NCBI RefSeq assembly: GCF_051622035.1
Contig: NC_135356.1
Location: 14,122,079 to 14,186,078, forward strand
Source: Arctopsyche grandis
Taxonomy: Eukaryota > Arthropoda > Insecta > Trichoptera > Hydropsychidae
Reading direction: 5' to 3'
DNA length: 64,000 nt
Of this stretch, positions 1 to 64,000 are shown piece after piece. How positions within the stretch are numbered: position 1 is the stretch's first letter; each line of letters starts with the position of its first letter. The notes under the pieces are model-generated. The model made no database searches and was not told the origin of the DNA. It saw only the letters and a program-made list of their open reading frames with translations. Both the position numbers and the translations under genes were made by a program.

Positions 1-1105
1 CATGTTAAGACTTTTCCATGCGACTATATGTTACCAATAGCTGATTCATATCAATGGATGTATGTAATCTGTTCATCGATATGCACATCTATTCAATGGA
101 CCGCTTAAATTAATTGTTTTTGAAATTGACAACTCTACTAGAGCAACCTTTAAAACGGTCATTGAAGTCCGGACACCAAAAAAATTATTTGTGAAACAAA
201 ACCAGCCATTACATTAATGCTAACCACCGAGGGGTTGCGGAGTTCGATCCCGTGGGTTGACCTTGATTGAAAATAATGTATTCCGAGTATTATCTGTAAG
301 TGTTGATGGTCAAACTTGGATATTTATGACTCCATTTCAATCGTTTCCTATCAGAGTTTGACAATTTATCTGATTTTGTTGTTGAAACGTCACCACTATT
401 TGAATATGATTCAAAAATTTATATATATCATAGGAAGATATAAAATTGGATCCATCAGCTATGGCGTCTTTCCCAAAGTATAAATAAAATAAAAAAATAC
501 TAAAACTACTTTTTGTAATTTCAGAAACCACAACCTAGCTTCAAGCATTTTTGATACTACAGATTTAAAAACATGCAGCAGAAGACTGTAAAAAAAGATA
601 TTGAATCGTTTGCGAAGTGAAACATAGAAGAAAACCTTGTAAAAACGGTCACCCATATAAAAAGTTTCACATAAAAAAGCTTTTAATAATAACTATGGCA
701 CAAATTTTAAAAATAAAAACCGAGAAGCACTTGTTCAGTAGACATTAAATACGACTTCGTATACAAGGATCAAAACGAACGTGAGGATAAGTACAACTAT
801 GCAATACAAGTTTTTTATTCGGTAAGTAAATCTTATCGTTAAAACATAAATAAAATCACCTTTTGAATGTATTCTTCTTTCGGCTCCTTCATGGGAGCTC
901 CGACGAACGAAAATCTGCAAACAGAAACAAAACGAAACGTTGAAATCATCGCCAACATTGTCCAAACCTGCCTCAAGAGATCCAAACGACGCGCAAAACC
1001 GAAATTACCAAGCCGACAATTAATTCTTTTATGACATGCATGTAGAAAATGTTCTCAATATGATGACTCAGATTACGAGCCTTAAATGTGAATCCATCGG
1101 TCGAC
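1..1105. other. AT-rich sequence, no gene recognised; possible SINE trace
   Basis: No convincing coding region on either strand; the open frames are short and of skewed composition. At about 215-262 a tRNA-like B-box (GGAGTTCGATCCCGTGG) follows a degenerate A-box-like stretch, which suggests a tRNA-derived SINE trace. It is too degraded to delimit. The rest is probably intron or 3 prime region of the minus-strand dos gene. Confidence 0.3.
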
Positions 1106-1732
1106 CTGCAGGTGCATATGGATGATGGGTGAAAAGTCTGAGGGAATATTACAAAGTAAATTTGCGCTCGCCGTATCAACTGAATACAATCACAATACAA
1201 TAAACATAATAATAATAATAAACAAGTTGCATATAATCACATCGCCAGTACATTATCAACCACAATAAATTAGTACACATATGTTATACGCATTTGAAGC
1301 AAACCACAAGAATGATAATGGTAATAATAGTAATGAAATATATATACTTAGTAAAAGTGGAGTCGCGCGTGAATCGCGTTGGTTTGGGTGGTCTCGGTGG
1401 CGCCGCATTTCCTATACAAAAGCAAAAAATTCAAATTCAATATTCAAATTCAATGATACTAAAAAGAAAGATGTTAACAACAAAAGGTAAACATTAGAGA
1501 TTCCGAACCTGACACGTGTACCCCTAATTTTACGTCAAGAGCTTGAATATATTTAAACCTTTTCATGATTAGTAGTCGTCATCTATTGGATTGAACGTTC
1601 GACAAAAGAGGACGACAAAAATCTAGGTCAGAAATAATGATTGCAATGTCTTTCCACCATCATATTTTCTTTTACATACTCTTTAGGGTACGCGTATCTC
1701 CGGTTGGGAATCGCCGATAAAAATGATTTTAC

Positions 1733-1889
1733 CGTTTGTCTGACTAGTTATCGACAGCGAGTGATTCAACTCTTCGGACAGGGGTGCATCATTCTCGGTA
1801 AGTACGGGCTCTCTGGGAGAGTCGGCGAGGTTGAATGTTTTGTTTCCGATGAGTGCATCGTCACAGTTGATGTACACCCTTATGTCGCT
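1733..1889 (-). CDS. dos: Candidate further exon of the dos/GAB gene
   Basis: Minus strand. A long pyrimidine tract ending in AG at 1890-1891 opens a reading frame of 52 codons plus one base, beginning SDIRVYINCDD and ending before a GT at 1732-1731 (ACG/GTAAAA). It starts in phase 0, which is what the preceding exon (ending at 3187) requires. Other frames are closed by stops. The sequence is polar and Ser/Glu/Asn-rich like the disordered tail of GAB proteins, but I recognise no specific motif. A possible next exon of 32 bases at 1106-1137 fits the phase, and a weaker one lies at about 863-914; both are too short to claim. Confidence 0.45.
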
Positions 1890-3186
1890 CTGATGAAGAA
1901 CCAAGAAAAAAGAAGAAAAATCATAAAATTATCATTCAAAACAAAAAAATAGGTAATATTTTCATACAATATTTGGCAGATTCATAACCAGTCCTAGGCA
2001 TTCAATGGTTGCTTTTCGCACAAAATATGGTCCACTATTGTCAATTTCTTTGAAAAACCATGCTTTTTTGCTCTCTTGCTTTGAACACCAATCGAGCGGT
2101 CTTTTGTTATTTGAAAAGCATCCTTCCAACACCGATCTTTATTAATAACTGACATCATCGAGCTGATGAATTCTAGTGATTAGGTGAATCTGTCTCAACT
2201 GAGTGAAGTGACTTAAGATCCCCTACCACGTCTACTACACTTCAAATACTAATTTTCAATCATGTACTAAGCGATACAATGATTTCTTTTTTGAATTTTA
2301 TTTATCATTTATTCAATTGAATCGTCCCGAGTTTGTTTTTTCAGTTCTTAAGCACATAAAATATGATAGCTATCGAATGAAAATTGTTGACACAACTGTA
2401 GAACTTTTGGATGTGAATAATAAAATGTACACATTGAAATTGAATTGTTACGAAAGTATATAATGTATCTTTCTAACGCGATCAGAAAGATTATAAAGGT
2501 TATCTTGAAGATGCAAGGAAACAATATTAATCTCTTTAAAACCGTATGGATTGCGTATATTAAGTTTTATCAATAAATTCAAATTACGTAAAAAACCTTG
2601 CCAGTTTAATTCTTTGCAACGATTAAAACAAGATATACTGAAAGAGATATCCCTCACTGACTGCATCTACAATTCCAATAAACCATTCATTTAAAATTTC
2701 ATATTATAAAAACCATTAAATATTTTGAAATATGTTTATTTCATAATGATTCAAATGGAAATTGCTCGAACCTTCTTTGTCTCATGAAAATCGTATCGCT
2801 GTTACCATGTTTTTATCTATCAGCTGGTTGCGATATTTATTTATTTTACATATTAACCAAGTTATTATCAATTCTTCATACATGTTAGTTCCATTTACTG
2901 TTCATTTGTATGTACTAACTTCATTTAAATTACTTTTAAATTCAATTTGAAATAAAAAGGAGTGTTGAGCAAAATCAATATCAATAGAATGATTAGATGC
3001 AGCTTGGTATGGGGGCCCCGGAACCTACATCTCCTTTAGAAACTCTCCTTTTTTGTCACTACCCTTAACAGAAAATTAAATATATGTACTTGGTTTAATC
3101 AAGCTCAGTATAATCTGAGCTCTAGTAAAAGTAAAATAAAATCATTCTTGTTGAATCTTTTTTGAAAAACGACTAACTGCACGAAC

Positions 3187-6100
3187 CTCTCGATATGTCG
3201 ACGGCGGACCAGTAAAGCATTCTGAAATGGGTATATATGGCCTCGGAGAATTTGGAGCTGACGAACTGTGCGTACCTTCAGATCTGGTAAAAACTATTGA
3301 AAAAAATAAAAAATAAAACATCCGATTTTAAACTAGACAATTATAACAATCAATATTTATATATTTCGACATACATTTTTCATCTTCTGTTGAATGCATA
3401 CCACACGCATTACAAATCACCTCTACCCACTTTTCCATATCGGTTTCACAGTCAGCTTGCAAGTGATAAGTTCGGGACTTTGTTCTAATGGAAAATACGG
3501 AAGCCTTCAAGATGGTGTCTTTGCGATCACGCAGTTGCATACGCAGACCAGCGTCAATCTGAATTATAAAAATAAATTATAATAAATACACAACGATATT
3601 TCAAAATGCATTGAACACGAAAAAAATCATACCTGTTCGCATAGGTTTAAATTGATAGAACCTTTTAACTTTTGTCCATTTTTATCAGTGTAATAGTCAA
3701 GGAAAAACTGGGCTGGCATTTCTTTGGATTGCCTCAGAGTAAACCAGCGACGTCTCCATTTCTATATAAAATAAATAAATAATAAAACATTAATAATACA
3801 ATCAACAATTAAGCCTTTGGCGACAAATTACATGTGATAAATGGCAGGAAATTGCTCTGGCGTACATCCCTAATAACAGTCTGATAACTAATATGACCAA
3901 TCCATTGATATGTGTGAACATATGCATATGTTAGTCAGTATGTTAAATTGAAAAATATTAACAATTTGAAATTATTAATACAAACCAAATAAAGAAATAA
4001 AAGATAGAAAAAAAACGCAATTTCAAATTCATGTGCAGCCAAACCCCATCATAACGAACAATAACATTTTCTCGTAATAACTTATTATAGCAGCAATGAG
4101 TAAAAATTTTTTTTTACAATCAGCACATTTAATTACCTTGTACAAACCACAATACAAAAGATAATTCATGTGTATGTATATATATTCAACTTGATACTAT
4201 ATTATAAATAATATTATTCATTCTCATAATCTTTTACGTGTTACGATGATGATTAAGCGTTCCTTACATTAGTACAAAAAAAAAGATCTTGAAGCTTTTT
4301 CCCGAAATATATTTGTATTTCCAACACGATTTGGTGTGAAGACTTTATTTTCTTCCCCTTTTTGAGTTTATTGAATCCATTTGTATAATGAAGACATTCA
4401 TAAATATGAAAAGTATCTATCGCGTATGTACATACATACATATATACAATGGGTTTTGGAGAGATAACAATGTTTAATTGTTGATATAACAATGTCAAAA
4501 TTGAAACTTTTTGTCAGAGGAATTTGAATACTGTCTTCGGCGTTCGACCAATTTCCATACGTATCAGCGTAGATAAGACTAAATTAACGTATAATGAATA
4601 TTGCATGCCCGATAGTATCACATTAGACAATTGAGCAGTACAAATAGTTAAAAATTATCTACATCCAGGTCAAATCATTGACATGTCCGATAATAAAGAA
4701 GAGGAGATAAAGAACATTTGAGCGAATGGGTGCTATATTAAAATCTAAAATAACACTTCTTCATGTGCCTTGTCCTCCCAGAATGTCGGCAACTAAACTT
4801 CCCATCCGTACTCTGTCTATGGCTGCTCAGAATAGTGGCTAGACCGTACCACTGCCGAAGATTCTTTATTTAACCAAGATAAAATGCCACTGCCTGAAGA
4901 AAAAAATCAATGTGTTTTGATAATGATGATGTATAGATGCGACACTTGGGCATTGAACGCCAGAATTCTGCATAAGGTCCAGTGCACTCAAAGAAATAAG
5001 GAACGCTGTATGCTTGACATAACGAGGAGAGATAGAAAACGATAATACGTGGGTTAGAAGTGCGACAAAGGTGGTGGATGTAATAGCGAAAGTAAAGACA
5101 TTGAAATGGCAATGGGCGGGTCACAGCTAGAAGATGGGACGATAGATGGACGAAAGAAGTGCTTGAATGGTACCCGAGAGTGTGAAATGGTGAAAGGAAA
5201 TGGTGAAAGGAAGGCCACAGGAGAGATGGGTGGATGAAATCAGATAAATGTGTGGGATGAGATGGGTGAGAGTTGCTCAAAACCGAAACTAATAGAAGCG
5301 TGTTGGAGTGAATGATGATATCTCAATCAGCAAATATAGGTTATTTTATTTTTAACATATTAGCCACAGTGACATTACAGAGAGCTCTAACACGTCACTG
5401 TGGCCAGTCATACAATCATAACATAATAATAACCTTAATCATAATATTAACAACTTGTTATATCTTGATGGAAGAATCATTGACATTTATAATTGATAAA
5501 ATCAACCACTGGCGTTGCTCAACAACCACTCAACCAGTTTACTGCGGTTTACATTGAAGAGGTCAATTTCACCAGCAACCCGGTTGAGCAGATATATCGC
5601 TCTAGATATTGGAGACCTTGCCAAAATATTTGTGCGAGCCACGGGAGGAGAAAACAAATCATAATTCCTCAGGTCCCTGAATTTACTAGGTGTATAAAAC
5701 TTAAATTCATTAAGAACATGAGGGTTGTGTACTATCCCATTTAATAACTTAAAAAAGTGCTTTCCCAGAAACATAACACGACGAGAATCCAATGAGTTGA
5801 AGCTTAACGCCCCTAATATATATTTTTATACCTTCCTCAAACCAATATACAGCAACATTGCCTCGTTTTGAAACTCCATGCACACTTCATCATTGGAGCG
5901 AAGTTCAAAAAATCCCTGTACAACCCACAAGATTTTCATTTTTACCCACATGAGGATAATTTAATGTAGTTCCAAATAATGAAGTTGACTACAAATGGTT
6001 TTTTTTAAATAGAAAATTTGAACAATATAAGCTAACTTCCGTTACGCATTCGTTCCGAGTACATATCCAGTTTAATCAGATAAAGCATATTTTCCCATTA

Positions 6101-9100
6101 AGTGGTATATTAGCCGGAATTATTATATAAATAACCACTATTACCTTATAGTAGCTTTGACAAAGGACACAGGTATGGATTTAAAACATTCTACAATCGT
6201 AATTTACCAATCTTCGACTTGGGTGACGCCTATACATGTACATTTATCCACTAATTGTTAAAATTAACTGATAAAAGCGTACAAGAACAATTTAAAATTA
6301 GATAACTGAACTTCTTTCATCAACGACGATTCTACTGAAAGCATCCGAAGACCCCTGATACATGTATCCGGTTGTAATTCGTTCCGATACACAATCATAA
6401 ACACCAGACCGGTGTGTTGTTACAACACGCGATAAACTCCATTCCACAACATAATCGCTCGATTGACCAATTTCATTTACATTCAACATTGTAATCACCG
6501 TTTGTTCGTTGATGATTAATGCAAATTTAAGATTTCGCAATCTGGAGCGTGTTCGATTTGACGAGAGCGCCAATTACTAGCATCACCTCTTCGAGGTGAA
6601 AAAAAATCAGATCAATAAAGGTTAAACATTTCAAAACGACACCCGTCGAGCTGATCAATTATAAATTCATGTCAGCCTCGACTACAATAAGCTCGAAATA
6701 CATTATTATAATAACCAGGAATATCTTGTTGCAATCAGGAATACGTTAGTCGAGATGCATATACATATTTCATGGAATAAATTTCAATGAGTCTCAAATA
6801 CAATAACAGATATAAAAAATGTCTTCTTAAACGAAAACCATGTGAAACGTATAAGAGGTTAGTAAAAAGTATCGAATACTTCTAATATCGGGAATAGTTT
6901 GCAACTAAATATAACAAACCACTTTGGAAATTATACATCGCACAAAACCAGAAACCTATAAAAAAATGACGCATCATTATTTTGATAACATTGGAGTAAA
7001 GCTGTAACTGCGTACTGTAAATACATATTCTAAGAATTTTTATGTGTCATATTTCAATGATAAGTAATAATAACAAACGTTTTTCCTATTTTATTTCAAT
7101 AATAAATACATAATAGTATTATTTTTTTTTATATCGCAAGAAAAATTACTCGAATACTTTTATTTATCATGTCAAAATTTTTATTTGTAAACCAATTATT
7201 GAAACAAAATTTACAATAACTAACTCATTGTTAGTTTTCCGAAAAATCTATGAGAGTCCACTTATTTTTCGCAAACAACCGGTAAAAATTAAAGGTTTTG
7301 TAAATTAAACATAACTCCTAAACCTTACTATCAAGCAGATTAAAAATTAGAATGCAGCTTCTTTACTGTTGTCTTCCGCCGTATAAATAATCAGATCAGT
7401 GTTTCTCAAACTGTGGTGATTGCTGAATTCAATTCTGTATAAAATTTAGCTACTTATTGGTTATACAGGCGCATCGAGTATACACACTTATACTAACGCA
7501 TACAAATACCCGGCAGTTATACAAATTGCCTCTAGGTGTCGCATAGTGACAGTATGCAACCAGTAATAGACGTTACATCGAACAATATCGATAAAAATCC
7601 CTATATATTATCCATCTATGAATTTCACATATATATGTTCTGGTGAAGGCCAGTATTGTCTTATTGCAGAATATCTTCAAATGGATTTCGGTTTCATATT
7701 ATATACCGCCAAATAAACTGCAAAATAACTTTCCATATGTTGAGGAGCCACAATATCATAATTACATATGCGAGAAAAAAAAGAGAATATTATTATTTTG
7801 AAACATTATCAATCAATCAATTCCTTGGAAAAAACGTCAAGCTTTAAACAATAGAAATATATATATTTTTTAATTTATTTATCGTTATTTTAAATAAAGA
7901 TATGCCAGTATGATATCTATGGATGGAAATTTTAAAATAAAACGTTTAATAATTTTTTTTTAATAAGATTTTACTAAGATCAACTTTTCTTTCCAGCGTA
8001 TAAAATTACTAGTAATGAAAATAATAGCAATTTATTGAATTAATAGTAGTGAAATTGGTATAAATAATAAGTAAATACATCCATAGTAAATGTGTATGAA
8101 TTTCATACACAAATAAATCAATTTAATAAAAAAAAAAGGTTTGGCCGCAACACATCAAAATAGTGCAATTCAACGATTTTATTTATAATGTAATTTAAAT
8201 TCATGATTTTCATAAAAAAATTATTAAATTTCAATTTATTAGTGGAATCTTAGGTTGACGCATACCGTAACGCTATTAATTAAAGGGTCAGAGTCAGTTG
8301 ATTTTTTACAACTCTGACTCTGCTTGAAATGCCCCGACTCCACAACCCTGATAAAATGGAACACTGTAAAGGCACCCACAGTTCTCCCCCTCTACATTTT
8401 CAACTAATGGCTCAAACTAACTTTTAAACCTTTTTAAAGTGAAAACTTATTAACCCACAGTAGAGTAAATTGGATTTGTAAACGATTCAATTAATTTTTT
8501 TGCAAAACTCTAGTAAACACTAATAAGCGTAGTGCACTGGTACTGTACTATTGCATACCAGTAGAGTGGTTGTGAGTTCAAGCCCCGGGCAAATACGCTG
8601 CTGGCGATAAAGTAAATCCACTAATAAATTTCAATTTAAAATTAGAGACTCTAGTTGACATATACCATAATAAAGCCCTGTTAAAAACACACCATGTATG
8701 TTTACGGCCCATAGTGAGTTAGCATCATTTATTCAGTATGACACGAGAGCATTACCAATTCTGTCATCCATGTAAATATTTTTAAACAAATAAACACACT
8801 TGCAACACTAACCGCAAAGCAACGCGATATTCAGACCCTAGTTATAAAAAAAAATCAATTACACTAACCGCAAAGTGACACTGTGTTTTATTTGCAAAGC
8901 GTCTTTCTAATATAATACATCACACACATATTAAATGCATATCGTACACACACACTGTTTGCAGTAATTGAAGATTGCAAATTCACATACACGATATCTG
9001 GAATGGTGCACGTGATAATACATACAGTACTATACTACATACATATGTAGAGTACATGACACATTGACCCTACGCATCCGGGTTATGTGATTAGCATTTG

Positions 9101-12100
9101 CAATTTAATAGATAAGTTATATTGATTCTATATATATATACTTTATGTTACCAATTAAGATTTTCAACGCCATATAATTATGCCTATTTGTAATAACAAT
9201 TCCAAGACATATTAGAAAGTCGAAAAATTTTAAACCCTCACATCGACTCTTATAATAGTGATACAAATCGAAGTATTCATCTAAAATTTACGTAGAACAA
9301 ATGATAAAAAAAAAACAAATACAAATTATAAAGTATATGTTGTATTAATCTACCTTTGTACGACGTATGAGAGTCGACGACTATCTGTAACTCCGAACTT
9401 TCCCAATGGAATTCTTAATCTGGAACTTTCTCCGTCTGCCATCAACACAGTCATTGAATATGTACGATTCTACAACTTTGCAACTATCGATTTATGTAAC
9501 ACTAATGCTGTCTTTCTGTTGATGTATATCATTTGTGTTTCTTCGGACAGTTGGGGTATTATGCATTGTGAGTAAGTTAAGCCCTAGACAAACACAATCC
9601 CAATATATGTGCGTACATAGATGTGTTGAAACAACATATGTAAATGTATCTTTCATATGTAATGTATCGAGTAATTATAAAAATCATTTTTAAATGCTAT
9701 ATTGTATATATGTACATACAAGATTTTAATTAATACTAGCTGAACCCGGCATGCGTTGCAATGCCACAATAACGCATACAATTCCCGTTCCCGTTCCCGT
9801 TTCTCGGTGTTTTTCGATAAGTGAATGTTACAGTTTTAAATTAATACTTAATAATCGCATTAAATTACAGTAATGATAATTTTTCGGAAAAACGCAGACT
9901 TACTATTACTATGTTACCACCTATTTATTCATCCCGATCAAAATTTTAGTAATTTTCAACATTTAATACTGAAAATAGACAAACTCCAGACTACCCAATA
10001 CGCATTTGAATCAATTTTTAATGCAATAATATGCCTGTATATTTACATACATACTGAAAACGCGATAAAATATAACAATTTCTGGTAATTGTCTTTCCGG
10101 TTTAGTGCAACCAATGGACACATTTTAATTTATATTTGCTTATAACACACTTCTCTAATAAATGAATATAATGTCTTCATTATTTATTTTAGTATTTATG
10201 GTGAAATTTCAACAAATATAACACTAAGGACCAAAAAGTGCCCAGTTGACACATAAGAGTAACGGTTCCTGGAAAGATCCACTAAATTGCACTGAATAGT
10301 AGCGCAGTTTCGAGAAGTCCTAATTTTCAAAGGCGCTCAAAATGAACTTACGCAATAGAATTCCACAAAAAAAGGTCAGCACCCTCAGATAACATACAAA
10401 TATACCCCTCGACGCTTTTTCGAGAAATTCAATTCGGTTAGTTCTCCTTGAGCATCTCGAATGCATTTTTCTGGTCACCAAGAGTAACATATTTGTTAAA
10501 AAATCCCTAAAAAAAATATGTTTTATTATTATCATTTACAAAATATTCCGCATTTTCATTGTGATATGTTCTAACTTGTTTGAAATGAATGCAACGAACA
10601 TAGGATGATAAGCCTAATGAGTCATGTTCTAAAAATATTTTTAATAACAATACATTTGACGCATTTAGATTAAAATTGAACATATGTATAAGCGAAACGC
10701 AATTCGGTTTTCGGAATAGATTAGACTTTTCAGTATCCAAGTCCTCATAGGCCGATATATGAATACAGATGTTTATTTACGTTTTATAGACTTCGAAAAG
10801 GCTTTAAAAGAGTACAACATAAACCAATGATACACATACTACAATGTACGGCTATACGCAGATGATGATCTCCAAATCATACTAGCAACAAAAATCCACT
10901 GTCAGAGTGGACGAGAAAATGACAGAATACACCGACATACAAAGGGGAGTGATACAAGGATGCATTCTATCCCCAATGATCTTCAATGTATACTCCAAAA
11001 TATATTTGAAGCATTGGCAACAGCCAAAGAGGTCATTAAAGTAAACGAAGTATTGTTAAACAACCTGTGTTGTTTAGATGACACTAGCGGCAGACAGTCG
11101 AGATGGATTGCGGGCACTCTCATTAATAGAGTATAATATAGTCGTGCAATAGATACGGTCTAAAATTAAATAATTATAAAAAAAAAAAACAAAATACAAG
11201 AATATCTGCAAACACCTATCTGATGGATTGACATGCGAAGTTGAAGGAATGCTTCTGGAGAGTCAACAAGATCATATATCTGGGTTGTACTTCGGATGAT
11301 GGGTGGGATGCCGAATAAAAAAAGCAAGGACAACTTATTCGGCATAAAAGTCATACAAAATTATATGGATTATACAAAAAAAAAACCTGTAAGGATAGTG
11401 AAATGCTGTGTTTTCAGTGATTTGTTGATTGATTATTTATGATGTATTTGCGGAATTAGCTGCGTTAAACAAAAATTTGCAAAAAAAATTTAACATCTAT
11501 AAATAGGGTTGCCAAGTGTCATTGACAAATAAAAAAATGAACATTTAACAAAAAAAATGTCTATTTTTTACACTTTTCTTTATAATTGTGCAGGTTATTA
11601 TTAAAGTGAAATAAGTCATTTAAAGTACCAAAAATAGCATTATTTTACAAGGTAATCGTAAAACTCCACCAGTACATGAAAGATTATATCTATAAGGCTA
11701 AGAATCATAATGTATCAAAATAATTTTAAAACAAATTTACGCAAAAGTCCAATTATCTCAAACGAAATATCACATGAAGTGATATTTAGAATATCTATAA
11801 TTGATTTTTTCCTTTCTATTTTTAATATGTAAATGAAAAGTGCTACGATTACAATGAAGACACCAAAGATAGACTTCACTGAGAGGATTAGTGAAAAAAT
11901 CTAATAAGGCTTTTGGTGCTTTTTCTTGAGCTAAAAAAAGCTTTAAATAGCTTTAGAGTGCGTTCTATTGGAGGTAATAGTGACAGCCACCTAGTTTTTG
12001 AATGTGAGAGTAGATTTTTATATTCAACATTAGCAAAATCACAGAAATCTTCTAGTCTTTTTGTTCTGACGGTGTCTATTCCACGTCTGCGTGTAATGAA

Positions 12101-14522
12101 TCATTCTGAGTGTGAAAAAATTATCGATTCAAGATAAATTGATTGATGCCTGATACACATTTTTTGCCTCCCTTCTAGAAATTATAAGACAGAGACAAAT
12201 AGTTCATTTTTTAATATTGCTGCAGTGTTTACCAGACTGTCTGGTTCAGACATCGACATTTTTTTTATAGTGTTACGGGGCCGAGCAGGAGATTATAATA
12301 ATTAAAAACATAATTTTGATATGCTTATATTATATTTCCCAAAGCAGTTTGTATTTACAGTAATAGGCTTATATTTAAGTATAATCACAAGTACTAGTTA
12401 CTTATTAAACAGTCCAATCACAAGTTACTAGTGAGGCAGTTTAATCGCAAGTGGCCTTTAATAGGTTTAACATGAGCATATATTCAATAAGGGAAACCAT
12501 TTCAACCAATCACAGTTTGGTAAAACAACTGGTGATTAACAGTGGCATTCATGCGTAAGATAGTTTTAGTATTTGATATATGTATGTATCCCTCGGGTGT
12601 ATCGACAAATGGTTGGGTAGGATTAAGAGGGATAATAATATTTAACGGTAGCACAATTCGTGAGAAAAATGTAGCAAAACAATAAAGTTAATTAAAAACA
12701 ATATTTTAAGATTTAGTATTTGACATATGTATTCCTTGAGTGTATCGAGAAATAGTTACGTAGTAGATACGCACAATTAGTCATGCAGATTAAAAGGTAT
12801 AACAATATTTGAGGGTAACACGAGTCGTGAGACAAAAATACAGCTAAAACAATAAAGATTTTGAAAGTCTCTTAAATAACCTTAAAGGAAAATATCAATT
12901 AAACGTGCGCTCACAGAATCAAGATCAAACAACAAGCAGGAATAAAGAGTAATACATAGGTTGTAAGATATTCACCACATAACGATAGTTTATGTCAATT
13001 CTGAGTTAAAAACTTCCGTAGGAATTTAAAAAGTAGTAAAACGGGGACATTTGGGCGTCCCGAGAGGTTTGTTCGGGAGACGAGACTTAAAACTGGTGAC
13101 AATCCCGATTAATCGGGATGCCTGACAGAGCCCTGATAATAGGGCGTGTAATGTGAACAATGATGGTGTACAATAATGACAGTATTAGCGATCGTGTAAT
13201 GGTGCGTACGCACCAAGCCAACGAACGGCCCACAGGCCAACTTTTAAAACCAGTAGCGTACAAAATATCGAAATAAAAATTAAATTTAAAAATTGAAATT
13301 AAATATCAAAATTAAAACTATTATTATTATATTAAAATTAAATTCAAGTATCAAAATAAAATTATAATCATTATATTAAAATTAAAATAAAATATTGAAA
13401 GTTAAAACAGAACATGCACAATTTAAATAAATTTTCGAGATTGACCTAAAATTAGATCATCAACAGTCACATACAGGTAATCCTCGACTTAAGAAGTTTT
13501 GACTTACGAAGATACGCACTAAGATCGAAAAAAAAATCAAAGAATTATTATTTTTACTTCCCCGTAAAGCACAGCTACTGAGAATATATCATGTATTAGT
13601 ATGGGTGATCCAACGATTTTTGCTAACCCGAAGTGTTGTCGGTCACATCAAACGGATCTTTTTATTCTTCAATTGTTTCTCTCGTCGAAATAAATCAAGT
13701 GATTAAATCATTTCAGAGGTAAAATTTATCGGATAATGTGTGATTATTAATTTTATTTCGACGAAAGAAAAAAAAACCCTTTGACAAATCACCGACATCG
13801 CGTTTTTTTATGAATTGTTTTTTTTTATCGATCATCGACGTCGAAATACAGAAACATATCGTGACGACTTTAAAAAATTATATATCAAGATATTTTTTCA
13901 CTCGTAAGCAGAGAAATTATAATATTTCTCTGGTTTTAAATGCGTATCGTCGCCATTCAAAACATTGTTGTAGTTCAAAACATCAACGATGATCTAATTT
14001 TAGCTCAATGTCGCTCTTTAGCTTAATTTTGATATTTAATTTAATTTTTATTTCAATATTTTGTACGCTACTGGTTTTATCCTGCTGATTAAAAAAGTTG
14101 GCCCAAAATCGTCGTTGGTTTAGTCCGTAAGCACCATAAGCCGCCTCATATGTATTACGTCTACGTACGGCACGTCACTGTTATTGTATTTACGTATTGA
14201 CAACGATGGACGCAGGTCGCACGAATTAAGACCAAAATGCTAACACCGTGAGACATAATTGGACGTTCGTGACGTCGAAGGTCGCCAGGTGGTGAAGGTG
14301 CGCGCGTACCTTCGAGGGGGGGTGGTCGGTCGCGAGGGGAGAGGCATTAGTAGACGGGGGAGGGTGGGGGGGGGGTGAGTTAACTGTCAAACGTGGCGAC
14401 GGCTGTGAGGACAAAGAGACCGTGTGTAAGATGCGACTTACCGGTTTGCAGAAGCGTTTGGACGGCGGCGATTTGGTGAGCCAACCTTCGTGGATGACGT
14501 CGGGGTGGCGTACGGCCGCCAT
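3187..14522 (-). CDS. dos: GAB/Dos-family adaptor, N-terminal PH domain (4 exons, partial)
   Basis: Multisubstrate adaptor that sits at the membrane through an N-terminal PH domain and links receptor tyrosine kinases to Grb2, SHP2/Csw and Ras signalling. Exons read on the minus strand: 14442-14522 (27 codons from ATG, includes HEGWLTKSPPSKR), 3633-3761 (43 codons, KWRRRWFTL to INLNLCEQ), 3375-3558 (DAGLRMQL to the PH C-terminal helix with EKWVEVICNACG) and 3187-3275 (SPRPYIPISECFTGPP). All borders are GT-AG and phases agree (0, 0, 1, 0). The order GWLxKSPP, WRRRWF, NLxLCEQxDAGL, Y-L-AD-E-DM-KWV-CICxxCG is that of GAB/Dos PH domains. The first intron is about 10.7 kb and full of repeats. The 3 prime acceptor of exon 4 is inferred from phase; 3283 is an alternative. 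SHP2- and Grb2-docking C-terminal exons are not seen and probably lie left of the window. Symbol given by family; insect orthology not tested. Confidence 0.85.
4915..5312 (+). pseudogene. LINE reverse transcriptase C-terminal remnant
   Basis: With frameshifts and stops the plus strand reads YGCDTWALNAR, then KVQCTQRNKERCMLDITRRDR, then RTKVVDVIAKVKTLKWQWAGH and finally RWVDEIRQ-CGMRWVRVAQ. This is the order of the region after the RT domain in many insect LINEs (YGCETW, QR-ERxMLG, LKWxWAGH, RPxxRWxDDI, W-R-AQ). It is a dead fragment lying in the dos first intron. The long open frame on the opposite strand is a shadow. Confidence 0.6.
5502..5800 (-). pseudogene. LINE ORF2 extreme C-terminus, remnant
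   Basis: Minus strand frame of about 96 codons with the pattern LFKLLNGIVHNPHVLN, then FYTPSKFRDLRNYDLF, ART, SPISRAIYLLN. This matches the tail of insect non-LTR retrotransposon ORF2 proteins (LxxLLNxxxxSPxLL, F-VPSR-TR--LF, -RTN---SPI-R--R--N). It is isolated, without RT domain nearby in the same orientation, so it is a remnant in the dos intron. Assignment is by recollected family pattern only. Confidence 0.5.
5801..8039. other. Intronic AT-rich DNA
   Basis: Apart from the unrecognised frame at 6298-6573 I see no gene, structured RNA or clear transposon ends. The sequence is AT-rich with homopolymer runs. Confidence 0.4.
6298..6573 (-). CDS. Unrecognised 91-codon ORF in dos intron
   Basis: Open frame from ATG to stop with balanced, protein-like composition (for example NVNEIGQSSDYVVEWSL and RITTGYMYQGSSDAFSR), unlike the lysine/phenylalanine/tyrosine-rich chance frames common in this AT-rich DNA. 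No motif, signal peptide or transmembrane segment is evident. It could be a fragment of an old transposon protein, an exon of a nested gene, or chance. No flanking splice sites were convincing. Confidence 0.25.
   Translation of the reverse strand: MALSSNRTRSRLRNLKFALIINEQTVITMLNVNEIGQSSDYVVEWSLSRVVTTHRSGVYDCVSERITTGYMYQGSSDAFSRIVVDERSSVI
8040..8345 (-). repeat. Interspersed repeat ending in GAGTC clusters (copy in dos intron)
   Basis: Reverse-complement match to the repeat in the first coding intron of nanos (about 28195-28605 and its two tandem copies). Shared landmarks are a region with GTAATTTAAATTCA, the stretch TTATTAAATTTCAATTTA and terminal clusters of AGAGTCAGAGTC / ACTCTGACTCTG. The inverted GAGTC clusters at both ends suggest a non-autonomous DNA element. 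No target duplication was identified. Confidence 0.5.
8520..8665 (+). repeat. tRNA-derived SINE-like element
   Basis: AGCGTAGTGCACTGGTAC resembles a tRNA A-box, and GTGAGTTCAAGCCCCGGGC about 40 bases later a B-box, the usual spacing of a SINE head. It is followed by an AT-rich body that resembles part of the GAGTC repeat. No anticodon stem with conserved pairing could be confirmed, so it is not a functional tRNA gene. Confidence 0.4.
9354..9454 (-). CDS. Possible first coding exon of an unidentified nested gene
   Basis: Minus strand ATG at 9454 opens 33 codons plus two bases (MTVLMADGESSRLRIPLGKF, then GVTDSRRLSYVVQ) and ends at a good donor (CAAAG/GTAGAT). The composition is protein-like and unlike its AT-rich surroundings. 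Phase 2 at the donor does not fit the phase-0 second exon of dos, so it is not an alternative dos start. I found no following exon in phase and do not recognise the peptide. Confidence 0.3.
9735..9830 (-). mobile_element. Helitron-like 3 prime end, minus orientation
   Basis: Read on the minus strand: CGGGAACGGGAATTG, a hairpin (stem GCATGCGTT paired with AACGCATGC family sequence, here with one mismatch), CGGGTTCAG and a terminal CTAG followed by T. A short hairpin about ten bases before CTRR is the Helitron 3 prime signature. The same end recurs in every ~650-bp unit of the nanos arrays. The 5 prime end is not resolved. Confidence 0.5.
9831..10750. other. Intronic AT-rich DNA
   Basis: Nothing recognised on either strand; open frames are short and of low complexity. 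Confidence 0.4.
10760..11345 (+). pseudogene. LINE reverse transcriptase core remnant
   Basis: Broken plus-strand frames contain in order VYLRFIDFEKAFKRVQHK (RT motif around the first catalytic Asp), IQRGVIQGCILSPMIFNVYS (the G-QGC-LSP-LFN motif), KVNEVLLNN followed by a decayed ADDT region, DSRDGL-AL, and finally IIYLGCTSDDGWDAE (the YLG motif). These are the RT palm motifs of a non-LTR element in correct order. Multiple stops and frame changes mark it as dead. Clade not assigned. Confidence 0.65.
11350..13197. other. Intronic AT-rich DNA
   Basis: No gene recognised. About 12570-12660 and 12715-12850 share a loosely repeated segment (TTTGATATATGTATG..TCGACAAA versus TTTGACATATGTATTCC..TCGAGAAA, both followed by ACAATAAAG), which suggests a degenerate local duplication. 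Confidence 0.35.
13198..14140. mobile_element. Foldback-type element with long nested inverted repeats
   Basis: The left part (about 13200-13345) and right part (about 14000-14140) are reverse complements with mismatches: GCCAACTTTTAAAACCAGTA with GTACGCTACTGGTTTTA, and CCAAGCCAACGA with TCGTTGGTTTAG. Further in, AAAATTAGATCATCAAC pairs with GATGATCTAATTTTAG, and TCTCTCGTCGAAATAAA pairs with TTTATTTCGACGAAAG around a centre at about 13710. The whole 940-bp segment can fold back on itself. No transposase frame and no clear target duplication seen. Confidence 0.5.
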
Positions 14523-14700
14523 TATTTCGTGTGGCCCCGTGGACAGCCTCAGAGCGGCCGTCCGCCCGTGGCCCTGTCGAGCTCACGCTCACAAAGAACG
14601 CCCGACCCCAACTGGTACGAGCATAGCCCGCGAGAAGCGGTGTGTACACCTATGCCTCCCCTCTGTCGAAGCTGCCTTAGTGTGACCACTGTAATAAAAT
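14230..14700 (-). promoter_or_regulatory. dos: GC-rich first-exon and promoter region of dos
   Basis: Local GC and CpG content are far above the surrounding DNA, centred on the first coding exon (14442-14522). The ATG context is TAATGG. No TATA box is evident, so a CpG-type broad promoter and 5 prime untranslated region upstream of 14522 are inferred. A hAT-like element is inserted about 200 bp upstream of the ATG. Confidence 0.4.
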
Positions 14701-14719
14701 AATGCTGCATTCACACGAG

Positions 14720-16203
14720 CAATGGCGTAGCAAAGGGGGGGGGGGTCTGGACCCCCCTTGGCGAAACGCAGTCGACGGCAAAATATCCCACTCCTGCCGA
14801 AACGCCAATGAGTGCTCAAAAATGTTATTGAAACAAATATACCATCTGCTGGAAGATCCCACCAGTGGCGGATTAAACGTTTCGGAGGCCACAGGCGCAA
14901 CGTAATTATTTAAAGCCCCCCCCCCACTTATCATAAAGTGACTTTTTTTTCAATTGTGAATTGTAGGTATGTTAATTATAAAAAAAAACTTGTGCTATTT
15001 TGTATTTAAAATTGTTTATTTAATAATATAAATATATAATATTTACAAACTTATACAAACAAAAAATATATATTATACAATTATATTTATTTTATTTTAT
15101 TTTTATTTTACAAAATCAATTAATCAAGCACACTCGTCTAACAGATTGCTCCAAAGCGACGAGTGTGCTAAAAAGATTAAGAAGTACAATAGGAAAAAAT
15201 ACAAGTTAAATAAACAAATTATATATACAAATATACAAATTAAATAAGGAAAGGATAACTAAATAAAACATGAAATCATAATAAAATCATAATTAAAAAC
15301 ACTAACTCAACCCTTCTAAATGGTCGCGGCCTCCATAACTTTGGAAGTGGTGCAGAGAATGAAGAGAGACGTGACAAATGTCAATGGCACCATCCAGTGA
15401 ATTTAAAAAACGGAGACCGCGAGGAATGGGAGAAACATCTATAAACAAACATCTATTTACAAACAATCAAGAAAAAAAGGAAAACATTTTAAATTGGTAC
15501 TTTGGCCACAATGCTAAATCTATATTTATTAGAAGCCATTACAGTATCATTTTCAACTTTACTTTCTTCCTCATTTTCTTTTTCAGAAAACTATTCTTAA
15601 ACCCCGAGGTGCCGGAGGCATCGGGGGCGCTGGGGGCGAAGCCCCCGGTGTGCCGAAAGCATTGGGGGCGCTGGGGGGCAAAGCCCCCGGGGTGCCGAAG
15701 GAATCGGGGGCGCTGGGTGCGGTGCGGGCGGCGCTGGGGCCGAAGGCCCCGGAGCGACGGAAGCGCCGGGGGCAAAGGCCCCGGGATGCCGGAGGCGTCG
15801 GCGATGCACAAAATGTAATTCGTAATTCGTAATCACTTCGTAATTTGTCATTCGTAATTCGTGCATCAATTTCGATTCCACCAGTCGATTCAATATCTTT
15901 AACTTTATTTTTATTCGAGTTTCAATTCCTTTTCGAAACTACCCGTTGAAATCAACGGGTCCAACACTAGTTAGATATATTTACAATAAAGACGCGAAGA
16001 TTGGATCTTTGAATTTCGTACTGTTTTTAAAGTATTCATTATTTTTATTTTATTTGAATTTTGTTCATACCATATTTTTATTACGTATTTACTTTATTTT
16101 TATATGTTGTGATTTTATATTAATTAAATATAAATTATATAAATTATCTTGCCCTTTTTCCTGTCAAAACCCCCCCCTTGACAAAATCCTGGCTACGCCA
16201 TTG
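14720..16203. mobile_element. hAT-like non-autonomous element with 8-bp target duplication
   Basis: The ends are CAATGGCGTAGC and its inverse GCTACGCCATTG, each followed internally by a run of G or C. The element is flanked on both sides by the same octamer CACACGAG (14712-14719 and 16204-16211). An 8-bp duplication with CA(A/G)TGGCG ends is typical of hAT elements. Inside there is no transposase, but a Helitron-like GC-rich insertion (15600-15970) and an AT-rich filler. It lies between dos exon 1 and the upstream region. Confidence 0.7.
15600..15970 (+). mobile_element. Helitron-like element with GC-rich minisatellite
   Basis: A tandem GC-rich repeat (about 15600-15800; variants of GGGGGCGCTGGGGGC, GAAGCCCCCGG and GTGCCGAAGG) is followed by a perfect 9-bp hairpin (ACCCGTTGA at 15941 with TCAACGGGT ending 15960), six bases, then CTAG at 15967-15970 and T. 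Hairpin plus CTAG/T is the Helitron 3 prime end. The open frames through the minisatellite on both strands are artefacts of the repeat. Confidence 0.5.
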
Positions 16204-16211
16204 CACACGAG

Positions 16212-16616
16212 ACCAAGGGCGAAAACGGTAATTGGATTTGTAGGAATATAGCACATCGCGTACTATCCACTATCGATTTCAATACACTCGCATACTCCCC
16301 CGTCACACAGATGCCAGCACCCCTCTGCAATGCACTTCTATTCAAGCGGAACATACACAAAACCCACCACGACCCCTAGACAAAGACAACTGCACACGAT
16401 CACGTGTACACCTGAAACAGATGCACTGGCGGATCAGCAATAAACGCCAGTGAGAGCTTTGGGTGCTCGACCATGGTTCACTCCGACGAAGTAAATACAT
16501 TACATATGTATATACTTCGCCGTACATACAAATACAAATGTATTAATCGAACAATAAAGATCCTATTCTAAAAAAACACAACCGCGTGTTTCTATAGGCC
16601 GTGGGACACGGTCAAC
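16212..16616. other. Unassigned sequence
   Basis: Moderate GC, no gene or repeat identified. It lies between the hAT-like element and the solo LTR, upstream of dos exon 1. Confidence 0.3.
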
Positions 16617-16620
16617 ATAT

Positions 16621-17010
16621 TGTTGCGTAGGGGTGGGTGGAGGATCCAAGTAAAAGGCCAACAGTCGTATCACAGCATTTATTGATTATTAAGGAGATAC
16701 ACGCATTGTCACTGCTCCGTCCAGAATGACCTGAGATCGCTTACGTACCGCCTTATAAGGGGTAGATCTCTCAGGACGTCTAATCTGTTTACCTACTGTA
16801 TAGTCACGTATTCGGATATGTATTCCCACGGTATGAGAAGTGCAATCATTGTTTCATGCACTTAGCTTGTCGCTAATCCTTAAAACCCACTTATACCAGT
16901 CGCACGGTATGCATTTAGTTAATCCGTTAACAAATATCCGTTACAGATAATCTTTGAACGGTCACACAGTCTCTGGGATTCTATTCGCTTAATCCGCGGC
17001 GTACGTTACA
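16621..17010 (-). mobile_element. Solo LTR of a retrotransposon
   Basis: A 390-bp segment that begins TGTTGCGTAG and ends GTACGTTACA on the plus strand (TG..CA), flanked by the tetranucleotide ATAT on both sides (16617-16620 and 17011-17014). On the minus strand it reads TGTAACGTACG to CCCCTACGCAACA with AATAAATGCTG near the end, a plausible polyadenylation signal, so the LTR is probably in minus orientation. No internal retroelement sequence remains. Confidence 0.65.
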
Positions 17011-17395
17011 ATATCACTATATATTCCCGCACTGCCTAAAGATTATTAGTTACATTGCGATCGCCCAAAAGAAAATTTTTGCCATGATAATCGCAAATAC
17101 GGAATATTTGACACTCGAGTTCTCGTTAGTATTATATTATTAGTATGAGTTCCAGTACTTTAAAAAAAAAATGCACTGAGTAAATGGATTATTCCGCAAA
17201 AAGCGATCTCGCACATGTTACTAAAATCTCGATCACGGAACATCTGGCTGTCGTGTTCTCGTTAATACAATATTTGGCGTGGGTAGTTTTCGATTGATAA
17301 AGTTTTTGGGCTGACAATTGGGACTCGTACCCAGCACATTATTTATCGCTCGTACGCCAATTTTATTTACAACTGACGTCACCTCGATACTCTTA

Positions 17396-17681
17396 GGGCG
17401 GTTTCAGACTAGCGTATTTTTCTGCGCCTATACGGTCGTTTCGGCATACGCGCTAACACGCGCGCAACATTTCGCGCTACAAAAAATCGGACGCGCGTAC
17501 ACGGGCTTATTCCGGTGTTTTCGCTCGAACCGGTAGTGGTAATTTAGTATCAACATGGATAATACGAGCTTATAAGCGCGTTGACGCTTGTACGAGTTGC
17601 GCGTATGGCAAATGGCGCGCCTATACGCACTTCAAAAAACGAGCTTATACGCGCGTATAAAACTCTAGTCTGAAACCGCCC
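17396..17681. mobile_element. PIF/Harbinger-like MITE
   Basis: A 286-bp element with perfect terminal inverted repeats GGGCGGTTTCAGACTAG / CTAGTCTGAAACCGCCC, flanked by the trinucleotide TTA on both sides (17393-17395 and 17682-17684). A 3-bp TTA or TAA duplication and GGGC..TTTCAGAC ends are characteristic of PIF/Harbinger MITEs. The interior is rich in GCGC and TACGCG and has no coding capacity. Confidence 0.75.
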
Positions 17682-17684
17682 TTA

Positions 17685-19040
17685 TGACCCTTTAAATATC
17701 CACTGGTTCTATTCCAGACCTTCGAGGTGACACTCTGTGAGCGGTGAGCAGCGGGACCAAAAATGATCCAAAAACAGAAGGGCACCTTGATGCAAATACC
17801 TATAGATAAATCGTTCTATTAATTGTGTCATATCCTATCCTACATATTAGCCATTATATTTGAAAGTGGCATGAGTCCACTTTTCTTTATTTCGAGAAAT
17901 ATTTCATAAAACATTGAAAATGTTTTACGTTTAACAATATTTAAAAATACGGATGGCCTGAATACGTTTATTCTGCTTTTCGGAGACTTGTGAATTAAGT
18001 CAAAATTAAAGTGTTTTTAGAACTGAAAATTGGACTTCCGCCACTTTCAAATACAACAGCTCATAATATAGTGGTTAATGTATTAAAATATGTTGTATTT
18101 CAGCAGTTTCAAATGACAAAAATTTCTCCACATCCTAATTTCTGGCCTAAATATTGCAATAAAATTGCATACCCACCCATACAACACAGTATCTATAATT
18201 TAATAATCGTAAGTGAAACATAAAAGAGGTTTGTAAAAATTATTCTTCTTGTTTTTAGGTAAAAATGTCGTGTTTACACAAATTTTGTTCGGATTGGATT
18301 CCAACAAGATTTTTTTTATATGGCCCGCAATACATACATTTCAAAATATCAAAAAAAAAAATTTGTTTCCAAGAAAGATTTGTCCTAAATTATTGCATTT
18401 AGCAAACTGTACTGAATTTACGTCATTTGGTTTCATAATCATGTTTTTTCAGAGACGTCTTGTAGATAGAGGCATATAAAGCGACACCTTTTGAAGATGG
18501 CAAACAGAAGGAAAATATATCTAAAATATTTGTAATTCTAAATAATAAAAAAATTATCATTTAATACTGGACCGCCAATCATCGACTGATTTCAAGTGAG
18601 TACATCCTAATTAGATTAATTAAAACACATAATAATATATATTTTAAAACATCCATCTTTAATATAAAAATTACGTTTTTTTTCGTTTGTTTCAGATTTT
18701 ACAATTCAGAGCGTTGTAAATTCAAGGAGAAATAGTCAAATTTAATTTTTTTATGCTATTCATCAAAATAAATATACGTTCACAATCGACACTTGATGAT
18801 TCAACGGTTCCAAAAATATCGTAAATAACCGATTTATAAATTCTTCCATATTTAGGGCATAAGTTACTATGTATGTACAAATGTATATCATTAAATGTTT
18901 TAACACAACCAGTTTTACGTTTTTCATTCTAATATTCTAACATTTCATTTTAATATTTTGTTTATATAATTTACATCAGTGTTTTTCAACCACGTCCCAC
19001 TAGGAAGCATTACATGAGAAAATCATTAATATTTGTATAT
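17685..19040. other. AT-rich DNA, no gene recognised
   Basis: Open frames are short and low in complexity. No motif-bearing coding region, RNA gene or clear transposon end is seen. Confidence 0.35.
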
Positions 19041-19044
19041 TTTT

Positions 19045-19565
19045 GCTCAGAATTCCGTTCAACGTAATTTAATTTTTGAAACTGCAATTGAAAAATTTAA
19101 AAAAGATCAAAATAATTGATCTTATATCTAAATTACTAAAATTCATCAGTCACAAAATTGGCTCAACGTCAAAGTCTTCCCTATTAATAAATTTACATAT
19201 ATTTATATTCTTTATGTACTAACTTAGAGCTGTTAAGGTTTTGGCAGAATTCGTAAACAGGAAGTAGCAACTTTTTTTTTTTAAATAATTTTTTTTTTTT
19301 TTTTGACCTTTAAAAATATTTTTATCTTCTTGATATTTAATCTGTAATATATGTATGTATATAGTGATTTTTAGTAATAAAAAAAATGAACAAAATCCGA
19401 GAACCGGAAGTAGAACTCTTTTGTGCGTTTCCCTACATTTGCGCTCAATTGATATCAAAAATGCTCTCAGCCGGTGTACATACAATGTATGTATGTGCGT
19501 ACGAAAATGGTCTCATAGCACGTGGACGTGTATGTATTTATGTACATATATACATATATACGATT
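19045..19565 (-). repeat. ACTTCCGGTT interspersed repeat, diverged copy outside the array
   Basis: Homologous to 25887-26560 in the tandem units, starting at AGAATTCCGTT.A.CGTAATTT and running through TTAGAGCTGTTAAGGTTTTGG, the oligo-T tracts, GAGAACCGGAAGTAGAACT and CATTTGCGCTCAATTGATAT. Read on the minus strand it shows the family hallmark CTACTTCCGGTT. It is diverged from the array copies (for example ACGTCAAAG against ACATCAAAG), so it predates the array. Confidence 0.55.
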
Positions 19566-20800
19566 TGAGAAGCCCTGTGCATTGGTGTGACATCGGTAGA
19601 GGTAGGATAGTCACAGTGCTATCCATTGTTCGGCAAACCTTTAAGAGGGTTGGACAGCAGCGCCTTGTCCATACAAACGTACTATACTTCTCCCTACCTC
19701 AATTATGGCACTAGAGAAATTATTTTTTGATATGCTATGGATATCCACCATTGGGGTGCATCTATCGTTTTATTTTTTTGATTAATTATTTTTTATAGGA
19801 GCTAGGAGCCGCCAAACATCTATAAAATCGCCTCTTTTTTACACCCACGAAAAGAGTCTAGCGTGGTTATTTAACGGTCGATTTAAAAAAAAATACGCCG
19901 ATAGATGCACAGAAAATATCTTTCTCATACCGATGATGAAATTTTTTTAAAAATTGGTCCAGTTTTGGAGGAGAAAATAGTAGAATACGAAACCTCGATT
20001 TTGTCAATTTAAAACACGTTTTATCTGGTCGAAGCGCAACTGTCGCATTCACTCAATATATATATTGATACATATATATTTTCGCATTCACTCAATATAT
20101 ACATACACTCAATATATATATCGAAGAAAGGAACGGTAACAAAATTAAGGTTTCGGGTGAACAGCCCTCTTAACAATGCATTTACAACCTTTGAACAATA
20201 CACGCCCCCTCAGGCTCCGCTGACTAGACATCGGGCGGCGTACATATGGAAGTGTAAGTGTCTCGCCGTATCCGTGTGAATACTCTCGCCAGATTGATAC
20301 AATAACTAATGCTTCAGCTCATATATCAATCGATACGCTGTAGAGCAGCGGTTTCCAAACTTTTTAATAAAAAAATAATTTTCATACCATAATATCTACA
20401 AATAAATAAGACTTCATATCGTAGCTTAACAGTAAAAATTCAATGCATGAATGTTTATTTGTATTTTTCTTTCATTTTTATATACACATTTAATTAGCAA
20501 CCTTTCTCGAAGAAAACCAACATGAAGAGACATGAACTTGCCTATTTGGTTGAAATTTTTGGAAAATTGAGCGGTTTAAAGAGTGGCGGCTCGTGGATAA
20601 GATATCTGGGGGTGCTGCGGTTGATTAAAAATAAAAAAAATGTTTATTTGGATTATATTTTACTATTAACATCAAAATTATCACAATTAAACATTGTATG
20701 TATTTTATTTCATTTAAAAATTGATTCTTCTGTCTTTTTTCTTTGAAAAAAGATGTATCACCTTTTCGTTAAATTTTTTACTGTTCATAATCATTTTTTT

Positions 20801-21130
20801 TCAATTGACAGCATAGCCAAAGCCGTCAATCTTTCCTGAACCATTGTGTTTCTTATACTCGTATATGTATGTCTTTATTCTATTTATTGATGAAAAACAC
20901 CGTTCTGGCTCAGAGGTAGTTGAAGTTGTTAGCAGAATTTGAATAAGTTTTGTTATTTCCACACGAACTTTGGATAAATTGATTGCAAAAATAAGTTTTA
21001 AAAATATTAATAAATCATTAATACTATGCATTTCTTTCCTTAAGTAAAACACTTCTAATTCAGTTTGAAGTTTTTCTTTATCTAGCATTGGATATGATTC
21101 AACGGTTAGTAGTAGATCTTCCATTGGCAT
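20801..21130 (-). pseudogene. hAT transposase C-terminal dimerisation region (left arm)
   Basis: The minus frame includes LDKEKLQTELEVFYLRKEM, then LIQILLTTSTTSEPERCFSS and INRIKTYI, then a degraded DGFGYAVN tail. The TTSTSE-ERCFS-I-RIKTYL motif is the hAT C-terminal dimerisation signature of ZMYM/TTF-like transposases, where it is normally followed by a DRL-ALA--SI helix. The N-terminal BED finger and catalytic domain are absent. Confidence 0.7.
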
Positions 21131-21194
21131 TTTCTTTCAGTACTTTTCAAAATTTTCTTTATTAAATAATTTCACAGCTTTTAATTGATTAGAA

Positions 21195-21460
21195 AAAGTA
21201 TATCTTTCTATTATAAAGAAAAACTTCAAACTGAATTAGAAGTTTTTTACTCAAGGAAAGAAATGCATAGTATTAATGATATATTAATATTTTTAAAACT
21301 TTTTTTTGCAAACAAAACTTCTGCTTACAACTTCAACTACCTCTGAGCCAGAACGGTGTTTTTCATCAATAAATATAATAAAGACATACATATACGAGCA
21401 TAAGAAACACAATGGTTCAGGAAAGATTGACGGCTTTGTCTATGCTGTCAATTGAAAAAA
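21195..21460 (+). pseudogene. hAT transposase C-terminal region, inverted second copy (right arm)
   Basis: The plus strand repeats the left-arm coding segment in opposite orientation (EKLQTELEVFYSRKEM-like, then TTSEPERCFSSI). It has several differences, including a small deletion in the helix before TSEPERCF and a frame change. Together with 20801-21130 it makes the core of the element a near-perfect inverted duplication. Confidence 0.6.
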
Positions 21461-22126
21461 ATGATTATGAACACTAAAAAATTTAACGAAAAGGTGATAC
21501 ATCTTTTTTCAAAGAAAAAAGACAGAAGAATCAATTTTTTAATGAAATATATAATGAAACATATAATGTTTAATTTTAATAATATTATGTTAATAGTAAA
21601 ATTTAATCCAAATAAACATTTTTTTTATTTTTAATCAACCGCAGCACCCCCAGATATCTTATCCACGAGCCGCCACTGAATTTAATATAAAAATAAATAT
21701 ACAGTGTTCGTATAAATTTATGTTATAGCAAAACCTTTTTAATATTCTGTCTATTCTGGTGTTCAGTATTTTTTTTTAAATAAAGGTTTATTATTTAAAA
21801 CGTGTCTATATTATTATATCTATTAAAAAATAAAAGGTAGGGAGGCGCGGAAAAAATTTTTTTTTTTAGTAGCATAAAGTTTGGAAACCGCTGCTGTAGA
21901 GGACATTGTATTGTATTGGACGTATTGATGGATCAAGAGATAGATTAATTTCTTATTTATATAGATTTTTGGTCAGTTACGTTGCAAATTCTCACAGTAA
22001 TGAGCGTGTCTGGACATCACGCTAAGAAAAAATAGTTTTTTACAAGATCGTGCGTGAGATTTAAAAAACTTAGTCTCGCAGGCAAAGGGTTAAGCTGATA
22101 CGGAAAGAAACAATTTGCAGCGGTGA

Positions 22127-22273
22127 ATCTGCCGAAAGATGCAGCTGACGCAAATATTTAGACAGACCCACCAGACACGATGCATCAAATGCCGCAGATT
22201 CGGACACATCGCGGTGAAATGCACCAGTCGCCCAGAACTTCAGTCGGAGAAGGTAAATAAGACCCACACATGA
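22127..22273 (+). pseudogene. R1-clade LINE ORF1 (gag-like) C-terminus with CCHC knuckle
   Basis: Frame reading QLTQIFRQTHQTRCIKCRRF then GHIAVKCTSRPELQSEK and a stop TGA at 22271-22273. The zinc knuckle C-x2-C-x4-H-x4-C (CIKCRRFGHIAVKC) is that of R1-clade gag proteins. The ORF1 stop overlaps the ORF2 start as ATGA. The rest of ORF1 is missing, so the insertion is 5 prime truncated. Confidence 0.65.
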
Positions 22274-22821
22274 TTTCTTTCCTACAGATAAACCTCAACG
22301 GGTGTCGAGCAGCCGAGGACCTTTTGACGCAGAGCGCGCATCAGAAAAGGGCAGACGTCGTCATCATCAGTGAGCAGTACAACCGCTGTCCCGGTACCTG
22401 GTATTCCGACGCTTCATCGAGAGCAGCGGTGCACATGCCCGGGAACAGAGTAGCAGTCACCGAAGGAGGCGAACAACTAACAGGCTCGGTGTGGGTGCGA
22501 ACTAGCAATAATCTTCGCATACACAGCTGTTACTACTCTCCGAACGCACCACTGGAGGAATGCACCAAACAAATAAAAGAACTCGAAGAAAGCGTGCGAA
22601 GGGAACCGGGAAGCGTCCTCGTGGCCGGAGACTTCAACGCTAAGGCACCGGAATGGGGATGCAGCAAAATCGACCGCAGGGGAATGATACTCGCCGAGAT
22701 GATGGCCAGGCTGAACTTGTACGTTAAAACACCGGTAGCACCAACACGTTCCGAAGAGGGTCCACAGGAAAGAATGCCTGAAAGCATGCCGGAGAGCGCA
22801 ACGCACCAGAACCAGGCCTGA
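22270..22821 (+). pseudogene. R1-clade LINE endonuclease domain, interrupted
   Basis: The apurinic-type endonuclease opens ORF2: QINLNGC near the start (Asn metal ligand), VIISEQY (catalytic Glu), VWVR, YYSPNAP, VLVAGDFNAKAPEWGC (Asp/Asn motif) and RRGMILAEMMARLNLYV. The C-terminal part with the expected ID-T and SDH motifs is missing. At about 22760-22805 the frame passes into sequence belonging just before the RT domain, so an internal deletion with frameshift has removed the end of the endonuclease. Confidence 0.8.
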
Positions 22822-24308
22822 CAGCGACCCCGAAACGGCCCTTCAAGCATACAGAGAAGCAAGGAAGGCGATGACGCATGCTATCCAGAAAAGTAAAGCG
22901 CAATCGTGGGATCGACTCATCGAGTCGATCGACGGTGACCCTTGGGGCCTGCCCTACAAAATAGTTGCCAGAAAGCTGACCAGACAGAAGCAGATCCCGT
23001 GGCTGAATAGCGCTGAAAACCTGAGAAAAACCGTCACCACGCTATTTCCAGAGCACAAGAACATGCCATCCCAAACGTGGGAGATCGACGAGTCTCAAAT
23101 TCCTACCATCGCAGAGAGCGAATTGAAGAACGCGTGCAGAGGGCTGAAAAGCGGAAAGGCACCCGGCCCCGACGGGATTCCAAACGAAGCCATACTCGCG
23201 GTCGAAGAATGCGCTCCCGCCATACTACTCCGTCTGTTCAATGGAAGCCTGAAGACTGGAAAATTCCACGAGATATGGAAGTGGCAGCGCCTAGTTCTCC
23301 TCCCAAAGATCGGCAAGCCGCCCGACGACCCGTACTCCTACAGACCCTTGTGCATGCTCAACGGTCTCGGAAAGCTACTGGAGAAACTCCTTCTACAAAG
23401 GATACAATCGCATCTCGAGCCGGATGGACTGTCCCCGCAACAGTTTGGCTTCCGAAGAGGCAGATCAACGATCAATGCTATTGGAACGGTAGTGAGGACG
23501 TTGCAAGAGGCCTGGGCGGGACCCCTAAAAGCCAGTAGCCACGTCGCGCCGATAAAACTGGACGTGAAGAACACATTTAATACGGAAAAATCGGAGAAAG
23601 TGATGAAGGCATTGAAGGCGAACGGCAGAATTCCAGACTACCTGCTGAGGATCGTACAAAGCTATTTCAGCGACCGGATTCTAGAATACACCACGGGGGC
23701 GGACGCGAGAAAGGGACGTACCAAGTGACGGCAGGCGTCCCCCAGGGCTCGGTTCTCGGACCGACCCTGTGGAACGTCATGTACGATGGAGTGTTCCGAA
23801 TCGAGCTGCCAGAAGGAGCCTTCGTGGTGGGATTCGCGGACGACATCGGAATCCTGGTGTCGGCAAGGAAACCCGAGTGGCTGGAGCTGCACACTAACGA
23901 GGCACTCAGAAGGGTATCCAATTGGATAGAAGGAGCGGGACTGTCGCTTGCAAGACGAAAGCGATCTTTTTCACCCGCCGGCGAAAGCTGACGCCGCCGA
24001 CTATCAACATAGGAGAAGAGCCGGTACTGTTCCAGAATTCCCTGAAATATTTGGGAGTCCATCTGGACAAAAAACTCAATTTCCGGGAGCACGCGACAAG
24101 GGTGGTCGAAAAAGCTGCAACAGTAACAGCGGTGCTGGGACGACTGATGCCAAACCTCGGAGGGCCGAAATCAAAGAGAAGGAAGCTGCTGAACAGCGTT
24201 GTCCATTCGACGCTTCTCTACGCAGCACCGATCTGGGCGGATTTCATGGAAATAGAAAGGACGAGGAAAAAGTATGCCTCAGTACAGCAGGGAGCGCACT
24301 CAGAATAG
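22803..24308 (+). pseudogene. R1-clade LINE reverse transcriptase, frameshifted
   Basis: In three overlapping frames the strand reads KSGKAPGPDGIPNEAI, WKWQRLVLLPK, YRPLCMLNGLGKLLEKLLL, QQFGFRRGRSTINAI, LDVKNTFNT (RT motif A), then after a shift near 23720 AGVPQGSVLGPTLWN, VGFADDIGILV (catalytic FADD) and after a second shift near 23980 LKYLGVHLDKKLNFREH, LMPNLGGP and LLYAAPIWAD. Order and motifs are those of R1-clade elements. At least two frameshifts and an A-to-T change in motif A (normally LDVKNAF) make it inactive. A further tail frame with stops (GIIPIDLLAKERKQLF) runs to about 24549. Confidence 0.85.
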
Positions 24309-24549
24309 CCACGGCGTAGTCGACTGTCTCCGAGAACGCTGTTCTGGTAGTTGCAGGAATCATCCCAATCGATCTGCTCGCGAAGGAGAGGAAGCAACTC
24401 TTCGACGGCTCGAGAGGCAATGCATCGGAATCCCGAGAAGTAGCGACACGCAGGCGGAAGGAGATACGGCAAAAGCTGATGAGGTGCTGGCAGAGGCGGA
24501 GGGAAAAATTATTACAAAGAAATTACATAACAAATTTAAAAATCTGTGA

Positions 24550-24788
24550 AAAAGGCACGCCACTTTGCGGCGCCCCCCCGCATTGTGGAGTCTGCGGGTA
24601 GCTACGCCACTAAACTTCATCTATTGTTACTACGTACATAGATAAAGAAATAAGTTGGTAAATAAGATTTACCGACAATTGAAGTTTTACTGTTATAGTT
24701 TGTGTTACGGGTCTACCTCACGGGACCGAAAGTGAAACGCCCGAAAACGCAAATATCGGAAGGCAGAGATCGAAAATCGAAAGATCTT
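24550..24788. other. Repeat remnants left of the tandem array
   Basis: Contains a terminus-like GGTAGCTACGCCACT, then the local repeat ACTTCATCTATTGTTACTA..TTTACCGACAATTGAAG, which is also found at about 35620 and 36665 in the units. After it comes an unassigned GC-richer stretch before the first MITE. Confidence 0.4.
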
Positions 24789-24991
24789 GTTACTGTATCT
24801 GCGAATTATTGGCTATTTGCAGGCACATACTATAACTACGACAGGCGCAAAGCCTTCTGCGCATGCGCGTGAACTTATAATCCGATTATAATTTCTTACA
24901 TTTAATGTATGCTTGACTTGTTTAATCAATCGTTCATTATACACGAGGCAAATAAATTTCGCACGTTATTATAATAGATTTATATCATTTA

Positions 24992-25545
24992 AAAAAAATC
25001 CGCATCGAGATGGCTAGAACAGCATTTGTAAAAATGAAGGCGGCCCTTACAAACAAGCATCTCAATCTTCATACGCGGTTGAGATTCGCGAAGAGCTACG
25101 TCTGGACAGTATTACTACACGGATGTGAGACGTGGACTCTGAAAACCAAGATGATCAGCCGCATTGAAGCTTTTGAGATGTGGGTCTATAGGCGTATGCT
25201 GAAGATTCCGTGGACCAAAAAGATATCAAACGAAGCTGTCCTCGGCATGATGGGGAGAGGCAGGGAACTTGTTTCTGTCATCAAGCGGAGAAAGATGGAG
25301 TACCTCGGACACATGATACGGGGTCCAAAATACGAATTTCTCCGTTTGATAACCATGGGGAAAATAGAAGGAAAAAAATGGATTGGCAGGAAAAAGTTAT
25401 CTTGGCTTCGAAACATGCGCATGTGGACCGATATGAGCGCCGAAGAGCTGTTACGAGCCGCTGAAGACCGATGCGGATATATTCAAATAATCGACGAGGT
25501 GGTCGCCAACGTCCGGATGCGGACAAGGCATTAACAAGAAGAAGA
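24992..25545 (+). mobile_element. 5 prime truncated LINE insertion with target duplication
   Basis: A 554-bp insertion flanked by ATATCATTTA on both sides (24982-24991 and 25546-25555). MITEs 2 and 3 have the uninterrupted site (for example at 39894-39912). It ends in an (AAG)n-type tail. It carries only the 3 prime coding part of the element and is present only in the first MITE. Confidence 0.85.
25010..25534 (+). CDS. LINE reverse transcriptase C-terminal domain, intact frame (partial)
   Basis: 174 codons open to a stop; the frame is also open upstream to the insertion point (IRIEMARTAF), so the ATG is internal. Motifs: LRFAKSYVWTVLLHGCETWT, RIEAFEMWVYRRML, WTKKISNEAVL, RKMEYLGHMIRG and GKIEGKKWIGRKK. 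This is the region following the RT palm in many insect LINEs (YVWSVLLYGCE-WT, EAFEMW-YRRML-I-W, GHI-R, GKI-GKR--GR-). No stop or frameshift across 174 codons suggests a young insertion. Clade not assigned. Confidence 0.7.
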   Translation: MARTAFVKMKAALTNKHLNLHTRLRFAKSYVWTVLLHGCETWTLKTKMISRIEAFEMWVYRRMLKIPWTKKISNEAVLGMMGRGRELVSVIKRRKMEYLGHMIRGPKYEFLRLITMGKIEGKKWIGRKKLSWLRNMRMWTDMSAEELLRAAEDRCGYIQIIDEVVANVRMRTRH

Positions 25546-25886
25546 ATATCATTTAGCTAGTTCGCGGCTTGTACTATTATGTAGGTTTTATACATTGTAT
25601 ATGATAATAATTTTCTAACAATTAATAATATTAACTAGTTTGGATTATATTTTTTACTCTACGTCACTTTACGAGTTCGAACTAAATTTTAAGAGGTTTA
25701 AAACAAAATTTAACATTAAACACGCTGACAGTGACAGTTCACGCGCATGCGCAGAAGACTTTTCGCCTGTCGCAGATATAGCACCTACAAATAGTCAATA
25801 ATTCGCAGATATAGTACCTGCAAATAGCCAATAATTTGCAAATATAGTATCTCAAATAGCCACAACCTAAAAAAATAAAACAATAA

Positions 25887-26560
25887 GAATTCCGTTTAGC
25901 GTAATTTAATTTTTGAAACTGCAATTGAAAAATTGAAAAAAGATCAACATCATTTATTATCAAAATCATTTATCTTATGTATATCTAAATTACTAAAATT
26001 TATCAGTCATGTCAAACCCTTCGGTAAATTATACTTACCAAATTGATTAATATTTGAAATTACTCAATAAAATAACACACGAATAAAATAGTTTCTAAAA
26101 TTAAACCAAAAACCCATACAAACCTATAAAGCATCTGTCACAAAATTGGCTCAACATCAAAGTCTTCCCTATTAATTAATTTACATATATTTATATTTTG
26201 TATGTACTAACTTAGAGCTGTTAAGGTTTTGGCGGAATTCGTAAACAGGAAGTAGGATTTTTTTTTTTTTAAATAATTTTTTATTTTATTTTGACATTTT
26301 AAATTATTTTTATCTTCTTGATATTTAATGTGTAATATATGTATGTATATAGTGATTTTTAGTAATAAAAAAAATGAACAAAATCCGAGAACCGGAAGTA
26401 GAACTTTCGTCTTTTGTGCGTTTCCCTACATTTGCGCTCAATTGATATCAAAAATGCTCTCAGCCGGTGTACATACAATGTATGTACGTACGAAAATGGT
26501 CTCATAGCACGTGGACGTGTACATATGTATTTATGTATATACATATGTACGTTTCACTGT
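25887..26560 (-). repeat. ACTTCCGGTT interspersed repeat (unit 1)
   Basis: Same family as 19045-19565, with the same landmarks. Equivalent copies lie at about 40239-40912 and 53945-54618. Related plus-oriented segments begin at 30220 and 34740 in unit 1. No coding capacity. Confidence 0.55.
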
Positions 26561-28096
26561 CGATTTTTTTTTAAACTTCTTATATTTCTTAAATAAAGTC
26601 TTAAGTTGGTGCACATCCGAAGTTTAATGTTCGTGTTGGTATCACTGGTACAAACTTACGTGTGTTTGGGCCAGTGAAAAATTCGCGCCGTAGCGTCTAG
26701 CAGAGCAAATCTTTTTCGTTGTTGGCGGCTGCATTCAAATTTCGCTGAACCTGTGAAGAAATTACCAAGACATTTCGTCTTCCTCAGGTCTGGTTGCCTG
26801 GGAACTTCAGGACTGGGTACCTTCAGGTCGTTTCATTCAGAAATCGGAAGTCCTCATTTTAGGTAATTACGCATTTTCATGATGAACTTTTTTCCAATGT
26901 GCGACTTTTGCAATTTGCGACTATTATCCAATGTGAGGCATCCAGTGATCCATTTGAAATGTATCCAGTGATCCACTGTGACCGAACTGATTAATATTAA
27001 TTGTTTCAACGAATTTTTTGACGCTTGCAAATTTCAAATTTTTTGACAATAATAATAAAAGCAAAGATGGCGACCATGAAAGCGAAAAATTATCAAACAC
27101 GGCGGCTCTCTAAATTCAACCTAGATTAAATATTAGTCTAACATACATATAAACATGAAAATTACATTATAGGGTACATTGAATGTACATATAATGAAAC
27201 TTAATCCAGGATCTATTCAAAGGGCGGACATTGTTTTAATTCTCAAAATTAAAAACACTTTTCACCTGCGGTGTATTTTTACTTTTTTCCTTACAATATA
27301 CAAAAAATAAATAAATCAAAAAGAAAATACACCTACATATAAATTGTACATATTAACTAATGTAATGTTTTTTATATGCACAAAACGTTACAAAAAAAAC
27401 CTTGTAAAAAATAAAAATCAATACTGACCAATTCGAAAAAATTTAAAGGAGAGATATGTAAGTTCAGCGCCTCGGCACTTTATTTAGTACTACACCACTG
27501 TTCCCATAGAAAAAGGCCCAGAAAACACCAGGGAAGTATTTTTATTGCTATGCAATACAATACATACAATATGCCTCACATAAAAACCAACTCATGCAAT
27601 ACAAATAAATGCAAACATTAATTTGAGCACATATAAATGTACTAGAGACATCACACAGTTAAACCAAACCAGATATTTGTCATCTTCGCATCACATACAA
27701 CTTGGATCAACTCGAATATATACATACATACATAGTCGAATATATGTATAATACCCAAAAACAAATACTATTACATTTTCAATAATTTATACTTACATAG
27801 GTTCAACATTCATAATAAATTAAACCTTAGAACATATGTACAACATTCGGAATTAAATTTTCAGATCAATCAATAAACTTATAAAACAAAAAACAGTAGA
27901 CTTTTCATAATGCTTTTTTTAAAGAAATCAATTAATTTTATCAGGTCGACCAATAATCATAGTACTATATTACTCGGGGATGTTGAAAAATCACCAAGGA
28001 AGTAATTAAACTAAATCTTAAACGCTACATATATTTATGTAAATATGTATATATTCAGAAAAATTGTAAACATATAATATATTTTTATCATTTCAG
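26561..28096 (+). promoter_or_regulatory. nanos: Upstream region of nanos copy 1
   Basis: A GC-richer stretch at about 26650-26860 (GTGTTTGGGCCAGTGAAAA, CGCCGTAGCGTCTAG) ends with a possible donor TAG/GTAATT at about 26861. The first coding exon has a splice acceptor (TTTCATTTCAG at 28086-28096) with 24 untranslated bases before the ATG, so at least one noncoding exon must lie upstream, possibly here. No TATA box or initiator is convincing. The same region is repeated at about 40913-42448 and 54619-56154. Confidence 0.35.
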
Positions 28097-28120
28097 ACAA
28101 CGATAGATCAAGAAGTCATA

Positions 28121-30890
28121 ATGAGTGAGAAGCCTCGCCCTTTTAACAGGGCTGGTAAGTTAAATTAATGAATTGCAATCAAAATTAATTCGAAATTTGA
28201 TTTTAAAATTTGCAAGTTCAGAGTCAGAGTCGTAAAAAGTCAACTGACTCCGACTCCTTTGAATTATTTTTTTTAATTGATCGTATTACAGTATGCGGTA
28301 ACTAGTCTCCAATTTTATTTAAGTAAATCCACTAGTAAATTGAAATTTAATAATTTCTTTATGAAAATCGTGAATTTAAATTACATTACAAATAATATCG
28401 TTGAATTGCAAATATTTTTCTCATTTTTCTTATTAAATTGATTTTTTTATGTATACAATTCATACACATACGCTATCAATGTACTTACTTTTTATTTATA
28501 CCTATTTACTAACTTTTTTAATTCATTTAATATTTTATTTCGAAAATCAAGTTCAAGTTGGAGTCGGAGTCGGTAAATTGTGAACTGACTCCAGTCCTGA
28601 CTTAATTGAACGGAAGTATGTAAATAAAACGACCATAAATGTGAGGAGTTGCAGAATTGCTCAGAGATATGGAAAAAAACTGAGACAAGAATAATACATA
28701 CAATGAGAATTTTTATTGCGATTTTTAAAACTACAAATTAGTTTTTCATAAGCAATATAAAAATATTAAAACATATACATAATATAATATGTCCATAGTA
28801 ATAGTAATGCAAAAAGGATTCGTTCATCCATTGCACGATAGCTATGTTTTGTTCACACCAATTATTATTTTTTTGTGCAATGGAAAAGTTAATTTATATA
28901 TTTTCATTTTAATGGACTGGACGACATATTTTTTAACATTTTTATTGTTTTTATATTATACAAAAAATGATAAAGTTGGTCTCGTCAAAATAGTATGGAC
29001 CAGATATTGAAAATATTATATAAATACATACATATCTGCCAATAATTTTGTACAAATGTACATACACACCATATGCATGTGTTTATGTTCGTATTGTATC
29101 AAGAAGATTCCAACAAAAATTTGTTCTTACATCTTTATATTCTTAGTGGGACGACCTCCGTATTCAGCCAACCCGGCTAAGGCTTCATCCAGCAAGCAAG
29201 ACGATGAAAAAAAAAATAAAGTGAGATATTTATATTATAAGAAAATTAATAGCAATCTTAAAATGATCACTGGTTAAATTTCAATAAGTTGATACTATTT
29301 CAAGGCATTTATAACCTCTCATCCATATACATTTTAGGTGATCAAGAGACGTAAAAGTTGTGAATATTGCGTCACAACAGGAAAACCTAAAAGGATTTAC
29401 CTTTCTCATATGATGGAGACAAAGAGAGGCAATGTTATGTGCCGCTTTTTGCGGGCATATAAATGCTCAATTTGCAATGCAACCGACTTAGAAGCGCACA
29501 TGGAGTAAGATATACATATATAGATTATCTTTAAAACTGATACATGTACATATGTATGTACATATAATATCTAAATATACGCATTCTGTAACTGTAAATT
29601 ATAACATTTTGTTTCAGGTCGCATTGTCCTCTTATCAATAAGGCTAAACACCAACCCTTTGTGAAACCGCCACGACACAGAGCAAGTATGTTGAAAAACT
29701 TCATATTAATAGTAGTAGACATTTGTTTAGATATGCATGTGTGTAAATCCAATTGGTTTTTAATTCATTTGTGTTTTAATATGAAATAACTGCTGTTCTA
29801 TTTAAGCGGTTGCATAATTTTAAATTACAGTAAATAGGGGGTTTGTGTCCCATATCATCAGGACCGGCCCGAGGATTTTTAGCACACCGGAAAAAAAACT
29901 AAAATTTGAGCCCCCCCCCATTTTTAATAACCTCTTCTTACTTTTTATTTACACATGCTATGCAATATCTAATATATAATTTCGAAAGAGACTTTGTATG
30001 TATGTATGTATGTATGTACGTAAAGTTTGTTGGCGATCGAAAAACAAATCAAAGTTTCTATTCGACATGGTTGAATTTGAATTATTTTCATGTGAAATTC
30101 GGATGTGACTAACCCATGACTTTATCTATGTATGTGTTTGAGGAATATAAGAAGGTCACAAAACAAAATTCGATAATTAAACATAATAATAAAATACGTT
30201 TACACACACACATACGGTTATGAGCGCAAATGTAGGGAAAATTACACAAGACAAAAATTCTACTTTTGGTTGTCAGATTTTGTTCGAAATTTTTTTAATA
30301 CTTAAAATCACCATCATCGTCATACACATAAGATATCAAGAAAATAAAAATAATTTAAAAGATAAAAATATAATAATGAAATATTGTTTTAAAAAAAAAT
30401 ACTACTTCCGGTTTACAAATGTTGACCAAAACCTTATCAGCTCCAAGTTAGTACACAAAGAATACAAATATTAATGTTCAGCTTTATACGCTCAGTATAA
30501 AGCTGTAAATAGTTAAATCCGGGACATTTATCTTTGCGGGACTGACGAATAGTAATCCTATCTTACGGCAATAGTTATGCTAAAAAGATTCATTAATTTA
30601 TTCCACAATAGTTACATTTTGTCCAAAACAACTTCACGAATCTCTTTGGTGCAATGTAAAAGTAAATTTATAGATTTACACTACATACATATGTACATAT
30701 ATATACATACATACATAAATATGTATATGTATATAAAAATCAATCTATACCATTCAACCGATTGCGATAAAACTTACATGAGATATTGTGTGCATACCTG
30801 CGATGGTTTCTGTTAAAAAAAATCGCTCAAAAACGGGAACGGGAATTGCATGCGTTATTGTGGCATTGCAACGCATGCCGGGTTCAACTA

Positions 30891-30933
<43 letters not shown>

Positions 30934-32857
30934 CATGTCAAAAATGTGCAAACTAAAATTTGAAACAGACTACTTTCAAAATTAACACATATTTATATTT
31001 TGAATAGGTAAAACATCAATATCGGAAGCCGATGGCAGGCAGATGTAAGTACATATTATAGTGATATTTTTATGATAAATACAAAAAGACCAAAATACCT
31101 TTAAGTACCAAACGATTTTCAATTATATTTACAGAAGCTCTCAATCGATGACAGAAAATATAGAAGCGAGCCTTCGAGACCTAGCAATTAGCCCCGTCAC
31201 AGCTTCGGGATCCATCCCAATAACGGAGGAACTTATGGGTATTCCAAGGGACAAGTGCCCTAAATTCATATACATATGTATGTACATTATAGATATGTAC
31301 ATATGTATATACACTAATGGTTTTAGATAGTATATATATTGTATTGTTTCCCTTTATTGGCTATGTTAATACCTACATATATACATACATAAATATATAT
31401 AAAAATCAATCTATACCATTCAACCGATTGCGATAAAACTTACATGAGATATTGTGTGCATACCTGCGATGGTTTCTGTTAAAAAAAATCTCTCAAAAAC
31501 GGGAACGGGAATTGCATGCGTTATTGTGGCATTGCAACGCATGCCGGGTTCAACTAGTACATATATATATATATATATTATATCATGTCAAAAATGTGCA
31601 AACTAAAATTTGAAACAGACTACTTTCAAAATTAACACATATTTATATTTTGAATAGGAAAACCATTGCTACCAAAAATTGATGGCAGGCAGATGTAAGT
31701 ACATATTATAGTGATATTTTTATGATAAATACAAAAAGACCAAAATACCTTTAAGTACCAAACGATTTTCAATTATATTTACAGAAGCTCTCAATCGATG
31801 ACAGAAAATATAGAAGCGAGCCTTCGAGACCTAGCAATTAGCCCCGTCACAGCTTCGGGATCCATCCCAATAACGGAGGAACTTATGGGTATTCCAAGGG
31901 ACAAGTGCCCTAAATTCATATACATATGTATGTACATTATAGATATGTACATATGTATATACACTAATGGTTTTAGATAGTATATATATTGTATTGTTTC
32001 CCTTTATTGGCTATGTTAATACCTACATATATACATACATAAATATATATAAAAATCAATCTATACCATTCAACCGATTGCGATAAAACTTACATGAGAT
32101 ATTGTGTGCATACCTGCGATGGTTTCTGTTAAAAAAAATCTCTCAAAAACGGGAACGGGAATTGCATGCGTTATTGTGGCATTGCAACGCATGCCGGGTT
32201 CAACTAGTACATATATATATATATATATTATATCATGTCAAAAATGTGCAAACTAAAATTTGAAACAGACTACTTTCAAAATTAACACATATTTATATTT
32301 TGAATAGGAAAACCATTGCTACCAAAAATTGATGGCAGGCAGATGTAAGTACATATTATAGTGATATTTTTATGATAAATACAAAAAGACCAAAATACCT
32401 TTAAGTACCAAACGATTTTCAATTATATTTACAGAAGCTCTCAATCGATGACAGAAAATATAGAAGCGAGCCTTCGAGACCTAGCAATTAGCCCCGTCAC
32501 AGCTTCGGGATCCATCCCAATAACGGAGGAACTTATGGGTATTCCAAGGGACAAGTGCCCTAAATTCATATACATATGTATGTACATTATAGATATGTAC
32601 ATATGTATATACACTAATGGTTTTAGATAGTATATATATTGTATTGTTTCCCTTTATTGGCTATGTTAATACCTACATATATACATACATAAATATATAT
32701 AAAAATCAATCTATACCATTCAACCGATTGCGATAAAACTTACATGAGATATTGTGTGCATACCTGCGATGGTTTCTGTTAAAAAAAATCTCTCAAAAAC
32801 GGGAACGGGAATTGCATGCGTTATTGTGGCATTGCAACGCATGCCGGGTTCAACTAG

Positions 32858-32889
<32 letters not shown>

Positions 32890-33576
32890 CATGTCAAAAA
32901 TGTGCAAACTAAAATTTGAAACAGACTACTTTCAAAATTAACACATATTTATATTTTGAATAGGAAAACCATTGCTACCAAAAATTGATGGCAGGCAGAT
33001 GTAAGTACATATTATAGTGATATTTTTATGATAAATACAAAAAGACCAAAATACCTTTAAGTACCAAACGATTTTCAATTATATTTACAGAAGCTCTCAA
33101 TCGATGACAGAAAATATAGAAGCGAGCCTTCGAGACCTAGTAATTAGCCCCGTCATTGCTTCGGGATCCACCCCAATAACGGATGAACTTATGGGTATTC
33201 CAAGTGACAAGTGCCCTTTGTGCGGAGCGCCTTACGACGACGCCCATGATGTGTAAGATATATGCAGATTATCTCTAAACCTCATATACATAAGTATTTT
33301 GTAATTTTAAATTATCACATATTGTTTCAGAGTGGACTGCCCACTAAATGAAATTAGCCCCGTCATTGCTTCGGGATCCACCCCAATAACGGATGAACTT
33401 ATGGGTATTCCAAGTGACAAGTGCCCTTTGTGCGGAGCGCCTTACGACAACGCCCATGATGTGTAAGATATATGCAGATTATCTCTAAGCCTCATATACA
33501 TATGTACATAAGTATTTTGTAATTTTAAATTATCACATATTGTTTCAGAGTGGACTGCCCACTAAATGAAAGTTAA
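28121..33576 (+). CDS. nanos: Nanos-family RNA-binding protein, copy 1 (8 coding exons, 233 aa)
   Basis: Translational repressor family acting with Pumilio in the germline. Coding exons: 28121-28154, 29147-29220, 29338-29504, 29618-29685, 31008-31044, 33091-33252, 33331-33462, 33549-33576. All introns are GT-AG, phases agree and the total is 702 bases. Exon 3 starts VIKRRKSCEYCVTTGKPKR. The eight ligands fit Nanos exactly: C-x2-C-x12-H-x10-C, then C-x2-C-x7-H-x4-C (CSICNATDLEA, H, then ESHCPL in exon 4). Unusual features: the finger is near the N-terminus with no recognisable NOT1-interacting motif before it, and the C-terminus holds two further second-type knuckles, CPLCGAPYDDAHDVVDC and CPLCGAPYDNAHDVVDC, each preceded by ITDELMGIPSDK. 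Alternative exons at 31658, 31785, 32435 and neighbours could give a 191-aa form ending in exon 31135-31330. An AATAAA lies at 34214. The exon model is inferred without transcript data. Confidence 0.82.
28195..28605 (+). repeat. GAGTC-ended repeat in first coding intron of nanos (copy 1)
   Basis: Clusters AGTCAGAGTCG and CTGACTCCGACTCC at the left and GGAGTCGGAGTCGG with ACTGACTCCAGTCC at the right bound an AT-rich body that is homologous, in reverse, to 8040-8345. Present at the same place in copies 2 (about 42547-42957) and 3 (about 56253-56663). No coding capacity. Confidence 0.5.
29686..31007 (+). repeat. Repeat-rich intron 4 of nanos copy 1
   Basis: Contains oligo-C and (TATG)n runs near 29910-30015, a plus-oriented segment of the ACTTCCGGTT family (about 30217-30480), (ACAT)n, and the first Helitron-like end. 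Short open frames here are not credible genes. Same layout in copies 2 and 3. Confidence 0.45.
30800..33252 (+). repeat. nanos: ~650-bp alternative-exon array in nanos copy 1 (4 units)
   Basis: Four direct repeats with the exon-6 ATG at 31148, 31798, 32448 and 33104. Each unit has a Helitron-like end (hairpin GCATGCGTT/AACGCATGC, CGGGTTCAACTAG, T), an (AT)n run, a 37-bp exon 5 with AG and GT borders, and an exon 6. Exon 5 is variant A in unit 1 (31008-31044) and variant B in the others (from 31658). In units 1-3 exon 6 is truncated just after DKCP and runs into ACAT-rich repeat with an in-frame stop (for example 31330). Only the last unit keeps the full knuckle and donor. Confidence 0.85.
30848..30891 (+). 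mobile_element. Helitron-like 3 prime end in the nanos array
   Basis: Stem GCATGCGTT (30848-30856) and AACGCATGC (30870-30878) with a 13-base loop, then CGGGTTCAA and CTAG (30888-30891) before T. The same end recurs once per ~650-bp unit in all three nanos copies and, inverted, at 9735-9830. No Rep/helicase coding sequence is present. The 5 prime terminus was not located. Confidence 0.5.
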
Positions 33577-34354
33577 ACAAATTCGAAATCGAGGACAATC
33601 CGAATGTTATATGTATTAGTAGTATATTGTTTTTCTGTAAATTACAAATTTATGGCTGGCGATGATTTTAATATGGCATTCTTTTCATTTCAATGCGCGC
33701 ATTTTGATTTTTGCATTTTTATGTGGCATAAGTTAATTTTTCTTCGTTTCGAGAAATATTTTACAAAACATTAGATATGTTTTACGTTTAATTTATTTTT
33801 GAAAATTGGAATTTCCCCATTTTTACTTACCTCCTTTGAGTAAAAAGTAATTCATGTTTGCGCTAAAAATTAAATGAAATACTTTTAAATATACCTCTAT
33901 ATATGTAAATTGTAAACAAATGATTTTCAACTGTGATGCTTCTGTTTTGGTTTTCAGTTTTTGTTGGATTTATCTGTTTTGGTTCAAGTTTTTTAAATTT
34001 ATTTCATATGTATATATGAATTTTTTTAATTATTCTTAAGAAATGTTATATATGTTATACTATTGTTGAAATCGCGCGGCCAATTTAAGTGGTAATAATA
34101 TATGCGCGAATATAGTTTTAATTTTGCTTTCAAATTATATTATGTTACAATTGAAAAAGAAATTTGAGATGATACAGTAAATGTATGTGTGTAGTTGGCC
34201 CAATTGGATTGAGAATAAATATTGTATGGAAACACTTTTTTTTAATTTATCTGCATATAATCCTTTTTTCATGTTTTTATTTTATGTATGTGGTTCAAAC
34301 TTACTATGTATAAATGTCGACACAGGGTTTTTATAATAAATATTTGTATATGTA
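33577..34354 (+). other. nanos: 3 prime region of nanos copy 1
   Basis: AT-rich, with AATAAA at 34214-34219 and AATAAA-like sequence near 34335. Probably the 3 prime untranslated region and flank. No Pumilio-site pair of the hunchback type was recognised. Equivalent regions: 47278-48055 and 60993-61770. Confidence 0.4.
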
Positions 34355-36079
34355 CAGTATACTCTCGATTATCCACGTGCGGATTATCTGTGCTTGAAAT
34401 AAATTAAATTTTTATTAAAATCAACAATAACACTTGCTTCGTCGAAAGAAAAGTCCTCAGTCGGACACAAATCATCTAAAGAGTGTACGAGTATAACAAT
34501 TAAGTGTTGTGGAAATGCTCAGGAACTCATAAAATTAAATTTTTAGTAATAAAAAATCTTTCTGTTGATTATTATAACCGAAAAAGACCCACGGATAGAC
34601 AGGGTCTTTGAAGATTGGGTTCAAGACTAAAGGAGTTTTAAAAAAGTAAAATTCCCATGACTTTATCTATGTATTCGAGGAATATAAGGTTACAAAGCAA
34701 AATTCGATAATTAAACACACATATCGATCATGAGAGCATTTTCGATACAAATTGAGCTTAAATGTAGGGAAACTTATACAAGACAAAAGTTCTACTTCCG
34801 GTTGTCAGATTTTGTTCAAAATTTATTTATTACTTAAAATCACTATAAATATTATACACATTAAATATCTAGAAAATAAAAATACTTTAAAAGGTCAAAA
34901 TAAAATAATGAAATATTGTTTCCAAATTCTGACCAACTCTAAGTTAGTACATAAAAAATACAAATATTAATTTTCACCTTGATATGTTCAGGGGTGTGGA
35001 AGTAATCGTGGTAACAATATTTTATACTTTTCTAAGAGGAAAAAATCCAACTTCCGGTTTATTAAATTTAGTCTATTTTTATTTATTTTCATCACATTGA
35101 TACAAAGCGCACACATGTTTAAGGGGTCGAAAAAAATAGTAGAAGAAAAATCGAAAAACTTTCGGTTGACGAATGCCTACCAAATTTTATACACATAACT
35201 TGGTTAATTAAGCTTAAACTTCTAGATATAAAATTTCAGTTCAGTAAACCAAAAGGTCTCAGAAAAACAACTATTTCCTAAACTACTACTTCCAGTTTAG
35301 GAAAAAATATTGGAGTATAAAATTTATAATTTCCATTATGTACATGTAAAAAAATTTCAGTTTGATTTGATTAGCGATTTGGAAGATAATTAAATTCAAA
35401 AACTTAATAAAAAACAGGACACCTAATAAGGGAAGGACCATTTTCGGTCAACTTAAAAATTCGAAGAAAATTTAGGTCGTATCGATAAGAAATTCAGTTC
35501 GATAGGATGGACGGTGTTCAAAAAATCCACTGATATTTTCTAGATCATAAAAACGTGATCAGTGATCGATTGCGAGTTCGAATTAGTCAAAATCTCGAGT
35601 TGAAATTTTTGCATGATCACAAAACTTCATCTATTGTTACTACGTAACATACATAGATAAAGTAAAAAGGTTATAACAGTATTGTTAATAGATTATGTTC
35701 CTTTTCATTCAAATGAAACTATAATACAATAATTATGATGGCTAAAATTTTACTGCCTAATGTTACAAGTCAAGATGTCGTATCATCAATGAAACGGCTT
35801 TACAGTGCTGATGTTCTCACAGCTCTTGCTGAGGAGATAACGATTTGATCAATTTCTGTGAAATATGCAAATTAATGGAACATTTAAAATGCTTTGAAAA
35901 TGTTGATCGGGAAAACATCGAGAAGTGGTTTGAACGCAATTCAAATGATGCGGGTTCTCAATGCACGAGTGATGCAGATATCGTTTATATTGTCGATCAA
36001 ACAATAAAAACGATATCAAAAATTGATAGTTCCTAAACTCTACTCTCCAGCATTAGCCCGGATAATCGAGAGAACACTG
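34355..36079 (+). mobile_element. Tigger/pogo element, unit 1, with nested repeat
   Basis: Inverted ends CAGTATACTCTCGATTATCC and GGATAATCGAGAGAACACTG, flanked by the TA target duplication on both sides (34353-34354, 36080-36081), as in pogo/Tigger elements. Interrupted by ACTTCCGGTT-family repeats at about 34740-35640 and by the TTCATCTATTGTTACTACG repeat. Confidence 0.8.
35735..36036 (+). pseudogene. Tigger/pogo transposase C-terminal remnant, unit 1
   Basis: Reads LLPNVTSQDVVSSMKRLY then SADVLTALAEE, matching the Tigger transposase stretch LPPNVTS..DQGVI-S-K--Y----L--L. After a stop at 35846 a second frame reads LMEHLKCFENVDRENIEKWF. The catalytic DDD domain upstream is missing, and a short deletion removes the QPMDQ segment. 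Confidence 0.6.
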
Positions 36080-36081
36080 TA

Positions 36082-37406
36082 TATATACATTGGCAATGGA
36101 AAACCTATATAGCATATGGAAAACTATATAAATAGAAGATAATAAAAATAAAAACAGGAGATAATAATTACAATTAAAATAATTTTTTATATTTTTTCCT
36201 TCTTTGGTGTGCTGCCAGAATTTTTGAAACTGATTCAGTGAATTATTTTCGCAGCGAATTTGACAAAAAAGAGATCAATCAATTCAATAAAAAAATGTAA
36301 CTTTTAATACAAAAATAACAATTCAATTTTTAATAGCCACAAAAGGATTGGGCATAGAACTATGTATATATAAAATACTTCAATCTATTAATTTTGTAAA
36401 AAGTATACACCCAATTCTGTTTTTACACAGTAGACTTTTGTACATATGGAAAAATTGTCGATTAGTTCATAGCTTAAAAAGCATAAAATCACAAAAAATA
36501 GTTGATACTTTTTTCTTTATGGACAAATATGTATATCAAAATCATAAAAGAGTAAAATCAGAATTGAGTGTACTTATTTCATAGACGCACATATTAGTAG
36601 CGCAAGATAAAAACTGAGTTTGAATCAGTCAAAATCTCGAGTTCGAATTTTCGCAAGATCGCACAACTTCATCTATTGTTACTACGTACATAGATAGAGT
36701 AATTTGTAAGTTGGTAAATAAGATTTACCGACAATTGAAGTTTTACTGTAATGGTTGTGTTACATATATTCAAATATTTCATGCAATGAAATTATAATAA
36801 ATTATTAAAAAAGTAGCAACAGATTGGAACAAACCATGTCCAAAATTTGGATAGAAAATTATTCAATATTTTATAAAGTAGCATTACAACATACTTATAT
36901 ATATATATATATATAGGAAGTCCGCTGGGTAGTAGGGAGGATTGCAGGAGAGAGAGACAAGTAAAGACGATCTCAATTCAATCTTATGTTTATTTAGAAC
37001 AATCGGTAATCGATGCGCGTACGCAACCGGCGCGTCAAGGCGCGACGCCTACTACTACTACTGCTACCGCACACGGTTCAGGGGTACCAACCTTAACATT
37101 AATACATACGTGTACCAACTGTTCGGCATGAGCCACATCATTATACATAATTGTAATCATTTTTATATTAATATCCTACATATATATATACATATGTATA
37201 ATACATACATACGTATATGGCGAACCAAAAAATGCACTTGCAACAAATATGATACAAACATACATACATATATGCTAGTAAAAGGATAAAAAATTTTGGA
37301 TAAAAGTTTTATGTACATCTTATGCGCGAAATGACATAATATCAGTCATATAATCAGTCGCTCAGTTAATAATTTAAAATACAATAAAATTTCATTTAAT
37401 AAAAAT

Positions 37407-37480
<74 letters not shown>

Positions 37481-37717
37481 AAATCGATACAGCTAATTCA
37501 ATTCACAACAATAATAGTTCAAGTAGAGCAACACAATGTTTTCAAACAATAATACAATCAACAAATTACATATAATTGCAACTTTGGTCTACCATAAAAA
37601 AAAACAACAATCGAAACATTTTTTCTTAACCAAATATACAGACATTCAAAATTACTCAACATTTCATTACAAATAGAAAGCTTTACTTTCCGGTGGAACT
37701 AAAAAGTATGCACGTAT
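36082..37717. other. Nanos-DNAJC11 interval, unit 1
   Basis: Contains the TTCATCTATTGTTACTACG repeat (about 36665-36760), a GC-richer insert at about 36917-37140 with (CTA)n and, on the minus strand, an LTR-like TCTAAATAAACATAAG end, and a (TA)n run of about 70 bp (37409-37478; unit 2: 51108-51184). The two long overlapping frames in the insert are not recognisable proteins. Confidence 0.4.
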
Positions 37718-38701
37718 TTATGACGGTATATTCAAAGATTCTTCATCTGAGATAGTACACGTATATATTTCATCAATGTAATGGTATTTTATCGACAAGT
37801 GTTTGTCTTCACCGAGACACGTGTCATAGAAGCCGGGTAATTGAGCCTGAAATGATATAAAGTTGAGCATTAAAAAAAAAACCTCCAATAAGCAGCTACT
37901 AATAGAGATTACGATTATAAACCTTAGACGAAATTTGCAATACGAGCTTGGAATTCTTCACCAAACATTGCACGGGAACAGTAACATCTATCACGTCATC
38001 AGGTAAACTATCGTTTTCGCCATCGTCCTCTTTGTCCACGTTGTGTTGTGTAACACCTGGAAAAACCCAAATTATGTACCAGAACTTGGCTCGGCGTATT
38101 TTAAGTTTGAAAAAAAAAAACACATTCGCAAATATCATTTGTAAAAAATCGCTTTAACATCGCATACAATTATATATCAGATCGCTGACGCAAGTGCATG
38201 TGTAATAAAAATAGCAGGCGAATTTGACGAATACTTACAATAGATTTTTTTAGTTGTTTGTAATATATATTTGTATTTTTTCATACCTGAAGGGAGTTTT
38301 CCATAGAGCGCTTTAATAATTATGAGTCCTTTATTTTTAGTTTCTTCATTGTGCACACGATTGTACATTTCGTGCATAAGTTTTGTAGCCCATATAGCCT
38401 CGCGTCTCATCTCTTCCATTCTAAGTTAAATCACATAAAGTTAAATCGAATACAAAAAAACAATACATCAAATCGAAATGATTTTGTGTGATGGCTTTAT
38501 TGTATTTACTTGGCTTTGTTATTTTCTCGATTTTTCCGTATCTCTCTGTTTTCCTTCTCTCGATTTATTGGATCTATGATGAACTTTTTCACAGCGAGCC
38601 ACGAAACTAAAGGTACGACAGTAGCGTAAAATACTGGCGCCAGTAACACTTCGTCGCACAAATGAATGGGAAATATGAAAGTCTGAAAGCCGCGCGTCAG
38701 C
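37718..38701 (-). pseudogene. DNAJC11: DNAJC11 homologue, last four exons only, unit 1
   Basis: DNAJC11 is a J-domain protein of the mitochondrial outer membrane linked to MICOS and cristae organisation. Minus-strand exons: 38510-38701, 38287-38420, 37923-38056 and 37718-37846 (stop TAA at 37718-37720), about 196 codons, all GT-AG with matching phases. Family features: FIFPIHLCDEVLLAPVFYAT with a hydrophobic segment (VVPLVSWLAV), then the basic coil KKFIIDPINREKENREIRK, GLIIIKALYGKLPS, DVIDVTVPVQCLVKNSKLVL and the C-terminal AQLPGFYDTCLGEDKHLSIK. These cover the C-terminal DUF3395 region. The J domain and middle exons are absent: upstream on the minus strand comes a MITE and then the next tandem unit. 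The frame is intact, so it is a truncated duplicate rather than a decayed one. Confidence 0.8.
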
Positions 38702-38754
38702 CTGAAAGAAAACAATAAAATTATTATTAAATTATAAAAACCATAAAAAAGGCT

Positions 38755-40215
38755 GTGGCTATTTGCAGGTATACTATATTGTGGGAATCTCGTCACATTC
38801 ATCAAAACAGTTACTGCGACGCAGAATACATTCCCAAAACCAGTCGAAGCACACCTGCAGCCATTATATTAAACTCAAGCGGAACGGTGCCAAATCCTTC
38901 GAGAATGTTCCACCCCTCACACTCGAGCGGAACGAAACCAGTCGAAGCACACCTGCAGCCATTATATTAAACTCAAGCGGAACGGTGCCAAATCCTTCGA
39001 GAATGTTCCACCCCTCACACTCGAGCGGAACAAAACCAGTCGAAGCACACCTGCAGCCATTATATTAAACTCAAGCGGAACGCCCCTACCAGTCGAGCGG
39101 AACCAAAACGGTCGAAACACGCCGCCGCCATTAAACTACATCGAGCGGAACGGCGCCAATCATTCCAGAAAATTCTACCCCTCGACAAAAGAACATTCCT
39201 CGCTTACGCATCAACAACCACCACCATGGGTCAGGCGATACCAGAAACACTATAAAAGGAGGTACAACCCAAACAACACCAGTCGACATCCAGCTCCTGA
39301 CCAGCCACCACTTCACTACGCGGACTTGGAAGATCAACCAGCCGAACGAGCCAGCAACACACTGCCGTATCCCGAGACCTTCCGAACATAGCCGAACAAC
39401 GAACCAGCAACACACTGCCGTATCCAGCGACTTGCTGAACATAGCCGAATGCCGAGCCAGCGACACTCTACCGTATCCAGAGACTAGCCGAACATAGCCG
39501 AATGCCGAGCCAGCGACACTCTACCACATGCAGAGACCTCTGAACGACATACTTTTGCCAACAATTAATCATAATTGTGTATACGTGTTACTACCAAATA
39601 AATACCATATCCAACATATAGCTGTATTTAATACCGAACACAGACGAACCTGTCTATAACACATGGCGGACTGGTGGTGAAGAAGACCTTCACAACTAGA
39701 TAAGTCCCCATAACATCTTCGAATTATTGGCTATTTGCAGGTACTATATCTGCGACAGGCGCAAAGCCTTCTGCGCATGCGCGTGAACTTGCGTAATCCA
39801 ATTATAATTTCTTACATTTAATGTATGCTAGACTTGTTTAATCAATCGTTCATTATACACGAGGCAAATAAATTTCGCACGTTATTATAATAGATTTATA
39901 TCATTTAGCTAGTTCGCGGCTTGTACTATTATGTGGGTTTTATACATTGTATATGATAATAATTTTCTAACAATTAATAATATTAATTAGTTTGGATTAT
40001 ATTTTTTACTCTACGTCACTTTACGAGTTCGAACTAAATTTTAAGAGGTTTAAAACAAAATTTAACATTAAACACGCTGACAGTGACAGTTCACGCGCAT
40101 GCGCAGAAGACTTTTCGCCTGTCGCAGATATAGCACCTACAAATAGTCAATAATTCGCAGATATAGTACCTGCAAATAGCCAATAATTTGCAAATATAGT
40201 ATCTCAAATAGCCAC
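38755..40215. mobile_element. MITE 2 at the unit 1/unit 2 junction (interrupted by an LTR)
   Basis: Starts GTGGCTATTTGCAGGTAT (38755), is interrupted after ACTATAT by the LTR piece at 38780-39716, resumes at CTTCGAATTATTGGC and ends CAAATAGCCAC (40215). Terminal repeats GTGGCTATTTG/CAAATAGCCAC are inverted. It lies in what should be an intron of DNAJC11. MITE 3 (52461-53921) is the same at the unit 2/3 junction. Confidence 0.7.
38780..39716 (+). mobile_element. LTR with leader fragment, unit 1
   Basis: Begins TGTGGGAATCTCG, has a TATA box (TATAAAAGG, 39251), a polyadenylation signal (AATAAA, 39597-39602) and ends CTATAACACA at about 39663, followed by TGGCGGACTGGTGG, the usual position and TGG start of a primer binding site. 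The ~53-bp leader then stops. Direct repeats occur inside: a ~98-bp unit (CCAGTCGAAGCACACCTGCAG at about 38839, 38938, 39036) and a ~60-bp unit (CATAGCCGAA..GCCAGC..ACACT) at about 39360-39530. Superfamily not assigned. Confidence 0.6.
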
Positions 40216-42472
40216 AACCTAAAAAAATAAAACAATAAGAATTCCGTTTAGCGTAATTTAATTTTTGAAACTGCAATTGAAAAATTGAAAAAAGATCAAC
40301 ATCATTTATTATCAAAATCATTTATCTTATGTATATCTAAATTACTAAAATTTATCAGTCATGTCAAACCCTTCGGTAAATTATACTTACCAAATTGATT
40401 AATATTTGAAATTACTCAATAAAATAACACACGAATAAAATAGTTTCTAAAATTAAACCAAAAACCCATACAAACCTATAAAGCATCTGTCACAAAATTG
40501 GCTCAACATCAAAGTCTTCCCTATTAATTAATTTACATATATTTATATTTTGTATGTACTAACTTAGAGCTGTTAAGGTTTTGGCGGAATTCGTAAACAG
40601 GAAGTAGGATTTTTTTTTTTTTAAATAATTTTTTATTTTATTTTGACATTTTAAATTATTTTTATCTTCTTGATATTTAATGTGTAATATATGTATGTAT
40701 ATAGTGATTTTTAGTAATAAAAAAAATGAACAAAATCCGAGAACCGGAAGTAGAACTTTCGTCTTTTGTGCGTTTCCCTACATTTGCGCTCAATTGATAT
40801 CAAAAATGCTCTCAGCCGGTGTACATACAATGTATGTACGTACGAAAATGGTCTCATAGCACGTGGACGTGTACATATGTATTTATGTATATACATATGT
40901 ACGTTTCACTGTCGATTTTTTTTTAAACTTCTTATATTTCTTAAATAAAGTCTTAAGTTGGTGCACATCCGAAGTTTAATGTTCGTGTTGGTATCACTGG
41001 TACAAACTTACGTGTGTTTGGGCCAGTGAAAAATTCGCGCCGTAGCGTCTAGCAGAGCAAATCTTTTTCGTTGTTGGCGGCTGCATTCAAATTTCGCTGA
41101 ACCTGTGAAGAAATTACCAAGACATTTCGTCTTCCTCAGGTCTGGTTGCCTGGGAACTTCAGGACTGGGTACCTTCAGGTCGTTTCATTCAGAAATCGGA
41201 AGTCCTCATTTTAGGTAATTACGCATTTTCATGATGAACTTTTTTCCAATGTGCGACTTTTGCAATTTGCGACTATTATCCAATGTGAGGCATCCAGTGA
41301 TCCATTTGAAATGTATCCAGTGATCCACTGTGACCGAACTGATTAATATTAATTGTTTCAACGAATTTTTTGACGCTTGCAAATTTCAAATTTTTTGACA
41401 ATAATAATAAAAGCAAAGATGGCGACCATGAAAGCGAAAAATTATCAAACACGGCGGCTCTCTAAATTCAACCTAGATTAAATATTAGTCTAACATACAT
41501 ATAAACATGAAAATTACATTATAGGGTACATTGAATGTACATATAATGAAACTTAATCCAGGATCTATTCAAAGGGCGGACATTGTTTTAATTCTCAAAA
41601 TTAAAAACACTTTTCACCTGCGGTGTATTTTTACTTTTTTCCTTACAATATACAAAAAATAAATAAATCAAAAAGAAAATACACCTACATATAAATTGTA
41701 CATATTAACTAATGTAATGTTTTTTATATGCACAAAACGTTACAAAAAAAACCTTGTAAAAAATAAAAATCAATACTGACCAATTCGAAAAAATTTAAAG
41801 GAGAGATATGTAAGTTCAGCGCCTCGGCACTTTATTTAGTACTACACCACTGTTCCCATAGAAAAAGGCCCAGAAAACACCAGGGAAGTATTTTTATTGC
41901 TATGCAATACAATACATACAATATGCCTCACATAAAAACCAACTCATGCAATACAAATAAATGCAAACATTAATTTGAGCACATATAAATGTACTAGAGA
42001 CATCACACAGTTAAACCAAACCAGATATTTGTCATCTTCGCATCACATACAACTTGGATCAACTCGAATATATACATACATACATAGTCGAATATATGTA
42101 TAATACCCAAAAACAAATACTATTACATTTTCAATAATTTATACTTACATAGGTTCAACATTCATAATAAATTAAACCTTAGAACATATGTACAACATTC
42201 GGAATTAAATTTTCAGATCAATCAATAAACTTATAAAACAAAAAACAGTAGACTTTTCATAATGCTTTTTTTAAAGAAATCAATTAATTTTATCAGGTCG
42301 ACCAATAATCATAGTACTATATTACTCGGGGATGTTGAAAAATCACCAAGGAAGTAATTAAACTAAATCTTAAACGCTACATATATTTATGTAAATATGT
42401 ATATATTCAGAAAAATTGTAAACATATAATATATTTTTATCATTTCAGACAACGATAGATCAAGAAGTCATA

Positions 42473-45243
42473 ATGAGTGAGAAGCCTCGCCCTTTTAACA
42501 GGGCTGGTAAGTTAAATTAATGAATTGCAATCAAAATTAATTCGAAATTTGATTTTAAAATTTGCAAGTTCAGAGTCAGAGTCGTAAAAAGTCAACTGAC
42601 TCCGACTCCTTTGAATTATTTTTTTTAATTGATCGTATTACAGTATGCGGTAACTAGTCTCCAATTTTATTTAAGTAAATCCACTAGTAAATTGAAATTT
42701 AATAATTTCTTTATGAAAATCGTGAATTTAAATTACATTACAAATAATATCGTTGAATTGCAAATATTTTTCTCATTTTTCTTATTAAATTGATTTTTTT
42801 ATGTATACAATTCATACACATACGCTATCAATGTACTTACTTTTTATTTATACCTATTTACTAACTTTTTTAATTCATTTAATATTTTATTTCGAAAATC
42901 AAGTTCAAGTTGGAGTCGGAGTCGGTAAATTGTGAACTGACTCCAGTCCTGACTTAATTGAACGGAAGTATGTAAATAAAACGACCATAAATGTGAGGAG
43001 TTGCAGAATTGCTCAGAGATATGGAAAAAAACTGAGACAAGAATAATACATACAATGAGAATTTTTATTGCGATTTTTAAAACTACAAATTAGTTTTTCA
43101 TAAGCAATATAAAAATATTAAAACATATACATAATATAATATGTCCATAGTAATAGTAATGCAAAAAGGATTCGTTCATCCATTGCACGATAGCTATGTT
43201 TTGTTCACACCAATTATTATTTTTTTGTGCAATGGAAAAGTTAATTTATATATTTTCATTTTAATGGACTGGACGACATATTTTTTAACATTTTTATTGT
43301 TTTTATATTATACAAAAAATGATAAAGTTGGTCTCGTCAAAATAGTATGGACCAGATATTGAAAATATTATATAAATACATACATATCTGCCAATAATTT
43401 TGTACAAATGTACATACACACCATATGCATGTGTTTATGTTCGTATTGTATCAAGAAGATTCCAACAAAAATTTGTTCTTACATCTTTATATTCTTAGTG
43501 GGACGACCTCCGTATTCAGCCAACCCGGCTAAGGCTTCATCCAGCAAGCAAGACGATGAAAAAAAAAATAAAGTGAGATATTTATATTATAAGAAAATTA
43601 ATAGCAATCTTAAAATGATCACTGGTTAAATTTCAATAAGTTGATACTATTTCAAGGCATTTATAACCTCTCATCCATATACATTTTAGGTGATCAAGAG
43701 ACGTAAAAGTTGTGAATATTGCGTCACAACAGGAAAACCTAAAAGGATTTACCTTTCTCATATGACGGAGACAAAGAGAGGCAATGTTATGTGCCGCTTT
43801 TTGCGGGCATATAAATGCTCAATTTGCAATGCAACCGACTTAGAAGCGCACATGGAGTAAGATATACATATATAGATTATCTTTAAAACTGATACATGTA
43901 CATATGTATGTACATATAATATCTAAATATACGCATTCTGTAACTGTAAATTATAACATTTTGTTTCAGGTCGCATTGTCCTCTTATCAATAAGGCTAAA
44001 CACCAACCCTTTGTGAAACCGCCACGACACAGAGCAAGTATGTTGAAAAACTTCATATTAATAGTAGTAGACATTTGTTTAGATATGCATGTGTGTAAAT
44101 CCAATTGGTTTTTAATTCATTTGTGTTTTAATATGAAATAACTGCTGTTCTATTTAAGCGGTTGCATAATTTTAAATTACAGTAAATAGGGGGTTTGTGT
44201 CCCATATCATCAGGACCGGCCCGAGGATTTTTAGCACACCGGAAAAAAAACTAAAATTTGAGCCCCCCCCCCATTTTTAATAACCTCTTCTTACTTTTTA
44301 TTTCCACATGCTATGCAATATCTAATATATAATTTCGAAAGAGACTTTGTATGTATGTATGTATGTATGTACGTAAAGTTTGTTGGCGATCGAAAAACAA
44401 ATCAAAGTTTCTATTCGACATGGTTGAATTTGAATTATTTTCATGTGAAATTCGGATGTGACTAACCCATGACTTTATCTATGTATGTGTTTGAGGAATA
44501 TAAGAAGGTCACAAAACAAAATTCGATAATTAAACATAATAATAAAATACGTTTACACACACACATACGGTTATGAGCGCAAATGTAGGGAAAATTACAC
44601 AAGACAAAAATTCTACTTTTGGTTGTCAGATTTTGTTCGAAATTTTTTTAATACTTAAAATCACCATCATCGTCATACACATAAGATATCAAGAAAATAA
44701 AAATAATTTAAAAGATAAAAATATAATAATGAAATATTGTTTTAAAAAAAAATACTACTTCCGGTTTACAAATGTTGACCAAAACCTTATCAGCTCCAAG
44801 TTAGTACACAAAGAATACAAATATTAATGTTCAGCTTTATACGCTCAGTATAAAGCTGTAAATAGTTAAATCCGGGACATTTATCTTTGCGGGACTGACG
44901 AATAGTAATCCTATCTTACGGCAATAGTTATGCTAAAAAGATTCATTAATTTATTCCACAATAGTTACATTTTGTCCAAAACAACTTCACGAATCTCTTT
45001 GGTGCAATGTAAAAGTAAATTTATAGATTTACACTACATACATATGTACATATATATACATACATACATAAATATGTATATGTATATAAAAATCAATCTA
45101 TACCATTCAACCGATTGCGATAAAACTTACATGAGATATTGTGTGCATACCTGCGATGGTTTCTGTTAAAAAAAATCGCTCAAAAACGGGAACGGGAATT
45201 GCATGCGTTATTGTGGCATTGCAACGCATGCCGGGTTCAACTA

Positions 45244-45290
<47 letters not shown>

Positions 45291-47277
45291 CATGTCAAAA
45301 ATGTGCAAACTAAAATTTGAAACAGACTACTTTCAAAATTAACACATATTTATATTTTGAATAGGTAAAACATCAATATCGGAAGCCGATGGCAGGCAGA
45401 TGTAAGTACATATTATAGTGATATTTTTATGATAAATACAAAAAGACCAAAATACCTTTAAGTACCAAACGATTTTCAATTATATTTACAGAAGCTCTCA
45501 ATCGATGACAGAAAATATAGAAGCGAGCCTTCGAGACCTAGCAATTAGCCCCGTCACAGCTTCGGGATCCATCCCAATAACGGAGGAACTTATGGGTATT
45601 CCAAGGGACAAGTGCCCTAAATTCATATACATATGTATGTACATTATAGATATGTACATATGTATATACACTAATGGTTTTAGATAGTATATATATTGTA
45701 TTGTTTCCCTTTATTGGCTATGTTAATACCTACATATATACATACATAAATATATATAAAAATCAATCTATACCATTCAACCGATTGCGATAAAACTTAC
45801 ATGAGATATTGTGTGCATACCTGCGATGGTTTCTGTTAAAAAAAATCTCTCAAAAACGGGAACGGGAATTGCATGCGTTATTGTGGCATTGCAACGCATG
45901 CCGGGTTCAACTAGTACATATATATATATATATATTATATCATGTCAAAAATGTGCAAACTAAAATTTGAAACAGACTACTTTCAAAATTAACACATATT
46001 TATATTTTGAATAGGAAAACCATTGCTACCAAAAATTGATGGCAGGCAGATGTAAGTACATATTATAGTGATATTTTTATGATAAATACAAAAAGACCAA
46101 AATACCTTTAAGTACCAAACGATTTTCAATTATATTTACAGAAGCTCTCAATCGATGACAGAAAATATAGAAGCGAGCCTTCGAGACCTAGCAATTAGCC
46201 CCGTCACAGCTTCGGGATCCATCCCAATAACGGAGGAACTTATGGGTATTCCAAGGGACAAGTGCCCTAAATTCATATACATATGTATGTACATTATAGA
46301 TATGTACATATGTATATACACTAATGGTTTTAGATAGTATATATATTGTATTGTTTCCCTTTATTGGCTATGTTAATACCTACATATATACATACATAAA
46401 TATATATAAAAATCAATCTATACCATTCAACCGATTGCGATAAAACTTACATGAGATATTGTGTGCATACCTGCGATGGTTTCTGTTAAAAAAAATCTCT
46501 CAAAAACGGGAACGGGAATTGCATGCGTTATTGTGGCATTGCAACGCATGCCGGGTTCAACTAGTACATATATATATATATATATTATATCATGTCAAAA
46601 ATGTGCAAACTAAAATTTGAAACAGACTACTTTCAAAATTAACACATATTTATATTTTGAATAGGAAAACCATTGCTACCAAAAATTGATGGCAGGCAGA
46701 TGTAAGTACATATTATAGTGATATTTTTATGATAAATACAAAAAGACCAAAATACCTTTAAGTACCAAACGATTTTCAATTATATTTACAGAAGCTCTCA
46801 ATCGATGACAGAAAATATAGAAGCGAGCCTTCGAGACCTAGTAATTAGCCCCGTCATTGCTTCGGGATCCACCCCAATAACGGATGAACTTATGGGTATT
46901 CCAAGTGACAAGTGCCCTTTGTGCGGAGCGCCTTACGACGACGCCCATGATGTGTAAGATATATGCAGATTATCTCTAAACCTCATATACATAAGTATTT
47001 TGTAATTTTAAATTATCACATATTGTTTCAGAGTGGACTGCCCACTAAATGAAATTAGCCCCGTCATTGCTTCGGGATCCACCCCAATAACGGATGAACT
47101 TATGGGTATTCCAAGTGACAAGTGCCCTTTGTGCGGAGCGCCTTACGACAACGCCCATGATGTGTAAGATATATGCAGATTATCTCTAAGCCTCATATAC
47201 ATATGTACATAAGTATTTTGTAATTTTAAATTATCACATATTGTTTCAGAGTGGACTGCCCACTAAATGAAAGTTAA
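42473..47277 (+). CDS. nanos: Nanos-family protein, copy 2 (233 aa)
   Basis: Same gene in the second tandem unit. Coding exons: 42473-42506, 43499-43572, 43690-43856, 43970-44037, 45365-45401, 46792-46953, 47032-47163, 47250-47277. All zinc ligands, splice borders and phases are kept. One replacement is visible in exon 3: ATG to ACG at 43765-43767 changes the second Met of LSHMMETK to Thr. It lies in the ten-residue spacer between the His and the fourth ligand Cys, so zinc binding should survive. The alternative-exon array is one unit shorter than in copy 1 (terminal-type exons at 45492 and 46142). The reading frame is intact, so there is no sign of pseudogene decay. Confidence 0.8.
45150..46953 (+). 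repeat. nanos: ~650-bp alternative-exon array in nanos copy 2 (3 units)
   Basis: Units with exon-6 ATG at 45505, 46155 and 46805. Exon 5 variants in order: A, B, B. Otherwise as in copy 1, with one internal unit fewer. The first (AT)n run is longer than in copy 1. Confidence 0.85.
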
Positions 47278-48055
47278 ACAAATTCGAAATCGAGGACAAT
47301 CCGAATGTTATATGTATTAGTAGTATATTGTTTTTCTGTAAATTACAAATTTATGGCTGGCGATGATTTTAATATGGCATTCTTTTCATTTCAATGCGCG
47401 CATTTTGATTTTTGCATTTTTATGTGGCATAAGTTAATTTTTCTTCGTTTCGAGAAATATTTTACAAAACATTAGATATGTTTTACGTTTAATTTATTTT
47501 TGAAAATTGGAATTTCCCCATTTTTACTTACCTCCTTTGAGTAAAAAGTAATTCATGTTTGCGCTAAAAATTAAATGAAATACTTTTAAATATACCTCTA
47601 TATATGTAAATTGTAAACAAATGATTTTCAACTGTGATGCTTCTGTTTTGGTTTTCAGTTTTTGTTGGATTTATCTGTTTTGGTTCAAGTTTTTTAAATT
47701 TATTTCATATGTATATATGAATTTTTTTAATTATTCTTAAGAAATGTTATATATGTTATACTATTGTTGAAATCGCGCGGCCAATTTAAGTGGTAATAAT
47801 ATATGCGCGAATATAGTTTTAATTTTGCTTTCAAATTATATTATGTTACAATTGAAAAAGAAATTTGAGATGATACAGTAAATGTATGTGTGTAGTTGGC
47901 CCAATTGGATTGAGAATAAATATTGTATGGAAACACTTTTTTTTAATTTATCTGCATATAATCCTTTTTTCATGTTTTTATTTTATGTATGTGGTTCAAA
48001 CTTACTATGTATAAATGTCGACACAGGGTTTTTATAATAAATATTTGTATATGTA

Positions 48056-49780
48056 CAGTATACTCTCGATTATCCACGTGCGGATTATCTGTGCTTGAAA
48101 TAAATTAAATTTTTATTAAAATCAACAATAACACTTGCTTCGTCGAAAGAAAAGTCCTCAGTCGGACACAAATCATCTAAAGAGTGTACGAGTATAACAA
48201 TTAAGTGTTGTGGAAATGCTCAGGAACTCATAAAATTAAATTTTTAGTAATAAAAAATCTTTCTGTTGATTATTATAACCGAAAAAGACCCACGGATAGA
48301 CAGGGTCTTTGAAGATTGGGTTCAAGACTAAAGGAGTTTTAAAAAAGTAAAATTCCCATGACTTTATCTATGTATTCGAGGAATATAAGGTTACAAAGCA
48401 AAATTCGATAATTAAACACACATATCGATCATGAGAGCATTTTCGATACAAATTGAGCTTAAATGTAGGGAAACTTATACAAGACAAAAGTTCTACTTCC
48501 GGTTGTCAGATTTTGTTCAAAATTTATTTATTACTTAAAATCACTATAAATATTATACACATTAAATATCTAGAAAATAAAAATACTTTAAAAGGTCAAA
48601 ATAAAATAATGAAATATTGTTTCCAAATTCTGACCAACTCTAAGTTAGTACATAAAAAATACAAATATTAATTTTCACCTTGATATGTTCAGGGGTGTGG
48701 AAGTAATCGTGGTAACAATATTTTATACTTTTCTAAGAGGAAAAAATCCAACTTCCGGTTTATTAAATTTAGTCTATTTTTATTTATTTTCATCACATTG
48801 ATACAAAGCGCACACATGTTTAAGGGGTCGAAAAAAATAGTAGAAGAAAAATCGAAAAACTTTCGGTTGACGAATGCCTACCAAATTTTATACACATAAC
48901 TTGGTTAATTAAGCTTAAACTTCTAGATATAAAATTTCAGTTCAGTAAACCAAAAGGTCTCAGAAAAACAACTATTTCCTAAACTACTACTTCCAGTTTA
49001 GGAAAAAATATTGGAGTATAAAATTTATAATTTCCATTATGTACATGTAAAAAAATTTCAGTTTGATTTGATTAGCGATTTGGAAGATAGTTAAATTCAA
49101 AAACTTAATAAAAAACAGGACACCTAATAAGGGAAGGACCATTTTCGGTCAACTTAAAAATTCGAAGAAAATTTAGGTCGTATCGATAAGAAATTCAGTT
49201 CGATAGGATGGACGGTGTTCAAAAAATCCACTGATATTTTCTAGATCATAAAAACGTGATCAGTGATCGATTGCGAGTTCGAATTAGTCAAAATCTCGAG
49301 TTGAAATTTTTGCATGATCACAAAACTTCATCTATTGTTACTACGTAACATACATAGATAAAGTAAAAAGGTTATAACAGTATTGTTAATAGATTATGTT
49401 CCTTTTCATTCAAATGAAACTATAATACAATAATTATGATGGCTAAAATTTTACTGCCTAATGTTACAAGTCAAGATGTCGTATCATCAATGAAACGGCT
49501 TTACAGTGCTGATGTTCTCACAGCTCTTGCTGAGGAGATAACGATTTGATCAATTTCTGTGAAATATGCAAATTAATGGAACATTTAAAATGCTTTGAAA
49601 ATGTTGATCGGGAAAACATCGAGAAGTGGTTTGAACGCAATTCAAATGATGCGGGTTCTCAATGCACGAGTGATGCAGATATCGTTTATATTGTCGATCA
49701 AACAATAAAAACGATATCAAAAATTGATAGTTCCTAAACTCTACTCTCCAGCATTAGCCCGGATAATCGAGAGAACACTG
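48056..49780 (+). mobile_element. Tigger/pogo element, unit 2
   Basis: Second tandem copy of the element at 34355-36079, with the same TA-flanked ends, nested repeats and broken transposase (about 49436-49737). Confidence 0.8.
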
Positions 49781-51105
49781 TATATATACATTGGCAATGG
49801 AAAACCTATATAGCATATGGAAAACTATATAAATAGAAGATAATAAAAATAAAAACAGGAGATAATAATTACAATTAAAATAATTTTTTATATTTTTTCC
49901 TTCTTTGGTGTGCTGCCAGAATTTTTGAAACTGATTCAGTGAATTATTTTCGCAGCGAATTTGACAAAAAAGAGATCAATCAATTCAATAAAAAAATGTA
50001 ACTTTTAATACAAAAATAACAATTCAATTTTTAATAGCCACAAAAGGATTGGGCATAGAACTATGTATATATAAAATACTTCAATCTATTAATTTTGTAA
50101 AAAGTATACACCCAATTCTGTTTTTACACAGTAGACTTTTGTACATATGGAAAAATTGTCGATTAGTTCATAGCTTAAAAAGCATAAAATCACAAAAAAT
50201 AGTTGATACTTTTTTCTTTATGGACAAATATGTATATCAAAATCATAAAAGAGTAAAATCAGAATTGAGTGTACTTATTTCATAGACGCACATATTAGTA
50301 GCGCAAGATAAAAACTGAGTTTGAATCAGTCAAAATCTCGAGTTCGAATTTTCGCAAGATCGCACAACTTCATCTATTGTTACTACGTACATAGATAGAG
50401 TAATTTGTAAGTTGGTAAATAAGATTTACCGACAATTGAAGTTTTACTGTAATGGTTGTGTTACATATATTCAAATATTTCATGCAATGAAATTATAATA
50501 AATTATTAAAAAAGTAGCAACAGATTGGAACAAACCATGTCCAAAATTTGGATAGAAAATTATTCAATATTTTATAAAGTAGCATTACAACATACTTATA
50601 TATATATATATATAGGAAGTCCGCTGGGTAGTAGGGAGGATTGCAGGAGAGAGAGACAAGTAAAGACGATCTCAATTCAATCTTATGTTTATTTAGAACA
50701 ATCGGTAATCGATGCGCGTACGCAACCGGCGCGTCAAGGCGCGACGCCTACTACTACTACTGCTACCGCACACGGTTCAGGGGTACCAACCTTAACATTA
50801 ATACATACGTGTACCAACTGTTCGGCATGAGCCACATCATTATACATAATTGTAATCATTTTTATATTAATATCCTACATATATATATACATATGTATAA
50901 TACATACATACGTATATGGCGAACCAAAAAATGCACTTGCAACAAATATGATACAAACATACATACATATATGCTAGTAAAAGGATAAAAAATTTTGGAT
51001 AAAAGTTTTATGTACATCTTATGCGCGAAATGACATAATATCAGTCATATAATCAGTCGCTCAGTTAATAATTTAAAATACAATAAAATTTCATTTAATA
51101 AAAAT

Positions 51106-51187
<82 letters not shown>

Positions 51188-51424
51188 AAATCGATACAGC
51201 TAATTCAATTCACAACAATAATAGTTCAAGTAGAGCAACACAATGTTTTCAAACAATAATACAATCAACAAATTACATATAATTGCAACTTTGGTCTACC
51301 ATAAAAAAAAACAACAATCGAAACATTTTTTCTTAACCAAATATACAGACATTCAAAATTACTCAACATTTCATTACAAATAGAAAGCTTTACTTTCCGG
51401 TGGAACTAAAAAGTATGCACGTAT

Positions 51425-52407
51425 TTATGACGGTATATTCAAAGATTCTTCATCTGAGATAGTACACGTATATATTTCATCAATGTAATGGTATTTTATC
51501 GACAAGTGTTTGTCTTCACCGAGACACGTGTCATAGAAGCCGGGTAATTGAGCCTGAAATGATATAAAGTTGAGCATTAAAAAAAAAACCTCCAATAAGC
51601 AGCTACTAATAGAGATTACGATTATAAACCTTAGACGAAATTTGCAATACGAGCTTGGAATTCTTCACCAAACATTGCACGGGAACAGTAACATCTATCA
51701 CGTCATCAGGTAAACTATCGTTTTCGCCATCGTCCTCTTTGTCCACGTTGTGTTGTGTAACACCTGGAAAAACCCAAATTATGTACCAGAACTTGGCTCG
51801 GCGTATTTTAAGTTTGAAAAAAAAAACACATTCGCAAATATCATTTGTAAAAAATCGCTTTAACATCGCATACAATTATATATCAGATCGCTGACGCAAG
51901 TGCATGTGTAATAAAAATAGCAGGCGAATTTGACGAATACTTACAATAGATTTTTTTAGTTGTTTGTAATATATATTTGTATTTTTTCATACCTGAAGGG
52001 AGTTTTCCATAGAGCGCTTTAATAATTATGAGTCCTTTATTTTTAGTTTCTTCATTGTGCACACGATTGTACATTTCGTGCATAAGTTTTGTAGCCCATA
52101 TAGCCTCGCGTCTCATCTCTTCCATTCTAAGTTAAATCACATAAAGTTAAATCGAATACAAAAAAACAATACATCAAATCGAAATGATTTTGTGTGATGG
52201 CTTTATTGTATTTACTTGGCTTTGTTATTTTCTCGATTTTTCCGTATCTCTCTGTTTTCCTTCTCTCGATTTATTGGATCTATGATGAACTTTTTCACAG
52301 CGAGCCACGAAACTAAAGGTACGACAGTAGCGTAAAATACTGGCGCCAGTAACACTTCGTCGCACAAATGAATGGGAAATATGAAAGTCTGAAAGCCGCG
52401 CGTCAGC
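51425..52407 (-). pseudogene. DNAJC11: DNAJC11 homologue, last four exons only, unit 2
   Basis: Second copy of the same four exons: 52216-52407, 51993-52126, 51630-51763, 51425-51553. The coding sequence appears identical to unit 1; an intron homopolymer differs by one base (one-base offset change). Again cut from its 5 prime exons by the MITE and unit 3. In unit 3 these exons are lost beyond 63,796. Confidence 0.8.
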
Positions 52408-52460
52408 CTGAAAGAAAACAATAAAATTATTATTAAATTATAAAAACCATAAAAAAGGCT

Positions 52461-53921
52461 GTGGCTATTTGCAGGTATACTATATTGTGGGAATCTCGTC
52501 ACATTCATCAAAACAGTTACTGCGACGCAGAATACATTCCCAAAACCAGTCGAAGCACACCTGCAGCCATTATATTAAACTCAAGCGGAACGGTGCCAAA
52601 TCCTTCGAGAATGTTCCACCCCTCACACTCGAGCGGAACGAAACCAGTCGAAGCACACCTGCAGCCATTATATTAAACTCAAGCGGAACGGTGCCAAATC
52701 CTTCGAGAATGTTCCACCCCTCACACTCGAGCGGAACAAAACCAGTCGAAGCACACCTGCAGCCATTATATTAAACTCAAGCGGAACGCCCCTACCAGTC
52801 GAGCGGAACCAAAACGGTCGAAACACGCCGCCGCCATTAAACTACATCGAGCGGAACGGCGCCAATCATTCCAGAAAATTCTACCCCTCGACAAAAGAAC
52901 ATTCCTCGCTTACGCATCAACAACCACCACCATGGGTCAGGCGATACCAGAAACACTATAAAAGGAGGTACAACCCAAACAACACCAGTCGACATCCAGC
53001 TCCTGACCAGCCACCACTTCACTACGCGGACTTGGAAGATCAACCAGCCGAACGAGCCAGCAACACACTGCCGTATCCCGAGACCTTCCGAACATAGCCG
53101 AACAACGAACCAGCAACACACTGCCGTATCCAGCGACTTGCTGAACATAGCCGAATGCCGAGCCAGCGACACTCTACCGTATCCAGAGACTAGCCGAACA
53201 TAGCCGAATGCCGAGCCAGCGACACTCTACCACATGCAGAGACCTCTGAACGACATACTTTTGCCAACAATTAATCATAATTGTGTATACGTGTTACTAC
53301 CAAATAAATACCATATCCAACATATAGCTGTATTTAATACCGAACACAGACGAACCTGTCTATAACACATGGCGGACTGGTGGTGAAGAAGACCTTCACA
53401 ACTAGATAAGTCCCCATAACATCTTCGAATTATTGGCTATTTGCAGGTACTATATCTGCGACAGGCGCAAAGCCTTCTGCGCATGCGCGTGAACTTGCGT
53501 AATCCAATTATAATTTCTTACATTTAATGTATGCTAGACTTGTTTAATCAATCGTTCATTATACACGAGGCAAATAAATTTCGCACGTTATTATAATAGA
53601 TTTATATCATTTAGCTAGTTCGCGGCTTGTACTATTATGTGGGTTTTATACATTGTATATGATAATAATTTTCTAACAATTAATAATATTAATTAGTTTG
53701 GATTATATTTTTTACTCTACGTCACTTTACGAGTTCGAACTAAATTTTAAGAGGTTTAAAACAAAATTTAACATTAAACACGCTGACAGTGACAGTTCAC
53801 GCGCATGCGCAGAAGACTTTTCGCCTGTCGCAGATATAGCACCTACAAATAGTCAATAATTCGCAGATATAGTACCTGCAAATAGCCAATAATTTGCAAA
53901 TATAGTATCTCAAATAGCCAC
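52461..53921. mobile_element. MITE 3 at the unit 2/unit 3 junction (interrupted by an LTR)
   Basis: Copy of MITE 2 at an offset of 13,706, no differences noticed. Carries the same LTR interruption (52486-53422). Confidence 0.7.
52486..53422 (+). mobile_element. LTR with leader fragment, unit 2
   Basis: Same element as 38780-39716, including both minisatellites, TATA box, polyadenylation signal and truncated leader. Confidence 0.6.
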
Positions 53922-56178
53922 AACCTAAAAAAATAAAACAATAAGAATTCCGTTTAGCGTAATTTAATTTTTGAAACTGCAATTGAAAAATTGAAAAAAG
54001 ATCAACATCATTTATTATCAAAATCATTTATCTTATGTATATCTAAATTACTAAAATTTATCAGTCATGTCAAACCCTTCGGTAAATTATACTTACCAAA
54101 TTGATTAATATTTGAAATTACTCAATAAAATAACACACGAATAAAATAGTTTCTAAAATTAAACCAAAAACCCATACAAACCTATAAAGCATCTGTCACA
54201 AAATTGGCTCAACATCAAAGTCTTCCCTATTAATTAATTTACATATATTTATATTTTGTATGTACTAACTTAGAGCTGTTAAGGTTTTGGCGGAATTCGT
54301 AAACAGGAAGTAGGATTTTTTTTTTTTTAAATAATTTTTTATTTTATTTTGACATTTTAAATTATTTTTATCTTCTTGATATTTAATGTGTAATATATGT
54401 ATGTATATAGTGATTTTTAGTAATAAAAAAAATGAACAAAATCCGAGAACCGGAAGTAGAACTTTCGTCTTTTGTGCGTTTCCCTACATTTGCGCTCAAT
54501 TGATATCAAAAATGCTCTCAGCCGGTGTACATACAATGTATGTACGTACGAAAATGGTCTCATAGCACGTGGACGTGTACATATGTATTTATGTATATAC
54601 ATATGTACGTTTCACTGTCGATTTTTTTTTAAACTTCTTATATTTCTTAAATAAAGTCTTAAGTTGGTGCACATCCGAAGTTTAATGTTCGTGTTGGTAT
54701 CACTGGTACAAACTTACGTGTGTTTGGGCCAGTGAAAAATTCGCGCCGTAGCGTCTAGCAGAGCAAATCTTTTTCGTTGTTGGCGGCTGCATTCAAATTT
54801 CGCTGAACCTGTGAAGAAATTACCAAGACATTTCGTCTTCCTCAGGTCTGGTTGCCTGGGAACTTCAGGACTGGGTACCTTCAGGTCGTTTCATTCAGAA
54901 ATCGGAAGTCCTCATTTTAGGTAATTACGCATTTTCATGATGAACTTTTTTCCAATGTGCGACTTTTGCAATTTGCGACTATTATCCAATGTGAGGCATC
55001 CAGTGATCCATTTGAAATGTATCCAGTGATCCACTGTGACCGAACTGATTAATATTAATTGTTTCAACGAATTTTTTGACGCTTGCAAATTTCAAATTTT
55101 TTGACAATAATAATAAAAGCAAAGATGGCGACCATGAAAGCGAAAAATTATCAAACACGGCGGCTCTCTAAATTCAACCTAGATTAAATATTAGTCTAAC
55201 ATACATATAAACATGAAAATTACATTATAGGGTACATTGAATGTACATATAATGAAACTTAATCCAGGATCTATTCAAAGGGCGGACATTGTTTTAATTC
55301 TCAAAATTAAAAACACTTTTCACCTGCGGTGTATTTTTACTTTTTTCCTTACAATATACAAAAAATAAATAAATCAAAAAGAAAATACACCTACATATAA
55401 ATTGTACATATTAACTAATGTAATGTTTTTTATATGCACAAAACGTTACAAAAAAAACCTTGTAAAAAATAAAAATCAATACTGACCAATTCGAAAAAAT
55501 TTAAAGGAGAGATATGTAAGTTCAGCGCCTCGGCACTTTATTTAGTACTACACCACTGTTCCCATAGAAAAAGGCCCAGAAAACACCAGGGAAGTATTTT
55601 TATTGCTATGCAATACAATACATACAATATGCCTCACATAAAAACCAACTCATGCAATACAAATAAATGCAAACATTAATTTGAGCACATATAAATGTAC
55701 TAGAGACATCACACAGTTAAACCAAACCAGATATTTGTCATCTTCGCATCACATACAACTTGGATCAACTCGAATATATACATACATACATAGTCGAATA
55801 TATGTATAATACCCAAAAACAAATACTATTACATTTTCAATAATTTATACTTACATAGGTTCAACATTCATAATAAATTAAACCTTAGAACATATGTACA
55901 ACATTCGGAATTAAATTTTCAGATCAATCAATAAACTTATAAAACAAAAAACAGTAGACTTTTCATAATGCTTTTTTTAAAGAAATCAATTAATTTTATC
56001 AGGTCGACCAATAATCATAGTACTATATTACTCGGGGATGTTGAAAAATCACCAAGGAAGTAATTAAACTAAATCTTAAACGCTACATATATTTATGTAA
56101 ATATGTATATATTCAGAAAAATTGTAAACATATAATATATTTTTATCATTTCAGACAACGATAGATCAAGAAGTCATA

Positions 56179-58948
56179 ATGAGTGAGAAGCCTCGCCCTT
56201 TTAACAGGGCTGGTAAGTTAAATTAATGAATTGCAATCAAAATTAATTCGAAATTTGATTTTAAAATTTGCAAGTTCAGAGTCAGAGTCGTAAAAAGTCA
56301 ACTGACTCCGACTCCTTTGAATTATTTTTTTTAATTGATCGTATTACAGTATGCGGTAACTAGTCTCCAATTTTATTTAAGTAAATCCACTAGTAAATTG
56401 AAATTTAATAATTTCTTTATGAAAATCGTGAATTTAAATTACATTACAAATAATATCGTTGAATTGCAAATATTTTTCTCATTTTTCTTATTAAATTGAT
56501 TTTTTTATGTATACAATTCATACACATACGCTATCAATGTACTTACTTTTTATTTATACCTATTTACTAACTTTTTTAATTCATTTAATATTTTATTTCG
56601 AAAATCAAGTTCAAGTTGGAGTCGGAGTCGGTAAATTGTGAACTGACTCCAGTCCTGACTTAATTGAACGGAAGTATGTAAATAAAACGACCATAAATGT
56701 GAGGAGTTGCAGAATTGCTCAGAGATATGGAAAAAAACTGAGACAAGAATAATACATACAATGAGAATTTTTATTGCGATTTTTAAAACTACAAATTAGT
56801 TTTTCATAAGCAATATAAAAATATTAAAACATATACATAATATAATATGTCCATAGTAATAGTAATGCAAAAAGGATTCGTTCATCCATTGCACGATAGC
56901 TATGTTTTGTTCACACCAATTATTATTTTTTTGTGCAATGGAAAAGTTAATTTATATATTTTCATTTTAATGGACTGGACGACATATTTTTTAACATTTT
57001 TATTGTTTTTATATTATACAAAAAATGATAAAGTTGGTCTCGTCAAAATAGTATGGACCAGATATTGAAAATATTATATAAATACATACATATCTGCCAA
57101 TAATTTTGTACAAATGTACATACACACCATATGCATGTGTTTATGTTCGTATTGTATCAAGAAGATTCCAACAAAAATTTGTTCTTACATCTTTATATTC
57201 TTAGTGGGACGACCTCCGTATTCAGCCAACCCGGCTAAGGCTTCATCCAGCAAGCAAGACGATGAAAAAAAAAATAAAGTGAGATATTTATATTATAAGA
57301 AAATTAATAGCAATCTTAAAATGATCACTGGTTAAATTTCAATAAGTTGATACTATTTCAAGGCATTTATAACCTCTCATCCATATACATTTTAGGTGAT
57401 CAAGAGACGTAAAAGTTGTGAATATTGCGTCACAACAGGAAAACCTAAAAGGATTTACCTTTCTCATATGATGGAGACAAAGAGAGGCAATGTTATGTGC
57501 CGCTTTTTGCGGGCATATAAATGCTCAATTTGCAATGCAACCGACTTAGAAGCGCACATGGAGTAAGATATACATATATAGATTATCTTTAAAACTGATA
57601 CATGTACATATGTATGTACATATAATATCTAAATATACGCATTCTGTAACTGTAAATTATAACATTTTGTTTCAGGTCGCATTGTCCTCTTATCAATAAG
57701 GCTAAACACCAACCCTTTGTGAAACCGCCACGACACAGAGCAAGTATGTTGAAAAACTTCATATTAATAGTAGTAGACATTTGTTTAGATATGCATGTGT
57801 GTAAATCCAATTGGTTTTTAATTCATTTGTGTTTTAATATGAAATAACTGCTGTTCTATTTAAGCGGTTGCATAATTTTAAATTACAGTAAATAGGGGGT
57901 TTGTGTCCCATATCATCAGGACCGGCCCGAGGATTTTTAGCACACCGGAAAAAAAACTAAAATTTGAGCCCCCCCCCATTTTTAATAACCTCTTCTTACT
58001 TTTTATTTACACATGCTATGCAATATCTAATATATAATTTCGAAAGAGACTTTGTATGTATGTATGTATGTATGTACGTAAAGTTTGTTGGCGATCGAAA
58101 AACAAATCAAAGTTTCTATTCGACATGGTTGAATTTGAATTATTTTCATGTGAAATTCGGATGTGACTAACCCATGACTTTATCTATGTATGTGTTTGAG
58201 GAATATAAGAAGGTCACAAAACAAAATTCGATAATTAAACATAATAATAAAATACGTTTACACACACACATACGGTTATGAGCGCAAATGTAGGGAAAAT
58301 TACACAAGACAAAAATTCTACTTTTGGTTGTCAGATTTTGTTCGAAATTTTTTTAATACTTAAAATCACCATCATCGTCATACACATAAGATATCAAGAA
58401 AATAAAAATAATTTAAAAGATAAAAATATAATAATGAAATATTGTTTTAAAAAAAAATACTACTTCCGGTTTACAAATGTTGACCAAAACCTTATCAGCT
58501 CCAAGTTAGTACACAAAGAATACAAATATTAATGTTCAGCTTTATACGCTCAGTATAAAGCTGTAAATAGTTAAATCCGGGACATTTATCTTTGCGGGAC
58601 TGACGAATAGTAATCCTATCTTACGGCAATAGTTATGCTAAAAAGATTCATTAATTTATTCCACAATAGTTACATTTTGTCCAAAACAACTTCACGAATC
58701 TCTTTGGTGCAATGTAAAAGTAAATTTATAGATTTACACTACATACATATGTACATATATATACATACATACATAAATATGTATATGTATATAAAAATCA
58801 ATCTATACCATTCAACCGATTGCGATAAAACTTACATGAGATATTGTGTGCATACCTGCGATGGTTTCTGTTAAAAAAAATCGCTCAAAAACGGGAACGG
58901 GAATTGCATGCGTTATTGTGGCATTGCAACGCATGCCGGGTTCAACTA

Positions 58949-58987
<39 letters not shown>

Positions 58988-59610
58988 CATGTCAAAAATG
59001 TGCAAACTAAAATTTGAAACAGACTACTTTCAAAATTAACACATATTTATATTTTGAATAGGAAAACCATTGCTACCAAAAATTGATGGCAGGCAGATGT
59101 AAGTACATATTATAGTGATATTTTTATGATAAATACAAAAAGACCAAAATACCTTTAAGTACCAAACGATTTTCAATTATATTTACAGAAGCTCTCAATC
59201 GATGACAGAAAATATAGAAGCGAGCCTTCGAGACCTAGCAATTAGCCCCGTCACAGCTTCGGGATCCATCCCAATAACGGAGGAACTTATGGGTATTCCA
59301 AGGGACAAGTGCCCTAAATTCATATACATATGTATGTACATTATAGATATGTACATATGTATATACACTAATGGTTTTAGATAGTATATATATTGTATTG
59401 TTTCCCTTTATTGGCTATGTTAATACCTACATATATACATACATAAATATATATAAAAATCAATCTATACCATTCAACCGATTGCGATAAAACTTACATG
59501 AGATATTGTGTGCATACCTGCGATGGTTTCTGTTAAAAAAAATCTCTCAAAAACGGGAACGGGAATTGCATGCGTTATTGTGGCATTGCAACGCATGCCG
59601 GGTTCAACTA

Positions 59611-59649
<39 letters not shown>

Positions 59650-60273
59650 CATGTCAAAAATGTGCAAACTAAAATTTGAAACAGACTACTTTCAAAATTA
59701 ACACATATTTATATTTTGAATAGGAAAACCATTGCTACCAAAAATTGATGGCAGGCAGATGTAAGTACATATTATAGTGATATTTTTATGATAAATACAA
59801 AAAGACCAAAATACCTTTAAGTACCAAACGATTTTCAATTATATTTACAGAAGCTCTCAATCGATGACAGAAAATATAGAAGCGAGCCTTCGAGACCTAG
59901 CAATTAGCCCCGTCACAGCTTCGGGATCCATCCCAATAACGGAGGAACTTATGGGTATTCCAAGGGACAAGTGCCCTAAATTCATATACATATGTATGTA
60001 CATTATAGATATGTACATATGTATATACACTAATGGTTTTAGATAGTATATATATTGTATTGTTTCCCTTTATTGGCTATGTTAATACCTACATATATAC
60101 ATACATAAATATATATAAAAATCAATCTATACCATTCAACCGATTGCGATAAAACTTACATGAGATATTGTGTGCATACCTGCGATGGTTTCTGTTAAAA
60201 AAAATCTCTCAAAAACGGGAACGGGAATTGCATGCGTTATTGTGGCATTGCAACGCATGCCGGGTTCAACTAG

Positions 60274-60305
<32 letters not shown>

Positions 60306-60992
60306 CATGTCAAAAATGTGCAAACTAAAATTTGAAACAGACTACTTTCAAAATTAACACATATTTATATTTTGAATAGGAAAACCATTGCTACCAAAAA
60401 TTGATGGCAGGCAGATGTAAGTACATATTATAGTGATATTTTTATGATAAATACAAAAAGACCAAAATACCTTTAAGTACCAAACGATTTTCAATTATAT
60501 TTACAGAAGCTCTCAATCGATGACAGAAAATATAGAAGCGAGCCTTCGAGACCTAGTAATTAGCCCCGTCATTGCTTCGGGATCCACCCCAATAACGGAT
60601 GAACTTATGGGTATTCCAAGTGACAAGTGCCCTTTGTGCGGAGCGCCTTACGACGACGCCCATGATGTGTAAGATATATGCAGATTATCTCTAAACCTCA
60701 TATACATAAGTATTTTGTAATTTTAAATTATCACATATTGTTTCAGAGTGGACTGCCCACTAAATGAAATTAGCCCCGTCATTGCTTCGGGATCCACCCC
60801 AATAACGGATGAACTTATGGGTATTCCAAGTGACAAGTGCCCTTTGTGCGGAGCGCCTTACGACAACGCCCATGATGTGTAAGATATATGCAGATTATCT
60901 CTAAGCCTCATATACATATGTACATAAGTATTTTGTAATTTTAAATTATCACATATTGTTTCAGAGTGGACTGCCCACTAAATGAAAGTTAA
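56179..60992 (+). CDS. nanos: Nanos-family protein, copy 3 (233 aa)
   Basis: Third tandem copy. Coding exons: 56179-56212, 57205-57278, 57396-57562, 57676-57743, then 59062-59098 (variant B of exon 5), 60507-60668, 60747-60878, 60965-60992. Finger sequence as in copy 1. The variant A exon 5 of copies 1 and 2 (SKTSISEADGRQ) is absent; all three available exon-5 copies here are variant B, which reads RKPLLPKIDGRQ after the junction codon. Phase and length are unchanged, so a 233-aa product is still predicted but with a different linker. Truncated terminal-type exons begin at 59189 and 59851. Confidence 0.8.
58850..60668 (+). repeat. nanos: ~650-bp alternative-exon array in nanos copy 3 (3 units)
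   Basis: Units with exon-6 ATG at 59202, 59864 and 60520. Exon 5 variants: B, B, B. The first unit begins with the TCGCTCAAAAACGGG form that marks unit 1 in the other copies but carries variant B downstream, so it is a unit-1/unit-2 hybrid. Period is about 660 because the (AT)n runs are longer. Confidence 0.85.
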
Positions 60993-61770
60993 ACAAATTC
61001 GAAATCGAGGACAATCCGAATGTTATATGTATTAGTAGTATATTGTTTTTCTGTAAATTACAAATTTATGGCTGGCGATGATTTTAATATGGCATTCTTT
61101 TCATTTCAATGCGCGCATTTTGATTTTTGCATTTTTATGTGGCATAAGTTAATTTTTCTTCGTTTCGAGAAATATTTTACAAAACATTAGATATGTTTTA
61201 CGTTTAATTTATTTTTGAAAATTGGAATTTCCCCATTTTTACTTACCTCCTTTGAGTAAAAAGTAATTCATGTTTGCGCTAAAAATTAAATGAAATACTT
61301 TTAAATATACCTCTATATATGTAAATTGTAAACAAATGATTTTCAACTGTGATGCTTCTGTTTTGGTTTTCAGTTTTTGTTGGATTTATCTGTTTTGGTT
61401 CAAGTTTTTTAAATTTATTTCATATGTATATATGAATTTTTTTAATTATTCTTAAGAAATGTTATATATGTTATACTATTGTTGAAATCGCGCGGCCAAT
61501 TTAAGTGGTAATAATATATGCGCGAATATAGTTTTAATTTTGCTTTCAAATTATATTATGTTACAATTGAAAAAGAAATTTGAGATGATACAGTAAATGT
61601 ATGTGTGTAGTTGGCCCAATTGGATTGAGAATAAATATTGTATGGAAACACTTTTTTTTAATTTATCTGCATATAATCCTTTTTTCATGTTTTTATTTTA
61701 TGTATGTGGTTCAAACTTACTATGTATAAATGTCGACACAGGGTTTTTATAATAAATATTTGTATATGTA

Positions 61771-63495
61771 CAGTATACTCTCGATTATCCACGTGCGGAT
61801 TATCTGTGCTTGAAATAAATTAAATTTTTATTAAAATCAACAATAACACTTGCTTCGTCGAAAGAAAAGTCCTCAGTCGGACACAAATCATCTAAAGAGT
61901 GTACGAGTATAACAATTAAGTGTTGTGGAAATGCTCAGGAACTCATAAAATTAAATTTTTAGTAATAAAAAATCTTTCTGTTGATTATTATAACCGAAAA
62001 AGACCCACGGATAGACAGGGTCTTTGAAGATTGGGTTCAAGACTAAAGGAGTTTTAAAAAAGTAAAATTCCCATGACTTTATCTATGTATTCGAGGAATA
62101 TAAGGTTACAAAGCAAAATTCGATAATTAAACACACATATCGATCATGAGAGCATTTTCGATACAAATTGAGCTTAAATGTAGGGAAACTTATACAAGAC
62201 AAAAGTTCTACTTCCGGTTGTCAGATTTTGTTCAAAATTTATTTATTACTTAAAATCACTATAAATATTATACACATTAAATATCTAGAAAATAAAAATA
62301 CTTTAAAAGGTCAAAATAAAATAATGAAATATTGTTTCCAAATTCTGACCAACTCTAAGTTAGTACATAAAAAATACAAATATTAATTTTCACCTTGATA
62401 TGTTCAGGGGTGTGGAAGTAATCGTGGTAACAATATTTTATACTTTTCTAAGAGGAAAAAATCCAACTTCCGGTTTATTAAATTTAGTCTATTTTTATTT
62501 ATTTTCATCACATTGATACAAAGCGCACACATGTTTAAGGGGTCGAAAAAAATAGTAGAAGAAAAATCGAAAAACTTTCGGTTGACGAATGCCTACCAAA
62601 TTTTATACACATAACTTGGTTAATTAAGCTTAAACTTCTAGATATAAAATTTCAGTTCAGTAAACCAAAAGGTCTCAGAAAAACAACTATTTCCTAAACT
62701 ACTACTTCCAGTTTAGGAAAAAATATTGGAGTATAAAATTTATAATTTCCATTATGTACATGTAAAAAAATTTCAGTTTGATTTGATTAGCGATTTGGAA
62801 GATAATTAAATTCAAAAACTTAATAAAAAACAGGACACCTAATAAGGGAAGGACCATTTTCGGTCAACTTAAAAATTCGAAGAAAATTTAGGTCGTATCG
62901 ATAAGAAATTCAGTTCGATAGGATGGACGGTGTTCAAAAAATCCACTGATATTTTCTAGATCATAAAAACGTGATCAGTGATCGATTGCGAGTTCGAATT
63001 AGTCAAAATCTCGAGTTGAAATTTTTGCATGATCACAAAACTTCATCTATTGTTACTACGTAACATACATAGATAAAGTAAAAAGGTTATAACAGTATTG
63101 TTAATAGATTATGTTCCTTTTCATTCAAATGAAACTATAATACAATAATTATGATGGCTAAAATTTTACTGCCTAATGTTACAAGTCAAGATGTCGTATC
63201 ATCAATGAAACGGCTTTACAGTGCTGATGTTCTCACAGCTCTTGCTGAGGAGATAACGATTTGATCAATTTCTGTGAAATATGCAAATTAATGGAACATT
63301 TAAAATGCTTTGAAAATGTTGATCGGGAAAACATCGAGAAGTGGTTTGAACGCAATTCAAATGATGCGGGTTCTCAATGCACGAGTGATGCAGATATCGT
63401 TTATATTGTCGATCAAACAATAAAAACGATATCAAAAATTGATAGTTCCTAAACTCTACTCTCCAGCATTAGCCCGGATAATCGAGAGAACACTG
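61771..63495 (+). mobile_element. Tigger/pogo element, unit 3
   Basis: Third tandem copy, complete with both inverted ends and the broken transposase (about 63150-63452). It lies 300 bp before the abrupt end of the third unit. Confidence 0.8.
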
Positions 63496-63795
63496 TATAT
63501 ATACATTGGCAATGGAAAACCTATATAGCATATGGAAAACTATATAAATAGAAGATAATAAAAATAAAAACAGGAGATAATAATTACAATTAAAATAATT
63601 TTTTATATTTTTTCCTTCTTTGGTGTGCTGCCAGAATTTTTGAAACTGATTCAGTGAATTATTTTCGCAGCGAATTTGACAAAAAAGAGATCAATCAATT
63701 CAATAAAAAAATGTAACTTTTAATACAAAAATAACAATTCAATTTTTAATAGCCACAAAAGGATTGGGCATAGAACTATGTATATATAAAATACT

Positions 63796-64000
63796 TAGCT
63801 AGGTAACAACATTTTTGACTTTTCTAATAGGAAAAAATCCGACTTCCGGTTTATTAAATTTAGTGATTTTTTATTTATTTTTATCACATTGATACAAAGC
63901 ACACACATGTTTAAGGGGTCGAAAAAAATAGTGGAAAAAAAATTGAAAAACTTCCGGTTCACGAATGCTTACCAAATTTTATACATAACTTGGTATTAAG
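63796..64000 (+). repeat. ACTTCCGGTT repeat copy at the right array edge
   Basis: Begins AGCTAGGTAACAACATT and then follows the segment at about 35015-35210 (AGGAAAAAATCC.ACTTCCGG, CATTGATACAAAGC.CACAC, TTTAAGGGGTCGAAAAAAAT) with about 10 percent differences. It is therefore a separate, older copy of the family and not a continuation of unit 3. Confidence 0.65.

Follow-up and report, generated by a model that had tools for sequence, protein, structure and literature searches.

A predicted gene on contig C2 of this genome encodes a complete Nanos zinc finger and, in the same frame behind it, two further knuckles of the type of the second Nanos knuckle (ZF2). Judged by its sequence, the gene is a Nanos-finger paralogue of variant layout and not a standard Nanos. 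The explanation that best accounts for the evidence, to which we give a probability of roughly 0.6, is that it is a protein-coding Nanos paralogue in which the extra knuckles retune function, within a strongly amplified family. The window, by which we mean the whole stretch of 64,000 nucleotides that was analysed, is C2:14122079-14186078 (plus strand) in a genome of 475.7 Mb on 189 contigs. Loci are named below by contig label (C1, C2, C3, C9, C12, C76, C162) and fetched loci by L-number (L018, L046 and so on); all comparisons were made within this one genome, and the relatives described are paralogous loci only. Contigs of about 31-43 Mb (C1, C2, C3, C9, C12) suggest approximately 13 chromosomes, and a 25-mer of the TTAGG repeat has 52,289 overlapping exact matches in the genome, an abundance that argues against Diptera. 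The window has a G+C content of 32.9%, and its transposons and gene structure appear eukaryotic and insect-like.

The gene model contains eight exons (Table 1), which are predicted to be joined in one spliced mRNA. In the first gene copy of the window, the open frame spans 233 amino acids and closes with TAA at 33576. Any of four copies of exon 5 can be placed in the model with the frame kept open over 233 codons, and a model without exon 5 has a broken frame. GT..AG ends were found in all six introns inspected whole, the acceptor of intron 4 reading TTGAATAG, and exons (39-53% G+C) contrast sharply with introns (22-29%). The finger occupies residues 44-96, in the N-terminal half of the protein, and is preceded by 43 residues. 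It is full, with the spacing C-x2-C-x12-H-x10-C-x7-C-x2-C-x7-H-x4-C, and exons 3-4 alone match the zf-nanos profile (Pfam PF05741) at 59.5 bits (E 3.7e-16), above the Pfam cut-off of 27. Matches in the PDB were to 3alr (5.9e-15), which we take to be a zebrafish-type Nanos, and to 5kl1/5kl8 (2e-7), presumably Drosophila-type Nanos. The signal AATAAA occurs behind the last exon from 34214 on and also within intron 4, at 30188 and 30343, which would allow a short form that ends before exon 5. Dispersed repeats, 86% alike in one comparison and 92% in another, surround the gene (30221-30394 with 34753-34926; 19136-19565 with 26124-26554). Elsewhere in the window lie the remains of a non-LTR-type retrotransposon at 22261-24600 on the plus strand (endonuclease part PF14529, E 1.3e-13) and a PH-domain exon at 3328-3576 on the minus strand (PF00169, E 3.7e-6).

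Table 1. Features of the Nanos-finger gene and its repeats, in window coordinates.
Feature	Position	Strand	Evidence or remark
First tandem unit, 14,352 bp, whole gene	25546..39897	+	repeat comparison
Exon 1, predicted (ATG)	28121..28154	+	in all five gene copies; too short for a search elsewhere
Exon 2, predicted	29147..29220	+	genome search: matches confined to the five gene copies
Exon 3, Nanos finger (first knuckle, larger part of second)	29338..29504	+	zf-nanos E 3.7e-16 with exon 4
Intron 3, phase 2, within second knuckle	29505..29617	+	intron comparison
Exon 4, end of second knuckle and linker	29618..29685	+	profile match, gene model
Three units (666, 650, 650 bp) of exon 5, intron 5 and knuckle-less exon 6	30703..32668	+	repeat comparison, gene model
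Exon 5, four alternatives	31008-31044 / 31658-31694 / 32308-32344 / 32964-33000	+	gene model
Exon 5 copy 1, variant 5a (11/37 bases differ from 5b)	31008..31044	+	gene model, alignment
Exon 5 copy 4, variant 5b	32964..33000	+	gene model, alignment
Intron 5, identical in 15/15 units of the five gene copies and in L046	33001..33090	+	intron search
Exon 6 with first extra knuckle, CPLCGAPYDDAHDV up to the intron	33091..33252	+	gene model
210-bp repeat, copy 1	33142..33351	+	copy 2 from 33352; 98% over 155 nt
Intron 6, resembles intron 3 (67/78 bases)	33253..33330	+	intron comparison
Exon 7, completing the first extra knuckle, then a linker and the beginning of the second extra knuckle, CPLCGAPYDNAHDV up to the intron	33331..33462	+	gene model
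Intron 7, resembles intron 3 (72/86 bases)	33463..33548	+	intron comparison
Exon 8, rest of second extra knuckle, then stop	33549..33576	+	gene model
Second tandem unit, 13,706 bp, one 650-bp sub-repeat fewer	39898..53603	+	repeat comparison
Tail exons 6-8 in second tandem unit	46792..47277	+	gene model
Third tandem unit, cut off at 63796, whole gene inside	53604..63796	+	repeat comparison
Tail exons 6-8 in third tandem unit	60507..60992	+	gene model

The initial annotation of this DNA had proposed two extra C-x2-C-x7-H-x4-C knuckles at 33091-33576, and both were recovered, in frame behind a full Nanos finger at 29338-29685. The two knuckles read CPLCGAPYDDAHDVVDC and CPLCGAPYDNAHDVVDC and are split by phase-2 introns; about 72 residues separate them from the finger, and a linker of 27 residues separates one from the other. 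As had been described, each intron falls after the histidine plus one codon, the place that it takes in the finger (CSICNATDLEAHM before the intron, ESHC after it). The whole 233-residue protein matches zf-nanos in three stretches (74.1 bits, E 1e-20, cut-off 27), and the predicted 1+3 layout, a first knuckle (ZF1) followed by three of ZF2 type, is what the spliced model contains. The tail alone scores 26.3 bits (E 8.6e-6), slightly below the curated threshold of 27, and an equal score is reached there by a prokaryotic RING model (26.3 bits, E 7.2e-6, cut-off 29.1); because this tie leaves the tail alone unassigned by the profiles, its family membership rests on the intron as well. The likeness of the knuckle introns, also claimed at the outset, held up well: intron 3 is identical to intron 6 at 67 of 78 aligned bases (score 37.4) and to intron 7 at 72 of 86, and not one of 2000 shuffles in which the splice ends were kept reached the score of either. 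Introns 1, 2, 4 and 5, compared over the first and last 60 bases of each, scored 6.7-11.3 against this 37.4. The extra knuckles thus share with ZF2 both the site and the sequence of the intron, as homologues of ZF2 should. A chance motif, also considered, was ruled out by the profile and intron tests together.

The source of the extra knuckles was investigated through the same introns. In a survey that covered only copies with an intron at the knuckle site, such an intron recurs in the fetched finger copies of C2, C3 and C162, whereas in the C9 30-Mb cluster the fingers examined (L023, L024, L032) read straight through the knuckle. Of the 29 distinct knuckle-intron pairs, once other tail copies are set aside, the finger intron of the C3 paralogue came closest to intron 6 (64/78 bases, score 37.7), followed by the gene's own intron 3 (67/78, 37.4). 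The earlier proposal that a segment of exon 3, intron and exon 4 was copied downstream is therefore sustained in that a ZF2 segment was copied with its intron and the next exon, and the C3 copy is as close a candidate for its source as the gene's own finger; the tail knuckle would be a copied ZF2 segment from this Nanos branch, taken from the gene itself or from a sister. The proposed later duplication with a 210-bp period was found as predicted (Table 1). At L046 (C2:14098695, minus strand), a tail whose likeness to the window begins at 29773, inside intron 4, there is one knuckle (CPLCGAPYDDGHDVVDC), and neither the 210-bp repeat nor a truncated unit was present in the 3.2 kb read. Because L046 has one knuckle and no 210-bp repeat, a single tail knuckle is likely to be the ancestral state.

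The sequence shows a ZF2 segment (exon, phase-2 intron, exon) that was copied into the tail once, at an earlier time, and was then duplicated in a recent event with the 210-bp period, so that ZF1 and ZF2 are followed by two ZF2-type knuckles. The predicted mRNA would be made in the germline or early embryo, and the predicted protein would bind RNA, probably with Pumilio, and repress translation. According to passages of eLife 17096, Nos clamps Pumilio and RNA and touches bases that lie upstream of the Pumilio site, and repression in the fly is severely limited when the C-terminal region of Nos is lost. The two extra knuckles could add contacts to RNA or protein, resulting in a wider or retuned choice of targets.

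The last exons belong to a repeat that extends both within the gene and beyond it. Three earlier copies of exon 6 (31135, 31785, 32435) end short of the knuckle (KCPKFIYICMYIIDM...), and the five gene copies carry 3, 2, 2, 1 and 2 such knuckle-less units, ten in total. These exon 6 copies may be skipped or may serve as alternative ends, and isoforms could then differ in knuckle number; the tracts behind them hold only AATATA/TATAAA and no AATAAA, which argues against their use as alternative ends. A protein search returned 63 matches, including 45 knuckle-less units at C9:4052203-4076723 (4.052-4.077 Mb) with a spacing of 553 bp. With intron 5 as the query, 65 candidates gave 40 scored matches, of which 15 fall in the five genes, one in L046 and 24 on C9 at the 553-bp spacing. 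Adjacent units of the C9 array are identical (0/758 bases differ in the 1.3 kb read) and have no GTAAG donor at exon 5. The array is followed by one unit with a knuckle (L051), in which TAA lies within the knuckle, so the C2 genes and the C9 array share a plan of knuckle-less units and then a knuckle unit. L052 (C9:4147689) is a tail with an intact knuckle, and L053 and L054 lose the frame after the histidine. For several tail-only relatives (C2:14.10, C9:4.08, C9:4.15 and C12:0.78/0.80 Mb) there was no finger match within 50 kb, and the tail may therefore be a separate or dead unit. The defects of L051, L053 and L054, the missing donor of the array units and a weak exon 6 acceptor in L052 likewise weigh against the protein-coding reading.

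From these observations one could argue that exons 5-8 are a Nanos-derived tandem repeat that is no longer in the gene and has spread in the manner of a satellite, the knuckles being unspliced leftovers. The 45 knuckle-less C9 units, the ten in the five genes, the tails on C2, C9 and C12 with no finger nearby, and AATAAA in intron 4 are all in keeping with this. We nevertheless consider it rather unlikely, as the frame, the splice phases and the ligands are intact in all five gene copies and in the tails of L046 and L052. Both of these tails keep the four knuckle ligands, L052 being 63% identical over the matched stretch, with a weak acceptor at exon 6 (TTTAAAG). The gaps between the window and L052 in the DNA of exon 6 (21, 6, 9, 12 and 15 bases) are all multiples of three and preserve the frame.

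The whole gene has been duplicated: the window contains three tandem units, and two further copies lie inverted at distances of about 105 and 130 kb from the third. Likeness among the tandem units is 99.4-99.8%; apart from the unit counts and a TA repeat, they differ at a handful of bases over more than 10 kb. The 14-kb unit also carries a fragment resembling the C-terminus of DnaJ protein C11 (PF11875, E 1.3e-10), seen on the minus strand at 38177-38425 and 51883-52131. All five gene copies keep the 210-bp duplication and the open frame. A single Met/Thr change in copy 2 is the only difference among their coding sequences, in which no stop or frameshift was found.

Comparisons among units and loci showed exons to be more divergent than introns. 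In copy 1, the first and last units, otherwise nearly the same, differ in 11/37 bases of exon 5, in 6/127 of exon 6 and in 0/170 of the introns (Fisher p 3.6e-6). The window differs from L046 at 14/227 exon and 1/248 intron bases (p 2.7e-4), from L052 at 56/224 and 16/215 (p 5.9e-7), and from L051 at 49/217 and 11/234 (p 2.1e-8); the test takes bases as independent, which neighbouring exon 5 changes may not be, and the intron comparisons cover stretches of about 60-100 bases per intron. Simple positive selection as the cause of this pattern was weakened by the window-L052 comparison (dN 0.26-0.30, dS 0.85-1.05, dN/dS about 0.25-0.36), in which dS of about 1.0 stands against intron differences of 4-10%. 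The dN/dS ratio itself counts towards the protein-coding reading. Two types of exon 5, ISEAD/ISETD-like and PKID/SKIN-like, were recognised by eye in both the C2 and C9 families, and our guess is that homogenised introns, together with exon variants exchanged between loci, would fit better. Close copies give no clear sign of purifying selection in their sequences, with 10 nonsynonymous and 4 synonymous differences between window variant 5b and L046, 8 and 1 between 5a and L046, and 8 and 3 between 5b and 5a.

This preponderance of nonsynonymous changes would suit a second alternative, in which a dying gene was recently duplicated into the five copies, with a finger that may still work and a tail that drifts; copies so alike have also given selection little time to act. 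We regard it as improbable, given five coding sequences free of stops and frameshifts. In addition, a stop lies within only four of the 81 zf-nanos finger matches across the genome, leaving 77 free of one, and two of those four are the fingers of locus L040, whose exons are open up to the intron.

Genome-wide, zf-nanos gave at least 81 matches at E <= 0.001, counts of such large families being lower bounds. Five are of the window kind, 61 lie at C2:30.6-34.5 Mb, 12 at C9:30.15-30.29 Mb, one on C3 and two on the small contig C162. On this sequence evidence, the gene is one member of a much amplified Nanos family. Many copies in the large C2 and C9 clusters are in opposite orientations with equal scores, which points to heavy recent duplication, and haplotype copies may be among them. 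The best match, at C9:30148182, resembles what we take to be canonical Nanos. As a control, the PUF repeats of the partner Pumilio were searched and gave nine matches in two places (C9 and C76), and thus the genome is not simply redundant. At L040 (C2:34544157-34544616), two complete Nanos fingers are joined in one frame after one splice, with the intron in the same place. The idea that two-finger genes are common in the C2 cluster was rejected: of 11 rows with closely paired fingers (9 fetched loci, with some overlap), only L040 reads through, L018 and L036 (minus strand) have their fingers in frame with one stop between them, and in the other eight a stop follows the first finger and the two fingers are in different frames. 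That the tandem copies are an assembly artefact, as near-identical copies, equal scores in some of the family and the two C162 matches might suggest, is very improbable, since unit counts differ between copies, two copies are inverted at a distance, the third unit ends on the right at a breakpoint of its own (63796), the Pumilio repeats are not multiplied, and the knuckle duplication is independent of copy number.

A broader reading of the same data is that Nanos is here a fast-evolving family of unstable copy number engaged in genetic conflict, with knuckle number altered by tandem duplication, variable exon 5/6 cassettes and homogenised introns, in which the knuckle-less arrays of C2 and C9 would be banks of alternative last exons or sources of small RNAs that regulate Nanos. 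We think this unlikely, and would put it forward only speculatively. Stellate/Su(Ste) is an amplified system that offers a model for small-RNA regulation of Nanos copies.

Four nanos paralogues are described for a butterfly in passages of PMC4669120, and passages of PMC9329388 contain nothing on copy number. In open-licence literature, as represented by titles and the beginnings of abstracts, neither extra Nanos knuckles nor a family of such size appeared among the matches listed. Rfam models gave nothing above their gathering scores in the window. Many Nanos paralogues, a two-finger copy and a three-ZF2 copy in one genome offer natural variants for relating knuckle number and linker to RNA choice, and raise the question of why a germline regulator has been amplified when Pumilio, its partner, has remained at a low copy number.

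Nanos is generally portrayed as a germline repressor that has one two-knuckle finger and few gene copies. To our knowledge, described Nanos proteins carry this finger in the carboxy-terminal region with no further knuckle, and Pfam membership rests on the finger. Like the knuckles of HIV nucleocapsid, to which Nos ZF2 is strikingly similar in structure according to a passage of eLife 17096, those described here are compact CCHC knuckles; their C-x2-C-x7-H-x4-C spacing and intron place are, however, those of Nanos ZF2, and we claim no retroviral relation. The two-finger copy at L040 resembles the window gene in exceeding two knuckles in one frame, but repeats the whole finger, whereas the window gene repeats the second knuckle only. 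With the Nanos of Drosophila and zebrafish the gene shares a full CCHC-CCHC finger of canonical spacing; it differs from them in placing that finger in the N-terminal half and adding two ZF2-type knuckles in the tail, and in belonging to a genome that carries dozens of paralogous fingers.
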